From Luscinia megarhynchos (taxonomy: Eukaryota > Chordata > Aves > Passeriformes > Turdidae): 64,000 nucleotides of DNA. Under the pieces are notes generated by a model, which was not told the DNA's origin, ran no database searches, and saw nothing but the letters and a program-made list of their open reading frames with translations. The stretch is taken from contig JAPFBE010000078.1 in NCBI GenBank assembly GCA_034336665.1, positions 62,001-126,000 of the forward strand, written 5' to 3'. Numbering within the stretch: position 1 is the stretch's first letter; the number at the start of each line of letters is the position of its first letter. Made by a program: the position numbers and the translations under genes. Below, in pieces: positions 1 through 64,000 of this stretch.

Positions 1-90
1 CTGGGAGGGGATTTCGAGGTGATTTTGGTGAATTTTGGGGCTTTAAAAACCACCAAAAATGGAGAAAAATCGGGGATTTTGGGGTTACTG

Positions 91-1075
91 GTCCATACTG
101 GTCCATACTGGTCCATAGTGGTTTATACTGGGCCATACTAGTTTGTACTGGTCCATACTGGTTTATACTGGTCTATACCGGTCCGTACTGGTCCATACTG
201 GTTTATACTGGTGCATACTGGTTCGTACTTGTCTATACCTGTTTATACTGGTTTATACCGGTCCGTACTGGTCCATACTGGTCCATACTGGTCCATACTG
301 GTCCATACTGGTTTATACTGGTTTATACCAGTCCGTACTGGTCCATACTGGTTTATACTGGTTTATACCAGTCCGTACCAGTCCATACTGGCCCATACTG
401 GTCCATACCGGTCCATACTGGTTTATACTGGTTTATACTGGTTTGTACTGGTCCATACCGGTCCCTACTGGTCTATACCAGTCCATACTGGTCCATACTG
501 GTTTATACTGGTCCATACTGGTCCGTACCGGTCCATACTGGTCCATACCGGTCCATACTGGTCCATACCGGTCCATACCGGTCCATACTGGTTTATACTG
601 GTTCATACTGGTCCATACTGGTCCATACTGGTCCATACCGGTCCATACTGGTCCATACTGGTTTATACCGGTCCATACTGGTTTATACCGGTCCATACCA
701 GTCCATACTGGTCTGTACTGGTCCATACCGGTCCATACCGGTCCATACTGGTTTGTACTGGTCCATACTGGTCCATACTGGTTCATACTGGTCCATACTG
801 GTCTATACCGGTCCATACCGGTCCATACTGGTTTATACTGGTCTGTACTGGTCCATACCGGTCCATACCGGTCCATACTGGTTTATACTGGTCCATACTG
901 GTCCATACTGGTCCATACCGGTCCGTACTGGTCCATACCGGTCCATACTGGTCCATACTGGTCTATACTGGTCCATACTGGTCCATACTGGTCCATACTG
1001 GTCCATACTGGTCCATACTGGTCCATACCGGTCCATACTGGTTTATACTGGTCTATACTGGTTTATACTGGTCAG
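91..1075. repeat. 10-bp ACTGGT minisatellite (TGM1 intron)
   Basis: About 95 tandem copies of a 10-bp unit of the type atactggtcc / atactggttt / ataccggtcc, differing mainly at two or three positions. The array starts right after a short G/T-rich stretch (1-90). It gives open frames in every phase because 10-bp units cycle the frame; these are not proteins. Confidence 0.95.
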
Positions 1076-1214
1076 TGCTGCGCTGCCTGGGCCTCCCCAC
1101 CCGCACGGTCACCAACTACAACTCCGCCCACGACACGGACACGTCGCTGACCACCGACATCTACCTGGACGAGGCCATGCGGCCCCTGGAGCGCCTCAAC
1201 ACCGACTCCGTCTG
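1076..1214 (+). CDS. TGM1: TGM1 exon: core domain, calcium-binding segment
   Basis: Open frame reading [20 protein letters not shown] and continuing through [14 protein letters not shown] to TDSVW. The exon begins after CAG inside a copy of the 10-bp minisatellite (actggtcag) and ends at TG|GTACTGG, so both splice sites sit in repeat units. The Trp codon is split and completed by the first G of the next exon. The preceding exon, which should hold the catalytic Cys, is not in the window. Confidence 0.93.
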
Positions 1215-4200
1215 GTACTGGTTTATACTGGTTTATACTGGTTTGTACTGGGAGGCGAAAAAACGGCGAAAAAACGGCGAAAAATGGAGAAAAAACGGGG
1301 AAAAAAGGGTTAAAAATGGGTTAAAAATGGGGGAGAAGTGGTGAGGAAAGGGTTAAAAGCGGGTGGAATGGGGAGCGGGGGTTACTGGTTTATACTGGTT
1401 TATACTGGTTTGTACTGGTTTGGGCTGGTTTGGGCTGGGAGGCGAAAAAACGGCGAAAAACGGCGAAAAAACGGGGAAAAAAGGGTTAAAAATGGGTTAA
1501 AAATGGGGGAGATGCGGCGAGGAAAGGGTTAAAAGGGAGTGGAATGGGCACTGGGGGTTACTGGTTTGTACTGGTCTATACTGGTTTATACTGGTTTGTA
1601 CTGGGAGGCGAAAAAACGGCGAAAAACGGCGAAAAATGGAGAAAAAACGGGGAAAAAAGGGTTAAAAATGGGTTAAAAATGGGGAGATGCGGCGAGGAAA
1701 GGGTTAAAAGCGGGTGGAATGGGGAGTGGGGGTTACTGGTTTATACTGGTTTATACTGGTTTATACTGGGAGGCGAAAAAACGGCGAAAAACGGGGAAAA
1801 AACGGCGAAAAAATGCCAAAAAACGGTTAAAAATGGGTTAAAAACGGGGGAGAAACGGTGAGGAAAGGGTTAAACGGGAGTGGAATGGGGAGTGGGGGTT
1901 ACTGGTTTGTACTGGTTTATACTGGTTTATACTGGTTTGTACTGGGAGGCGAAAAAATGGTGAAAAACTGGGAAAAAACGGGGAAAAAAGGGTTAAAAAT
2001 GGGAGAGGTGCGGTGAGGAAAGGGTTAAAAACGGGTGGAATGGAGACTGGGGGTTACTGGTTTGTACTGGTTTACACTGGTTTATACTGGTTTTGTACTG
2101 GGAGAGAAAAACCGGCCGAAAAGCGGGGAACAAGCGGGGGAAAAAGGGTTAAAAATGGGTTAAAAGGGGGAAGTGGTGAGGAAAGGGTTAAAAAAGGGTG
2201 GAATGGGGAGCGGGGGTTACTGGTTTGTACTGGTTTGTACTGGTTTATACTGGTTTATACTGGTTTATACTGGGAGGCTGAAAAAAGCGGCAGCAGTGGC
2301 AAAGCGGGGAAAAAAAGGGTTAAAAATGGGAGAGATGCGGTGAGGAAAGGGTTAAAAGCGGGTGGAATGGGGACTGGGTGTTACTGGTTTGTACTGGTTT
2401 ATACTGGTTTGGACTGGTTTATACTGGTTTCTACTGGGAGGCGAAAAAAACGGCGAAAAAACGGGGGAAAAAGGGTTAAAAATGGGGGAGAACTGGCCAG
2501 GAAAGGGTTAAAAAGGGTTAAACGGGGGTTACTGGTTTGTACTGGTTTATACTGGTTTGTACTGGTTTGAACTGGTTTGAACTGGCTTGGACTGGTTTGT
2601 ACTGGTTTGTAATGGTTTGAACTGGTTTGTACTGGTTTGGACTGGTTTGAACTGGTCCGTACTGGTTTCGACTGGTACATACTGGTTATACTGGTTTGGA
2701 CTGGTCCATACTGGTTCATACTGGTCCATAATGGTCCGTACTGGTCCATACTGGTCCGTACTGGTTTATACTGGTCCATACTGGTCCATACTGGTTTATA
2801 CCGGTCCATACTGGTCCATACTGGTCCGTACTGGTCCATACTGGTCCATACCGGTCCATGCTGGTCCATACTGGTCCATACTGGTCCATACTGGTTTATA
2901 CTGGTCCATACCGGTCCATACCGGTCCATACCGGTCCATGCTGGTCCATACTGGTTTATACTGGTTTATACTGGTTTATACTGGTTTATACGGTCCCTAC
3001 TGATCCACACAGGTCCATACTGGTTTATACTGGTCCATACTGGTTTATACCGGTCCATACCGGTCCATACTGGTCCATACCGGTCCATACTGGTCCATAC
3101 TGGTTTATACTGGTCCATACTGGTTGCAGGAACTTCCACGTGTGGAACGACTGCTGGATGAAGCGCCCGGATCTGCCCGACGGCTACGACGGGTGGCAGG
3201 TGGTGGACGCCACGCCCCAGGAGACCAGCAGCGGTACTGGTTCTTACTGGTTTATACTGGTTTATACTGGTTTATACTGGTTTATACTGGTTTTTACTGG
3301 TTTTTACTGTTTTTTGCTGGTTTGGGCTGGTTTGGGCTGGGAGGGAACTGGGAGGCGATTTTGGGGCGTTAAATTGTGAAAAATGGGGGGAAATTTTGGG
3401 GAATTTGGTACTGGTTTGTACTGGTTTGTACTAGTTTATACTGGTTTATACTGGTTTTTACTGGTTTATACTGGTTTTTACTGGTTTTTGCTGGTTTTTG
3501 CTGGTTTGGGCTGGGAGGGAACTGGGAGGGGATTTTGGGGCGCTAAATTGTGAAAAATGGGGGAAAATTTGGGGAGTTTGGTACTGGTTTGTACTGGTTT
3601 GTACTGGTTTATACTGGTTTATACTGGTTTTTATTGGTTTTTACTGGTTTATACTGGTTTTTACTGGTTTTTACTGGTTTTTACTGGTTTTTGCTGGTTT
3701 GGGCTGGGAGGGAACTGGGAGGGGATTTTGGGGCGTTAAATTGAGAAAAATGGGGGGAAATTTTGGGGAATTTGGTACTGGTTTGTACTGGTTTATACTG
3801 GTTTGTACTGGTTTGTACTGGTTTGGGTAATGGGTGGTGCTGGTTTGTACTGGGAGGGAACTGGGATAAACTGGGAGGGACTGGGAGGGGATTTTGAGGT
3901 TTTTAAAGGGTTAAAAATGGGGAAAAGTTGGGGATTATTTTACTGGTCTGTACTGGTTTATACTGGTCCATACTGGTCCATACTGGTCTATACCGGTCCA
4001 TACTCGTCCATACTGCTTTATACTGGATTATACTGGTTTATACTGGTTTATACTGGTTTATACTGGTTTATACTGGTTTATACTGGTTTACACAGGACCA
4101 TACTCGTTTATACTGGTCCATACTGGTCTGTACAGGTCCATACTGGTCCATACTGGTCCATACCGGTTTATACTGGTCCATACCGGTCCATACTGGTCCA

Positions 4201-7200
4201 TACTGGTCCATACCGGTCCATACCGGTTCATACCGGTCCATACCGGTCCATACTGGTTTATACTGGTTTATACTGGTTTATACTGGTTTATACTGGTTTA
4301 TACTGGTCTGTACTGGATTATACTGGTTTATACTGGTTTATACTGGTCCATACCGGTCCGTACTGGTCCATACTGGTCCGTACTGGTTTCCCAGGGCTGT
4401 TCTGCTGCGGGCCCTGCTCCGTCACGGCCGTCAGGAACGGGGAGGTTTTCCTCAAGTACGACACGCCCTTCGTCTTCGCCGAGGTTAATTACCCTCATTA
4501 ATTACCCTAATTACCTTAATGAGCTTCATTTGCTTAATGAGCTCCATGAGCTTAATGAGCTTCATTACCTTAATTGCCTTAATTACCTTAATTACCTTCA
4601 TTAGCTTCATGAGCTTAATGAGCTTAATGAGCTTCATTACCTTAATTGCCTTAATTACCTTAATTACCTTAATTTTCTTAGTTACCTTCATTACCTTAAT
4701 TACCTTAATTACCTACATTATCTTAATTACCTTTATTTTCTTAATTACGTTCATTACCTTATTTATCTTAATTACCTTAATTACCTTCATTACCTTCATT
4801 ACCTTCATTACCTTAATTATCTAAATTACCTTAATTATCTTAATTACCTTAATTACTTTCATTACCTTCATTAGCTTCATGAGCTTAATGAGCTTAATGT
4901 GCTTAATCACCTTTATTGGCTTAATGAGCTTCATGAGCTTAATTACCTTCATTACCTTTATTAGCTTAATTACCTTAATTAGATTCCTTAGCTTAATTAC
5001 CTTAATTAGCTTCATTACCTTAATCACCTTCATTAGCTTAATCACCTTAATTACCATAATCTGCTTAATTACCCTAATAGCCTTAATTACCTTAGTTACC
5101 TTAATTAGTTTAATTACCTTCATTACCTTAATGAGTTTAATGAGCTTAATCACCTTCATTACCTTAATGAGCTTCATTACCTTAATTACCTTCATTACCT
5201 TAATCATCTTAATTACCTTAATTTGCTTCATTACCTTAATTACCTTAATTACCTTAATTACCTTAATTACCTTAATTACCTACATTATCTTAATTACCTT
5301 TATTTTCTTAATTACGTTCATTACCTTATTTATCTTAATTACCTTAATTACCTTAATTACCTTCATTACCTTCATTACCTTCATTACCTTCATTAGCTTC
5401 ATTATCTAAATTACCTTAATTATCTTAATTACCTTAATTACCTTCATTACCTTCATTACCTTCATTACCTTAATTTGCTTAATTACCTTAATCACCTTAA
5501 TGAGTTTAATGCGCTTAATTACCTTCATTACCTTAATTACCCTAATTTCCTTAATTACCTTCATTACCTTAATGAGCTTAATGAGCTTCATTACCTTAAG
5601 TACCCTAATTACCTTAATTGCCATAATGAGCTTAATAGGTTTAATTACATTAATTACCTTAATTACCTTTATTAGCTTAATGAGCTTAATAACCTTAATT
5701 ACCTTAATTACCTTAATGAACTTAATGAGCTTAACTTCATTACTTAGCTTAATTAGCTAAAATACCTTAATTAGCTTAATTAGCTTAATTATATTAGTTA
5801 CCTTAATTAGCTTAATTACCTTTATCAGCTTAATTACCTTAATTACCTTAAATAGCTTAATTACCGTCATTACCTTAATTACCTTCATCACCTTAATTAG
5901 CTTAATTACCTTCTTTCCCTTAATTACCTTAATTACCTTAAGTACCTTCATTAGCTTAATTACCTTCGTTACCTTCATTACTTTCATTACCGTCATTACC
6001 TTAATTGGCATAACGAGCTGTCAATCACACCGCTAACCGTGCCGTTAATTAACCATTAATTAATAATTATTAGTGAAGAATTAGTGATTAATAATTAAGC
6101 CGTAACTAATTGTGCTGATAGGAATTAATTACTTTTAATTATCAGGCTAATTAATGATTGCAATTAGCGCGATTAATTATGCAAAGGAGCCGCTGAACCA
6201 ACAGGAGCAGTGCCTAGTAAAGCATTAATTGTGCTCATTAATAACTAATTAATCAATAATTATTAATTAGTGATTAATTAATTAATAGGTTAATAGCGAT
6301 AAGGTACAGCCCCCTTGGGAATCGCCATTATTAACAGAAATTGGGATTTAATAACCCTAATTACGAAGACGCAATTAATCTGTTATCAGTCATTAATTTA
6401 AAAATCAATCAATAAATAAATCAATTAGTATTAATAAGTAATTAATGAACAGGTGAACAGCGACAAGGGGCACTGGCAGCGGCAGCGCACGGGGGATAAC
6501 ACATTAGTTAATTAATGAACAGAAACCCAAATTACAAGCTGGAATCTGTTATTAATCATTAATAAATTGATGATTATTAATTATTAATAAATAATTAATA
6601 ATTAGTTAATTAATTAATAGGTGAACAGCGACAAGGTGTACTGGCAGCGGCAGGCGCACGGCGGGTGGCACAGATAGGATTTAATAACCCTATAACAATG
6701 CAGAGTGACTCTATTATCAATAATTAATGATTAATAAATTGGTGATTATTAATTAATAATTAATTAATAATTAATTAATAGGTGAACAGCGACAAGGTGT
6801 ACTGGCAGCGGCGGCGCACGGCGGGATAACACATTGATAACTATTAACCCTTATAACAATGCATTATCAATCCATTATCAATCACTAATCATTAATAAAT
6901 TGGTGATTATTAATTAATAATTAATTAATGATTAATAATTACCAGGTCAATAGTGACAAGGTGTACTGGCAGCGGCAGGCGCACGGCGGGATAACACATT
7001 GATAACTATTAACCCATATAACAATCCATTATTAATCACTAATAACAATATAATTGATGATTATTAATAAATAATTAATAATTAATTAGTGATTAATAAT
7101 TAATAGGTCAATAATGACAAGGGACACTGGCAGCGGCAGCGCACGGCGGGATAACACATTGATAACTATTAACCCTTGTAACAATCCATTATTAATCACT

Positions 7201-10200
7201 AATAACAGCATAATTAATGATTATTAATTATTAATTAATAATTAATTAATGATTAATTAACAGGTCAATAGCGACAAGGTGTACTGGCAGCGGCAGGCGC
7301 ACGGCGGGATTACACATTGATGAATTAATGAACAATAACCCAAATTACAAGCTGGAATATGTTATTAATCAGTAATTAATCGATGATTATTAATAATTAA
7401 TAATTAATTAATGATTAATAATTACCAGGTGAACAGCGACAAGGTGTACTGGCAGCGGCAGGCACGCGGTGGGTAGCACAGATAGGATTTAATAACCCTA
7501 TAACAATCCATTATTAATCACTAATAACAATATAATTAATGATTATTAATTAGTAATTAATAATTAATAATTAATTAATTACCAGGTGAACAGCGACAAG
7601 GTGTACTGGCAGCGGCAGCGCACGGCGGGATAACACATTGATGAATTAATGAACAATAACCCAAATTACAAGCTGGAATCTGTTATTAATCATTAATAAA
7701 TTGATGATAATTAATAATTAATAATTAATTAGTGATTAATTAATAGGTCAATAGCGACAAGGGGTGTACTGGCAGCGGCAGCGCACGGCGGGATAACACA
7801 TTGATAACTATTAACCCTTATAACAATCCAGAATTAATCCATTATTAATCACTAATAACATAATTAATAATTAATAATTATTAATTAATAATTAATTATT
7901 TAATAGGTGAACAGCGACAAGGTGTACTGGCAGCGGCAGGCGCACGGTGGGATAACAGATTAGTTAATTAATGAACAATAACCCAAATTACAAGCTGGAA
8001 TCTGTTATTAATCATTAATAAATTGATGATTATTAATTAATCATTAATTAATCATTAATAATTAATAGGTGAACAGCGACAAGGTGCACTGGCAGCGGCA
8101 GGCGCACGGGGGATAACAGATTAATAAATTAAAGATTAATAACCCTTATAACAATCTAGAATTGAGCTATTATTAATCACGAATAATAAAATAATTAATA
8201 ATTAATAAATAATTAATAATTAATTAGTGATTAATTAATAGGTGAACAGCGACAAGGTGTACTGGCAGCGGCAGGCGCACGGGGATAACACATTGATAAC
8301 TATTAACCCTTATAACAATGCATTATCAATCCATTATCAATCACTAATCATTAATAAATTGATGATTATTAATTAATAATTATTAATTAATGATTAATAA
8401 TTAATAGGTGAACAGCGACAAGGTGTACTGGCAGCGGCAGGCGCACGGCGGGTGGCACAGATAGGATTTAATAACCCTATAACAATGCAAAGTGACTCTA
8501 TTATCAATAATTAATGATTAATAAATTGATGATTATTAATTAATAATTAATAATTAATGATTAATAATTAATAGGTGAACAGCGACAAGGTGTACTGGCA
8601 GCGGCAGGCGCACGGCGGGTTAACACATTAGTTAATTAATGAACAGAAACCCAAATTACAAGCTGGAATCTGTTATTAATCATTAATAAGTTATTAATTA
8701 ATAATTAATGATTAATAATTAATTAATTAATAGGTCAATAGTGACAAGGTGTACTGGCAGCGGCAGCGCACGGCGGGATAACACATTGATAACTATTAAC
8801 CCTTATAACAATCCAGAATTAATCCATTATTAATCACTAATAACATAATTAATAATTAATAATTAATAATTAATTAGTGATTAATTACCAGGTGAACAGC
8901 GACAAGGTGTACTGGCAGCGGCAGGCGCACGGCGGGTAGCACAGATAGGATTTAATAACCCTATAACAATGCAAAGTGACCCTATTATCAATGATTGATC
9001 ATTAATAAATTAATGATTATTATTAATTAATAATTAATGATTAATAATTAATTAATTACCAGGTCAATAGCGACAAGGTGTACTGGCAGCGGCAGGCGCA
9101 CGGCGGGTTCTCGGTGGTGCACGTGGAGCCCGGCGCCATCGGCCGCAGGATCAGCACGCAGGGCCCGGGCGCCGCCAGGGTGGACATCACTGACCAGTAC
9201 AAACACCCCGAGGGTGAGTGACCAACTGACCACTGAGTGACCAGTGAGTGACCAGTGAGTGACCACTGACATCACTGACCAGTACAAACATCCCGAGGGT
9301 GAGTGACCAGTGAGTGACCAACTGACCAACTGACCACTGAGTGACCACTGAGTGACCACTGACATCACTGACCAGTACAAACACCCCGAGGGTGAGTGAC
9401 CAACTGACCACTGACATCACTGACCAGTACAAGTACCCCGAGGGTGAGTGACCAGTGAGTGACCAGTGAGTGACCAGTGAGTGACCACTGAGTGACCAGT
9501 GAGCACTGACATCACTGACCAGTACAAGTACCCTGAGGGTGAGTGACCAACTGACCAGTGAGTGACCAGTGAGTGACCAGTGAGTGACCAGTGAGTGACC
9601 AGTGACATCACTGACATCACTGACATCACTGACCAGTACAAACACCCCGAGGGTGAGTGACCAGTGAGTGACCACTGAGTGACCAGTGAGTGACCAACTG
9701 ACCAACTGACCACTGAGTGACCACTGAGTGACCAGTGACATCACTGACCAGTACAAACATCCGGAGGGTGAGTGACCAACTGACCACTGAGTGACCAGTG
9801 AGTGACCAGTGACATCACTGACCAGTACAAACACCCCGAGGGTGAGTGACCAGTGAGTGACCAGTGAGTGACCAGTGAGTGACCACTGAGTGACCACTGA
9901 GTGACCAGTGAGCACTGACATCACTGACCAGTACAAGTACCCTGAGGGTGAGTGACCAACTGACCAGTGAGTGACCAGTGAGTGACCAGTGAGTGACCAA
10001 CTGACCACTGAGTGACCACTGAGTGACCAGTGACATCACTGACCAGTACAAACACCCCGAGGGTGAGTGACCAGTGAGTGACCAACTGACCACTGAGTGA
10101 CCAGTGAGTGACCAACTGACCACTGAGTGACCAGTGAGCACTGACATCACTGACCAGTACAAACACCCCGAGGGTGAGTGACCAGTGAGTGACCAACTGA

Positions 10201-13200
10201 CCAGTGAGTGACCAGTGAGTGACCAGTGACATCACTGACCAGTACAAACACCCCGAGGGTGAGTGACCAGTGAGTGACCAACTGACCAGTGAGTGACCAA
10301 CTGACCAGTGAGTGACCACTGACATCACTGACATCACTGACCAGTACAAACATCCCGAGGGTGAGTGACCAGTGAGTGACCAGTGAGTGACCAGTGACCA
10401 GTGACATCACTGACATCACTGACCAGTACAAGTACCCTGAGGGTGAGTGACCAGTGAGTGACCAACTGACCAGTGACATCACTGACATCACTGACCAGTA
10501 CAAACATCCGGAGGGTGAGTGACCACTGAGTGACCACTGAGTGACCACTGAGTGACCACTGAGTGACCACTGAGTGACCAGTGACCACTGACATCACTGA
10601 CCAGTACAAGTACCCGGAGGGTGAGTGACCACTGAGTGACCACTGAGTGACCGCTGAGTGACCACTGAGTGACCACTGAGTGACCAGTGAGTGACCAGTG
10701 AGTGACCAACTGACCAGTGAGTGACCACTGAGTGACCACTGAGTGACCACTGAGTGACCACTGAGTGACCACTGACATCACTGACATCACTGACCAGTAC
10801 AAACACCCCGAGGGTGAGTGACCATGAGTGACCAACTGACCACTGAGTGACCAGTGACCACTGACATCACTGACCAGTACAAACATCCCGAGGGTGAGTG
10901 ACCAGTGACCATTGAGTGACCACTGAGTGACCACTGACACCACTGACCACTGACCGCTGAGTGACCCCTGAGTCAGCACCATGGCTCTTGACCCCTTGAC
11001 CAATGACCCAACCAATGACCAATGACCAACCATTGACCAATGACCCAACCAATGACCAGTGACCCAACCAATGACCAATGACCCAACCAATGACCAGTGA
11101 CCCAACTCTTGACCAATGACCGATGACCCAACCAATGACCAATGACCCAACCACTGACCAATGACCCAACCAATGACCAATGACCCAACCAATGACCAAT
11201 GACCCAACCAATGACCAGTGACCCAACTCTTGACCAATGACCGATGACCCAACCAATGACCAGTGACCCAACCATTGACCATTGACCCAAATCATTGACC
11301 ATTGACCAAACCAATGACCAAAGACCCAACTCTTGATCCAACCACTGACCAATGACCCAACCCTTGACCAATGACCCAACCAATGACCAATGACCCAACC
11401 AATGACCAGTGACCCAACCAATGACCAGTGACCCAACTCTTGACCCCTTGACCCAACCGTTGACCATTGACCAATGACCCCTTTACCCAACCACTGACCA
11501 ATGACCCAACCAATGACCCCTTGACCCAACTCTTGACCCCTTGACCCAACTCTTGACCCAGCCCTTGACCAATGACCCAACTCTTGATTCAAACCATTTG
11601 CAATGACCCTAAACCTGAACCCAACCATTGACCAATGACCCAACCATTGACCCAACTCTTGACCCAACCAATGACCGATGACCCAACCAATGACCCCTTG
11701 ACCCAACCATTGACCATTGACCCAAATCATTGACCATTGACCCAAACCAATGACCAAAGACCCAACTCTTGACCCAGCTCTTGACCAATGACCCAACTCT
11801 TGACCAATGACCCAACCCTTGACCAATGACCCAACCCTTGACCCAACTCTTGACCAATCACCCAACTCTTGACCCAACCAATGACCAATGACCCAACCAT
11901 TGACCAGTGACCCAACTCTTGACCCCTTGACGCAAACCAATGACCAAAGACCCAACCATTCACCAATGACCCAACTCTTGACCCTTTGACCCAAACCTCA
12001 ACCCAACCAATGACCAATGACCAATGACCCAACCCTTGACCCAACCAATGACCAATGACCCAACTTGACCCCTTGACCCAACCCTTGACCCAACCATTGA
12101 CCAATGACCCAACTCTTGACCCAACCAATGACCAATGACCCAACTTGACCCCCTTGACCCAACTCTTGACTCCAACCAATGACCATTGACCCAACCATGA
12201 CCATTGACCCAACCCTTGACCCAACGTATGACCAGTGACCCAACCATTGACCAATGACCAACCATTGACCAATGACACAACTCTTGACCCCTTGACCCAA
12301 CTCTTGACCCAACCAATGACCAATGACCCAACCATTGACCAATGACCCAACCCTTGACCAATGACCCAAGCATTGACCAATGACCCAAATCCAATGACCC
12401 TTTGACCCAACTCTTGATTCAACCATTGGCCAATGACCCAAACCTGAGCCCAACCAATGACTGATGACCCAACTCTTGACCCAACCAATGACCAATGACC
12501 CAAGTAATGACTGATGACTCCAACTCTTGACCCAACCAATGACTGACCCAAGTCTTGACCCAACCATTGACCATTGACCCAAACCAATGACCAATGACAC
12601 AACTCTTGACCCCTTGACCCAACTCTTGACCCAACCATTGACCAATGACCCAACCATTGACCAATGACCCAAACCTGAACCCAACCAACGACCAATGACT
12701 CCAACCCTTGACCCTCGCGACCTCACCCGAGGGACTCCCTCCTCCCCCTCAAGAGGCTCGAGGAGGAGCTCGCCACTGCCTCCACCGCCACCTCTCGCTC
12801 CCCACTGGGCCACGCCGGGCGCCGCCGGGGCTGAGGTGTCGCTGACCCTCGTGTCGGGCTCGCCGGGCGTGGCGCCGAGCTGGAGCTGCAGGGCGGCGCT
12901 CAGGAACGCTGCCCTACGCCACAAGACTGCTGCTGCTGCGCCGCTCGCTGCCGGCGCTACACCGGCGGGTCGGGCCCGCTTCCGCCAGGAGCAGCACCCC
13001 ACGCACGCCACGCCGGGGCAGGTGAGGGCCCGGCGGGACTGGGAGGGACTGGGAGGACTGGGAGGGGAAAAATGGGAAAAATGGGGAAAATCGGGTGGAA
13101 AAATGGGTGAAATGTGGGGAAAAAAGGGAAAAGAAAGGGTTAAAAGAGTTAAAAAGGGTTAAAGGGGTTTGGGGTTACTGGTTTGTACTGGGATGGGACT

Positions 13201-16200
13201 GGAAGGGACTGGGAGGGACTGAGAGGGGGAAATGGTGAAAATCGGGTAAAAATGGGGGAAATATGGGGGAAATAAAGGGTTAAAAGGGTTAAACGGGGTT
13301 AAAAGGGTTAAATGGGGTTTGGGGTTACTGGTTTGTACTGGGATGGGACTGGTTTGTACTGGGAGGGACTGGGAGGGACTGAGGAACTGGGAGGGAAAAA
13401 ATGGTAAAAATAGGGTGAAAAATGGGGAAATATGGGGAAAAAAAGGAAAAGAAAGGGTTAAAAAAGAGCTAAAAAGGGTTAAAGGGGTTTGGGGTTACTG
13501 GTTTGTACTGGTTTGGACTGGGAGGGACTGGGAGGGACTGGGAGGGACTGGGAGGGGAAAAAATGTTGAAAAATCGGGTGAAAAATGGGGGAAAATATGG
13601 GGAAAAAGGGAAAGAAAGGGTTAAAAAAGGGTTTAAAAGGGTTAAAAGGGTTAAATGGGGTTTGGGGTTGCTGGTTTCTACTGGGAGGGACTGGGAGGGA
13701 CTGGGAGGGACTGGGAGGGGAAAAAATGGGGGAAAAAATGGTGAAAAATCGGGTAAAAAATGGGGGAAATGTGGGGAAAATAAAGGGAAGAGAAAGGGTT
13801 AAAAAAGGGTTAAAAAAAGGGTTAAAAGGGTTAAATGGGGTTTGGGGTTACTGGTTTGTACTGGGATGGGACTGGTTTGTACTGGGAGGAGACTGGGATG
13901 AACTGGGAGGGACTGGGAGGACTGGGAGGGGGAAAAAATGGGGAAAAAAATGGTGAAAGTCGGGTGAAAAATGGGGAAATATGGGGGGAAAAGGGAAAAG
14001 AAAGGGTTAAAAATGGTTAAAAAGGGTTAAAAAGGGAGTTTGGGGTTACTGGTTTGTACTGGGATTGGACTGGGAGGGACTGGGAGGGACTGGGAGGGAC
14101 TGGGAGGGGGGAAATTGTGAAAATCGGGTGAAAATGGGGAAAATATGGGGAAAAAGGGAAAAGAAAGGGTTAAAAAGGGTTAAAAAAGGGTTAAAAAGGG
14201 TTAAATGGGGTTTGGGGTTACTGGTTTGTACTGGGATGGGACTGGGAGGGACTGGGAGGGACTGGGAGGGGAAAAAATGGTGAAAAAATGGTGAAAATAG
14301 GGTGAAAAATGGGGAAATATGGGGGAAAAGGGAATAGAAGGGGTTAAAAAGGGGTTAAAAAGGGTTACAAAGGGTTAAAAGGGGTTTGGGGTTACTGGTT
14401 TCTACTGGGAGGGACTGGGAGGGACTGGGAGGGGGAAAAATGGGGAAAAAAATGGTGAAAAATCGGGTGAAAAATGGGGGAAAATATGGGGGAAAAGGGA
14501 AAAGAAAGGGTTCAAAAAGGGTTAAAAGGCGTTTGGGGGTTACTGGTTTGTACTGGGAGGGGACTGGAAGGGACTGGGAGGGACTGGGAGGGGGAAATGG
14601 TGAAAATCGGGTGAAAATGGGTGAAAATGGGGGAAATATCAGGAAAAGAAAGGGTTAAAAAGGGTTAAAAAGGGTTAAAAGGGGTTTGGGGTTACTGGTT
14701 TGTACTGGGATTGGACTGGGAGGAACTGGGAGGGACTGGGAGGGGGAAATGGGGGAAAACGGGGAGAAAAGGTGAAAAATGGGGAAATATGGGGAAAAAA
14801 GGGAAAAGAAAGAGTTAAAAAAGGGCTTAAAAAGGGTTAAAAAGGGTTAAATGGGGTTAGGGGTCACTGGTTTGTACTGGGATGGGACTGGGAGGGAACT
14901 GGTTTTGATTGGGAGGGACTGGGATGAACTGGGAGGGACTGGGAGGGGTAAAAAATGGGGGGAATAAAGGGAGGGGAAAGGGTTAAAAAGGGTTAAATGG
15001 GCTTTGGGGGTTACTGGTTTGTACTGGTTTGTACTGGTCCATACTGGTTTGCACTGGTCTACAGTGGTTCATATCTGTTTGCACTGGTTCACACTGGTCT
15101 GTACTGGTTTATACTGGTATATACTGGTTTGCACCAGTCTATACTGGTTTATACTGGTCTATACTGGTCTATACTGGTTTATACTGGTATATACAGGTTT
15201 GCACTGGTCTACACCGGTCTCTATCAGCCTATACCGGTCTATACTGGTTTATACTGGTCCATACTGGTCCATATCGGTCCATACCGGTCCATACCGGTCT
15301 ATACTGGTCCATACCGGTCCATACTGGTCCATACTGGTCTATACCGGTCCATACCGGTCTAAACCAGTCTATACCGGTCCATACTGGTTTATACTGGTTT
15401 ATACTGCTCTGTACCGGTTCACACTGGTTTATACTGGTTTATACTGGTCCATACTGGTCCATACCGGTTCACACTGGTTTATACTGGTCCATACTGGTCC
15501 ATACCGCTCCATACCGGTTCACACTGGTTTATACTGGTTTATACTGGTCTATACTGGTCCATACCAGTCCATACCGGTCCATACCGGTCCATACCGGTTC
15601 ACACTGGTTTATACTGGTCCATACCGCTCCATAGTGCTCCATACTGGTTCACACTGGTTTATACTGGTTTATACTGGTCCATACTGGTCCATAGCGGTTC
15701 ACACTGGTCCATACTGGTTTATACCGGTTTATACCGGTCCATACCGGTTTATACCGGTCCATACCGGTCCATACCGGTCCATACCGGTTTATTCCGCTCC
15801 ATACCGGTCCATACTGGTTTATACCGGTCCATACCAGTCCATACCAGTTTATACCGGTCCATACCAGTCCATACCGCTCCATACCGGTCCATACCGGTTT
15901 ATTCTGCTCCATACCGGTCCATACTGGTTTATACCAGTCCATACCAGTCCATACCGGTCCATTCCAGTCCATACCAGTCCATACCGCTCCATACCGCCTC
16001 CATACCGCTCCATACCGGTCCATACCGGTTTATACCGCTCCATACCGGTCCATACCGGTCCATACTGGTTTATACCGGTTTATACCGCTCCATACCGGTC
16101 CATACCGGTCCATACTGGTTTATACCGGTTTATACCGCTCCATACCGGTCCATACCGTCCATACTGGTTTATACCGTTTATACCGCTCCATACCGGTGCA

Positions 16201-18475
16201 TACCGCTTCCATACCGGTCCATACCCGGTTTATTCCGGCCTCCATACCGGTCCATACCGCCCATACCAGTCCATACGAAAGTCCATACCGTCCATCCCGG
16301 TTTATTCCGCTCCATACCGGTCCATACTGGTTTATACTGGTCTGTACTGGTTTATACCGGTCCATACCGCTTCCATACCGGTCCATACCGGTCCATACCG
16401 GGTCCATACCGGTCCATACCGGTCCATACCAGTCCATACCGCTCCATACCGCTCCATACCGCTCCACACCGGTCCATACCCCGGTTTATTCCGCTCCATA
16501 CCGGTCCATACTGGTTTATACCGCTCCATCCCGCCTCCATCCCGTTCACCCCCGCTACCCCCCGCAGAGGACGCCGCGTCAGCTGGCCGTGTGCCCTACG
16601 CCGAGTACCAGCCGCATCGCCGGCGACCAGGACGCTGCCCGCTGACGGCGGTCGGGCGCCTGCAGGAGACGGGCCAGGTGCTGGCCAAGGAGCTGCTGGT
16701 GCGGCTGCAAGACGCTCGAAGCTGGCGCTGACGGTAACGGGCTCGCCCCGAGCGCCCAAAGGGAGTGGGGATGCCGAAAATTTGGGTGGGTGGGTGGTTG
16801 GGTAGAGCTGGTGTTGATAAATCGACGTAGGGTTTGATTGGTAGAGCTGGTGTCTGTAAATCCCTATATTGTTTAATTGGTAAACCTGATGTCTCTCTAT
16901 ATAAAAACAGGTTGACCTGGTGTCGCTAAATCTCCATAGTATTTAATTGGTAGACCTGGTGTCAATAATCTCCATAGGGTTTAATTGGTAGACCTGGTGT
17001 CTCTAAATTTCCATAGGGTTTAATTGGTAGACCTGGTGTCTGTAAATCCCCATAGAGTTTAATTGATAGACCTGATGTCTCTATATAAAAACAGGTTGAC
17101 CTGGTATCCCAAAGTATAGTTTAATTGGTAGATCTGGTGTCACTAAATCCCCATAGGGTTTGATTGGTAGATCTGGTGTCACTAAATCTCCGTAGGGTTT
17201 AATTGGCAGACCTGGTGTCTGTGTTTAGTACGTTGACCTGGTGTCCCTAAGCATCCTTAGTGTTTAATTGGTAGACCTGGTGTCACTAAATCTACATAGG
17301 GATTAATTGGTAGACCTGGTGTCACTAAATCTACATAGGGATTAATTGGTAGACCTGGTGTCTCTATGTTTAACAGGTTGACCTGGTGTCACTAAATCCC
17401 CGTAGTATTTAATTGGTAGACCTGGTGTCACTAAATCTCCGTAGGGTTTAATTGGTAGACCTGGTTTCTGTGTTTAGTAGGTTGACCTGGTGTCCCTAAG
17501 TATCCTTAGTGTTTAATTGGTAGACCTGGTGTCACTAAATGTACATAGGGTTTAGTTGGTAGACCTGGTGTCTCTAAATTTCCATAGGGTTTAATTGGTA
17601 GACCTGGTGTCTCTCTCTATATATAAAAAAGGATGACCTGGTGTCCCTAAGCATCTGTAGTTTAATTGGTAGATCTGGTGTCGTTAAATCTCCATAGGGT
17701 TTAATTGGTAGACCTGGTGTCTCTAAATTTCCATAGGGATTTATTGGTAGACCTGGTGTCTCTGTTTAACAGGTAGACCTGGTGTCTCTGAGTCTCCATA
17801 GGGTTTAATTGGTAGACCTGGTGTCTCTATATAAAAACAGGTTGACCTGGTGTCCCTAAGTATGTGTTAAATTGGTAGACCTGGTGTCTCTAAATCTCCT
17901 TAGTGTTTAATTGGTAGACCTGGTGTCTCTCTCTATATGTTTAACAGATTGACCTGGTGTCTCTAAATCCCCATAGGGTTTAATTGGTAGACCTGATGTC
18001 TCTGAGTCTCCATAGGATTTAATTGGTAGACCTGATGTCTCTATATAAAAACAGGTTGACCTGGTATCCCAAAGTATAGTTTAATTGGTAGATCTGGTGT
18101 CACTAAATCTCCATACGGTTTAATTGGTAGACCTGGTGTCACTAAATCCCCGTAGGGTTTAATTGGCAGACCTGGTGTCTGTGTTTAGTAGCTTGGCCTG
18201 GTGTCCCTAAGTATCCTTAGTGTTTAATTGGTAGACCTGGTGTCTAAATCTCCTTAGGGTTTAATTGGTAGACCTGTTGTCTCTCTCTATATATAAAAAA
18301 GGTTGACCTGGTGTACCAAAGCATCCATAGTTTAATTGGTAGACCTGGTGGCTCTGAGTCTCCATAGGGTTTAATTGGTAGACCTGGTGTCTCTAAATCT
18401 CCATAGGGATTAATTGGTAGATCTGGTGTCGTTAAATCTCCATAGGGTTTAATTGGTAGACCTGGTGTGTCTCTC

Positions 18476-18530
<55 letters not shown>

Positions 18531-19097
18531 GTTTAATAGGTTGACCTGGTGTCTCTAAATTTCCATAGGGTTTAATTGGTAGACCTGGTGTCTCTAAATC
18601 TCCATAGGGTTTAATTGGTAGACCTGATGTCTCTCTCTATATATAAAAAACGTTGACCTGGTGTCCCTAAGCATCCATAGTTTAATTGGTAGAACTGGTG
18701 TCACTAAATCCCCATAGGGTTTAATTGGTAGATCTGGTGTCACTAAACCCCATAGGGTTTAATTGGTAGACCTGGTGTCTCTAAATCTCCATAGGGTTTA
18801 ATGGGTAGACCTGGTGTCACTAAATCTCCATAGGGATTGGTACACCTGATGCCTCTATATAAAACAGGTTGACCTGGTGTCCCTAATCATCCATAGGGTT
18901 TAATTGGTAGACCTGGTGTCTCTATATAAAACCGGTTGACCTGGTGTCCCTAAGCATCCATAGTTTAATTGGTAGACCTGGTGTCGTTAAATCTCCATAG
19001 GGTTTAATTGGTAGATCTGGTGTCACTAAATCTCCATAGGGATTAATTGCTAGACCTGGTGTCTCTAAATCTCCTTAGGGTTTAATTGGTAGACCTG

Positions 19098-19161
<64 letters not shown>

Positions 19162-22100
19162 GCTTAACAGGTTGACCTGGTGTCCCTAAGCATCCATAGT
19201 TTGATTGGTAGACCTGGTGTCTCTGACTCTCCATAGAGTTTATTGGTAGACCTGGTGTCACTAAATCCCCATAGGGATTTATTGGTAGACCTGGTGTCTG
19301 TGCTTAGTAGGTTGACCTGGTGTCCCTAAGTATCAGTGTTTAATTGGTAGATCTGGTGTCACTAAATCTCCATAGGGATTAATTGGTAGACCTGGTGTCT
19401 CTGAATCTCCGTAGGGTTTAATTGGTAGACCTGATGTCTCTATATAAAAACAGGTTGACCTGGTATCCCAAAGTATAGTTTAATTGGTAGATCTGGTGTC
19501 ACTAAATCCCCATAGAGTTTAATTGGTAGACCTGGTGTTGCTAAATCCCCGTAGGGTTTAATTGGCAGACCTGGTGTCTGTGTTTAGTACGTTGACCTGG
19601 TGTCCCTAAGTATCCTTAGTGTTTAATTGGTAGACCTGGTGTCACTAAATCTACATAGGGATTAATTGGTAGACCTGGTGTCTCTAAATTTCCATAGGGT
19701 TTAATTGGTAGACCTGGTGTCTCTAAATCTCCATAGGGTTTAATTGATAGACCTGATGTCTCTATATAAAAACAGGTTGACCTGGTATCCCAAAGTATAG
19801 TTTAATTGGTAGATCTGGTGTCTCTAAATCTCCGTAGGGTTTAGTTGGTAGACCTGGTGTCTCTCTCTATAGATAAAAAAGGTTGACCTGGTGTCCCTAA
19901 GCATCCATAGTTTAATTGGTAGATCTGGTGTCACTAAATCCCCATAGGGATTAATTGGTAAACCTGGTATCAGTAAATCCCTATATTGTTCAATTGGTAG
20001 ACCTGGTGTCAGTAAATCTCCATAGGGTTTAATAGATAGACCTGGTGTCCCTAAATCCCCAGTGTTTAATTGGTACACCTGATGTCCAAAATCTCTAGTG
20101 TTGAATTGCTAGACCTGGTGCCCTTACATTTACATAGCATTCAATTGGTAAATCTGGTGTCCCCAAGTGCTTCAAGCAATTAACGGGTAGACCTGGTGTC
20201 CCTATAATCTCCATTTAATTTGTAGATTTGGTATCCCTGAATCATCCCTGTTAACAACTAGATCTGGTCTCCCTAAACCCTTTCAATGGGGTAGACCTGG
20301 TGTCCTTAAATCCTCCTTTATTTCAATGGGTAGATCTGGTGTCCCCGAAATCCCCATTTACCTCTATGGGGTAGACCTGGTGTCCCGAAATCCCCATTTA
20401 CTTCTATGGGGTAGACCTGGTGTCCCGAAATCCCCATTTACTTCTATGGGGTAGACCTGGTGTCCTTAAATCCCCATTTACTTCTATGGGGTAGACCTGG
20501 TGTCCTTAAATCCCCATTTACTTCTATGGGGTAGACCTGGTGTCCTTAAATCCCCCATTTACTTCTATGGGGTAAGACCTGGTGCCCCGAAATCCCCATT
20601 TACTTCTATGGGGTAGACCTGGTGTCCTTAAATCCCCATTTACCTCTATGGGGAAGACCTGGTGCCCTTAAATCCCCATTTACTTCTATGGGGTAGACCT
20701 GGTGTCCCAAAATCCCCATTTACTTTTATTGGGTAGACCTGGTGTCCTTAAATCCCCATTTACCTCTATGGGGTAGACCTGGTGTCCTTAAATCCCCATT
20801 TACTTCTATGGGGTAGACCTGGTGTCCCGAAATCCCCATTTACTTCTATGGGGTAGACCTGGTGTCCTTAAATCTCAGTGTTTAATTAGTAGACTTGGTG
20901 TCCCTAAATCTCAGTGTTTAATTAGTAGACCTGGTGTCCCTAAATCTCAGTGTTTAATTAGTAGACTTGGTGTCCCTAAATCTCAGTGTTTAAATGGTAG
21001 ATGTGGAAAATCTAAACTCCCCAGTGTTTCATTGGGAGACCGGGTGTTCCTATTGATATTGTTTAATTGGGAGACCTTGTGTCCCTAAATTTCCATCGTT
21101 AAATTGGTAGACCTGGTGTCCTTAAATCCCCATTTACTTCTATGGGTAGACCTGGTGCCCCTCAAATCCCCATTTACTTCTATGGGGGTAGACCTGGTGC
21201 CCCTAAATCCCCATTTACCTCTATGGGGTAGACCTGATGTCCCAAAATCTCCATTTACCTCTATGGGGGTAGACCTGGTGTCCTTAAATCCCCATTTACT
21301 TCTATGGGGTAGACCTGGTGTCCCGAAATCCCCATTTACTTCTATGGGGGTAGACCTGGTGTCCTTAAATCTCCATTTACTTCTATGGGGTAGACCTGGT
21401 GCCCCGAAATCCCCATTTACCTCTATGGGGTAGACCTGGTGTCCTTAAATCCCCATTTACTTCTATGGGGTAGACCTGGTGCCCCGAAATCCCCATTTAC
21501 CTCTATGGGGGTAGACCTGGTGTCCGGAGTATTTTGGGTCCAAAACCGCCGATTTTGGGTCCAAATCCCTCGATTTCTGCGCTAAAAATCGTCATTTTTG
21601 GGGTAACCCCGCTCATTTTGGGCTCAAAATCACCAATTTGGGGTGGAACCCGAGAATTTGGTGGAGGGAAGTGGCATTTTGTGGGGTGAAGAAGGTGAAA
21701 AATGAGGATTTGCGGGGATAAAAAGTGGGATTTTTGGGTTAAAAAACGGGATTTTTTTGGGGTAAAAACGCGAATTTTGCGGTTTTGGGGGTGAAACTCG
21801 CGGATTTTGGTGTCACAAGAGCTGCTGGGCCCGCGCTGGTGGGACAGGAGGTTCCCTGCAGGTGGTTTTCCAGAATCCTCTCGCCCAAAGCTCTGAGCTG
21901 CGCCCCCGCGCATGGAGGGCAGCCGATCGCCTGCCCCAAACCCGCGCAGCGCTGGGGTGAGCCCGACTGGGAGGCACTGGGTTATACTGGGAGGGACTGG
22001 GAGGGGGAGAAACGGGGAGAAACGGTGAAAAAATGGTGAAAATCGGGTGAAAAATGGGGAAATATGGGGGAAATGGGTTAAAAAAGGGTTAAAAAGGGTT

Positions 22101-24666
22101 AAAAATGGGTTAAAAGGAGTTTGGGGTTACTGGTTTATACTGGTTTATACTGGGAGGGAACTGGGGTGGACTGGGAGGAGGAAAATGGGGGGAAAAGGTG
22201 AAAAAATGGTGAAAATCGGGTGAAAAATGGGGGAAATATGGGGGAAATAGGGTTAAAAAAGGGTTAAAAATGGGATAAAAGGGGATTTGGGGTTACTGGT
22301 TTGTACTGGTTTGTACTGGGAGGGACTGGGAGGCAACTGGGGTGGACTGGGAGGGACTGGGAGAGGGAGAAAGCGGTGAAAATCGGGTGAAAAATGGGGA
22401 AAATATGGGGAAAAAAGGGTTAAAAAAGGGTTAAAAAAGGGTTAAAAAGGGAATTTGGGGTTACTGGTTTGTACTGGTTTATACTGGGAGGGAACTGGGG
22501 TGGACTGGGAGGGACTGGGAGGGGGAGAAAACGAGGAGAAACGGGTGAAAAAATGGTGAAAATCGGGTGAAAAATGGGGAAATATTGGGAAAAAAAGGGT
22601 TAAAAAAGGGTTAAAAATGGGTTAAAAGGGGATTTGGGGTTACTGGTTTGTACTGGGAGGGAACTGGGAGGGAACAGGGAGGGACTGGGAGGGACTGGGA
22701 GGAGGAAAATGGGGAGAAAAGGTGAAAAAATGGTGAAAATCGGGTGAAAAATGGGGAAAATAGGGTTAAAAAAGGGTTAAAAAGGGTTAAAAAGGGGTTA
22801 AATGGGATTTGGGGTTACTGGTTTATACTGGTTTATACTGGGAGGGAACTGGGGTGGACTGGGAGGGACTGGGAGGGGGAGAAACGGAGAGAAACGGTGA
22901 AAAAATGGTGAAAATCGGGTGAAAAATGGGGAAAATATGGGGGAAAAAAGGGTTAAAAAGGGTTAAAAATGGGTTAAATGGGATTTGGGGTTACTGGTTT
23001 GTACTGGGAGGGAACTGGGAGGGAACTGGGAGGGACTGGGAGGGACTGGGGGGGTTACCGGGAGGGGTTTTAGGCCTTACTGGGATGAACTGGTTGATAC
23101 TGGGAGGGACTGGGAGGGGGGGAATTTGGGGAAAAAATTGGAAATTTTTCATTCTGGTTCATACTGGTTTATACTGGTTTATACTGGTTCATACTGGTTT
23201 ATACTGGTCTATACTGGTCTATACTGTTTATACCAGTCTGTACTGGTTTATACCGGTCCATACTGGTTCATACTGGTCCATACCAGTCCATACTGGTCCA
23301 TACTGGTTTATACCGGTTTATACCGGTTCATACTGGTTTATACTGGTTTATACTGGTTTATACTGGTTTATACTGGTTTATACTGGTTTATACTGGTCTA
23401 TACCAGTCTGTACTGGTTTATACCGGTCCATACTGGTTCATACTGGTCCATACCAGTCCATACTGGTCCATACTGTTTTATACCGGTTTATAGCGGTTCA
23501 TACTGGTTTATACTGGTTTATACTGGTTTATACTGGTTCATACTGGTCCATACTGGTTTATACTGGTCTATACTGTTTATACCAGTCTGTACTGGTTCAT
23601 ACCGGTCCATACTGGTTTATACTGGTTCATACCGTTTTATACTGTTTTATACGGGTTCATACTGGTTCCTACTGGTTCATACTGGTTTATACTGGTTGCA
23701 GCTCGGTGGGGGCGGGGCAGACGCTCCGCCTCAGCCAATCGGTGACGCCGCTGCGCGCGGGGCGGCGCCGCCTGGTGGCGGCGCTGGAGAGCAGCGCCCT
23801 GCCCCCCCTGCACGGCGAGCTCCAGTTCGAGGCGCAAACTGGGAGCGCTGGGAGCGCTGGGAGCGCGGGGAGCGGGGGAGGGGCAGGAAGGAGGAGGAGG
23901 GCAGGCCCGGGGGAGCACGGGGGGGTGAGGGGGACTGGGAGGGACTGGGAGGGACTGGGGGGACTGGGAGGGAACTGGGAGGGACTGGGATCAAAACTGG
24001 GATCAAACTGGGAGGGACTGGGAGGGCTGGGAGGGACTGGGAGGGACTGGGAGGGACTGGGATCAAACTGGGAGGGACTGGGAGGGACTGGGGGGGAACT
24101 GGGAGGGACTGGGGAGGGAGGGGACTGGGAGGGACTGGGAGGGAACTGGGATGGACTGGGACTGTGGACTAGGGGAGGGACTGGGAGGGACTGGGAGGGA
24201 CTGGGAGGGACTGAGACGGGAGGGAACTGGGAGGGACTGGGAGGGACTGGGAGGGACTGGGGGGGACTGGGATGGACTGGGAGGGACTGGGATGGAATGG
24301 GATCAAACTGGGAGGGACTGGGAGGGACTGGGAGGGACTGGGATGGACTGGGAGGGAACTGGGAGGGACTGGAATGGGATCAAACTGGGAGGGACTGGGA
24401 TCAAACTGGGAGGGACTGGGATGGGGTTTGGGTCATACTGGGAGCACTGGGAGGGGTCACTGGTCCATACTGGGAGAACACTGGGAGCCGTTACTGGTCC
24501 ATACTGGGAGAACTGGGAGCGGTCACTGGTCCATACTGGTCCCATACTGGGAGAGCACTTGTGGGTAACTGGGAGCGCTGGGAGCCGTTACTGGTTTATA
24601 CTGGGAGCACTGGGAGGGTCACTGGTCCATACTGGGAGCAGGACCGCCCCAGTCTCCCCTCCGTGA
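1076..24666 (+). CDS. TGM1: TGM1, protein-glutamine gamma-glutamyltransferase K, 3' part (nine probable exons)
   Basis: Calcium-dependent transglutaminase that forms glutamyl-lysine isopeptide cross-links, at the inner face of the keratinocyte membrane in mammals. Seen here, in order: the calcium-site segment ([12 protein letters not shown]), the catalytic His (NFHVWND) and Asp ([10 protein letters not shown]), the FCCGPCSV segment, the end of the core ([17 protein letters not shown]), then the two C-terminal beta-barrels ([35 protein letters not shown]). The wording [11 protein letters not shown] and [12 protein letters not shown] is that of TGM1 rather than TGM2, TGM3 or F13A1. The exon with the active-site Cys and everything N-terminal lies left of the window. 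Exons at 12754, 16568 and 21820 need frame changes to be read, while the others are open. Introns are wholly tandem repeats. The next gene, TINF2, starts about 160 bp after the poly(A) signal. Identity is secure; whether the frame breaks are biological or consensus errors is open. Confidence 0.92.
1215..3127. repeat. ~165-bp composite repeat followed by 10-bp minisatellite (TGM1 intron)
   Basis: From 1215 to about 2530 there are eight units of 150-176 bp. Each is made of an ACTGGTTT block, a purine block (aaaaaacggcgaaaaa), a gggttaaaaatgggtt block and a gtggaatgggga block. From about 2530 to 3127 only the 10-bp ACTGGT unit remains. Confidence 0.9.
3130..3233 (+). CDS. TGM1: TGM1 exon: catalytic His and Asp
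   Basis: This 104-nt exon reads [18 protein letters not shown], then [16 protein letters not shown]. The His of NFHVW and the Asp of VVDATPQE are the second and third members of the transglutaminase Cys-His-Asp triad. The acceptor is tggttgcag and the donor is G|GTACTGG, itself a unit of the ACTGGT minisatellite. The frame is intact. Confidence 0.95.
3234..4390. repeat. Composite repeat (~180 bp) and 10-bp minisatellite (TGM1 intron)
   Basis: Units begin near 3233, 3406, 3580 and 3774 with ACTGGTTTTT blocks, gggctgggagggaactggga and a ggaaattttgggg block. A pure ACTGGT 10-bp array occupies about 3940-4390. Confidence 0.9.
4395..4483 (+). CDS. TGM1: TGM1 exon: FCCGPCSV segment
   Basis: Open frame [20 protein letters not shown], then [10 protein letters not shown], colinear with the core-domain segment that follows the catalytic Asp in transglutaminases. 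The acceptor is gtttcccag. The donor GTTAAT is weak and is directly the first unit of the TTAATTACC array that fills the next 1.5 kb. Confidence 0.93.
4484..6010. repeat. TTAATTACC / TTCATTACC array (TGM1 intron)
   Basis: A 1.5-kb array of 6-12 bp units (ttaattacc, ttcattacc, ttaatgagc). Its first unit is the splice donor itself. A segment of about 130 bp near 4700-4830 is repeated almost exactly near 5265-5410 (acctacattatcttaatt and following), indicating a recent ~570-bp duplication. The Met/Ile/Leu- and Lys/Val-rich open frames it gives are repeat artefacts. Confidence 0.9.
6011..6286. repeat. AT-rich leader of the exon-fragment satellite
   Basis: Non-periodic AT-rich sequence with many ttaat words leading into the 163-bp satellite. 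No gene seen. Confidence 0.6.
6287..9062. repeat. 163-bp satellite carrying the acceptor and first 45 nt of the next TGM1 exon
   Basis: Exon-like cores start near 6291 (degenerate), 6451, 6619, 6780, 6944, 7105, 7261, 7427, 7584, 7745, 7905, 8068, 8240, 8406, 8573, 8732 and 8890, with spacing of 156-172 bp. Each has AG then gtgaacagcgacaaggtgta and continues through ctggcagcggcaggcgcacg. The following AT-rich spacer comes in at least three versions (gataacacattgataac; ggcacagataggattt; acattagttaattaatg) in irregular order. Several copies lack one G (cggcagcgcac), which would shift the frame. Confidence 0.95.
9063..9213 (+). CDS. TGM1: TGM1 exon: end of catalytic core, both ends amplified in the flanking introns
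   Basis: Open frame beginning [20 protein letters not shown] and ending with [14 protein letters not shown]. The acceptor is ttaattaccag and the donor is G|GTGAGT. The first ~45 nt and the acceptor are repeated about 17 times upstream (6.29-8.93 kb). The last ~30 nt and the donor are repeated about 17 times downstream (9.27-10.89 kb). Only this copy contains the middle part ([16 protein letters not shown]), which identifies it as the true exon. Confidence 0.92.
9214..10895. repeat. Satellite carrying the last ~30 nt and donor of the TGM1 exon
   Basis: About 17 copies of gacatcactgaccagtac plus aaacaccccgag and ggtgagt, starting near 9270, 9361, 9413, 9508, 9622, 9737, 9811, 9917, 10032, 10143, 10228, 10330, 10412, 10485, 10590, 10779 and 10863. 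They are separated by runs of gtgaccagtga / gtgaccactga, so GTGAGTGACC, a consensus splice donor, recurs very many times. Confidence 0.95.
10896..12715. repeat. TGACCCAACCAA array (TGM1 intron)
   Basis: Units of 8-16 bp of the type ccaatgacccaaccaatgac and ccaactcttgacc. It appears to grade out of the gtgacca units to its left. It gives long Trp/Val/Gly/Ser open frames on the minus strand, which are artefacts. Confidence 0.9.
12754..13021 (+). CDS. TGM1: TGM1 exon: linker and first C-terminal beta-barrel, frame-broken
   Basis: The acceptor follows a pyrimidine tract (ctccccctcaag) and the donor is CAG|GTGAGG. TGM1-like pieces occur in order but in different frames: [10 protein letters not shown], then [12 protein letters not shown], then YTGGSG, then [13 protein letters not shown]. 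At least two or three small indels are needed to join them. The boundaries, especially the start, are approximate. The exon is either damaged or carries consensus errors in GC-rich sequence. Confidence 0.7.
13022..15004. repeat. ~170-bp composite repeat (TGM1 intron)
   Basis: About eleven units of 149-198 bp: ttactggtttgtactggga, several gggactgggag words, a ggggaaaaatggtgaaaatc block and aaagggttaaaaagggtt. Clearly the same family as 21960-23130 and related to 1215-2530. Confidence 0.9.
15005..16560. repeat. 10-bp ACTGGT/ACCGGT minisatellite (TGM1 intron)
   Basis: About 150 copies drifting from atactggttt on the left to ataccggtcc and ataccgctcc on the right. 11- and 9-bp units are present near 16140-16480. 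Confidence 0.95.
16568..16733 (+). CDS. TGM1: TGM1 exon: first C-terminal beta-barrel, frame-broken
   Basis: The acceptor is accccccgcag and the donor is ACG|GTAACG. It reads VPYAEYQPH, then in another frame AGDQDAAR, then again [20 protein letters not shown] and RLQDA, and finally KLALT in a third frame. These match successive TGM1 segments (VAYKEYRPH, VSGHVKESGQVLAK, LSLTL). At least three small indels separate them within 166 nt. Confidence 0.8.
18466..18531. repeat. (CT)n(TA)n microsatellite
   Basis: A run of CT dinucleotides followed by TA dinucleotides inside the 39-bp array, apparently expanded from the tctctctctatata of one unit. Confidence 0.95.
19100..19161. repeat. (TC)n(TA)n microsatellite
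   Basis: A second TC then TA dinucleotide run at the homologous position of another unit of the same array. Confidence 0.95.
21521..21819. other. Non-repetitive G-rich intron end
   Basis: Words such as ggattttgggtccaaaa recur loosely, but there is no clear period and no gene. It precedes the TGM1 exon at 21820. Confidence 0.5.
21820..21956 (+). CDS. TGM1: TGM1 exon: second C-terminal beta-barrel, frame-broken
   Basis: It reads LVGQEV in one frame, QVVFQNPL in the next and MEGSR in the third. All three correspond in order to TGM1 (VVGQECEVQIVFKNPL ... RLEGSGL). The donor is GG|GTGAGC. The start is either after AAG at 21819 or after AG at 21821. The upstream 300 bp are G-rich and not tandemly repeated. 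Confidence 0.7.
21957..23700. repeat. ~165-bp composite repeat and 10-bp minisatellite (TGM1 intron)
   Basis: Seven composite units to about 23130, of the same family as 13022-15004. They are followed by the 10-bp ACTGGT minisatellite, within which a block of about 190 bp (near 23160-23350) is repeated almost exactly near 23340-23540. Confidence 0.9.
23702..23924 (+). CDS. TGM1: TGM1 exon: last beta-barrel and Gly/Ser/Arg-rich tail
   Basis: The acceptor is actggttgcag. The open frame gives [20 protein letters not shown], then [20 protein letters not shown] and QFEAQ, the C-terminal strand region of TGM1. After this the frame runs into [14 protein letters not shown], encoded by a short repeat (ctgggagcg) that resembles the ACTGGGA minisatellite of the following intron. 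The donor at GGG|GTGAGG (23924) is a best guess. Confidence 0.85.
23925..24641. repeat. ACTGGGA minisatellite (TGM1 intron)
   Basis: Units of 10-12 bp (actgggaggg, actgggatcaa, actgggatgg). Many stretches have four or more GGG runs with loops of 1-5 bases, i.e. canonical G-quadruplex motifs on the coding strand. Confidence 0.95.
24642..24666 (+). CDS. TGM1: Possible last TGM1 exon
   Basis: Between the end of the minisatellite (actgggagcag, a usable acceptor) and the poly(A) signal there is a short stretch. It reads TAPVSPP then TGA if entered one base in, or continues to the TAA within AATAAA if entered in the other phase. Its position fits a short terminal exon, but there is no conserved sequence to confirm it. 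Confidence 0.35.
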
Positions 24667-24867
24667 CGTCATCCCCCGCCCTCCAATAAAGCTGCGCAAA
24701 CCCCGCTCGAGTGACGTCATTGTGTGGGCGGGGCCTCGGGGAGGCGGGAGAATGGTGCGGGAGGTGACGTCACTTCCTGAGAGACGCGGGGCCGGGCGGG
24801 AGCGGGGCGGAAGTGACGTCACGGAACGCGCGGGGGAACGGCGGGAGAATGGCGGCGGGTGACGTCA
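24664..24867. promoter_or_regulatory. Five regularly spaced CRE palindromes (TGACGTCA) at the TINF2 start
   Basis: Perfect TGACGTCA at 24664, 24712, 24765, 24814 and 24860, with intervals of 48, 53, 49 and 46 bp. This is the consensus site of the CREB/ATF family. The first overlaps the possible TGM1 stop codon and the last is inside TINF2 coding exon 1. The interval also contains ETS-like ACTTCCTG and GC boxes. It is the only unique sequence between the two genes and is therefore the likely TINF2 promoter. Confidence 0.75.
24685..24690 (+). terminator. Poly(A) signal of TGM1
   Basis: AATAAA, the first in the stretch after the TGM1 C-terminal exon, 160 bp before the TINF2 start codon. The cleavage site must therefore fall within the presumed TINF2 promoter. 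Confidence 0.7.
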
Positions 24868-24868
24868 G
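24849..24868 (+). CDS. TINF2: TINF2 exon 1 (start codon)
   Basis: Twenty coding bases encoding MAAGDV plus two bases of a Ser codon, followed by donor AG|GTGTGG. They join in phase to the exon at 26512, giving a start that aligns with human TIN2 residue for residue in length. The exon contains a TGACGTCA element. Confidence 0.75.
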
Positions 24869-27800
24869 GTGTGGGGGGAACTGGGAGGGACTGGGATTGA
24901 ACTGGGAGGGACTGGGATGGACTGGGAGGGACTGGGATGGACTGGGATGGACTGGGAGGGACTGGGAGGGACTGGGAGGGACTGGGACGAACTGGGATGA
25001 ACTGGGAGTGGGGTTTGCGGTTACTGGGAGTTACTGGGATGGACTGGGAGGGAACTGGGACGTTACTAGAATAAACTGGTTTATACTGGGATGAACTGGG
25101 ATGGACTGGGAGTTACTGGGAAGGGAGCTCGGGGTTACTGGGACAAACTGGGATGAACTGGGAGTGGGGTTTGCAGTTACTGGGAGTTACTGGGAAGCGA
25201 CTTAGAGTTACTGGGATGGACTGGGACGGACTGGGCTGTTACTGGTCTGTACTGGTTCATACTGGGAGGGCGCTGGGTTGAGGTGAGAGGGGACTGGGAC
25301 CAGACTGGGACATACTGGGATGAACTGGGATGGACTGGGAGGGCACTGGGAGAAACTGGGATGGACTGGGGTGTTATTGGTTTATACTGGGATGAACTGG
25401 GAAAGGACTGGGACCAGACTGGGCCGTACTGGGATGGACTGGGATGCACTGGGACAAACTGGGAGTGAACTGGGAGGGACTGGGATGAACTGGTTTATAC
25501 TGGGAGAGCACTGGGGTGGACTGGGAGGGACTGGGAGGGAACTGGGGTGTTACTGGTCTGTACTGGTTTATACTGGGATGAACTGGGGAAGTAACTGGGA
25601 TGAACTGGTTTATAGTGGGAGAGACTGGGATGAACGGGGAGGGCACTGGGGTCAGACTCGGCCATACTGGGATGGACTGGGATGAACTGGGGACATCACC
25701 GCGATGAACTGGGCTGTTACTGGTGTGTACTGGTTTATACTGGGAGGCTCTGGGATGAACTGGGAGGGCACTGGGATGTTATTGGTCTGTACTGGTTTTT
25801 ACTGGGAGGGGCTGGGAGGGCACTGGGACCAGACTGGGCCATACTGGGATGAACTGGGAGGGATGTCAGTGGTCTGTACTGGTTTATACTGGGATGAACT
25901 GGGAGGGAACTGGGATGGACTGGGGTGCAACTGGAATGAACTGGGCTATACTGGGATGAACTGGGGACATCACTGGGAGGGCACTGGGATGAACTGGGCT
26001 GTTACTGGTGTGTACTGGTTTATACTGGGAGAGCACTGGGGTGGATGCTACTGGTCCGTACTGGTCCATACTGGTCCATACTGGTTTATACTGGTCCATA
26101 CTGGTACATACTGGTCCATGCTGGTTTATACTGGTCCATACTGGCCCATACTGGTCCATACTGGTTTATACTGGTTTATACTGGTCCATACAGGTCCATA
26201 CTGGTTTATACTGGTCCATACCGGTCCATACTGGTCCATACCGGTCCATACTGGTCCATACTGGTCCATAGTGGTTTATACTGGTCCATACTGGTTTATA
26301 CTGGTCCATACTGGTCCGTACTGGTCCATACTGGTCCATACCGGTTTATACTGGTCCATACTGGTCCGTACTGGTCCATACTGGTCCATACCGGTCCATA
26401 CCGGTCCATACTGGTATATACTGGTTTATACTGGTCCATACTGGTCCGTACTGGTCCATACTGGTTTATACCGGTCCATACTGGTTTATACTGGTCTCTC
26501 TCTCCCCCCAGCCCCTCCCCCTCCCTGCGCCTGGCCATGGCCGCCGCCTGGTGGGCGCTGCGGCGGCGCGATGTCACCGGCGGCGGGGGTGACGTCACCG
26601 GAAGTGGGCGCGTCCCGGCCGGAAGTGGGCGCGTCCCGGCCGGAAGTGGGCGTGTCTGGGCGCGGCTGCTGGCGCTGCTGGAGGCCGCGGGGGGAGGGGC
26701 CCCGGCGCTGCTGCGGCCCCGGCACCGGGCCCGGCTCAGCCTGGGGCTGCGCGCGCAGGTAGGCCCCGCCCGCTTCCGGTGCGGCCCCGCCCACTTCCGG
26801 TATAAGCATTACATGCCCCGTGACCACGCCCACTTCCGGTGGGAGCCACACCCACTTCCTGTATAAGCGCTGCCCGCTTCCCGTGTGTGGCCCCGCCCAC
26901 TTCCTTTATAAGCGGTGCCTGCTTCCGGGTACAGACCCCGCCCACTTTCGGTATAAGCACCGCCCGCTTCTGGGTGTGGCCACGCCCACCTCCTCTATAA
27001 GCCACACCCACTCTCGGATAAAGCCCCGCCCGCTTTCCCGGGTGTGGCCACGCCCACCTCCTGTATAAGCATTACCCAGCCCCGGGTCTAGCCCCGCCCA
27101 TTTCCTGTACAAGCACCGTACACTTCCGGTTATGAACACGCCCCTTTCTTGCAATGACTCCGCCCACCCCCGGGCATGACCACGCCCATGTCCTGTATAA
27201 GCCCCGCCCACTCCCGGTATGACCCACTTCCGGGTATGACCACGCCCACCTCCTCTATAAGCAACGCCCATCCCCGGGTCTGGCTGGTCCCGCCCACTTC
27301 CGGTATAAGCACCGCCCAGTGCCGGGTGTGGCCCCGCCCACTGCCCGGTACAGACCACGCCCACTTCCGGTATAAGCACCGCCCGCTCCCGGGTCTGGCC
27401 ACGCCCACTTCTGTGTATGACCACGCCCACATAATATAGAAGCACAGTCCACTCCTGGCATGGCCACGCCCATTTCCTGCTATAACCCCGCCCACTTCCG
27501 GGTCTGCCCCGCCCACTTCCGGGTAAAGCGCTCGCCCCAGCCGGGACACGCCCACTTTTATTCCTTAGTTTGTTTTTTTTTAAAATAATTTATAATTAAT
27601 TTTTTTGCTCGGTGTTAATTTGTAATTTATTTTTTTATTCTAGAATTTATTTTTTATTTCTTCATTGTTTATTTTGCTCATTATTTATTTGATTTTTTTA
27701 ATGTTATTTTATGTTTTCATAAACGTTTAATGACTTCTTTTACCTTTTATTTTACTTTTTATTTTATCACTTATCTTTTTTTTTTGTTTGTTATAATTTA

Positions 27801-30800
27801 TTTAAAATTTCCTTTTTAATTTTTAATTATTTTATTTATTTGGATTAATTTGGGGTTCTGGCCACGCCCACTTTTCCCAAGCCCCGCCCCATGTCCGTTT
27901 ATGGGCATTGAGCCCAGGCCACGCCCACCCGCCCCAAGCCCCGCCCCCACGCGATGACGTCATGCCCCACAGTGGCTCCTCCCCCCGCAGGTGGTGACGT
28001 CACTGCTGCAGGAGCTCGGCCCCGCCCCCGATGTGCTGGACGCGCTGGATTGGCTGTTCCCGGAGGGGGCGGGGCCAGGGACAGCCAGCGGGCTGGGGGT
28101 GAGACTGGGACGGACTGGGAGGGACTGGGAGGGAACTGGGAGGAACTGGGATGAACTGGGAGGGAACTGGGATGGACTGGGAGGGACTGGGATGACCTGG
28201 GAGGGAACTGGGATGGACTGGGAGGAACTGGGAGGGAACTGGGATGGACTGGGAGGGACTGGGAGGGACTGGGATGAACTGGGAGGGACTGGGAGGGACT
28301 GGGATGGAACTGGGATAAACTGGGGAGGGAACTGGGAGGGACTGGGATGAACTGGGATGAACTGGGAGAGAACTTCGATGGAACTGGGAGGAACTGGGAG
28401 GGAACTGGGACGGACTGGGATGAACTGGGAGGGAACTGGGACGGACTGGGATGAACTGGGATGAACTGGGAGAGGACTTCGATGGAACTGGGAGGAACTG
28501 GGATGAACTGGGAGGGACTGGGATGGAACTGGGATAAACTGGGAGGGAACTGGGAGGAACTGGGATGAACTGGGAGGGAACTGGGGTGGACTGGGAGGGA
28601 CTGGGATGGAAAGGGAGGGACTGGAATGAACTGGGATGAACTGGGAGAGGGAACTGGGGATGAACTGGGAGGGACTGGGATGAACTGGGAGGGACTGATG
28701 AACTGGGATGCTGGGATGAACTGGGAGGGACTGGGAGGGAACTGGGATGAACTGGGAGGAACTGGGAGGGACTGGGATGAACTGGGAGGGACTGGGATGG
28801 ACTGGGATGGACTGGGAGGGACTGGGAGGGATTGGGATGAACTGGCCCCTCCCCCACGTCGATATTTGGCACTGAGGGGGCGTGGCCCGCTCTGGCCCCC
28901 GCCCCCACGCCCATACTCGGCACTGAGGGGGCGTGTCCCGCTCTGGCCCCGCCCCCAGACGCTGCGGGGGCGCCCCCTGGCGGCCGTGGCCCAGGAGAGC
29001 TTCCGGGAGCAGGTGCTGGGAATCCTGGGAACGGGGCGGGGCCTGCAGCCCTTCCTGCAGGTGAGACCAGTACGGACCAGTATAAACCAGTATAAACCAG
29101 TACGGGCCAGTACGGGCCTGTACGGGCCACAAACCCTCCCCAGTTCATCCCAGCTTAAACCAGTAACATCCCAGTGTGTTCCCAGTCCATCCCAGTCCAT
29201 CCCAGTTCATCCCAGTTCATCCCAGTTTATCCCAGTTTATCCCAGTATAAACCAGTATGGCCCAGTACGGGCCAGTACGGGCCAGAAACCCTTCCCAGTT
29301 CTTCCCAGTTTAAACCAGTAACGTCCCACTGTGTTCCCAGTCCATCCCAGTTCATCCCAGTCCATCCCAGTTCATCCCAGTTTATCCCAGTATAAACCAG
29401 TATGGCCAAGTAGCCTCCCAGTGACCCCAAACTCCAAACCAGTATAAACCAGTAAAGCCAAATCCTCTCCCAGTTAGCCCCCACTTCCATCCCAGTTCCC
29501 TCCCGGTTTATCCCAGTTCCCTCCCAGTCTCTCCCAGTTAATCCCAGTTCCCTCCTAGTTCATCCCTGTTAATCCCAGTCCATCCCAGTCCCTCCCAGTC
29601 CCTCCCAGTTCCACCCCAGTCCCTCCCAGTCCCTCCCAGTCCCTCCCAGTTCCCTCCCAGTCCCTCCCAGTTCCCTCCCAGTCCCTCCCAGTCCCTCCCA
29701 GTTCCCTCCAGTTCCCTCCCAGTTCTCTCCCAGTCCCTCCCAGTCCCTCCCAGTCCCTCCCAGTTCCCTCCCAGTCCCTCCCAGTTCCCTCCCAGTCCCT
29801 CCCAGTCCCTCCCAGTCCCTCCCAGTCCCTCCCAGTTCCCCCAGTTCTGGTCCCTCCCAGTTCCATCCCAGTCCCTCCCAGTTCCACTCCCAGTTCCCTC
29901 CCAGTCCCTCCCAGTCCCTCCCAGTCCCTCCCAGTCCCTCCCAGTCCCTCCCAGTTCCCTCCCAGTCCCTCCCAGTTCCCTCCCAGTCCCTCCCAGTCCC
30001 TCCCAGTCCTCCCAGTCCTCCCAGTTCCCCCAGTTCCCCAGTCCCCCCAGTTCCCTCAGTTCCCTCCCAGTCCCTCCCAGTCCATCCCAGTTCCCCCCAG
30101 GAATGCAGGGCGCGGTTCCGAATTCTCTCCGGAACCTTTTCCTGGGAGTTTCTCGTGGGCTGGAGAGCCCTGCCCCCGACCTGGCCCAGGTGAGTCTGGG
30201 GGCGGGGCCTGGCCCGGCCACGCCCCCTTTCCCTTATTCGGGCAGGCCCCGCCCCTTTTCCTTATTTGGGTGCAAGCCCCGCCCCCTTTGCTATATAAGG
30301 GAAAAGGGGCGGGAACAGGGGGGAAATGGCTCCAAATTCGCCCAAAATTCACCCAAAATTCATCCAAAATTCACCCAAATTTCATCCAAAATTCATCCAA
30401 AATTAGCCCAAAATTTGCTCAAAATTTATCCAGAATTTGCTCAAAATTCATCCAAATTTATCCAAAATTCATCCAAAATTTACCCGAAATTCATCCAAAA
30501 TTCACCCGAAATTTACCCAAAATTAGCCCAAAATTCACGCAAAATTTGCTCAAAATTCACCCAAAATTTACCCAAAATTCACCCAAAATTCACTCAAAAT
30601 GCACCCAAAATTAGCCCAGATTTCAGCCAAAATTTGCTCAAAATTTATCCAAAATTTGCTCAAAATTAATCCAAAATTCATCCAAAATTCACCCAAAATT
30701 CGTCCAAAATTCATCCAAAATTCACCCAAAATTAGCCCAAAATTCATGCAAAATTTGCTCAAAATTCATCCAAAATTTATCCAGAATTTGCTCAAAATTC

Positions 30801-33800
30801 ATCCAAATTTATCCAAAATTCATCCAAAATTTACCCGAAATTCATCCAAAATTCACCCAAAATTTATCCAAAATTAGCCCAAAATTCACCCAAAATTTGC
30901 TCATAATTCATCCAAAATTCACCCAAAATTCACGCAAAATTTGCTCAAAATTCATCCAAAATTTATCCAGAATTTGCTCAAAATTCATCCAAATTTATCC
31001 AAAATTCATCCAAAATTTACCCAAAATTCATCCAAAATTCACCCAAAATTTTTCCAAAATTAACCCAAAATTAGCCCAAAATTCGCCCAAAATTTGCTCA
31101 AAATTCATCCAAAATTCACCCAAAATTAGCCCAAAATTCACGCAAAATTTGCTCAAAATTTATCCAAAATTTGCTCAAAATTCATCCAAAATTCACCAAA
31201 AATTTACCCAAAATTCACCTGCAAAGATTCACCCAAATTTAGTCCCAAAATTCATCCATTCAAAATTCACCAAAATTCACCCAAAAGTTTAGCCCAAAAT
31301 TCATCCAAAATTCACCCCAAAATTTAGCCCAAAATTCACCCAAAAATTAGCTCCAAAAGTTTCACCATGCTAAAATTTATCTCAAAGTTTCATCCAAAGT
31401 TCACTCAAAATTTACCCAAAATTCTAGCTCCAAAAATTCACCCAAAGTTATCTCAAAATTCACCCAAAATTTAGCCCAAAATTCACCCTAAAATTTGCTC
31501 AAAATTCACCCAAAAGTTGTAAAATTCATGCTCAAAATTTCACTCCCAAAATTTAATCCCAAAAATTCATCCCAAAATTTCACCCAAAAATTTACCCAAA
31601 ATTCACCTGAAATTCTCCCAAAATTCACCCAAAATTCACCCAAAATTCACTCAAAATTCACCCAAAATTCATCCAAAATTCACCCAAAATTCGTCCAAAA
31701 TTCATCCAAAATTCACCCAAAATTAGCCCAAAATTCATCCAAAATTCACCCAAAATTTGCTCAAAATTCACCCAAAATTTACCCAAAATTTACCCAAAAT
31801 TTACCCAAAATTTGTACAAAATTTATCCAATATTTATCCAAAATTCACCCAAAATTCCCCCAAAATTCATCCAAAATTTGCTCAAAATTTACCCAAAATT
31901 CACCTGAAATTCACCCAAAATTCACCCAAAATTTACCCAAAATTTGTACAAAATTTATCCAAAATTTATCAAAAATATGCTCAAAATTCATCCAATATTT
32001 GTACAAAATTCATCCAAAATTAACCCAAAATTTGTACAAAATCCATCCAAAATTTATCCAAACTTTGCTCGAAATTCACCCAAAAGTCAGCAAATATTTA
32101 CCCAAAATTCACCAGAATTCCTGAAAATTCGTCCAAAATTTGGTCAAAATTGACTCAAAATTCACTCAAACTTCTCCCAAAATTATCCCAAAATTCTCCC
32201 AAAATTTATTTGACATTCACCCAAACTTCTCCCAAAATTCACAAAATATTCACCCAAATTAACCCAAAATTCCCTAAAAATTCAGCTGAAATTCACTGGA
32301 AATTCACCCAAAATTTACCCAAAATTTGCTCAAAATTCACCCAAAAGTCACCAAAAATTTCCCCAAAATTGCCGAAAATTCACCCAAAATCTCCCAAAAT
32401 TTATCTGAAATTCACCCAAAATTCTCCAAAAATTCACTTGAAATTCACCTTAAATTCACCCAAAATTCGCCCAAAATTCATCCAAAACTCACTGGAAATT
32501 CACCCAAAATTTATCTCAAATTCACCCAAACTTCACCCAAAAATTCACCTGTAATTCACCCAAAATTAACCCAAAATTCGCCCAAAATTCATTCCAAATC
32601 TTCCAACATTCACTTGAAATTGACCCAAAATTCACCTGAAATTCACCCAATTTACCCAAAATTTTCCTAAAATTCACTGAAAATTCACCCAAAATTCCCT
32701 TGATATTCACCCAAAATTCATCCGAATTTTACCCAAAATTTACTTGAAATTTATACAAAATTTTCCTAAAATTCTGCCAAAATTCACCCAAAATTCACTT
32801 AAAATTCCCCAAGAATTCAACCAAAATTCACTTGAAATTCACCCAAAATTCCCCCAAAATTCACAAAAAATTCCCCCAAAATTCACCCACCCCCAAATCT
32901 TCCAAAATTAACCAAAATCCCTCAAAAATCACCCAAAAATTCCCCCAATTTTTTCTCCAAATCCACGCCCATTCACTCAAACCCCGCCCCTTTTTCCTTA
33001 TATGGAGCAGCTGCATTTCTAAGTCCCGCCCCTTTGCCTTATAACGAACATCCCTAAGCCACGCCCCTTTACTCAAGCACCGCCCCCTTCCCTTTATATG
33101 GAATGCCTCAAAGCCACTCCCTCTTTCCCTTATTTGGAACATTTCTAAGCCACGCCCCTTTTCCTGAAAGCACCGCCCCTTTTCCTTATATAGAACTGCA
33201 TTGAGCCACGCCCATCTACTCAAGCCACGCCCATTTTCCCTTTAATGGAGCCGCTGGATCCCAAGCCCCGCCCCTTTTTCATTATATGGACAATCTCTAA
33301 GCCACGCCCCTTTACTCAAGCCCCGCCCTTTTTCATTATATGGAACAGCTCCAAGCCACGCCCCTTCACCTCAAGGCCCCGCCCCTTTCCTTATATGGAA
33401 TAGCTCCAAGCCACGCCCCTTTTTTCTTACATAGAACAGCTCCAAGCCACGCCACTTCACTCAAGCCACGCCCCTTTTCCTTATATGGAACAGTTCCAAG
33501 CCACGCCCCTTGACTCAAGCCCCGCTCCTTTCTTTTTGTATGGAACAGCTCCAAGCCACGCCCCTTCACTCAAGCCCCGCCTTTTTACTTATACAGAACT
33601 CCAAGCCACGCCCCTTCACTCAAAGCCAGGCCCCTTTTCCCTTATATGGAACAGCTCCAAGCCACGCCCCTTCTCTCAAGCCACGCCCCTTTCTACGTAT
33701 AAGGTGCATCCATAAGCCACGCCCCTTCACTCAAGCCCCGCCCCCTTTTCCGTATATGGAACAGTTCCAAGCCACGCCCCTTCACTCAAGCCCCGCCCCT

Positions 33801-33919
33801 TTTCCCTTACATGGCACAGCTGGAGCAGCTCTGTCTAAGCCACGCCCCTCCCGGATCCCGGCCCCGCCCCCTCCCCATCCTGCGCCGCTATTTCTCGGAA
33901 GTCGGCCACGCCCACCCAG
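24849..33919 (+). CDS. TINF2: TINF2 (TIN2), shelterin subunit bridging TRF1, TRF2 and TPP1
   Basis: TIN2 holds the telomere-protecting shelterin complex together. Five exons with good splice sites join in phase. They match the N-terminal TRFH-like domain of TIN2 in order: MAAGDVS plus [19 protein letters not shown] (human [20 protein letters not shown]), [15 protein letters not shown] (human RYRHHERLCMGLKAK), [20 protein letters not shown] (human [20 protein letters not shown]), then a weaker helix segment, then [16 protein letters not shown] (human LLFEYLCQLEKALPTPQ). Similarity is low overall but the colinearity and position between TGM1 and NEDD8 support the call. The C-terminal part with the TRF1-binding motif and a poly(A) signal were not found. 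The gene is either short, too diverged to see, or incomplete in this assembly. Confidence 0.8.
24869..26511. repeat. ACTGGGA then ACTGGT minisatellite (TINF2 intron 1)
   Basis: An ACTGGGATGA/ACTGGGAGGG array to about 26040, then a 10-bp ACTGGTCC array to about 26490, then a ctctctctcccccc acceptor tract. Confidence 0.95.
26512..26758 (+). CDS. TINF2: TINF2 exon 2 with a 21-bp coding repeat
   Basis: The acceptor is a strong pyrimidine tract (ctctctctcccccccag type) and the donor is CAG|GTAGGC. The frame is open. Compared with human there are about 25 extra residues after WWALRRRDV, made of repeated GSGRVPA. These are encoded by a 21-bp unit at 26600-26656 (2.7 copies). Each unit carries CCGGAAGTG, and a TGACGTCA lies just before, so promoter-type motifs lie inside coding sequence. 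The exon then resumes with [20 protein letters not shown], colinear with human RVLEFLRSLRAVAPGLV. Confidence 0.85.
26759..27555. repeat. GC-box/ETS array (TINF2 intron 2)
   Basis: About 18 irregular units of 40-55 bp: cacgcccacttccggtataa then gcaccgcccgcttccggg. Each has CCACGCCC or CCCCGCCC (SP/KLF-type) and CACTTCCGG (inverted ETS consensus), often followed by TATAAG. Confidence 0.85.
27556..27855. other. T-rich low-complexity stretch
   Basis: 300 bp of T/A-rich sequence (ttatttt, taattt words) without a gene or clear period, the most AT-rich point of the TINF2 region. Confidence 0.6.
27991..28098 (+). CDS. TINF2: TINF2 exon 3
   Basis: 36 codons, [20 protein letters not shown] then [10 protein letters not shown] and on to GLG, between acceptor cccccgcag and donor GGG|GTGAGA. 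The match to human VVVELILQG...VLKALNHHFPESGP is clear. Phase 0 at both ends. It contains TGACGTCA in the coding strand (27995). Confidence 0.85.
28099..28845. repeat. ACTGGGA minisatellite (TINF2 intron 3)
   Basis: Units actgggaggga, actgggatga, actgggatgg, G-rich on the coding strand. Followed at 28850-28950 by two copies of a ~60-bp unit (cactgagggggcgtg). Confidence 0.95.
28959..29060 (+). CDS. TINF2: TINF2 exon 4
   Basis: 34 codons, [20 protein letters not shown] then [14 protein letters not shown], with acceptor cgcccccag and donor CAG|GTGAGA. In phase with its neighbours. The helix corresponds loosely to human LRKILEAQETFYQQVKQL. The repeat strand polarity reverses across this exon. 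Confidence 0.7.
29061..30100. repeat. Inverted ACTGGGA minisatellite (TINF2 intron 4)
   Basis: The same unit as in the preceding intron but on the other strand (ccctcccagt, catcccagt). At 29085-29470 there are two ~180-bp copies that also include the inverted ACTGGTTTA unit (ataaaccagt). Confidence 0.95.
30101..30189 (+). CDS. TINF2: TINF2 exon 5
   Basis: Acceptor ttccccccag, donor CAG|GTGAGT. In the phase inherited from exon 4 it reads [20 protein letters not shown] then WRALPPTWP. The end resembles human LLFEYLCQLEKALPTPQ. Other frames are also open, so the assignment rests on phase and this short match. Confidence 0.6.
30330..32960. repeat. 12-bp AATTCACCCAAA array (TINF2 intron 5)
   Basis: About 210 units of the type caaaattcaccc / caaaattcatcc / caaaatttgctc. 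Larger segments of 300-400 bp recur (for example near 30330-30560 and 30750-31050). The Lys/Ile/Pro/Asn frames are artefacts. Confidence 0.95.
32961..33825. repeat. ~54-bp array with GC boxes and CArG boxes (TINF2 intron 5)
   Basis: Unit: aagccacgccccttcactca then agccccgccccttttcctta then tatggaacagctcc. Exact CC(A/T)6GG serum-response elements occur at 32997, 33128, 33239, 33389, 33479 and 33640, and one more at 30260. The other units carry one-base variants. The right end merges with the possible TINF2 exon 6. Confidence 0.9.
33840..33919 (+). CDS. TINF2: Possible TINF2 exon 6
   Basis: GC-rich island at the end of the CArG/GC-box array with a good donor (CAG|GTAGGC). With acceptor tgtctaag it is in phase with exon 5 and reads [20 protein letters not shown] then EVGHAHP. 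Similarity to human TIN2 is only suggestive. The acceptor is poor, and the first half resembles the neighbouring repeat unit (aagccacgcccc). It could be non-coding. Confidence 0.35.
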
Positions 33920-35657
33920 GTAGGCGGGGCTTAGAGGGGTTGGGCTTAATTATTAATTGATTGCTGATAATTAACGCTAATGAAACGGCTCGTTTGCATA
34001 AAATTTGATTTTTAGTGTCAGTGCCACGCCCACTTCCGGCTGAGAGAGCCACGCCCACGTGAGTATGGACAGCGCTTCTAATTAATTGGCTAATTAGGGG
34101 AATTAATTAATTAATTAGGAATTAATTAATCAGCAGGAAGCACCGCCCACTCCGCCACAGGCTCCGCCCACTTCGCTTCTCCCCCTACCGTGAGTGAAGC
34201 CACGCCCACTTTTCCCATTAGGACGAACCATTTTAATTTGGGGGGGCAGATCAATTAAAAATTTGGGGGGTTTTGGGGAAAATTTTGGGATTTTTTTGGG
34301 AGTTTTTTGGGGATGTTTTGGGAAAATTTTTTTGGTAAATTTGGGGATTTTTTGGGGAATTTTTTGGGGAATTTTTTTTGAGATTTCTGGGGATTTTTTG
34401 GGGGATTTTATATGAGAATTTGAGGAGTCATAAGGAGATTTTTTGGAAATTTTTGGACGAAATTTGGGAATTTATGGGGAAATTTTCAAAATTTTAAAAT
34501 TTTTTTGGATTTTCAGGGAATTTGGGGGGAAATTTTGGGGAACTTTTTGAAAAATTTGGGGAAATCCTGGGAATTTTTTTTGAGCAAAATTTAGGGAATT
34601 TTGAGAAAATTTTTCGGGATTTTTGGGGGGATTTTTTGGGGATTTTTTGGGAATTTTTGGGGGATTTTTTGGGATTTTTAAAGGAATTTTTGGGGATTTT
34701 CTGGGCGAAATTTGAGGAATTTTGGGGAATTTTTGGGTTGTTTTGAGAATTTAAGAATTTTTTGAAGATTTTTAAGAATTTTTGGGATTTTCAGGGAATT
34801 TTGGGGAATTTTTGGAAAAATTTGGGAAAATCCTGGGAATTTATTTTGGGCAAAATTTGGGGAATTTTGAGAAAATTTTTGGGAAATTTTTGGGATTTTT
34901 TTGGGAATTCTGGAGATTCTTAAAGATTTTTTTATGGAGTGTGTGGGATTTTTTTTGAGATTTTGATTTTTAATTTTTGGGGGGATTTTGATGCAAAATT
35001 TGGGGTTAAAAATGGAAAAAAATTGGGATTTAAATTCCGGTTAAAATTTTGGGTTTAAATTTGGGCAAAAATGGATAAATTTGGGTGCAAGTTTGGCCTA
35101 AAAATGGGAAAATTTGGGTTAAAATTTGGTTTAAAATGGGGAATTTTTTTTTTCTTTTTTGGTGAAAATTTGGGTAAAAAATGAGAAATTGGGTTCAAAT
35201 TGAGCGGAAAAATGGGAGAATTCGGGATTAAAATTTGATACTTAAGATCGGGAAAATTTGGATTAAAATGGAGAAATTTGGTTTAAATTTAGGTTAAAAA
35301 AGAGGAAAAATTGGGTGTAAAAAGGATAAATTTGGGTTGAAAATTTGGGAAAAAATGAGGGAATTTGGGATGAAAATTTGATTTGAATTGGGGAAAATTT
35401 TGGTCGAAAACGGGGAAATTTTGGGTTTAATTTTGGTCCGAATTCGGGTTAAAAACGGGGAAATTTGGATAAAATCTTTGCTGCGAAAGGGGAAAAAATC
35501 GGCTTCAAAATGAGAGAATTGGAAGGATAAAATTTAAATTAAAAAATAGGAAAAAGATTTTATTAAAACAAAACGAAATTTGGGGTTGAAATTGGGGTAA
35601 AGGCGAAGAAATTTGGTGTAAAAATTAATTTGGGATTAAAAATTCGGGAGAAATATG
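33920..35657. other. TINF2-NEDD8 spacer
   Basis: 33920-34240: AT-rich, with ccacgcccacttccgg words and a possible tiny exon (cag, 35 nt, gtgagt near 34160-34193) that I cannot confirm. 34240-34960: G/T low-complexity gggattttttgggg. 34960-35650: aaatttgggttaaaa-type low complexity. No GMPR2 sequence was seen on either strand, and no AATAAA that would clearly end TINF2. Confidence 0.6.
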
Positions 35658-36060
35658 AGAACTACAAAATCCGCCATTTTGTTGGCGGGCGCAGCGCTGT
35701 GATTGGTGGAAAAACCGGAAGCGCGGTGAGAACTACAAAATCCGCCATTTTGATTGCGGGTAGAAACGCAGCGCTGTGATTGGTGGAAAAACCGGAAGCG
35801 CGGTGAGAACTACAAAATCCGCCATTTTGATTGCGGGTAAAAACGTAGCGCTGTGATTGGTGGAAAAACCGGAAGCGCCTTAGAACTACAAAATCCGCCA
35901 TTTTGATTGCGGGTAAAAACGCAGCGCTGCGATTGGTGGAAAAACCGGAAGCGCATTAGAACTACAATATCCGCCATTTTGATTGCGGGTAAAAACGCAG
36001 CGCTGTGATTGGCGGAGAGACCGGAAGCGCGGTGAGAACTACAAAATCCGCCATTTTGAG
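35658..36060. promoter_or_regulatory. NEDD8 promoter repeat: six starts of a 76-bp unit
   Basis: Units start (at ACTACAA) at 35661, 35732, 35809, 35885, 35961 and 36038, with intervals of 71, 77, 76, 76 and 77 bp. Each full unit carries ACTACAAAATCC (ZNF143-like), CCGCCATTTTG (YY1 site), GTGATTGG (inverted CCAAT box, NF-Y) and ACCGGAAGCG (ETS/GABPA site). The last partial unit leads into the 5' UTR, which has another CCGCCATTTTGAG. Five full promoter modules in tandem directly upstream of the start codon at 36138. Confidence 0.8.
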
Positions 36061-36137
36061 GCGGCGCTTCGGCCGCCATTTTGAGGCGGGGACTCGCTTC
36101 CGCTTCCGGCGGCTTCTCCAGCGCCGCAGTCGCCACG

Positions 36138-36155
36138 ATGCTGATCAAAGTCAAG
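36138..36155 (+). CDS. NEDD8: NEDD8 exon 1
   Basis: Start codon in gccacgATG context, MLIKVK, then donor AAG|GTGGAT. Exactly the first six residues of NEDD8. Confidence 0.95.
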
Positions 36156-39100
36156 GTGGATTTTTGGTTTTGGGGTGAAAAACGCGGATTTTGGGCAAAT
36201 CGGGGTTTTAGTTTTGCCATGGTGAGGGGGGAGGGGCGGCGCTGAGGGGGTTGGGGGCGGTTTTGGCGGGAGGGAGCGTGAGGGGAGCGCGCGGTGCATT
36301 GTGGGATCGTGGCGCCCCTCCCCCCCCCCACAGACGCTGACGGGGAAGGAGATCGAGATCGACATCGAGCCCACGGACAAGGTAAAACCAGTATAAACCA
36401 GTATGGACCAGTATGGACCAGTATGGGGTGCGGCGGGGGGAGGGGCGAAGCGACAGCGGTCTCCCAGTTTGGTCCCAGTCCATCCCAGTTCGGTCCCAGT
36501 TCATCCCAGTCCATCCCAGTTCGGTCCCAGTTCATCCCAGTTCGGTCCCAGTTCATCCCAGTCCATCCCAGTTCGGTCCCAGTTCATCCCAGTCCATCCC
36601 AGTCCATCCCAGTTCATCCCAGTAACTCCGGGTTCCATCCCAGTTTCTGCCCAGTGCTCCCAGGGAGGCTCCAACTGGTCCCAGTTCATCCCAGTTCGTC
36701 CCAGTTCCTCCCAGTCCCAACTCAGTCCATCCCAGTGTCTCCCAGTTCCATCCCAGTCCCTCCCAGTTCATCCCAGTCCCTCCCAGTCCCTCCCAGTTCA
36801 TCCCAGTTCCCTCCCAGTTCCATCCCAGTCCATTCCAGTCCCTCCCAGTCTATCCCAGTCCATCCCAGTTCTCTCCCAGTCCATCCCAGTCCCTCCCAGT
36901 CCATCCCAGTTCCCTCCCAGTTCATCCCAGTTCCCTCCCAGTCCCTCCGAGTTCCCTCCAGTCCCTCCAGTTCCCTCCCAGTCCCTCCCAGTCCCTCCCA
37001 GTTTATCCCAGTTCCCTCCCAGTTCCCTCCCAGTCCCTCCCCAGTTCCATCCCAGTCCCTCCCAGTTTATCCCAGTTCCTCCCAGTTCCCTCCCAGTCCC
37101 TCCCAGTCCCTCCCAGTTCCATCCCAGTCCCTCCCAGTTCCCTCCGTTCCCTCCCAGTCCCTCCCAGTTCCATCCCAGTTTCCTCCCAGTCCCTCCCAGT
37201 CCATCCCAGTTCCTCCCAGTTTGATCCCAGTCCCTCCCAGTTCCCTCCCAATCCCTCCCAATTCCATCCCAGTCCCTCCCAGTTTATACCAGTCCCTCCC
37301 AGTTTATCCCAGTTCCCTCCCAGTCTCTCCCAGTCCCTCCCAGTCCCTCCCAGTTCCCTCCCAGTCCCTCCCAGTCCATCCCAGTCCCTCCCAGTCCCTC
37401 CCAGTCCCTCCTCCCACCCTTCCCACTTGCTCCTTTTGGCCCCGCCCACTTCCGGCCAACTCCGCTTCACTTCCTGTTTCCCGTACCCAAAATGGCGGCG
37501 CCCGCCTCCCCTCCCCCCGCGGCCGCCGGTGCTCGCTCCAGCTGTTCCCAGCTGTTCCCAGCTGTTCCAGGTGTGTCTGTGGCGCAGGTGGAGGCCGGAT
37601 CAAGGAGCGCGTGGAGGAGAAGGAGGATCCCGCCAACAGCAGCGGCTGATCTACAGCGGCAAGCAGATGTAGGCGGGGCCGGAGAGAGCGGGGCTTAGAG
37701 GGCGGGGCTGGGAATGGCGGTGATGGAAGGGGCGGGAGCTTAAAATAGTGGCAATAGAGGGGCGGGGGCTTAGAGGGCGGGGCTTAGAATAGTAGCGATA
37801 GAGGGGGCGGAGTTTAGAATAGCAGTGAAAGAGGGGGCGGGGCTTAGAAGGGCGGTGATAGAAGGAGCGGGGCTTAAGATGGCGGTGAAAGAGGGGCGGG
37901 GCTTAACGGTGGTGATGGGGCAGGGGCTTAGAGGGGCAGAGCTTAGGATGGCGGTGATAGAGCGGGGGCTTAGAGAGGTCGGAGCTTACAATAGGCGTGG
38001 CTTAGAGGGGCGTGGCTTAGTAGGGGCGGGTTTAGAATGCGGTGATAGAGGGGCGTGGCATAGAAAGGGCAGAGTTTAGAAGAGCGGAGCTTATAGTGGC
38101 GGTGGTAGAGGGGCGGGGGCTTAGAAGGCGGGGCTTAGAATGGCGGTGATAGAGGGGCGGGGCTTAGAGGGCGGGGCTTGGGATGGAGGTGAAAGAGGCG
38201 GGGGCTTAATTGTGGTGATAGAGTAGGGGCTTAGAGGGGCAGAGCTTAGAATGGCAGTGATAGAGAAGGGGTTTAGAGGGGCGGGGCTTAGAATGGCGGC
38301 GATAGAGGGGTGGCGGCTTAGAAGGGGCGGGGCTTAAAGAGGAGGGGCTTAGAATTTTGGTTATAGAGGGCGGGGCTTAGAAGAGTGGGTAGGGCTTAGA
38401 AGGGGTGGAGCATAGAATGGCGGTGATGGAGAGGGGGGTTTAGAAGGAAGCGGGGGCTTAAAGGGGTTGTAGAAGAGGCGGGGCTTAGAAGAGGCGGTGA
38501 TAGAAGGGGCAGAGCTTAGAATGGCGGTGAAGAGAGGGCTTAAAGGGGAGGGAGCTTAGAATGGCGGTGAGTAGAGGGGCGGGGCTTAGAGGGGGCGTTT
38601 AGAATGGCGTTGGTAGAGGGTGGAGCTTAGAGAGGTCGGAGCTTACAATAGGCGTGGCTTAGAGGGGGATGGCTTAGTAGGGGCGGGTTTAGAATGCGGT
38701 GATAGAGGGCGTGGCATAGAAAGGGCGGAGTTTAGAGGCGGAGCTTATAATGGCGGTGGGTAAGGGTGGGGTGTGGTTGGGGTGTGGGGGTGTTGGGTTG
38801 TTTTGTGTGGTTTTTTGGTGGTGGTGTGGTTTGTTGTTTTGTGGGGCTGAGGTGGGCTTAGAATGGCGGTGTTGATAGAGGGGGCGGGATTAGTGATCGT
38901 ATAGATCGAGCGTATTTTGAATGAGAGATGTCGACGGTTTCAGTAAGAACTCGAATACTTGATTAAGTGAGAATACGAGTACGGAATAAGGCGGACCGGC
39001 GAACTGGTTGTTTTGGTGTGGGGTTTGTGTGGGGTTGGGTGTGTAACATGTGAAGTATGGGATTACGAAGTAGCGGACGGGTCCATCATGGTGTCGAAGA

Positions 39101-41778
39101 ACGAACTGGAAAAGACGAAGAATGGGACTTGGAATGATCGTAGATAGAACTTAATGGAAGAACGGCCGGAATAAGGCTTTGGAATCTGGTCGGGAATATT
39201 GCGTGTTAAAGGCAAGAACGGAGCAAGCGGTGAGTGTCGAAGTAAATATCGAAAGTAGAGGACGGAGTTTATATCGAGGAATGAAGGACGAACTGGTCAC
39301 TTAATGAGTAATCGTGAACTCGGATTGATCGTCGATAGAATACGAGTGTTGTGGGTGTGTTTTTGTGGTGTGTGTGTGGGGTGTTGGTGTGGTGGTTTGT
39401 GGGTTGTTTGTGTTGGGTGTGTGTTGTTGTGTTTGGTTTGGGGTGGCTTTGAGTAACGAATTAAAGACAAGAATCATGGCAAAGTATCGGGTGTGAAGGA
39501 TAGGAGTTTGAAACGATAAGTGTGAAATGGTTGAATGATTAAATGGAATGTGGGTTTGTTGTGGTGTGTGGGTTTGTGGGTTTGTTGTTTGGTGTTGTTG
39601 TTTGGGTTTTTGGTGGGGTTTTGTTGTGGGTGTTTGTGGGTTTGGGTGGGGTGGGGGTGGGTGTGGGGGTGTTTGTGTGGGTGGTGGGGTTGGTTGTGGG
39701 GTGTGGGGTGTTTGGGTGTTGTTTGGTGGTTTGGGTTGGTGTGTTGTGTGTGGAAGAAAGGGAGGACAAGCGGAAAGGAAGGTGATAATATGGTGAAAGT
39801 GAAAAAGGTCTATCGTGGGGAAGATGAGGTTGGATGTGGAATTGAATGAAATGGATACGATACGGATGGAACAAGTGGAAATTTGATCGTGATTAAGGAA
39901 TAATGGATGTCGAATGGAAATGGAATAAACCAGTCTGATGTCGAGAATTGAGGAAAGTGTTTGAATAAGTGTCGTGACGGGGACAAGGTTCGAATGGGAT
40001 AATAATGAGAAGGTTGTGTGGGGGTGGTGGGTTGTTGTGTGGTGTGTTTGAATGGAGTTAATGGAGTCAGGTAAGGAATTGATGTGAGAATGGAATGTAG
40101 GTTGGAAGGAGAAGTGTGGTGAACGGATCGTTTGGTGTGGTTTTGTTGTGTGTTTGTTGTGGTTTGGGGTTGGGTTGGGTGGGTTTTGTTGGTTTTTGGT
40201 TTGGTGGTTTGGTGGTTTGGTGTGGTGTGGTGTTTTTGTTTGGTTTGGTTTGGTTTGTTTGGTTGTTGTTGTTTGGTTGTTTGTTGTTTGGTTGTTTGGT
40301 TGTTGGTTTGTGTTTTGTTTTGGTTGTGGTGGTTTGTTTTGGTGTTGTTTTGGTGTGGTTTGGTTTTGGTGTTGTTGGTTGGTTGTTGTGGTTGGTGGGT
40401 TTGGTGTTGTTGGGTTGGTTTGGTGTTGTGTTGTGTGGTGTGTTTGTTGTTGTTGTTGTGGGGTGGTGTTGTGGTTTTGTTGGTTGTTTTGTTGTGTGGT
40501 GATTCTGGTTAAAAATGGGAAAAATTGGGGTAAACATGGAGAAATTGGAGGTAAAATTTCAATTAAAAATTGGGGAAAATTTGGGTGAAAATGCAAAAGT
40601 TTTGGGTTAAATTTTGGGAAAAAATCAGAAAATTTGGGGAAAAATGGGGGAATTTAAGGTTAAAATTTCAATTAAAAATCGGGGAAAATTTGGGTGAAAA
40701 TGGAAAAATTTTGGGTTAAATTTTGGGAAAAAATCAGAAAATTTGGGGAAAAATGGCGGAATTTAAGGTTAAAATTTCAATTAAAAATCGGGGAAAATTT
40801 GGGTGAAAATGGAAAAATTTTGGGCTAAAATTTAGATTAAAATTTTGGTAAAAATAGAGACATTTAGGATAAAAAGAGAGAAAATTTGGATTAAAATTTC
40901 AATTAAAAACTGGGGAAAATTTGGCTGAAAATGAAAAAATTTGAGATAAAATTTGGATTAAAATTTAGGCAAAAATGGAAAAATTTGGGGTAAAAATGGA
41001 AAAATTTGGGGTAAAAATTTCAATAAAAAATTGGGGAAAATTTGGATGAAAATGAAAAAATTTTGGATTAAAATTTGGATTAAAATTTGGGAAGAAATCC
41101 GGAAATTTGGGGTAAAAATGGGGAAATTTGGGATTAAAATTTCAGTTAAAAATCGGGAAAAGTTTGGGTGAAAATGGAAACATTTTGGGTTAAAATTTGG
41201 AATAAAATTTGGGAAAAATGGAAAAATTTGAGATAAAAATGGGGGAATTTGGGATTAAAATTTCAATTAAAAATTGGGGAAAATTTGGATGAAAATGAAA
41301 AAATTTTGAGTTAAAATTTGGGATAAAATTAGAAAATTTGGGGTAAAAAATTAAATTTTGGGATTAAAATTTCGATTTTTAATGGGGGTTGAACGGGGTG
41401 GGCGTGGCCGGAGTGGGTGTGGCAGAAAGGGGGCGCGGCCAAAACGGGTGCGGACCAATGAGCGCTTAAAGGGGCGTGGCTCAGTGAGGGTGGGCGTGGC
41501 CTACATGGGTACAGCCAATGAGAATTCAGGTGGGCGTGGCCTAAGTGGGTACTGCCAATGAGAATTCGGGTGGGCGTTGCCTAAGTGGGTACAACCAATG
41601 GGAATTCAGGTGGGCGTGGCCTAGGTGGGTACAGCCCAATGGGAATTCAGGTGGGCGTGGCCTAAGTGGGCGTGGCCTCCCCAGGAACGATGAGAAGACG
41701 GCGGCCGACTACAAAATCCAGGGCGGCTCCGTCCTCCATCTTGTGCTGGCGCTGCGGGGAGGCGTGGCCCCGGCCTGA
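36138..41778 (+). CDS. NEDD8: NEDD8, ubiquitin-like modifier
   Basis: Ubiquitin-like protein conjugated to cullins to activate cullin-RING ligases. It is made as a precursor cleaved after the LRGG at Gly76. Four exons: [22 protein letters not shown]; the [12 protein letters not shown] to SGKQ segment; and [20 protein letters not shown] then LALRGG with a four-residue tail VAPA and TGA. All intron positions keep phase and have GT-AG ends. Exon 3 has three 2-nt discrepancies from the near-invariant protein and cannot be read through as given. The rest is perfect, so the indels are probably consensus errors. Intron 3 (4 kb) holds a GC-box array, a strange G/T-only zone and two further arrays. 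Flanked by TINF2 and IPO4, as in human apart from the missing genes. Confidence 0.95.
36334..36381 (+). CDS. NEDD8: NEDD8 exon 2
   Basis: Sixteen codons, [16 protein letters not shown], identical to human NEDD8, between acceptor cccccccacag and donor AAG|GTAAAA. Confidence 0.97.
36382..37430. repeat. Inverted ACTGGGA minisatellite (NEDD8 intron 2)
   Basis: Units catcccagtt, ccctcccagt, cggtcccagt. The G-rich strand is the template strand, as in TINF2 intron 4 and opposite to the TGM1 introns. A short unique part (37431-37587) with aaaatggcggcg and four agctgttccc words precedes exon 3. Confidence 0.95.
37588..37668 (+). CDS. NEDD8: NEDD8 exon 3, three 2-nt indels
   Basis: Acceptor gtggcgcag, donor AT|GTAGGC. 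The DNA encodes VE, then (two extra bases) IKERVEEKE, then (two bases missing) IP, then (two bases missing) [10 protein letters not shown], i.e. NEDD8 residues 23-50 spread over three frames. The exon is 81 nt where 83 are expected. As written it stops early in the frame coming from exon 2. Confidence 0.9.
37669..38760. repeat. ~30-bp GC-box array (NEDD8 intron 3)
   Basis: About 35 irregular units of ggggcggggcttagaatggc plus ggtgatagag. Each has a GC box and an ATGGCGG core. Near-identical ~120-bp segments recur at about 37975-38095 and 38625-38755. Confidence 0.9.
38761..40500. other. Anomalous C-poor region with G/T-only tracts (NEDD8 intron 3)
   Basis: Stretches made only of G and T (about 39540-39750 and about 40135-40500) alternate with non-repetitive, C-poor sequence whose C is largely in CG or AC (for example gacgaagaatgggacttgga). 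It resembles nothing else in the window. The 431-residue Pro/Thr/Asn/Gln/His frame on the minus strand is a by-product. Possibly a corrupted consensus of the neighbouring 30-bp array. Confidence 0.7.
40501..41390. repeat. ~110-bp AATTTGGGTTAAAA array (NEDD8 intron 3)
   Basis: About eight units of aattaaaaatcggggaaaat then ttgggtgaaaatggaaaaat then tttgggttaaaa. Confidence 0.85.
41391..41684. repeat. ~42-bp array with CCAAT and GC-type boxes
   Basis: About six units of gtgggcgtggcctaagtggg then tacagccaatgagaattcag, ending at the acceptor of NEDD8 exon 4. Confidence 0.9.
41685..41778 (+). CDS. NEDD8: NEDD8 exon 4 (LRGG and stop)
   Basis: Acceptor cctccccag. It completes the split Met codon, then reads [30 protein letters not shown] and TGA. 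The diglycine needed for conjugation is intact. The tail removed on maturation differs from the human one, as is common. Confidence 0.96.
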
Positions 41779-41847
41779 GGGGGCGTGGCCTCGCTCCGAC
41801 TCCGCCCCCTCCCCCCCCAATTCCCTTTCCTGGATCGGTTGTTATTT

Positions 41848-41853
41848 AATAAA
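41848..41853 (+). terminator. Poly(A) signal of NEDD8
   Basis: AATAAA in ttatttaataaaggttgtc, 70 bp after the stop codon. It is followed by a T/G-rich stretch and a TGACGTCA. Confidence 0.85.
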
Positions 41854-41914
41854 GGTTGTCTGATGACGTCAGTAGCGCGTCCGTGACATCATTTCCTGTC
41901 TTGAAAGTCAGGTG

Positions 41915-42125
41915 GGCCCCACTTTTTATGGGCATTGCTCTTTTAAGGCTGCATTGCCCTTTTAAGGCGGCATTGCTCTTTTAAGGCTGCATTGCCCTTT
42001 AAAGGCGGCATTGCCCTTTTAAGTCATTTGTGGTCCCCACGATTGTCATTGCCCTTTTAAGGGAGCATTGCCCTTTTAAGTTTCTTGTGGTCCCCACTAG
42101 TGGCATTGCCCTTTTAAGACCTTTA
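41915..42125. repeat. ~23-bp array downstream of NEDD8
   Basis: About nine units of cattgcccttttaaggcggc. The word recurs once near 42897 (catcgcccttttaagagcgg), just before the IPO4 promoter, so it may once have spanned the spacer. 42125-42890 between them is low-complexity T/G then A/C sequence without a gene. Confidence 0.85.
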
Positions 42126-42939
42126 ACCCTTCATTTTCCCTTAAAAACTCATTTTTAACCCCAAAATCGTCATTTTTCAACCCGGAATTTTTATTTTTAA
42201 CCCCAATATCCTCATTTTTCACCTCCAAATTCGAATTTCCACCCCTAAAATTCATAAAATGACCCAAAATAACAGTTTGGGATTTTTTTTGAAAATTGGA
42301 GAATTTTTACTGAGTTTTTTTTGGTAAAATTCGGGGGATTTTTGGAAATTGTTTTGGTAAAATTTGGGGGATTTTTGGGGAAATTGTGGGAGAATTTTCA
42401 GTAATTTTTCAGGGGTTTTTTTTTTAATTTTTTGAAATTTTGGGGGAATTTTTTGGAATTTTCAGAGAATTTTTGGGGGAATTTGCAGAAAATTTTGGGG
42501 AGAAATTTCTGAGGATTCTTTAAGACTTTTTTGGGAGGATTTTTATTTTTTTAAATTTTAATTTTTGGGAGAATTAGTTTAATAAATCAAACTAAGATTT
42601 GAACCCCCAATTTGATTTTTCCACTCCCAAAATCCCCATTTTTACCCTTAAAAAAAAAAAAATTTCCCATTTTTAACCCCAAAATTAAAAATCCCATTTT
42701 TAACCCCTTATTAAACCCAAACTTCCAAATTTTCCCCCAAATCCCCATTTTTCACCCCAAACTTACTTAAACCATCCCAAATCCTTTTTTAACCCCCAAA
42801 TTCCCACTTCTGACCCCAAAATTATTAATTTTACCCCCCAAACTCTTGAATTTTTGCCCAAATTTCTCATTTTTAACCCCAAATCCCATTTTCGCGCCAT
42901 CGCCCTTTTAAGAGCGGACCCCACCTCTCCATCGCCGCT

Positions 42940-43065
42940 TTAAGACAATAGATGAGTCCTCCAATAGGAGCAGAGCGGCTCTAGGCCACGCCCACTTCCG
43001 GCGGCGCTCCGCTCCACTTCCGCTTGGCTCTCTGCTTCAAAATGGCGGCGCCCACGCTTTCCAAG
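42940..43065 (+). promoter_or_regulatory. IPO4 promoter and 5' UTR
   Basis: It contains CCAAT at 42961, CCACGCCC GC-box-like sites, CACTTCCGG (about 42993) and CACTTCCG (43015), which are inverted ETS sites. AAAATGGCGGC (43039) and AAGATGGCGGC (43063) are YY1-type sites, the second carrying the start codon. The arrangement is typical of a housekeeping promoter with YY1 at the initiator. Confidence 0.65.
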
Positions 43066-43134
43066 ATGGCGGCGCCCGCTCTGGAGCAGCTCCTGACGGA
43101 GCTCCTGGAGCCCGACAGCGCCGGGATCCGCCGG
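43066..43134 (+). CDS. IPO4: IPO4 exon 1
   Basis: 23 codons from the second of two nearby ATGs (43042 and 43066, in the same frame): MAAPALEQLLTELLEPDSAG then IRR, donor CGG|GTATCG. The second ATG places LEQLL at the same distance from Met as in human. The first would add MAAPTLSK. Confidence 0.92.
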
Positions 43135-46100
43135 GTATCGACAAATTTGGGCAAATTTGGGAAAATTTGGGGAATTTGGGGTTTTTTTGGTGAGGTTTGA
43201 GGGTTTTTTAGGCGACGGAGCGGCTGCGGGAGGCGCTGGAGGAGCCGGAGACGCGCGAAGGCCTCGCGGCGCTGCTGAGGGAGGCGGAGAGGCCGCAGGT
43301 CTGAGGGGGGAATTTTGGGGATTTTGGGGGAAATTTGGGGAAATTTTGGGGAAATTTTGGGGATTTTTGGGGGAATTTTGGGAAATTTGGGGGAAATTTT
43401 GGCAATTTTGGCGGGAATTTTGCGGAAAATTTTGGGAATTTTGGGAGAAATTTGGGGAATTTGGGGGAAATTTGGGGATTTTGGGGGAAATTTTGGGAAT
43501 TTTAAAGGAAATTTGGGGGATTTTGAGGGAAATTTGGGGATTCTGTGGGAAATTCTGGGATTTTTGGGAAAAATTTGCGGATTTTGGGGGAAATTTGGGG
43601 GATTTTTTGGGAAATTCTGGGATTTTTGGGGAAAATTTGCGGATTTTGGGAAAAATTTTGGGAGAAATTTGGGAATTTTGGGGAAAATTTTGGGGAAAAT
43701 TTGGGGATTGTGGGGAAAATTTGGGAATTTTGGGGAAATTTTGGGGAATTTGGAGGAAATTTGGGGATTTTGGGGAAATTTTGGGATTTTTGGGGAAAAT
43801 TTTGGGAATTTTGGGGAAAATTTGGGGATTGTGGGGAAAATCTGGGAATTTTGGGGAAATTTTGGGGATTTTGGGGAAAATTTGGGGAATTTTGGGGAAA
43901 ATTTGGGGAGTTTGGGGAAAATTTGGGAATTTGGGGGGAAATTTTGGGAATTTTTGGAGAAAATTTGGGAATTTTTGGGGAAATTTTGGGAATTTTAGGG
44001 GAAATTTTGGGAATTTTGGGGAAAATTTGGGAATTTTGAATGAAATTTTGGGGAGTTTGGGGAAATTTGGGGGAATTTTGGGGGGAATTTGGGAATTTTG
44101 GGGAAATTTTGGGAATTTTAGGGGAAATTTTGGCATTTTTAAGGAAAATTTTGGGGATTGTGGGGAAAATCTGGGAATTTGGGGGAAATTTGGGGATGTT
44201 TGGGGGAAATTTTGGGAATTTTAGGGGAAATTTTGAGATTTTGGGGAAAATTTTGGGAATTTTGGGGAAAATTTGGGGATTGTGGGGAAAATTTGGGAAT
44301 TTTGGGGGAAATTTTGTGGATTTTGGGGAAATTTTGGGAATTTTGTGGAAAATTTGGGGATTGTGGGGAAAATTTGGGATTTTTGGGGAACTTTTGGGGA
44401 ATTTGGGGGAAATTTGGGGATTTTGGGGGAAATTTTGGGAATTTGGGGGAAATTTTGGGAATTTTTGGAGAAAATTTGAGAATTTTTGGGGAAATTTTGG
44501 GAATTTTAGGGGAAATTTTGGGGAATTTTGGGGAAAATTTTGGGAATTTTGGGAGAAATTTGGGGATTTTTGAGTGAAATTTGGGAATTTTAGGGGAAAT
44601 TTTGGTATTTTTGAGGAAATTTTGGGATTTTGGGGAAAATTTGGGGATTGTGGAGAAAGTTTGGGGGAAATTTTGGGAATTTTGCGGGAAATTTTGGGAT
44701 TTTGGGGGCTTCTGAGGTGATTTTTGGGAATTTTGGGGGACATTTTGGGAATTTTGAGGAAAATTTGGGGAGTTTGGGGTAATTTTGGGAAATTTGGGGG
44801 ATTTTTGGGAATTCTGGGGAAAATTTTGGAAATATTGGGAAAAATTTGGGGATGTTTGGGGGAAATTTGGGGATTTTTGGCGGGATTTTTGGGGGGTTCT
44901 GAGGGGATTTTTGGGAATTTTGGGGAAAATTTAGGGATTTTAAAGGGATTTTGGCGGAATTTGGGATTTTTGGGGAAAATTTGAGAATTTTGGGGAAAGA
45001 TTGGGGAGTTTGGGGGAAATTTGGGAAATTTGGCGGAAATTTGGGGGATTTTTGGGGGAAATTTGGGGATTTTGATGGGAATTTTGGGGAAAATTTTGGG
45101 GGAAATTTGGGGATTTTTTTGGGAAATTTTGGGATTTTGGGGATTTTTGACGGAATTTGGGGGGTTCCGTGGGGATTTTTGGGAATTTTGGGGATTCTTT
45201 GGGATATTTTTGGGAGTTTTTGGTATTTTTAAATTTAATTTCTGTGAGCTTTTATTCAATTTTGGGAGATTTTTTGGGGAGTTTTGGGATTTTTTGGGGA
45301 GATTTTGGGGCTTTTTGGGTCGAATTGGGAAGGGATTTTGGGGTAATTTTGGGATTTTTGGGTGATTTTGGGGTTTTTGGGGTTCTCAGGTGAATTTTGG
45401 GGGTTAATTTTGGTTTTTGGGGGTGATTTTGGGGGGGTCCCAGGTTGATTTTTGGGGTGATTTTGGGGATTTTTTGGGGTGAATTTGGGGATTTTTTGGG
45501 GATTTTTGGGATTTTTGGGGTTCCCAAGTAGATTTTGGGGTAATTTTGGGGATTTTTTGGGGTGATTTTGGGGATTTTTCGGGGTCCCAGGTCCTGAATT
45601 TGGCGGCGCTTTTGCTGCGGGAAGCTGCTGAAGAAACTCCCCCCGGATTTGATTGACAGGTGGGCGTGGCCTGAGGCCCATTGGACTCAATGGGAGGAGG
45701 CGTGGCCTCGGCAAAAGGGGCGGGGATTCAGCCCCTTTGGGATCAATGGAGGGGGCGTGGCTTAGGGAAAAGGGGCGGGGAGTGGGAGCCCATTTGAATC
45801 AATGGAGGAGGCGTGGCTTAGGAAAAGGGGCGTGGCTTGAGCTCCATTTAACTCAATGCGAGGGTTTGGGCCCATTGGAATCAATGGGAGGGGCGTGGCT
45901 TATGAAAGGGGCGGGGCTTGAACTCCATTTAAATCAATGGGAGGTTTGGGGCCATTGGGATCAATGGGAGGGGCGTGGCTTAGGAAAAAGGGCGGGGCTT
46001 GATCTCCATTTAACTCAATGGGGAGGTTTGGGCCCATTGGACTAAAAAGGGAGGGGCGTGGCCTCGGCAAAAGGGGCGGGGATTCAGCCCCTTTGGGATC

Positions 46101-49100
46101 AATGGAGGGGGCGTGGCTTAGGGGAAAGGGGCGGGGAGTGGGAGCCCATTTGAATCAATGGAGGAGGCGTGGCTTAGGAAAAGGGGCGTGGCTTGAGCTC
46201 CATTTAACTCCATGGGTGGTTTGGGCCCATTGGGATCAATGGGAGGGCGTGGCTTAGGAAAAGGGGCGTGGCTTGAGCGCCATTTAACTCAATGGGAGGT
46301 TTGGGCCCATTGGAATCAATGGGAGGGGCGTGGCTTAGGAAAAGGGGCGGGGCTTGGGCGCCCATTGGAATCAATGGACGGGGCGTGGCTTGGGTCTGAT
46401 TGGAATTAATTGGAGTTAATTGGATTTCATTTAGGGGTGGCTGGAGGAAAAGGGGCGGGGCTTCCACCGCATTGGGATCAATGCGAGGGGGCGTGGCTTG
46501 CACGCCATTAAACCCAATGGGAGGGGCGTGGCTTAGGGAAAAGGGGCGGAGCTTAATCCTTAAGTCAGTGGGAGGGGCGTGGCTTGTCTCATTGGAATTA
46601 ATTGGAGTTAATTAGAATTAATTTAAGGCGTGGCTAGGGGAAAGCGGGCGTGGCTTAGGCAGCATTGAGTTCACTGGGGCGTGGCTTGTTTCCCATTGGA
46701 ATCAATAAGGGGGCGTGGCTTGAGGAAAAGGGGCGGGGCTTCAGTTCATTAAAGTAACTGGGAAGGGCGTGGCTTGAAGAAAGGGGCGGGGCTTATGTGT
46801 CAGTTGGGTCTATGGAAGGGGCGTGGCTTGGGAAAAAAGAGGCGGAGCTTCAGCACCATTAAACTCAATGGGAGGGGCGTGGCCTTAGACAACAATGGGC
46901 GTGGCTTGAGGAAAGGGGCGAGGCTTCAGTTCATTAAAGTAACTGGAAAGGGCGTGGCTTGGAAGAAAGGGGGCGGGCTTAGGCGCCATTGAGGTCTGTG
47001 GAAGGGGGCGTGGCTTGGGGAAAAGGGGCGGAGCTTTAGCGCAATTAAACTCAATGGGAGGGGCGTGGCCTGTCATATACACCAATGGGGCGTGGCTTAG
47101 GAAAAAAGAGGCGGGGCTTAAGTGCCATTAAACTCAATGGGAGGGGCGTGGCTTGAGGAAAGGGGGCGGGGCTTAAAGCCCAGTTGGAATAAATGTAAGG
47201 GGCGTGGCTTGGGAAAAGGGGCGGAGCTTCAACCGCATTGAAGTCAATTGGAGGGGCGTGGCTTAGGAAGAAGGGGCGGGGCTTAAGTCACATTAAACTC
47301 AATGGGAGGGGCGTGGCTTGAGGAAAAGGGGCGGGGCTTAAGTGCCATTAAACTCAATGGGAGAGGCGTGGCTTAGGAGAAAGGGGCGGGGCTTAAGTGC
47401 CATTAAACCTAATGGGAGGGGGCGTGGCTTGAGGAAAAGGGGCGGGGCTTCAGCTCTATTGAGCCAATGGGTGTGGCATGACCATATACGGTAAAGGGGG
47501 CGTGTCTAACTCTGGCCACGCCCCTTTCAGGCTCCCCCATCTCGTGGTCGAGGCTCTGGAGCAGGAGACAGAGTGAGTCCAAAATCCTCCAAATTCACCC
47601 CAAAATTTGGCCCAAATTTGGGGGATTTGAGGGTGGGGGGAGGGGCAGGGGACAATTGGGGATTTTTGGGGAAAAAAATTGGAATTTTTGGGGAAAAAAA
47701 TTGGAATTTTGGGGAAAAAATTGGGAAATTTGGGGGAAATTTTTGATTTTTTTTGGGTGGGAAATTGGGGATTTTGGGGGGAAAATTCAGATTTTTGGGG
47801 AAAATTTGGGATTATGGGGGAAATTTGGGGATTTTAGGGGAAAAAACCGGAATTTGGGTTGGAAAATTGGAAATTTTTAAAAAAAATATTTGGGGAGTTT
47901 CTGGTTTAAAAAATTGGGGGTTTTTAGGGGGGAAATGGGAATTTTGGGGGGAAAATGGGAATTTTGGCAAAAAAATGGAAATTTTTAAATTTAAAAAAGT
48001 GGAATTTTGGTGAAAAATTTAGAAATTTTTTTTGGGGTAGAAAATTGGGGATTTTGGGGGGAAAATGGGAATTGTGGGGGAAAAATGGAAATTTTTAGAT
48101 TTCAAAAAATGGAGTTTTGGTTAAAAATTTAGAAATTTTTTTTTGGTGGAAAATTGGGAATTTTGGGTTAAAAATTTGGGAGATTTAGGGGATGAAAATT
48201 CAGAATTTGGGTGAAAAAAATTCAAATTTTTTCACTAAAAAAACCCAATTTTGGTGAAAAAATGGGATTTTTTGGCAAAAAAAAAGAGATTTTTTTGCTG
48301 AAAATTGAGGATTTTTTCAGGAGTTTTGGGGAATTTTTGGGATTTTGGGAATTTTTGTGGGAAAAAATGAGAATTTTGAAAAAAAAGCTGATTTGGGGGA
48401 GAAAACTGGGATTTTGGAGGTGAAAAATGGGAATTCTGGTTAAAAATTGAAAATTTTTAAATTTTAAAAAAATGGAATTTTGGTGAAAAATTTGGAATTT
48501 TTTGGGGGGTATAAAATTGGGAATTTTGGGGGAAAATTAAGAATTTTGGCCAAAAAATTCGAATTTTTTAACCAAAAAAAATTCCCAATTTTGTTAAAAA
48601 AAAGGATTTTTTTGGTTAAAAATGGGATTTTTTGGCAAAAAAAATCAGATTTTTTTGGTTAAAAATGGGAATTTTTTCAGGAATTTTGGGGAATTTTTGG
48701 GATTTTGGGAATTTTGGGGGAAAATTTGGAATTTTGGCAAAAAAATTTGAATTTTTTCGCTAAAAAAATCCCAATTTTGGTGAAAAAAATGGGATTTTTT
48801 GGTTAAAAAATGAGATTTTTTTTGCTGAAAATTGGGGATTTTGTCAGGAATTTTTGGGGAATTTTTTGGAAATTTTTGGGAATTTGGGGTTAAAAATTTG
48901 GGAGATTTAGGGGATGAAAATTCAGAATTTGGGTGAAAAAAATCCGATTTTTTTTTCACTAAAAACCCCAATTTTGGTGAGAAACTGGGATTTTTTGGCA
49001 AAAAAAATCAGTTTTTTTTGCTGAAAATTGTAAATTTCGTCAGGAATTTTTGGGGATTTTTTGGGATTTTGGGAATTTTGTGGGAAAAAATGAGAATTTT

Positions 49101-52100
49101 GAAAAAATAACCGATTTGGGAGAGAAAATTGGGATTTTGGGAGTGAAAAAAAATGGGAATTTTGGTTAAAAAATGGAAATTTTTAAATTCCAAAAAAATG
49201 GAATTTTGGTGAAAAATTTAGAATTTTTTTGGGGTATGAAATTGGGGATTTTGGGGATGAAGATTCTGAATTTGGGTGAAAAAAATCCGATTTTTTTTCA
49301 CTAAAAAAATCCCAATTTTGGTGAAAAAAAAAGGATTTTTTTGGTTAAAAAAGGGATTTTTTGGCAAAAAAAATGAGATTTTTTTTCTGAAAATTGGGGA
49401 TTTTGTCAGGAATTTTGGGGAATTTTGGGATTTTGGGGATTTTGGAAATTTTGGGTGAAAATTTGGAATTATGGCAAAAAAATTTGAATTTTTTCACGAA
49501 AAAATCCCAATTTTGGAGAAAAAAAAGGGATTTTTTTGCTAAAAAAATCAGATTTTTTTTCTGAAAAATGGGAATTTTGTCAGGAGTTTTTGGGGAATTT
49601 TGGGAATTTTGGGGGAAAATTTGGAATTTTGGCAAAAACATTTGAATTTTTTCGCTAAAAAAATCCCAATTTTGGTGAAAAAAATGGGATTTTTTTACTA
49701 AAAAATCAGATTTTTTTGCTGAAAATTGGGGATTTTGTCAGGAATTTTGGGGAATTTTTGGGAATTTTGGGGATTTTGGGGTTTCTCTCCCCAGTGTTTC
49801 CACCCAGAGGTCCCTGGGCCAGTTGGGGGCGCGGCTGCTGCTCCTGGGGGGCCCCAAATTTTGGGAGCCAGTGGAGAAATGGATGGAGGGGGCAGCGAGG
49901 GAGCCCCAAAAATTGGAGGTGAGCAAAAATTCCCCCCCAAAAAATCCTAAAAAAGTGCCAAAAAATTCCTAAAAAAGTCCCAAAAAAATCCTAAAAAATT
50001 CCCCAAAAAATTCCTAAAAAATGCGCAAAAAATTCCTAAAAAATTCCTAAAAAATTCCTAAAAAATTCCCAAAAGTTCCTAAAAAATTCTCAAAAAAGCC
50101 CCCCGAAAAAATCCTAAAAAAATCCCAAAAAATCCCTAAAAAATTCCCAAAAAGTTCCTAAAAAAGTCCCAAAAAATTCCTAAAAAAGTCCCAAAAAAAT
50201 CCTAAAAAATTCCCCAAAAAATTCCTAAAAAATGCGCAAAAAATTCCTAAAAAATTCCTAAAAAATTCCTAAAAAATTCCCAAAAATTCCTAAAAAATTC
50301 TCAAAAAATCCCCCCGAAAAAATCCTAAAAAAATCCCAAAAAATCCCTAAAAAATTCCCAAAAAATTCCTAAAAAAGTCCCAAAAAATTCCTAAAAAATT
50401 CCCCAAAAAATTCCTAAAAAATGCGCAAAAAATTCCTAAAAAATTCCTAAAAAATTCCCAAAAAATTCCTAAAAAATTCCTTAAAAATTCCCAAAAATTC
50501 CGAAAAAATTCTCAAAAAATCCCCCCGAAAAAATCCTAAAAAAATCCCAAAAAATCCCTAAAAAATTCCCAAAAAATCCCTAAAAAATTCCCAAAAAATC
50601 CTAAAAAAGTCCCTAAAAATCCCTAAAAAATTCCTCAAAAAATCCTAAAAAAGTCCCAAAAAATTCCTAAAAAATTCCGAAAAAATGCTCAAAAAATTTT
50701 AAAAAATTCCTAAAAAAATTCCTAAAAAATTCGCAAAAAATTCCTAAAAAATTCCCAAAAAATCCCCCCGAAAAAATCCTAAAAAAATCCCAAAAAATCC
50801 CTAAAAAATTCCCAAAAAATCCTAAAAAAGTCCCAAAAAATTCCTAAAAAAGTCCCAAAAAATTCCTAAAAAATTCCCAAAAAATTCCTAAAAAATTCCC
50901 AATAATTCCTGAAAAATTCCCAAAAAATCCCCCCAGAAAAAATCCTAAAAAAGTCCCAAAAAATCCCTAAAAAATTCCCAAAAAATTCCTAAAAAAGTCC
51001 AAAAAAATTCCTAAAAAGTTCCCAAGAAATTCCAAAAAAAATTCACCCAAAAATAAAAAATATAATTTAAAAAAAACCAGAAAAATTCCAAAAACATCCC
51101 CAAAAAATCCTCCCAAAAAATCCCCAAAAAATCCCAAAAAAATCCCTAAAAAATTCGAAAAAAATTCCTAAAAAATTCCCAAAAAAATCTTAAAAATCCC
51201 CCAAAAAAATCCTAAAAAATTACCAAAAAATCTGAAAAAAAATCCCCAAAAAATTCTCCCAAAAAATCCCCCAAAAAATCCCAAAAAATTTCAAAAAAAA
51301 ATCTCAAAAACTTGCCCAAAAAATCACCAAAAATCCCCAAAAAATCCGAAAAAATTCCAAAAAAATCCCCAAAAAATCCCCAAAAAATCCCCCAAAAATA
51401 TCCAAAAAATTCACAAAAAATTCTAAAAAAATTTCAAAAATATCCCAACAAAATCTCCAAAAAATCCCATAAAACTGCAAAAAAATCCGAAAAAATCCCC
51501 AAATAATCCCAAAAAATCCCCAAAAAAATCCCCAAAAAATTCCAAAAAATCCCCAAAAAAACCCAATTTAAAAAAATAAAAAAAAGTCCAAAAAATCCCA
51601 AAAAAATCCCCAAAAAATCCCTAAAAATACCTTAAAAATCCAGTTAAAAATCCCCCAAAAAAATCCTTTAAAAATCCAAAAAAACCCCAAAAAAACCCAA
51701 TTTAAAAATAAAAAAAAAGTACAAAAAATTCCCAAAAAATCCCCAAAAAATCCCCAAAAAATCCCAAAAAATTCCCCAAAAAATCCCCAAAAATTCCCAA
51801 AAAATTCAAAAAAAATCCCCAAAAAATCCCAAAAAATTCCCCAAAAAATCCGAAAAAATCCCCAAAAAATCCCAAAAAATCCCAAAAAATCAAAAAAAAT
51901 CCCCAAAAAATCCCCAAAAAAATCCCCAAAAAAGTCCCCAAAAATTCGAAACAATCCCCAAAAAATCTCCCAGAAAATCTCCAAAAAATCCCAAAAAATC
52001 CCAAAAAATCCCAAAAAAACCCCCAAAAATCCAAAAAAATCCCCAAAAAAATCCCAAAAAACCCCCAAAAAGATGAATTTTGATTTTTTAATCCATTTTA

Positions 52101-55100
52101 ATTTTGAAAATTAATTTTCCTTTCCTCTCCCCTCCCCCAGGTGCGGCTGCGGGTCCTGGGCGTGGCCGTGGGCGTGGCCGGCCCCGCCCTGCCCCTCCCC
52201 CCGCTCCTCCCCCTCTGCCGCGCCGGCCTCAGGGCCAGGGGGGACCCCAAAATTTTGGGAGCTGCCCTGGGAGCCCTGGGGGGGCTCCTGGGCGTGGCCA
52301 AAAAGGTGAGAAAAAAAAAAATCGGATTTAAAAAATTTGAGGGGAAAAAATAAAAAAAAAATGGTGATTTTTGGGCAAAAATTGGATTTTTTGGGAATGA
52401 AATTTGGATTTTTTGAGATAAAATTGGCTCAAAATTTGGGATTTTTGAGCCAAAATTTGGAGATTTTACAAAATTAAAAGGAAAAAAAAATTGAGATTTT
52501 TTTTGGTTGAAAATTGGTGATTTTTGGGCAAAAATTGAATTTTTTGGGAATAAAATTTGGATTTTTTGAGATAAAATTTATCCAAAAATTGGGATTTTTG
52601 AGCCAAAATTTGGGAATTTTACAAAAAAAAAAAAAATTTTTTGGTGGAAAAATTGGGATTTTTGGGCAAAAATTGGATTTTTTGGGAATGAAATTTGGAT
52701 TTTTTGAGATAAAATTGGCTCAAAATTTGGGATTTTTTGACTCAAAATTTTGGGAATTTCAGGAAAACATTAAATTTTTTATTTAAAAAAAAATGGGATT
52801 TGAGAGGAAAAAAAATTGGGATTTTAGGGGCAAAAATTGAATTTTTTGGGAATAAAATTTGGATTTTTTGAGCTAAAATTTGCCCAAAATTTGGGATTTT
52901 TAGAAGAAAATTTGGAGATTTTACAAAAAAAAAAGGAAAAAAAATTGAGATTTTTTTGGTTGAAAATTGGGGATTTTTTGGCAAAAATTGGATTTTTTTA
53001 GGGATAAAATTTGAATTTTTTAAGATAAAATTTGTCCAAAATTTGAATTTTTTAAGGTAAAATTTGCTCAAAATTTGGGATTTCTTGACCCAAAATTTTG
53101 GGGATTTCAGGAAAAAAAATTGAATTTTTTATTTTAAAAAAATGGGATTTGAGAGAAAAAAAATTCGGATTTTTGGGGAAAAATTGGATTTTTTAACAAT
53201 AAAACTTGTATTTTTTGAGATAAAATTTGCCCAAAATTTGAATTTTTTAAGGTTAAATTTGTCCAAAATTTGGGATTTTTGAGCCAAAATTTGGAGATTT
53301 TACAAAAAAAAAACCTTGAGAATTTTGGGCAAAAAATGGATTTTTTCACAATAAAATTTGAATTTTTTAAGATAAAATTTGCTCAAAATTTGAATTTTTT
53401 AAGGGTAAATTTGCCCAAAATTTTGAGATTTTACACAAAAAAAAAATTGGTGATTTTAGAGCAAAAATTGGATTTTTTTAGAGATAAAATTGGAATTTTT
53501 TGAGGTAAAATTTGCTCAAAATTTGGGATTTTTAAAAGAAAATTTGGAGATTTTACAAAGAAAAAACTTGAGAATTTTGGGCAAAAATTGGATTTTTTCA
53601 CAATAAAATTTGAATTTTTTAAGATAAAATTGGCTCAAAATTTGGGATTTTTGAGCCAAAATTTGGAGATTTTACAAAATAAAAAGAAAAAAAAAATTGA
53701 GATTTTTTTTGGTTGAAAATTGGTGATTTTTGGGCAAAAATTGAATTTTTTGGGAATAAAATTTGGATTTTTTGAGATAAAATTTATCCAAAAATTGGGA
53801 TTTTTGAGCCAAAATTTGGGAATTTTACAAATAAAAAAAAATTTTTTTTGGTGGAAAAATTGGGGATTTTTGGGCAAAAATTGGATTTTTTAGCAATAAT
53901 TTTGAATTTTTTGAGATAGAATTTATCCAAAATTTGGGATTTTTGAGCCAAAATTTGGAAATTTTACAAAAAAAAAATTGAGGTTTTTTTGGGCAAAAAT
54001 TGGTGATTTTAGGAGCAAAAATTGGATTTTTTGGGCATAAAATTTGGATTTTTTGAGACAAAATTTGCCCAAAATTTGGGATTTTTGAGCCAAAATTTAG
54101 AGATTTTATGGAAAAAAAAAAAAAGGATTTTTGAATTTTTTGACCCAAAATTTTGGAGATTTCAGGAATTGAATTTTTTATTTTTTAAAAAATGAGATTT
54201 GAGAGAAAAAAAAATTGGGATTTTAGGGGCAAAAATTGAATTTTTTGGAGCCAAATTTGGGGTTTTGGAGCCCAAAATTTTGGGTTTTTTATCCCAAAAA
54301 AATTTTGGATTTTTGACCCAAAATTTGGCGTTTTGGACCCAAAACTTATTTTCAAATTGTGATTTTTAATTAAAAAATAAAAATTTTGTGATCAAAATTT
54401 TGTTCTTTGGGGCCAAAATTGGAATTTGGGATTTTTTTGGAATTTTTTGGGATTCTCAACCCAAAATTTGGGATTTTCAGCTTTAAAAATAAATTGAATT
54501 TTTAGTAAAAAAATTGGAGATTTTAGGAGCAAAAATTGAATTTTTTTTGGAGGGAAATCCCAAAATTTGGAGTTTTCAACCCAAAATTTGGGGGTTTCCT
54601 TGCAGAAAAAATTTGGATTTTTTAGTTTAAAAAATTTTGGGGATTTTAGGGAATTTTTGGGAGAAAAATTTGATATTTTCATCAAAATAAAAAATGGGAA
54701 TTTTAGGACCAAAATTTGGAATTTTCCACCCAAAATTTGGGATTTTTGAGCCGAAATTTGAAATTTTTCTGGACAGAAATTTGGGAATTTTGAGGATTTT
54801 AACAAAAAAAAAATTCAGGATTTTAAACAGGAAAATTTGGACTTTTTTGGAGGAAAAATTTGAATTTTTTTGAGGCAAAATTTGGAATTTTTGAGGCGAA
54901 ATTTGGGTGAAAAAATTGAATTTTTGGAGGAAAATTTGAGGTTTTTTTAGAATTTTTTTTCAGAATTTTTGGGGGGTTTGGAGCCAAATTTTGGGGTTGG
55001 GGTTAAAAATGGGAATTTTGGTAAAAACTGGTGAAAATTTGGGATTTTTGGGGTTTTTTGGGCAGAGTTTTTGGCGCTCGGTGGTGCCCGAGGTGCTGGA

Positions 55101-58100
55101 GGCTCTGCAGGAGCTGCTGGAGCTGGAGGAGGTGAAATTTGGAAAAATTTGGGGGAATTTGGGAAAATTTGGGGAATTTGGGAACAATTTTGGGGCTGAA
55201 ATGGGGAAATTTGGGGGAAAATTGGGGAAAAAATGGGAAAAAAATCAGAAAAATTTGGGAAAATTTGGGGCTAAAAATGGAGAAAAATTGGGGAAAATTG
55301 GGTGAAAATTGGGAAAATTTTGGGGAAAAATCGGGAAAAAATTGGGAAAATTTTGGGGCTGAAATGGGGAAATTTGGGAGAAAAATGAAAAAAAATTTGG
55401 GGAAACTTGAGGGAAATTTTGGGGTGTAAATGGGAAAATTTTGGGAAAATTTTGGAGAATTTTGGGAAAATTTTGGGGAAATTTTTGGGGAATTTTGGGA
55501 AAATTTTGGGGAAATTTTTGGGGAATTTGGAAAAAAATTGGGAAAATTTTGGGGCTGAAATGGGGAAATTTGGGGGAAAAATGGGGAAAAATGAAAAAAA
55601 ATTGGGAAAATTTTGGGGTGAAAATGGGAAAAATTGGGGAAAAAATGAAAAAAATTTCGGGAAATTTGAGGGAAATTTTGGGGCTGAAATTGGAAAATTT
55701 TGGGGAAATTTTGAGGGAATTTGGGGGGAAAATTTGGGGAAAATTTTGGGGTGAAAATGGGAAAAAAATCAGGAAAATTTGGGGCTAAAAATGGAGGAAA
55801 TTTGGGAAAAATTTGGAAAAAATTGGGAAAATTTTTGGGATGAAATGGGGAAATTTTGGGGAAAAAAAATTGGGGAAGTTTTGGAGGAATTTGGTTCTGA
55901 AATTGGAAAATTTTGGGGAAAATTTTGAGGGAATTTGGGGTGAAAATTTGGGAAATTTTTGGGTGAAAATGGGAAAATCTGGGGAAAATTTGGGGAAATT
56001 TTGGGAAAATTTTGGGAAAATTTTGGGGAAATTTTTGGGGAATTGGGGAAAAATCGGGAAAAAATGGGGAAAATTTTGGGGCTGAAATGGGGAAATTTAG
56101 GGAAAATTGGGGAAAAAGAAAAAAAATTTGGGGAAATTTTGGGGTTGAAATCGAAAATTTTTGGGATAAAATTTCTGAAAAATTTTGGGTGAATTTTGTG
56201 TAAATTTTGGATAAATTTGGGATAAATCTTATATAAATTTTAGATAAATTTAGAAAATTTGGGGGAAATTTGGGAAAAAATTGGGGCTAAAATGGGGAAA
56301 ATTTGGGTGAATTTTGGGAAAATTTTGGGGCTTTAATTGGGAAATTCGAGGGAAATTTTAAGGAAATTTGGGGGAAAATTGGAGCAAAAATTTTGAATGA
56401 AATTTGAGGCTAGAAGGGGCAAATGTGGGTAAATTTGGGGGGGATTTTGGGAGAATTCAGGGAAAATTGGGGGAATTTGATGCTAAAATTGGAAATTTGG
56501 GGCTAAAATGGGGAAATTTGGGGGAGATTTTGGGATAATTTTGGGATTTTTCGCTCCAGGATCGTGGTGCTGATGCTCTGGAAGTCCTGGATGAATTCCT
56601 GGAAGTCAATCCTGAAGCCCTGATCCCACATCTGAAGCCCATGCTGGAACTGTGCCTCCAGGTAAACCCCAAAAATCTGAATTTTTAGCCCAAAATTTTG
56701 GGAATTTTTAAGCCAAAATTGGGATTTTTAGCAGCAAAAAAATGTTGGGGCATCAGGTCTACCCATTAAAGTCAATGGAAGTTTAAGGACACCAGGTCTA
56801 CCCCATTGAAACCAATGGAGAAAATTGGGGCACCAGGTCTACCCCATTGAAACCAATGGAGAAAATTGGGACACCAGGTCTACCCCATTGAAACTAATTG
56901 GGATTATTGGGGCACCAGGTCTACCCATTGAAACCAATTGGGAATATTGGGACACCAGGTCTACCCATTGAAACCAATGGAGAATATTGGGGCACCAGGT
57001 CTACCCCATTGAAACCAATGGAGAAAATTGGGGCACCAGGTCTACCCATTGAAACCAATGGAGAAAATTGGGGCACCAGGTCTACCCCATTGAAACCAAT
57101 TGGGAAAATTGGGACACCAGGTCTACCCCATTGAAACCAATGGAGAAAATTGGGGCACCAGGTCTACCCATTGAAACCAATTGGGAAAATTGGGACACCA
57201 GGTCTACCCATTGAAACCAATTGGGAATATTGGGACACCAGGTCTACCCCTTGGAAACCAATTGGGAATATTGGGGCACCAGGTCTACCCATTGAAACCA
57301 ATGGAGAAAATTGGGGCACCAGGTCTACCCATTGAAACCAATTGGGAATATTGGGACACCAGGTCTACCCATTGAAACCAATGGAGAAAATTGGGGCACC
57401 AGGTCTACCCCATTGAAACCAATGGAGAAAGTTGGGGCACCAGGTCTACCCATTGAAACCAATGGAGAAAAATTGGGGCACCAGGTCTACCCCATTGAAA
57501 CCAATGGAGAAAATTGGGGCACCAGGTCTACCCATTGAAACCAATGGAGAAAAATTGGGGCACTAGGTCTACCCATTGAAACCAATGGGGAAAATTGGGG
57601 CACTAGGTCTACCCCATTGAAACCAATGGAGAAAAATTGGGGCACCAGGTCTACCCCATTGAAACCAATGGAGAAAAATTGGGACACCAGGGTCTACCCC
57701 ATTGAAACCAATGGAGAAAATTGGGACACCAGGTCTACCCCATTGAAACCAAAGGAGAAAAATTGGGGCACCAGGTCTACCCATTGAAACCAATGGAGAA
57801 AATTGGGGCACCAGGTCTACCCCATTGAAACCAATGGAGAAAATTGGGGCACCAGGTCTACCCATTGAAACCAATGGAGAAAATTGGGGCACCAGGTCTA
57901 CCCATTGAAACCAATGGGGAATATTGGGGCACCAGGTCTACCCATTGAAACCAATGGGGAAAAATTGGGGCACCAGGTCTACCCCCATTGAAACCAATGG
58001 AGAAAAATTGGGACACCAGGTCTACCCATTGAAACCAATGGAGAAAATTGGGGCACCAGGTCTACCCCATTGAAACTAATTGGGAATATTGGGGCACCAG

Positions 58101-61100
58101 GTCTACCCATTGAAACCAATTGGGAATATTGGGACACCAGGTCTACCCATTGAAACCAATTGGGAATATTGGGGCACCATGTCTACCCATTGAAACCAAT
58201 GGAGAAAATTGGGGCACCAGGTCTACCCCATTGAAACTAATTGGGAATATTGGGGCACCAGGTCTACCCATTGAAACCAATTGGGAATATTGGGACACCA
58301 GGTCTACCCATTGAAACCAATGGAGAAAATTGGGACACCAGGTCTACCCATTGAAACCAATGGAGAATATTGGGGCACCAGGTCTACCCATTGAAACCAA
58401 TGGAGAAAATTGGGGCACCAGGTCTACCCCATTGAAACTAATTGGGAATATTGGGGCACCAGGTCTACCCCATTGAAACCAATGGAGAAAATTGGGGCAC
58501 CAGGTCTACCCCATTGAAACCAATGGAGAAAATTGGGACACCAGGTCTACCCATTGAAACCAATGGAGAAAATTGGGGCACCAGGTCTACCCCATTGAAA
58601 CCAATGGAGAAAATTGGGACACCAGGTCTACCCATTGAAACCAATGGAGAAAATTGGGGGCACCAGGGGTCTACCCCCATTGAAACCAATTGGGAATATT
58701 GGGACACCAGGTCTACCCATTGAAACCAATGGAGAAAATTGGGGCACCAGGTCTACCCCATTGAAACCAATGGAGAAAATTGGGACACCAGGTCTCCCCC
58801 ATTGAAACCAATGGGGAATATTGGGACACCAGGTCTACCCATTGAAACCAATTGGGAAAATTGGGGCACCAGGTCTACCCCATTAAAACCAATAGGGAAT
58901 ATTGGGGCACCAGGTCTACCCATTGAAACCAATGGAGAAAATTGGGACACCAGGTCTACCCCATTGAAATTAATGGAGAAAGTTGGGGCACCAGGTCTAC
59001 CCCATTGAAACCAATGGAGAAAATTGGGACACCAGGTCTACCCATTGAAACCAATGGAGAAAATTGGGACACCAGGTCTACCCCGTTGAAACCAATGGAG
59101 AAAATTGGGACACCAGGTCTACCCCATTGAAACCAATGGAGAAAATTGGGGCACCAGGTCTACCCATTGAAAGCAATGGAGAAAATTGGGGCACCAGGTC
59201 TACCCATTGAAACCAATGGAGAAAATTGGGACACCAGGTCTACCCCATTGAAACCAATTGGGAATATTGGGGCACCAGGTCTACCCATTGAAACCAATGG
59301 AGAAAATTGGGACACCAGGTCTACTCATTGAAACCAATGGAGAAAATTGGGGCACCAGGTCTACCCCATTGAAACCAATTGGGAAAATTGGGGCACCAGG
59401 TCTACCCATTGAAACCAATGGAGAAAGTTGGGGCACCAGGTCTACCCATTGAAACCAATGGAGAAAATTGGGGCACCAGGTCTACCCCATTGAAACCAAT
59501 GGAGAAAATTGGGGCACCAGGTCTACCCCATTGAAACCAATGGAGAAAATTGGGACACCAGGTCTACCCATTGAAACCAATGGAGAAAATTGGGACACCA
59601 GGTCTACCCATTGAAACCAATTGGGAATATTGGGACACCAGGTCTACCCCATTGAAACTAATTGGGAATATTGGGGCACCAGGTCTACCCATTGAAACCA
59701 ATGGAGAAAGTTGGGACACCAGGTCTACCCCATTGAAACCAATGGAGAAAATTGGGACACCAGGTCTACCCTGTTGAAACCAATGGAGAAAATTGGGACT
59801 CCAGGTCTACCCCATTGAAGCCAATTGGGAATATTGGGGCACCAGGTCTACCCCATTGAAACCAATGGAGAAAATTGGGGCACCAGGTCTACCCCATTGA
59901 AACCAATGGAGAAAATTGGGGCACCAGGTCTACCCATTAAACCAAATGGGGATTTTAAGGGCACCAGGTCTACCCCTTGGCAATACTCAAGATTCCAGGA
60001 ATTTTTGGGGCAATTTTTGGGACAATTTCTGAGATTTTTGGGGCAATTTCTGAGATTTTGGGGATTTTTTTTCCCTGCAGGTGGCCGGGGATGAGTGCAG
60101 GGGTGATGCTGTGAGGGTTCGAGCGCTGGGAACGTTGACACTGCTGGCACAGACCAGCCCCAGGGTGAGACTGGGATGGACTGGGAGGGACTGGGAGGGA
60201 ACTGGGATGGAATTGAGATGGGCTGGGATGGACTGGGAGGGACTGGGATGGGCTGGGATGGGCTGGGATGGGGCTGGGATGGACTGGGATGGGGCTGGGA
60301 TGGGGCTGGGATGGGGCTGGGATGGACTGGGATGGACTGGGATGGGGCTGGGATGGACTGGGAGGGACTGGGATGGGCTGGGATGGGCTGGGATGGGGGC
60401 TGGGATGGACTGGGATGGGGCTGGGATGGACTGGGATGGGGCTGGGATGGACTGGGATGGACTGGGATGGACTGGGATGGGCTGGGATGGACTGGGATGG
60501 AACTGGGATGGACTGGGATGGACTGGGATGGACTGGGATGGACTGGGATGGGGCTGGGATGGACTGGGATGGGGGCTGGGATGGGCTGGGATGGACTGGG
60601 ATGGACTGGGATGGACTGGGATGGACTGGGATGGGCTGGGAGGGGATTTTGGGGCACTAAAAGGCTCAAAAATTAAAAAAAAAACCCAAAAAAATTTTCC
60701 ATACTGGTTTATACTGGTTTATACTGGTCTGTACTGGTTTGCAGGCCCTGCTGAAAGGCTCTCTGCTGCCCCTCCTGCTCAGGGGGATCCTGGTCCCGCT
60801 CTGCTCCCCACTCAGGCCAGGAATTCCTGACCCAGAGGAAATTTGGGATGAGGGCGAGGGGGGGGAGGGGCCCCGGCCCCGGCACGCGGCGGCGCAGGTG
60901 AGGAAAAAAATAAAAATGACAAAATTCCCAAAATTTCCCCCCAAAAAATGGCCCAGAAGTCAAAAAAATGCAGCCAGAATGAAAAAAAATTGAAATAAAA
61001 ATTCGCAAAAAATTCGGTAAAATTTGTAAAAAAATTCGGCCAAAAATTCACAGAAAAATGACAAAAATTTTTAAAATTTAAAAAAAATAATTCACCCAAA

Positions 61101-62986
61101 ATTTTAAAAATAATTCACCCAAAATTTTAAAAAAGTTTAAAAAAATTCGCCCAGAAATTCACAGAAAAATGACAAAAATTTTTAAAATTTAAAAAAAAAA
61201 ATTCAGCCAAAATTTTTAAAATAATTCACCCAAAATTTTAAAAAAGTTTAAAGAAATTCGCTCAGAAATTCACAGAAAAATGAGAGAAAATTTTTAAAAT
61301 TTTTTTTAAAAAAAAAATTCACCCAAAATTTAAAAATAATTCACCCAAAATTTTAAAAAAGTTTAAAAAAATTCGCCCAGAAATTCACAGAAAAATGAAA
61401 GAAAATTTTTAAAATTTAAAAAAACAAAAAAAAAATTCACCCAAAATTTTAAAAAATTTGAAAAAAATTCGCCCAGAAATTCACAGAAAATTGACTTAAA
61501 ATTTTAAAAAAAACTTTAAAAAATTCAACCAAAATTAAAAGAATTTTAAAAAATTCGCCCAGAAATTCACAGAAAAATGACAAAAATTTTTAAAATTTAA
61601 AAAAAAAAATTCAGCCAAAATTTTTAAAATAATTCACCCAAAATTTTAAAAAAGTTTAAAAAAATTCGCTCAGAAATTCACAGAAAAATGAGAGAAAATT
61701 TTTAAAATTTTTTTTAAAAAAAAAATTCACCCAAAATTTAAAAAATAATTCACCCAAAAATTTTAAAAAAAGTTTAAAAAAATGCTACCAGAAATTCACA
61801 GAAAAATGAAAGAAAATTTTTAAAATTTAAAAAAAAAAAAAAATTCACCCAAAATTTTAAAAAGTTTCAAAAAGAAATTCACCAAAATTTTGTAAAATTA
61901 AAAAGAAAATCACCCAAAATTCCCCAAAAATTCACGGAAAAATGAACCAAAAATTTAAAAAAAAAATTTAAAAATTTCAAAAAAGTTCACCCCGAAAATC
62001 ACTGAAAAATGACTCAAAATAAAAAAAAAATAAAAATAATTCACCCAAAATTTAAAAAAATTTCAAAAAAATTCGCCCAGAAATTCACAGAAAAATGAGA
62101 GAAAATTTTTAAAATTAAAAAAAAAATTAACCCAAAATTTAAAAAAAAATTTTAAAAATTCGCCCAGAAGTAAAAAAAAAATTCACAAAAAATTTTAAAA
62201 AAATTCCGTAAAATTTCAAAAAAATTCACCCAAAATACAAAAAAAAAAAAAAAAAAAATTCACCCAAAATTCCTTAAAATTTAAAAAAAAATTCAACCCA
62301 AAAATTCCCTAAAAATTCACAGAAAAATGACCCAAAATTAAAAAAAAATCACCCAAAATTTTAAAAAATTTCAAAAAGAAATTCACCCAAAATTCCCGAA
62401 AATTAAAAAAAAAATCACCCAAAATATAAAAATAATTTTTTAAAAATTTCCAAAAATCCCCCCAAAAATCTGAATTTATTCCCTGAAATTTACCCAAAAA
62501 AAAATCACAAATTTTCCCTCAAAAATTCCATTTTTTCCCCAAAAATTTCCCCAAAATCACCCAAAAAAAATCCGAATTTTTTTTCCAAAAATTTTCCAAA
62601 ATTCCCTTTTCTCCCCCAAAAATTCTAAAAACTCATAAAAACACCAAAATTTTTCCCAAAAATTTCCCAAAATTCTCCCAAAAATTTCTTTTTTTCCAAA
62701 TCAAAAAATTCCAAATTTTTCCCAAATTTTTCTCCCAAAAATCTCAATTTTTTTTGTCTAAATTTCCCCAATTTTAACCAAATTTTATCCATTTTTAACC
62801 CAATTTTTCCCATTTTTTTTCCCCAATTTTTTTTTAAATTTTACCAAATTCGGGCCAAAATTCTCCAAATTTTTTTAGGGGGAATTTTTGCCCAAATTTG
62901 GGATTTTTGGACCCAATTTTTGCTCCTTTCAGGTTCTCAGTGCCCTGGCCCAGGAACTCCCCCCAGAGAAGCTGCTCAAGGAACTG
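43066..62986 (+). CDS. IPO4: IPO4, importin-4, first eleven exons (gene continues beyond the window)
   Basis: Importin-beta family nuclear import receptor built of HEAT repeats. It binds cargo such as ribosomal proteins and histones H3/H4, and RanGTP releases the cargo in the nucleus. Eleven exons follow human IPO4 colinearly: PALEQLLTELLEPDSAGIRR (human LEQLLRELLLPDTERIRR), ATERLREALEEP, the LLRRKLLKKLPPDLIDR segment (frame-broken), VVEALEQET, RSLGQLGARL, a 55-codon hydrophobic HEAT exon, SVVPEVLEALQELLELEE, DALEVLDEFLEVNPEALIPH, GDAVRVRALGTLTLLAQ, ALLKGSLLPLLL with an acidic loop, and ALAQELPPEKLLKEL (human LALHLPPEKL). All have GT-AG ends and keep phase. Only the N-terminal third of the ~1080-residue protein is in the window. 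Introns are entirely tandem or low-complexity repeats. Confidence 0.95.
43212..43298 (+). CDS. IPO4: IPO4 exon 2
   Basis: 29 codons, ATERLREALEEPETREGLAA then LLREAERPQ, with acceptor tttttttag and donor CAG|GTCTGA (weak beyond GT). Human has ATEQLQ...LCDLLASAADPQ. Confidence 0.9.
43299..45590. repeat. GGGAATTTTGGGGAAA array (IPO4 intron 2)
   Basis: 2.3 kb of 13-17 bp units (gggaattttggggaaattt). Larger blocks of ~100 bp recur, for example around 43680-43900 and 44100-44400. Open frames in all phases are artefacts. Confidence 0.95.
45591..45659 (+). CDS. IPO4: IPO4 exon 3, one frame break
   Basis: Acceptor gggtcccag, donor CAG|GTGGGC. It begins VLNLAALLLR. Then, after an apparent loss of two bases (CGGG where CGGCGG is expected), it reads KLLKKLPPDLID in the frame that joins exon 4 correctly. 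As given, the frame is interrupted. Confidence 0.8.
45660..47515. repeat. ~60-bp GC-box array (IPO4 intron 3)
   Basis: About 30 units of ggaggggcgtggcttaggaa then aaggggcggggcttgagctc then catttaactcaatg. A ~340-bp segment at about 45690-46025 is repeated at about 46045-46330. Confidence 0.9.
47531..47572 (+). CDS. IPO4: IPO4 exon 4
   Basis: Short exon RLPHLVVEALEQET between acceptor ccctttcag and donor GA|GTGAGT. Human has SLILTALQRETE at this place. Confidence 0.85.
47573..49794. repeat. AAAATTGGGAATTTTGG low-complexity intron (IPO4 intron 4)
   Basis: G/A/T-rich sequence in which ~330-450 bp blocks recur (for example the gcaaaaaaaatcagattttt block at about 48630, 48995, 49360 and 49540). 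No gene seen. Confidence 0.85.
49795..49918 (+). CDS. IPO4: IPO4 exon 5
   Basis: Acceptor tctccccag, donor GAG|GTGAGC. It reads VSTQRSLGQLGARLLLLGGP then KFWEPVEKWMEGAAREPQKL and E. Human has VSLSLAQLSATIFRKEGLEAWP. Confidence 0.9.
49919..52140. repeat. AAAAAATTCCTAAAAAATTCCC array (IPO4 intron 5)
   Basis: Units of 11-13 bp (aaaaaattcct, aaaaagtccc). A ~230-bp higher-order block ending in aatccccccgaaaaaatcct recurs near 50100, 50305, 50520 and 50765. The right part is ccaaaaaatccccaaaa. Confidence 0.95.
52141..52305 (+). CDS. IPO4: IPO4 exon 6
   Basis: 55 open codons, VRLRVLGVAVGVAGPALPLP then PLLPLCRAGLRARG and so on to GVAKK. Acceptor cctcccccag, donor AAG|GTGAGA. It corresponds to human LLLLSVVVTSRPEAFQPHHR through LRTLTTMAP. 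Hydrophobic helices as in HEAT repeats. Confidence 0.9.
52306..55065. repeat. GGGATTTTTGAGCCAAAATTTGG low-complexity intron (IPO4 intron 6)
   Basis: Blocks of ~190-220 bp (gattttttgagataaaattt, gggatttttgagccaaaatt, ttacaaaaaaaa) recur many times. No gene seen. Confidence 0.85.
55066..55131 (+). CDS. IPO4: IPO4 exon 7
   Basis: 22 codons, SFWRSVVPEVLEALQELLEL then EE, acceptor ttttgggcag, donor GAG|GTGAAA. Human has RMLVPKLIMAMQTLIPIDE. Confidence 0.9.
55132..56559. repeat. GGGAAAATTTTGGGGAAA low-complexity intron (IPO4 intron 7)
   Basis: Irregular units with ~220-bp blocks starting ggggctgaaatggggaaatt (near 55192, 55355, 55550, 56070). Confidence 0.85.
56560..56661 (+). CDS. IPO4: IPO4 exon 8
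   Basis: 34 codons, DRGADALEVLDEFLEVNPEA then LIPHLKPMLELCLQ, acceptor ttcgctccag, donor CAG|GTAAAC. Human has EALEALDELLESEVPVITPYL then LTFCLE. Less GC-rich than the other exons. Confidence 0.95.
56740..59990. repeat. 38-40 bp CACCAGGTCTACC array, IPO4 copy of the GGTAGACCTGGTG family
   Basis: Roughly 80 units of ggggcaccaggtctacccca then ttgaaaccaatggagaaaat. The core is the reverse complement of the TGM1 array core. The last unit (near 59937) has aaatggggattttaagggca, almost the exact reverse complement of the TGM1 unit ttaaatccccattta. Confidence 0.97.
60081..60164 (+). CDS. IPO4: IPO4 exon 9
   Basis: 28 codons, VAGDECRGDAVRVRALGTLT then LLAQTSPR, acceptor ttccctgcag, donor AGG|GTGAGA. 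Human has VARNVALGNAIRIRILCCLTFL. Confidence 0.93.
60165..60650. repeat. ACTGGGATGG minisatellite (IPO4 intron 9)
   Basis: Units gggatggactgggatgggct with G-quadruplex motifs. A short ACTGGTTTAT block (60700-60735) abuts exon 10. Confidence 0.95.
60745..60897 (+). CDS. IPO4: IPO4 exon 10 (acidic loop)
   Basis: 51 codons, ALLKGSLLPLLLRGILVPLC then an acidic segment PDPEEIWDEGEGG and RPRHAAAQ. Acceptor actggtttgcag sits in a short ACTGGT repeat; donor CAG|GTGAGG. Human has ALLKNRLLPPLLHTLFPIV followed by an acidic loop. Confidence 0.93.
60898..62932. repeat. A-rich ~90-100 bp array (IPO4 intron 10)
   Basis: Units of aaattcacccaaaattttaa then aaaagtttaaaaaaattcgc then ccagaaattcacagaaaaat, about 14 copies to 62400. 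Then C/A/T low complexity to the exon. Confidence 0.9.
62933..62986 (+). CDS. IPO4: IPO4 exon 11
   Basis: 18 codons, VLSALAQELPPEKLLKEL, acceptor ctcctttcag, donor CTG|GTGAGG. Human has VVDMLALHLPPEKLCPQL. Last exon in the window; the next lies beyond 64000. Confidence 0.92.
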
Positions 62987-64000
62987 GTGAGGAAATTTTG
63001 GGGGGAATTTGGGGCATTTTGGGCAATTTTGGGAAATTTTGGGGTTGGAAGAATTTGGGGGGATTTTTTTGGGATTTTTTGGGGAATTTTTGTGGATTTT
63101 TTGGGATTTTTTGGGAATTTTTGGGGATTTTTTTGAATTTTTTGGGGATTTTTGGGGGGATTTTTTGAGATTATTTTTTTATTTTTTAGGGATTTTTTGG
63201 GATTTTTTTGGAGATTTTTTGGGGGATTTTTGGGGGATTTTTTTGGATTTTTTTGGGATTTTTTCGGAACTTTTTGCGATTTTTTTTACGATTTTTTGGG
63301 GATTTTTGGGGATTTTCTGGGGATTGTTTTGGGATTTTTTGAGGAATTTTTGGGATTTTTTTGGGATTTTTGGGAATTTTTTCGGGATTTTTGGGGATTT
63401 TTTGGGGATGTTTTGGGATTTTGGGGGATTTTTTGGGGATTCTTTGGGGTTTTTTGGGGATATTTTTGGAATTTTTTGGGGATTTTTTGGGACTTTTTGG
63501 GGATTTTTTTGGGATTTTTTAACCCATTTCTTTGGGACTTTTTTGGCATTTTTGAGTTTTTTGGGTTTTTGGGCATTTTTTGAGGGATTTTTTGGGATTT
63601 TGTGGGGATTTTTTTGGGGATTTTTGAGGATTTTTTTGGATTTTTTGGATCTTTTGGGGATTCTTTTGGGGATTTTTTGAGAATTTTTTGGGGATTTTTG
63701 GGATCCCTTTGAGATTTCTTTGCATCTTTTGGGGGATTTTTTGGGATTTTTGGATCTTCTGGGATGTTTTGGCTCATTTTGACAGAAACCCTTTTATAAT
63801 TTTTTCCATTTCCATTCTGTTTCTCTATCTTTATTTCTATTTCTATTTCCCCTGTCCGCTCCATGTCTTTATATTTCATGTTTACATTTATGCTTTATAT
63901 TTACATTTATATTTATATTTTCATGTTTATATTTATATTTCTATATTTGTATTTCTCACGCTTACATTTACTTTTGTTTTTTATTTTTATTATTTATATT
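62987..64000. repeat. GGGGATTTTTTGGGATTTTT array and TTTATATTTACA tail (IPO4 intron 11)
   Basis: 10-13 bp T/G units to about 63770, then unique-looking T-rich sequence, then a tttatatttatatttacatt simple repeat from about 63860 to the edge. Confidence 0.9.

Follow-up and report, generated by a model that had tools for sequence, protein, structure and literature searches.

Exon stuttering at both ends of a passerine-like TGM1 exon

How does a coding exon keep its protein when both of its ends have been copied many times into the introns beside it, and where do those copies come from? The question is raised by exon d (9063..9213, + strand; 151 nt with an open frame, acceptor ATTAATTACCAG and donor GTGAGTGACC) of a gene in the window, as we call the whole 64,000-nt stretch of DNA analyzed here. 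Exons a to d of this gene showed 92 to 95% identity to passerine protein-glutamine gamma-glutamyltransferase K in the seven best matches (P0002 to P0008), and the reading frame is continuous from exons a to c into exon d; a Pfam search with exon d alone gave no match. Judged by its sequence, the gene is passerine-like TGM1 (transglutaminase K). The other TGM1 exons of the window, all on the + strand, are not stuttered: a (1076-1214), b (3130-3233), and c (4395-4483) at 1076..4483, and e (12754-13021), f (16568-16733), g (21820-21956), and h (23702-23831) at 12754..23831. TGM1, TINF2, NEDD8, and IPO4 lie in a row, and TRF masks 82.7% of the window as tandem repeats. This gene row and repeat density fit a putative assignment of the window's contig (C996), which is unplaced, to a dot chromosome.

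Exon borders were placed by eye from AG/GT dinucleotides and open frames; the placement is uncertain for TGM1 exons e to g and for NEDD8 exon 3, and one IPO4 exon was ended one base early. Relative to open copies on a second contig of the same assembly, C370, TGM1 exons e to g of the window contain indels. We considered these frame breaks as marks of a pseudogene and rejected that reading because each contig has open copies where the other is broken: exons e, f, and g are open on C370, and exon d, which is garbled on C370 (84% identity, 10 gaps, no stop), is open in the window. For exons e to g, base errors are the more plausible account.

Downstream of exon d, the copied piece is its last 31 bases (9183..9213, + strand), i.e., 10 codons and the first base of a Gly codon. 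The array that follows (9214..10972, + strand) holds 17 extra copies of this exon end with its donor, separated by 11-mers of the GTGAGTGACCA type and starting at 9268, 9361, 9413, 9508, 9622, 9737, 9811, 9917, 10032, 10143, 10228, 10330, 10412, 10484, 10590, 10783, and 10863. They were found by a pattern scan with GACATCACTGACCAGTACAAACACCCCGAGG/GTGAGT, which allowed up to 9 edits and returned matches with 0 to 3; it hit 18 places on the + strand, the exon itself (9183) and the 17 extra copies, from 9268 to 10899. The − strand of the window gave no match, and four shuffles of the pattern used as controls gave 0 matches each. The copies are spaced 52 to 193 nt apart; all 17 retain GAGG/GTGAGT and have an exon part without indels, and GTGAGT occurs 51 times within 9214-10972. 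The preliminary description had reported about 17 amplifications of a roughly 30-base exon end with its donor, forming complete modules among very many GTGAGT donors, and these counts bear it out. The remainder of the intron (10973..12753, + strand) is occupied by a second, purely intronic array of the TGACCAATGACCCAACC type.

Upstream, the source is the first 45 bases of exon d (9063..9107, + strand). An array at 6450..9062 (+ strand) holds 16 extra copies of the acceptor plus these 45 bases, with exon parts beginning at 6453 through 8892; the copies (6450-8936) are spaced 157 to 173 nt apart in units of ~160 nt, whose intron parts fall into several families. The AT-rich intron part of these units is hard to align. 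A piece at the distal end (6286..6307, + strand) may be what is left of one more, decayed copy of the exon start, with an E value of 0.057 by the exon model and 5e-10 by the whole-unit model (6235-6307). The donor side of the same intron is an array of the 9-mer TTAATTACC (4484..6006, + strand), and the donor adjoining it reads GTTAATTACC. The middle of exon d (9108..9182, + strand) lies outside both arrays, and 68 nt of it (9113-9180) match nowhere else in the window at up to 20 edits. Copies of both exon ends occur on the + strand only. As first described, then, the two ends have spread outward into the flanking introns, in two separate arrays, around a middle that is found once.

Exon stuttering, a form of DNA instability on dot chromosomes, the smallest in birds, was recently described in chicken by Hron et al. 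2026 (PMC12954441). When we applied its screen thresholds to the window (blastn-short, length ≥20, ≥42.1 bits; + strand only, with the RepeatMasker and multi-source filters left out), 14 upstream and 13 downstream matches passed. Every one lay in an intron flanking exon d, the only exon flagged among the 25 surveyed; three shuffled-intron controls gave 0 matches. At both ends of exon d, the copied stretch extends to the exon border and includes the splice site. The introns are mostly simple tandem repeat (82.7% of the window is TRF masked), and intron length varies, at 3540 versus 5969 nt, if the two contigs are taken as alleles. The exon d arrays belong to this known class.

C370 is probably the other haplotype of the locus. 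Gene order is identical on both contigs, and C370 carries both arrays at other copy numbers: 44 extra copies downstream versus 17 in the window, and upstream 14 copies by scan plus one garbled copy missed by the scan, the contig ending inside that array. Nine of the 17 compared exons are 98.8 to 100% identical between the contigs (TGM1 exon h at 130/130 nt, TINF2 exons 2 and 3 at 100%); the other eight are 82 to 96% identical, with many gaps. Each contig has exon indels, at different exons, and both probably contain base-level errors. Unequal lengths were found in 15 of 16 intervals, and the intron after exon d measures 3540 nt in the window and 5969 nt on C370.

The comparison covers one pair of contigs from one assembly. 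Downstream, the nine distal units are collinear: W09 to W17 pair in order with C36 to C44 at 90 to 100% each, and over the 159 nt that begin with the last copy the two contigs do not differ at all; W14 and W16 match other units as well as or better than their collinear partners. The exon-side units (8 in the window, 35 on C370) match between contigs only in scattered fashion, and the copy-number difference adjoins exon d, not the distal block. Upstream, W15 and W16, which lie beside the exon, are orthologous to C13 (99%) and C14 (95%); clean polarity for both arrays was therefore kept downstream and dropped upstream. In this contig pair, length change at one end is seen in the downstream array and mixed in the upstream array. 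Elsewhere, a comparison of intervals showed no tendency of large indels to lie on the exon side of an intron.

The intron tails joined to exon d visibly differ between the window and C370. The window's exon-attached upstream unit groups with the internal unit C09 (UFBoot 96), and that of C370 (C16EX) groups with W16/C14/C15/W10 (UFBoot 65, weak). At least the last 20 intron bases of C16EX are common to W16 and C14, its exon start (GTCAATAGT) is common to C09 and C12, and the joint is close to the acceptor. The exon-joined intron end thus comes from one unit family in the window and from another on C370, so the real acceptor of exon d has apparently been swapped with a copy from the array.

We postulate, and judge it quite likely, that the locus represents exon stuttering on a dot-type microchromosome of a bird and that the arrays are recurrently re-copied from a selected exon, with the exon-attached unit taking part in the exchange. 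Two minisatellites would have arisen by tandem duplication of units straddling the 3′ and 5′ boundaries of exon d. The arrays would then change by unequal exchange or gene conversion, and the exon-attached unit would be drawn in because exon d shares 31 to 45 nt of homology with the units. Whenever an exchange reaches the exon, the exon has to come out of it with one usable acceptor, one usable donor, and the correct frame, so only good copies would survive there. These would be copied outward in turn, which would make the array a partly decayed record of past exon-end states and a reserve of acceptors and donors. No function of the array itself is demonstrable here. More tentatively, the exon may be the motor, in that breaks or recombination in or beside the GC-rich exon would repeatedly rebuild both arrays, with the exon-attached unit as their source, and swap the working acceptor and coding edge of the exon for array copies. 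If so, splice sites and exon edges on bird dot chromosomes would evolve concertedly with many intronic copies, and selection would act on the exon-joined copy alone.

An alternative hypothesis is neutral tandem duplication, in which a unit across each border was duplicated by slippage and then drifted with no later exchange with the exon. Tandem order on one strand and purely local spread fit this account, as does a slippage register offered by the 10-nt exon-end word ACTGACCAGT (9189-9198), which occurs 7 times in the intron outside the exon-derived pieces. Exon and intron parts should then drift alike, yet among the 16 upstream units of the window divergence is 0.057 in exon columns versus 0.224 in intron columns; in the last 12 intron columns it is only 0.108. 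Neutral drift is also at odds with the joining of the exon to one unit family in the window and another on C370, and with an excess of synonymous changes: 10 of 16 distinct substitutions are synonymous, versus 19 to 33% expected (P = 0.0001 to 0.016, by mutation model). This excess is based on 16 variants, some at CpG. We consider neutral duplication without exchange unlikely.

Recurrent copying from the selected exon does not mean that each copy is preserved. AG is retained in 16/16 upstream copies of the window and in 14/14 scanned upstream copies of C370. Indels occur in the exon parts of 8/16 upstream copies in the window, 4/10 counted upstream copies on C370, and 11/44 downstream copies on C370, and the copies are therefore not individually kept. 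A common amino acid variant of the copies is H to Y (5/17 in the window, 8/44 on C370), and Y is what Lonchura (P0008) carries in its own exon. AGT is present in 2/16 upstream copies of the window, with one more reading AAT, and in 5/10 copies counted on C370; these copies are too few to relate the exon base (AGC/AGT) to array frequency, and that idea was dropped. A protein model of the ground tit, Pseudopodoces humilis (P0002), repeats the same exon with another breakpoint.

It had also been suggested that splice-junction DNA itself seeds tandem duplication. A splice site does lie inside both arrays, the donors of exons a and d are highly repeated words (percentiles of 0.98 and 0.91), one more TGM1 exon start with its acceptor, just outside the window, has a single extra copy, and in PMC12954441 over 90% of the copied sources come within 1 base of an exon border. 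As a rule, however, the suggestion is unsupported. Our survey took in 25 exons; we counted 48 of their 50 edges as splice edges, and only the two edges of exon d are copied; the other 46 are not. In 20 introns, most splice-site 10-mers rank low for repetition within their end of the intron (mean repeat percentile, 0.23 for donors and 0.09 for acceptors), the exceptions being the donors of exons a and d, with three more donors at 0.46 to 0.57. Border-reaching units are, moreover, what selection alone would leave, because a duplication lying wholly within an exon would disrupt the protein. From the exon survey and the word counts, we rejected splice junctions as general seeds, and we regard this reading as highly improbable. 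G4 was likewise rejected as a driver of the exon d arrays: the motif (four runs of ≥3 G, both strands) occurs 0 times in both arrays versus 3.8 per kb in the window.

Alternative splice choices would be costly to the protein. Reading past the first donor leads to ...HPEGE-stop regardless of which later donor is chosen, GTGAGTGA lies directly after each of the 18 donors, and all 16 upstream acceptors reach a stop within 16 to 45 codons. The idea that downstream donors would simply add near-exact repeats of about 90 to 110 nt to the mRNA is not borne out, as their use would bring a stop at once; their spacing, at 52 to 193 nt, is also wider than that range. Since an early stop follows from each alternative tested, we expect splicing at exon d to rely on the innermost acceptor and donor. 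Such early stops, together with the intact splice dinucleotides in the copies examined, could suggest that the arrays are kept as decoy splice sites, either to tune the splicing of TGM1 or to cause regulated nonsense-mediated decay. Intact sites follow from re-copying of the exon, however, and the extra copies number 17 versus 44 in one assembly; we give this explanation very little credence. Least credible of all is inflation of the arrays by an error-prone long-read consensus, for although both contigs are short (181 and 92 kb) and carry indels in different exons, both have both arrays with distal units common at 90 to 100%, the ground tit protein model repeats the same exon, and, in PMC12954441, the structure of the chicken PHF8 array was verified by raw nanopore reads. 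Caution is still due, as gene models in such introns can hold false repeats, as in the ground tit record.

Human hypervariable minisatellites, e.g., MS32, have a mutationally active end near recombination hotspots. The arrays here resemble them, as portrayed in PMC2599865, in having imperfect tandem units, length variation between apparent alleles, and, it seems, in the downstream array, change concentrated at one end; in PMC2599865 itself, the polarity of MSY1 was not significant. They differ in that coding exon and splice site form part of the unit, which places the active end here under coding selection. Introns can also be created by tandem duplication of AGGT sites. In both cases, duplication across exon borders yields new splice-site pairs, but at this locus existing introns are lengthened, and no new intron is shown.

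The closest likeness is to exon stuttering, which was published without a settled mechanism (PMC12954441). There, as here, a lateral exon part with its donor or acceptor runs in imperfect tandem through the adjacent intron, and introns are nearly all tandem repeat with strong length variation. Our exon pieces of 31 and 45 nt, and the 17 (window) and 44 (C370) extra downstream copies, compare with published pieces of 20 to 187 nt (median, 36) and 1 to 44 extra copies (median, 4). The G4 idea discussed there does not fit the TGM1 arrays, which have no G4 motif. The words "polarity" and "synonymous" are absent from its main text, and we did not find acceptor exchange or exon-side turnover in print in a search that left out most subscription journals and preprints and covered PMC12954441 in part. 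The bird studied here has passerine-like proteins and is not chicken; in addition, both ends of one exon are stuttered at the TGM1 locus, and two sequence-resolved contigs permit unit-by-unit comparison. What is added here is that second-contig comparison, exon-side turnover downstream, the apparent acceptor exchange, and exon-part conservation. With two arrays, two resolved contigs, a shared and an unshared part, and an apparently exchanged acceptor, TGM1 is an unusually readable case, in which the source-exon model becomes testable by a few long reads. It shows how an exon inside a very unstable repeat can keep its protein.

Exon d (9063 to 9213, plus strand) encodes transglutaminase sequence, its best PDB matches being transglutaminase E. 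Joined to the three preceding exons (a, b, and c), it continues their reading frame, and the joined exons have 92 to 95% identity to the best 7 of 2,099 matches (120 listed), all of which are passerine proteins named protein-glutamine gamma-glutamyltransferase K (TGM1); on this sequence similarity we identify the gene as TGM1. Beyond it, on the plus strand, the window contains TINF2 (PDB 5xyf, E 1.5e-9; Pfam TINF2_N), NEDD8 (exons located), and IPO4 (PDB 7unk, E 2.7e-33). Tandem repeats occupy 82.7% of the window (TRF), and exons account for many of its GC-rich single-copy islands. We take the order TGM1-TINF2-NEDD8-IPO4 to be that of a segment of human chromosome 14, which in birds is presumably a dot chromosome. 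TGM1 exon h is directly followed in both contigs described below by GC, not GT, at 23832 (GAG, then GCGCAAAC), possibly a GC-AG intron or a misplaced exon end.

In the intron after exon d, the final 31 exon bases and the donor recur as 17 extra copies (9268 to 10899), and in the intron before it the first 45 exon bases and the acceptor recur as 16 extra copies (6450 to 8936); the tested part of the exon middle occurs once. This pattern scan bears out the preliminary description of 17 exon-end/donor modules and of a single-copy middle whose two ends had spread into the flanking introns. A scan of the window found no copies of the exon ends on the opposite strand, and shuffled controls (four per pattern) gave no matches. 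At the cut-offs used in the published screen for exon stuttering, we obtained 27 matches, all derived from exon d and within its two introns, and none on three shuffled controls. It had also been proposed that use of downstream donors would add repeats to the mRNA, but translation past the first donor instead meets a stop (HPEGE-stop), which every later donor therefore inherits. All 16 upstream acceptors lead to a stop within 16 to 45 codons. Given these early stops, the downstream donors and upstream acceptors are expected, from their sequences, either to be silent or to lead to decay.

A search of the genome contigs (1,235 contigs, 1.09 Gb) found exon d and the same two arrays on a second contig, C370 (1 to 91618), whose exon content and order agree with those of the window over the 47.6 kb compared. 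C370 is kept separate in the assembly despite this match. Of 17 exons found on both contigs, 9 have 98.8 to 100% identity and 8 have 82 to 96% with many gaps. Interval lengths are unequal in 15 of 16 cases (for example, a pair of listed IPO4 exons is separated by 2,292 versus 874 nt), so that a unit-by-unit comparison is possible for other genes here. C370 is most simply read as the other haplotype, but it could instead be a paralog or a germline-restricted copy. In the window, exon d has an open frame, and exons e, f, and g (12754 to 13021, 16568 to 16733, and 21820 to 21956) carry frame-breaking indels; on C370 the latter three are open, and the middle of exon d is garbled. NEDD8 exon 3 (37588 to 37668) has indel differences between the contigs and, set against what we presume to be the NEDD8 sequence, frame-breaking indels in the window. 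Frame breaks that fall on different exons in each contig probably reflect errors of the consensus sequence at some GC-rich exons, and we take TGM1 to be intact; for this reason, substitution counts are more reliable than indel counts in all comparisons.

We consider it probable that the arrays turn over by exchange with their source exon: array units would exchange among themselves, the exon-attached unit included, and intronic copies of exon parts would descend again and again from the coding copy. The upstream units, of approximately 160 nt, form several families with whole-unit likeness down to 61% and nearly identical exon parts; among the 16 window units, exon columns have a mean pairwise substitution of 0.057, versus 0.224 for intron columns and 0.108 for the final 12 of them. 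Window units W03 to W07 pair in order with C02 to C06 of C370 (85 to 95%), W15 and W16 match C13 (99%) and C14 (95%), and the central part is rearranged. The exon-attached unit differs between the contigs: nearest to that of the window are internal units C09 (96%) and C12 (95%), and nearest to that of C370 (C16EX) are W16 (88%) and C14 (87%). Each contig thus has a different array member supplying the acceptor of the coding exon. At its junction, C16EX combines an intron tail of the W16/C14 type with an exon start of the C09/C12 type, and C15 joins a different exon start to the final intron bases found in the exon-attached unit of the window; such mosaics would be expected traces of exchange within an array that includes the exon.

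Downstream, C370 has 44 extra copies versus 17 in the window. The nine units most distant from exon d are collinear (90 to 100% each), although for two of them some other unit matches equally or better, and the 159 nt that begin with the last copy are identical. The exon-side units (8 in the window and 35 on C370) have only scattered matches, and the 27-copy difference therefore sits on the exon side. Between the last copy and exon e, the purely intronic stretch differs less in length (2,111 nt on C370 versus 1,891 nt in the window).

Substitutions were counted against the window exon in upstream copies (16 from the window and 10 of 15 from C370) and downstream copies (17 and 44). Of 16 distinct substitutions in exon-derived parts, 10 are synonymous (6/10 upstream and 4/6 downstream), compared with 19 to 33% expected under mutation models (P = 0.0001 to 0.016). 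Upstream nonsynonymous changes lie mainly in distal copies 6453 and 7107. The frequent downstream replacement, H to Y, gives the residue that the Lonchura exon (P0008) has at this site; the best 33 matches have H in 31, Y in 1 (Lonchura), and no motif in 1, and the 120 listed have H in 84, Y in 12, P in 1, and no motif in 23. Non-coding copies would not be expected to show this pattern unless repeatedly derived from the coding copy. Plain drift of a border-crossing duplication, our second-ranked explanation, is accordingly ranked as unlikely. Indels in the exon part (8/16 upstream window, 4/10 upstream C370, and 11/44 downstream C370 copies), whether decay or sequencing error, count against the coding-selection reading.

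The suggestion that splice-junction DNA itself seeds duplication fails here as a rule, given splice-site word counts and otherwise uncopied exon edges: none was copied at other exons among 25 surveyed in the window, a partial survey that left out the first NEDD8 exon and probably several IPO4 exons. A further TGM1 exon (VNSLDDSG...), situated in the 10 kb ahead of the window on the same contig (C996), is preceded at approximately 330 bases by one additional copy of its first 24 bases and acceptor (C996:61248-61271; 100% identity and 48.1 bits, above the published threshold), by sequence a one-copy exon stutter. A 10-nt word from the end of exon d is also present at 7 places in the intron that do not belong to exon-derived pieces; it could explain the array register, and might equally derive from exon d. 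G4 motifs number 0 in both arrays versus 3.8 per kb for the window. The introns after exons a and b (1215 to 3129 and 3234 to 4394) contain a TACTGGTTTA-type 10-mer that starts within the donor (GTACTGGTTT); the Passerculus (P0023), Geospiza (P0034), and Motacilla (P0007) protein models seem to run into the same repeat, which may thus be common to several passerines. The intron before exon d opens with a 1.5-kb TTAATTACC 9-mer array (4484 to 6006) and closes with TTAATTACCAG (9052 to 9062), so that its donor and acceptor resemble units of a single repeat.

In Pseudopodoces humilis, the predicted TGM1 protein (P0002) repeats exon d, with a second exon-end copy from GRRIST, a VSVS joint that would fit the GTGAGT repeat, and then the entire exon again. 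Its breakpoint is unlike that of the 31-nt piece; judging from this protein model, exon d appears to be unstable in a second passerine as well and to have had a separate history there. The Onychostruthus record (P0004) has a threefold repeat of the VNSLDDSG... exon.

The literature searched yielded no further paper with the term exon stuttering, and no two-ended case, exon-side turnover, or exchange of a working acceptor. Exon stuttering as a kind is already published (PMC12954441), and for that reason we place this locus within a known kind of instability, here with new mechanistic evidence.
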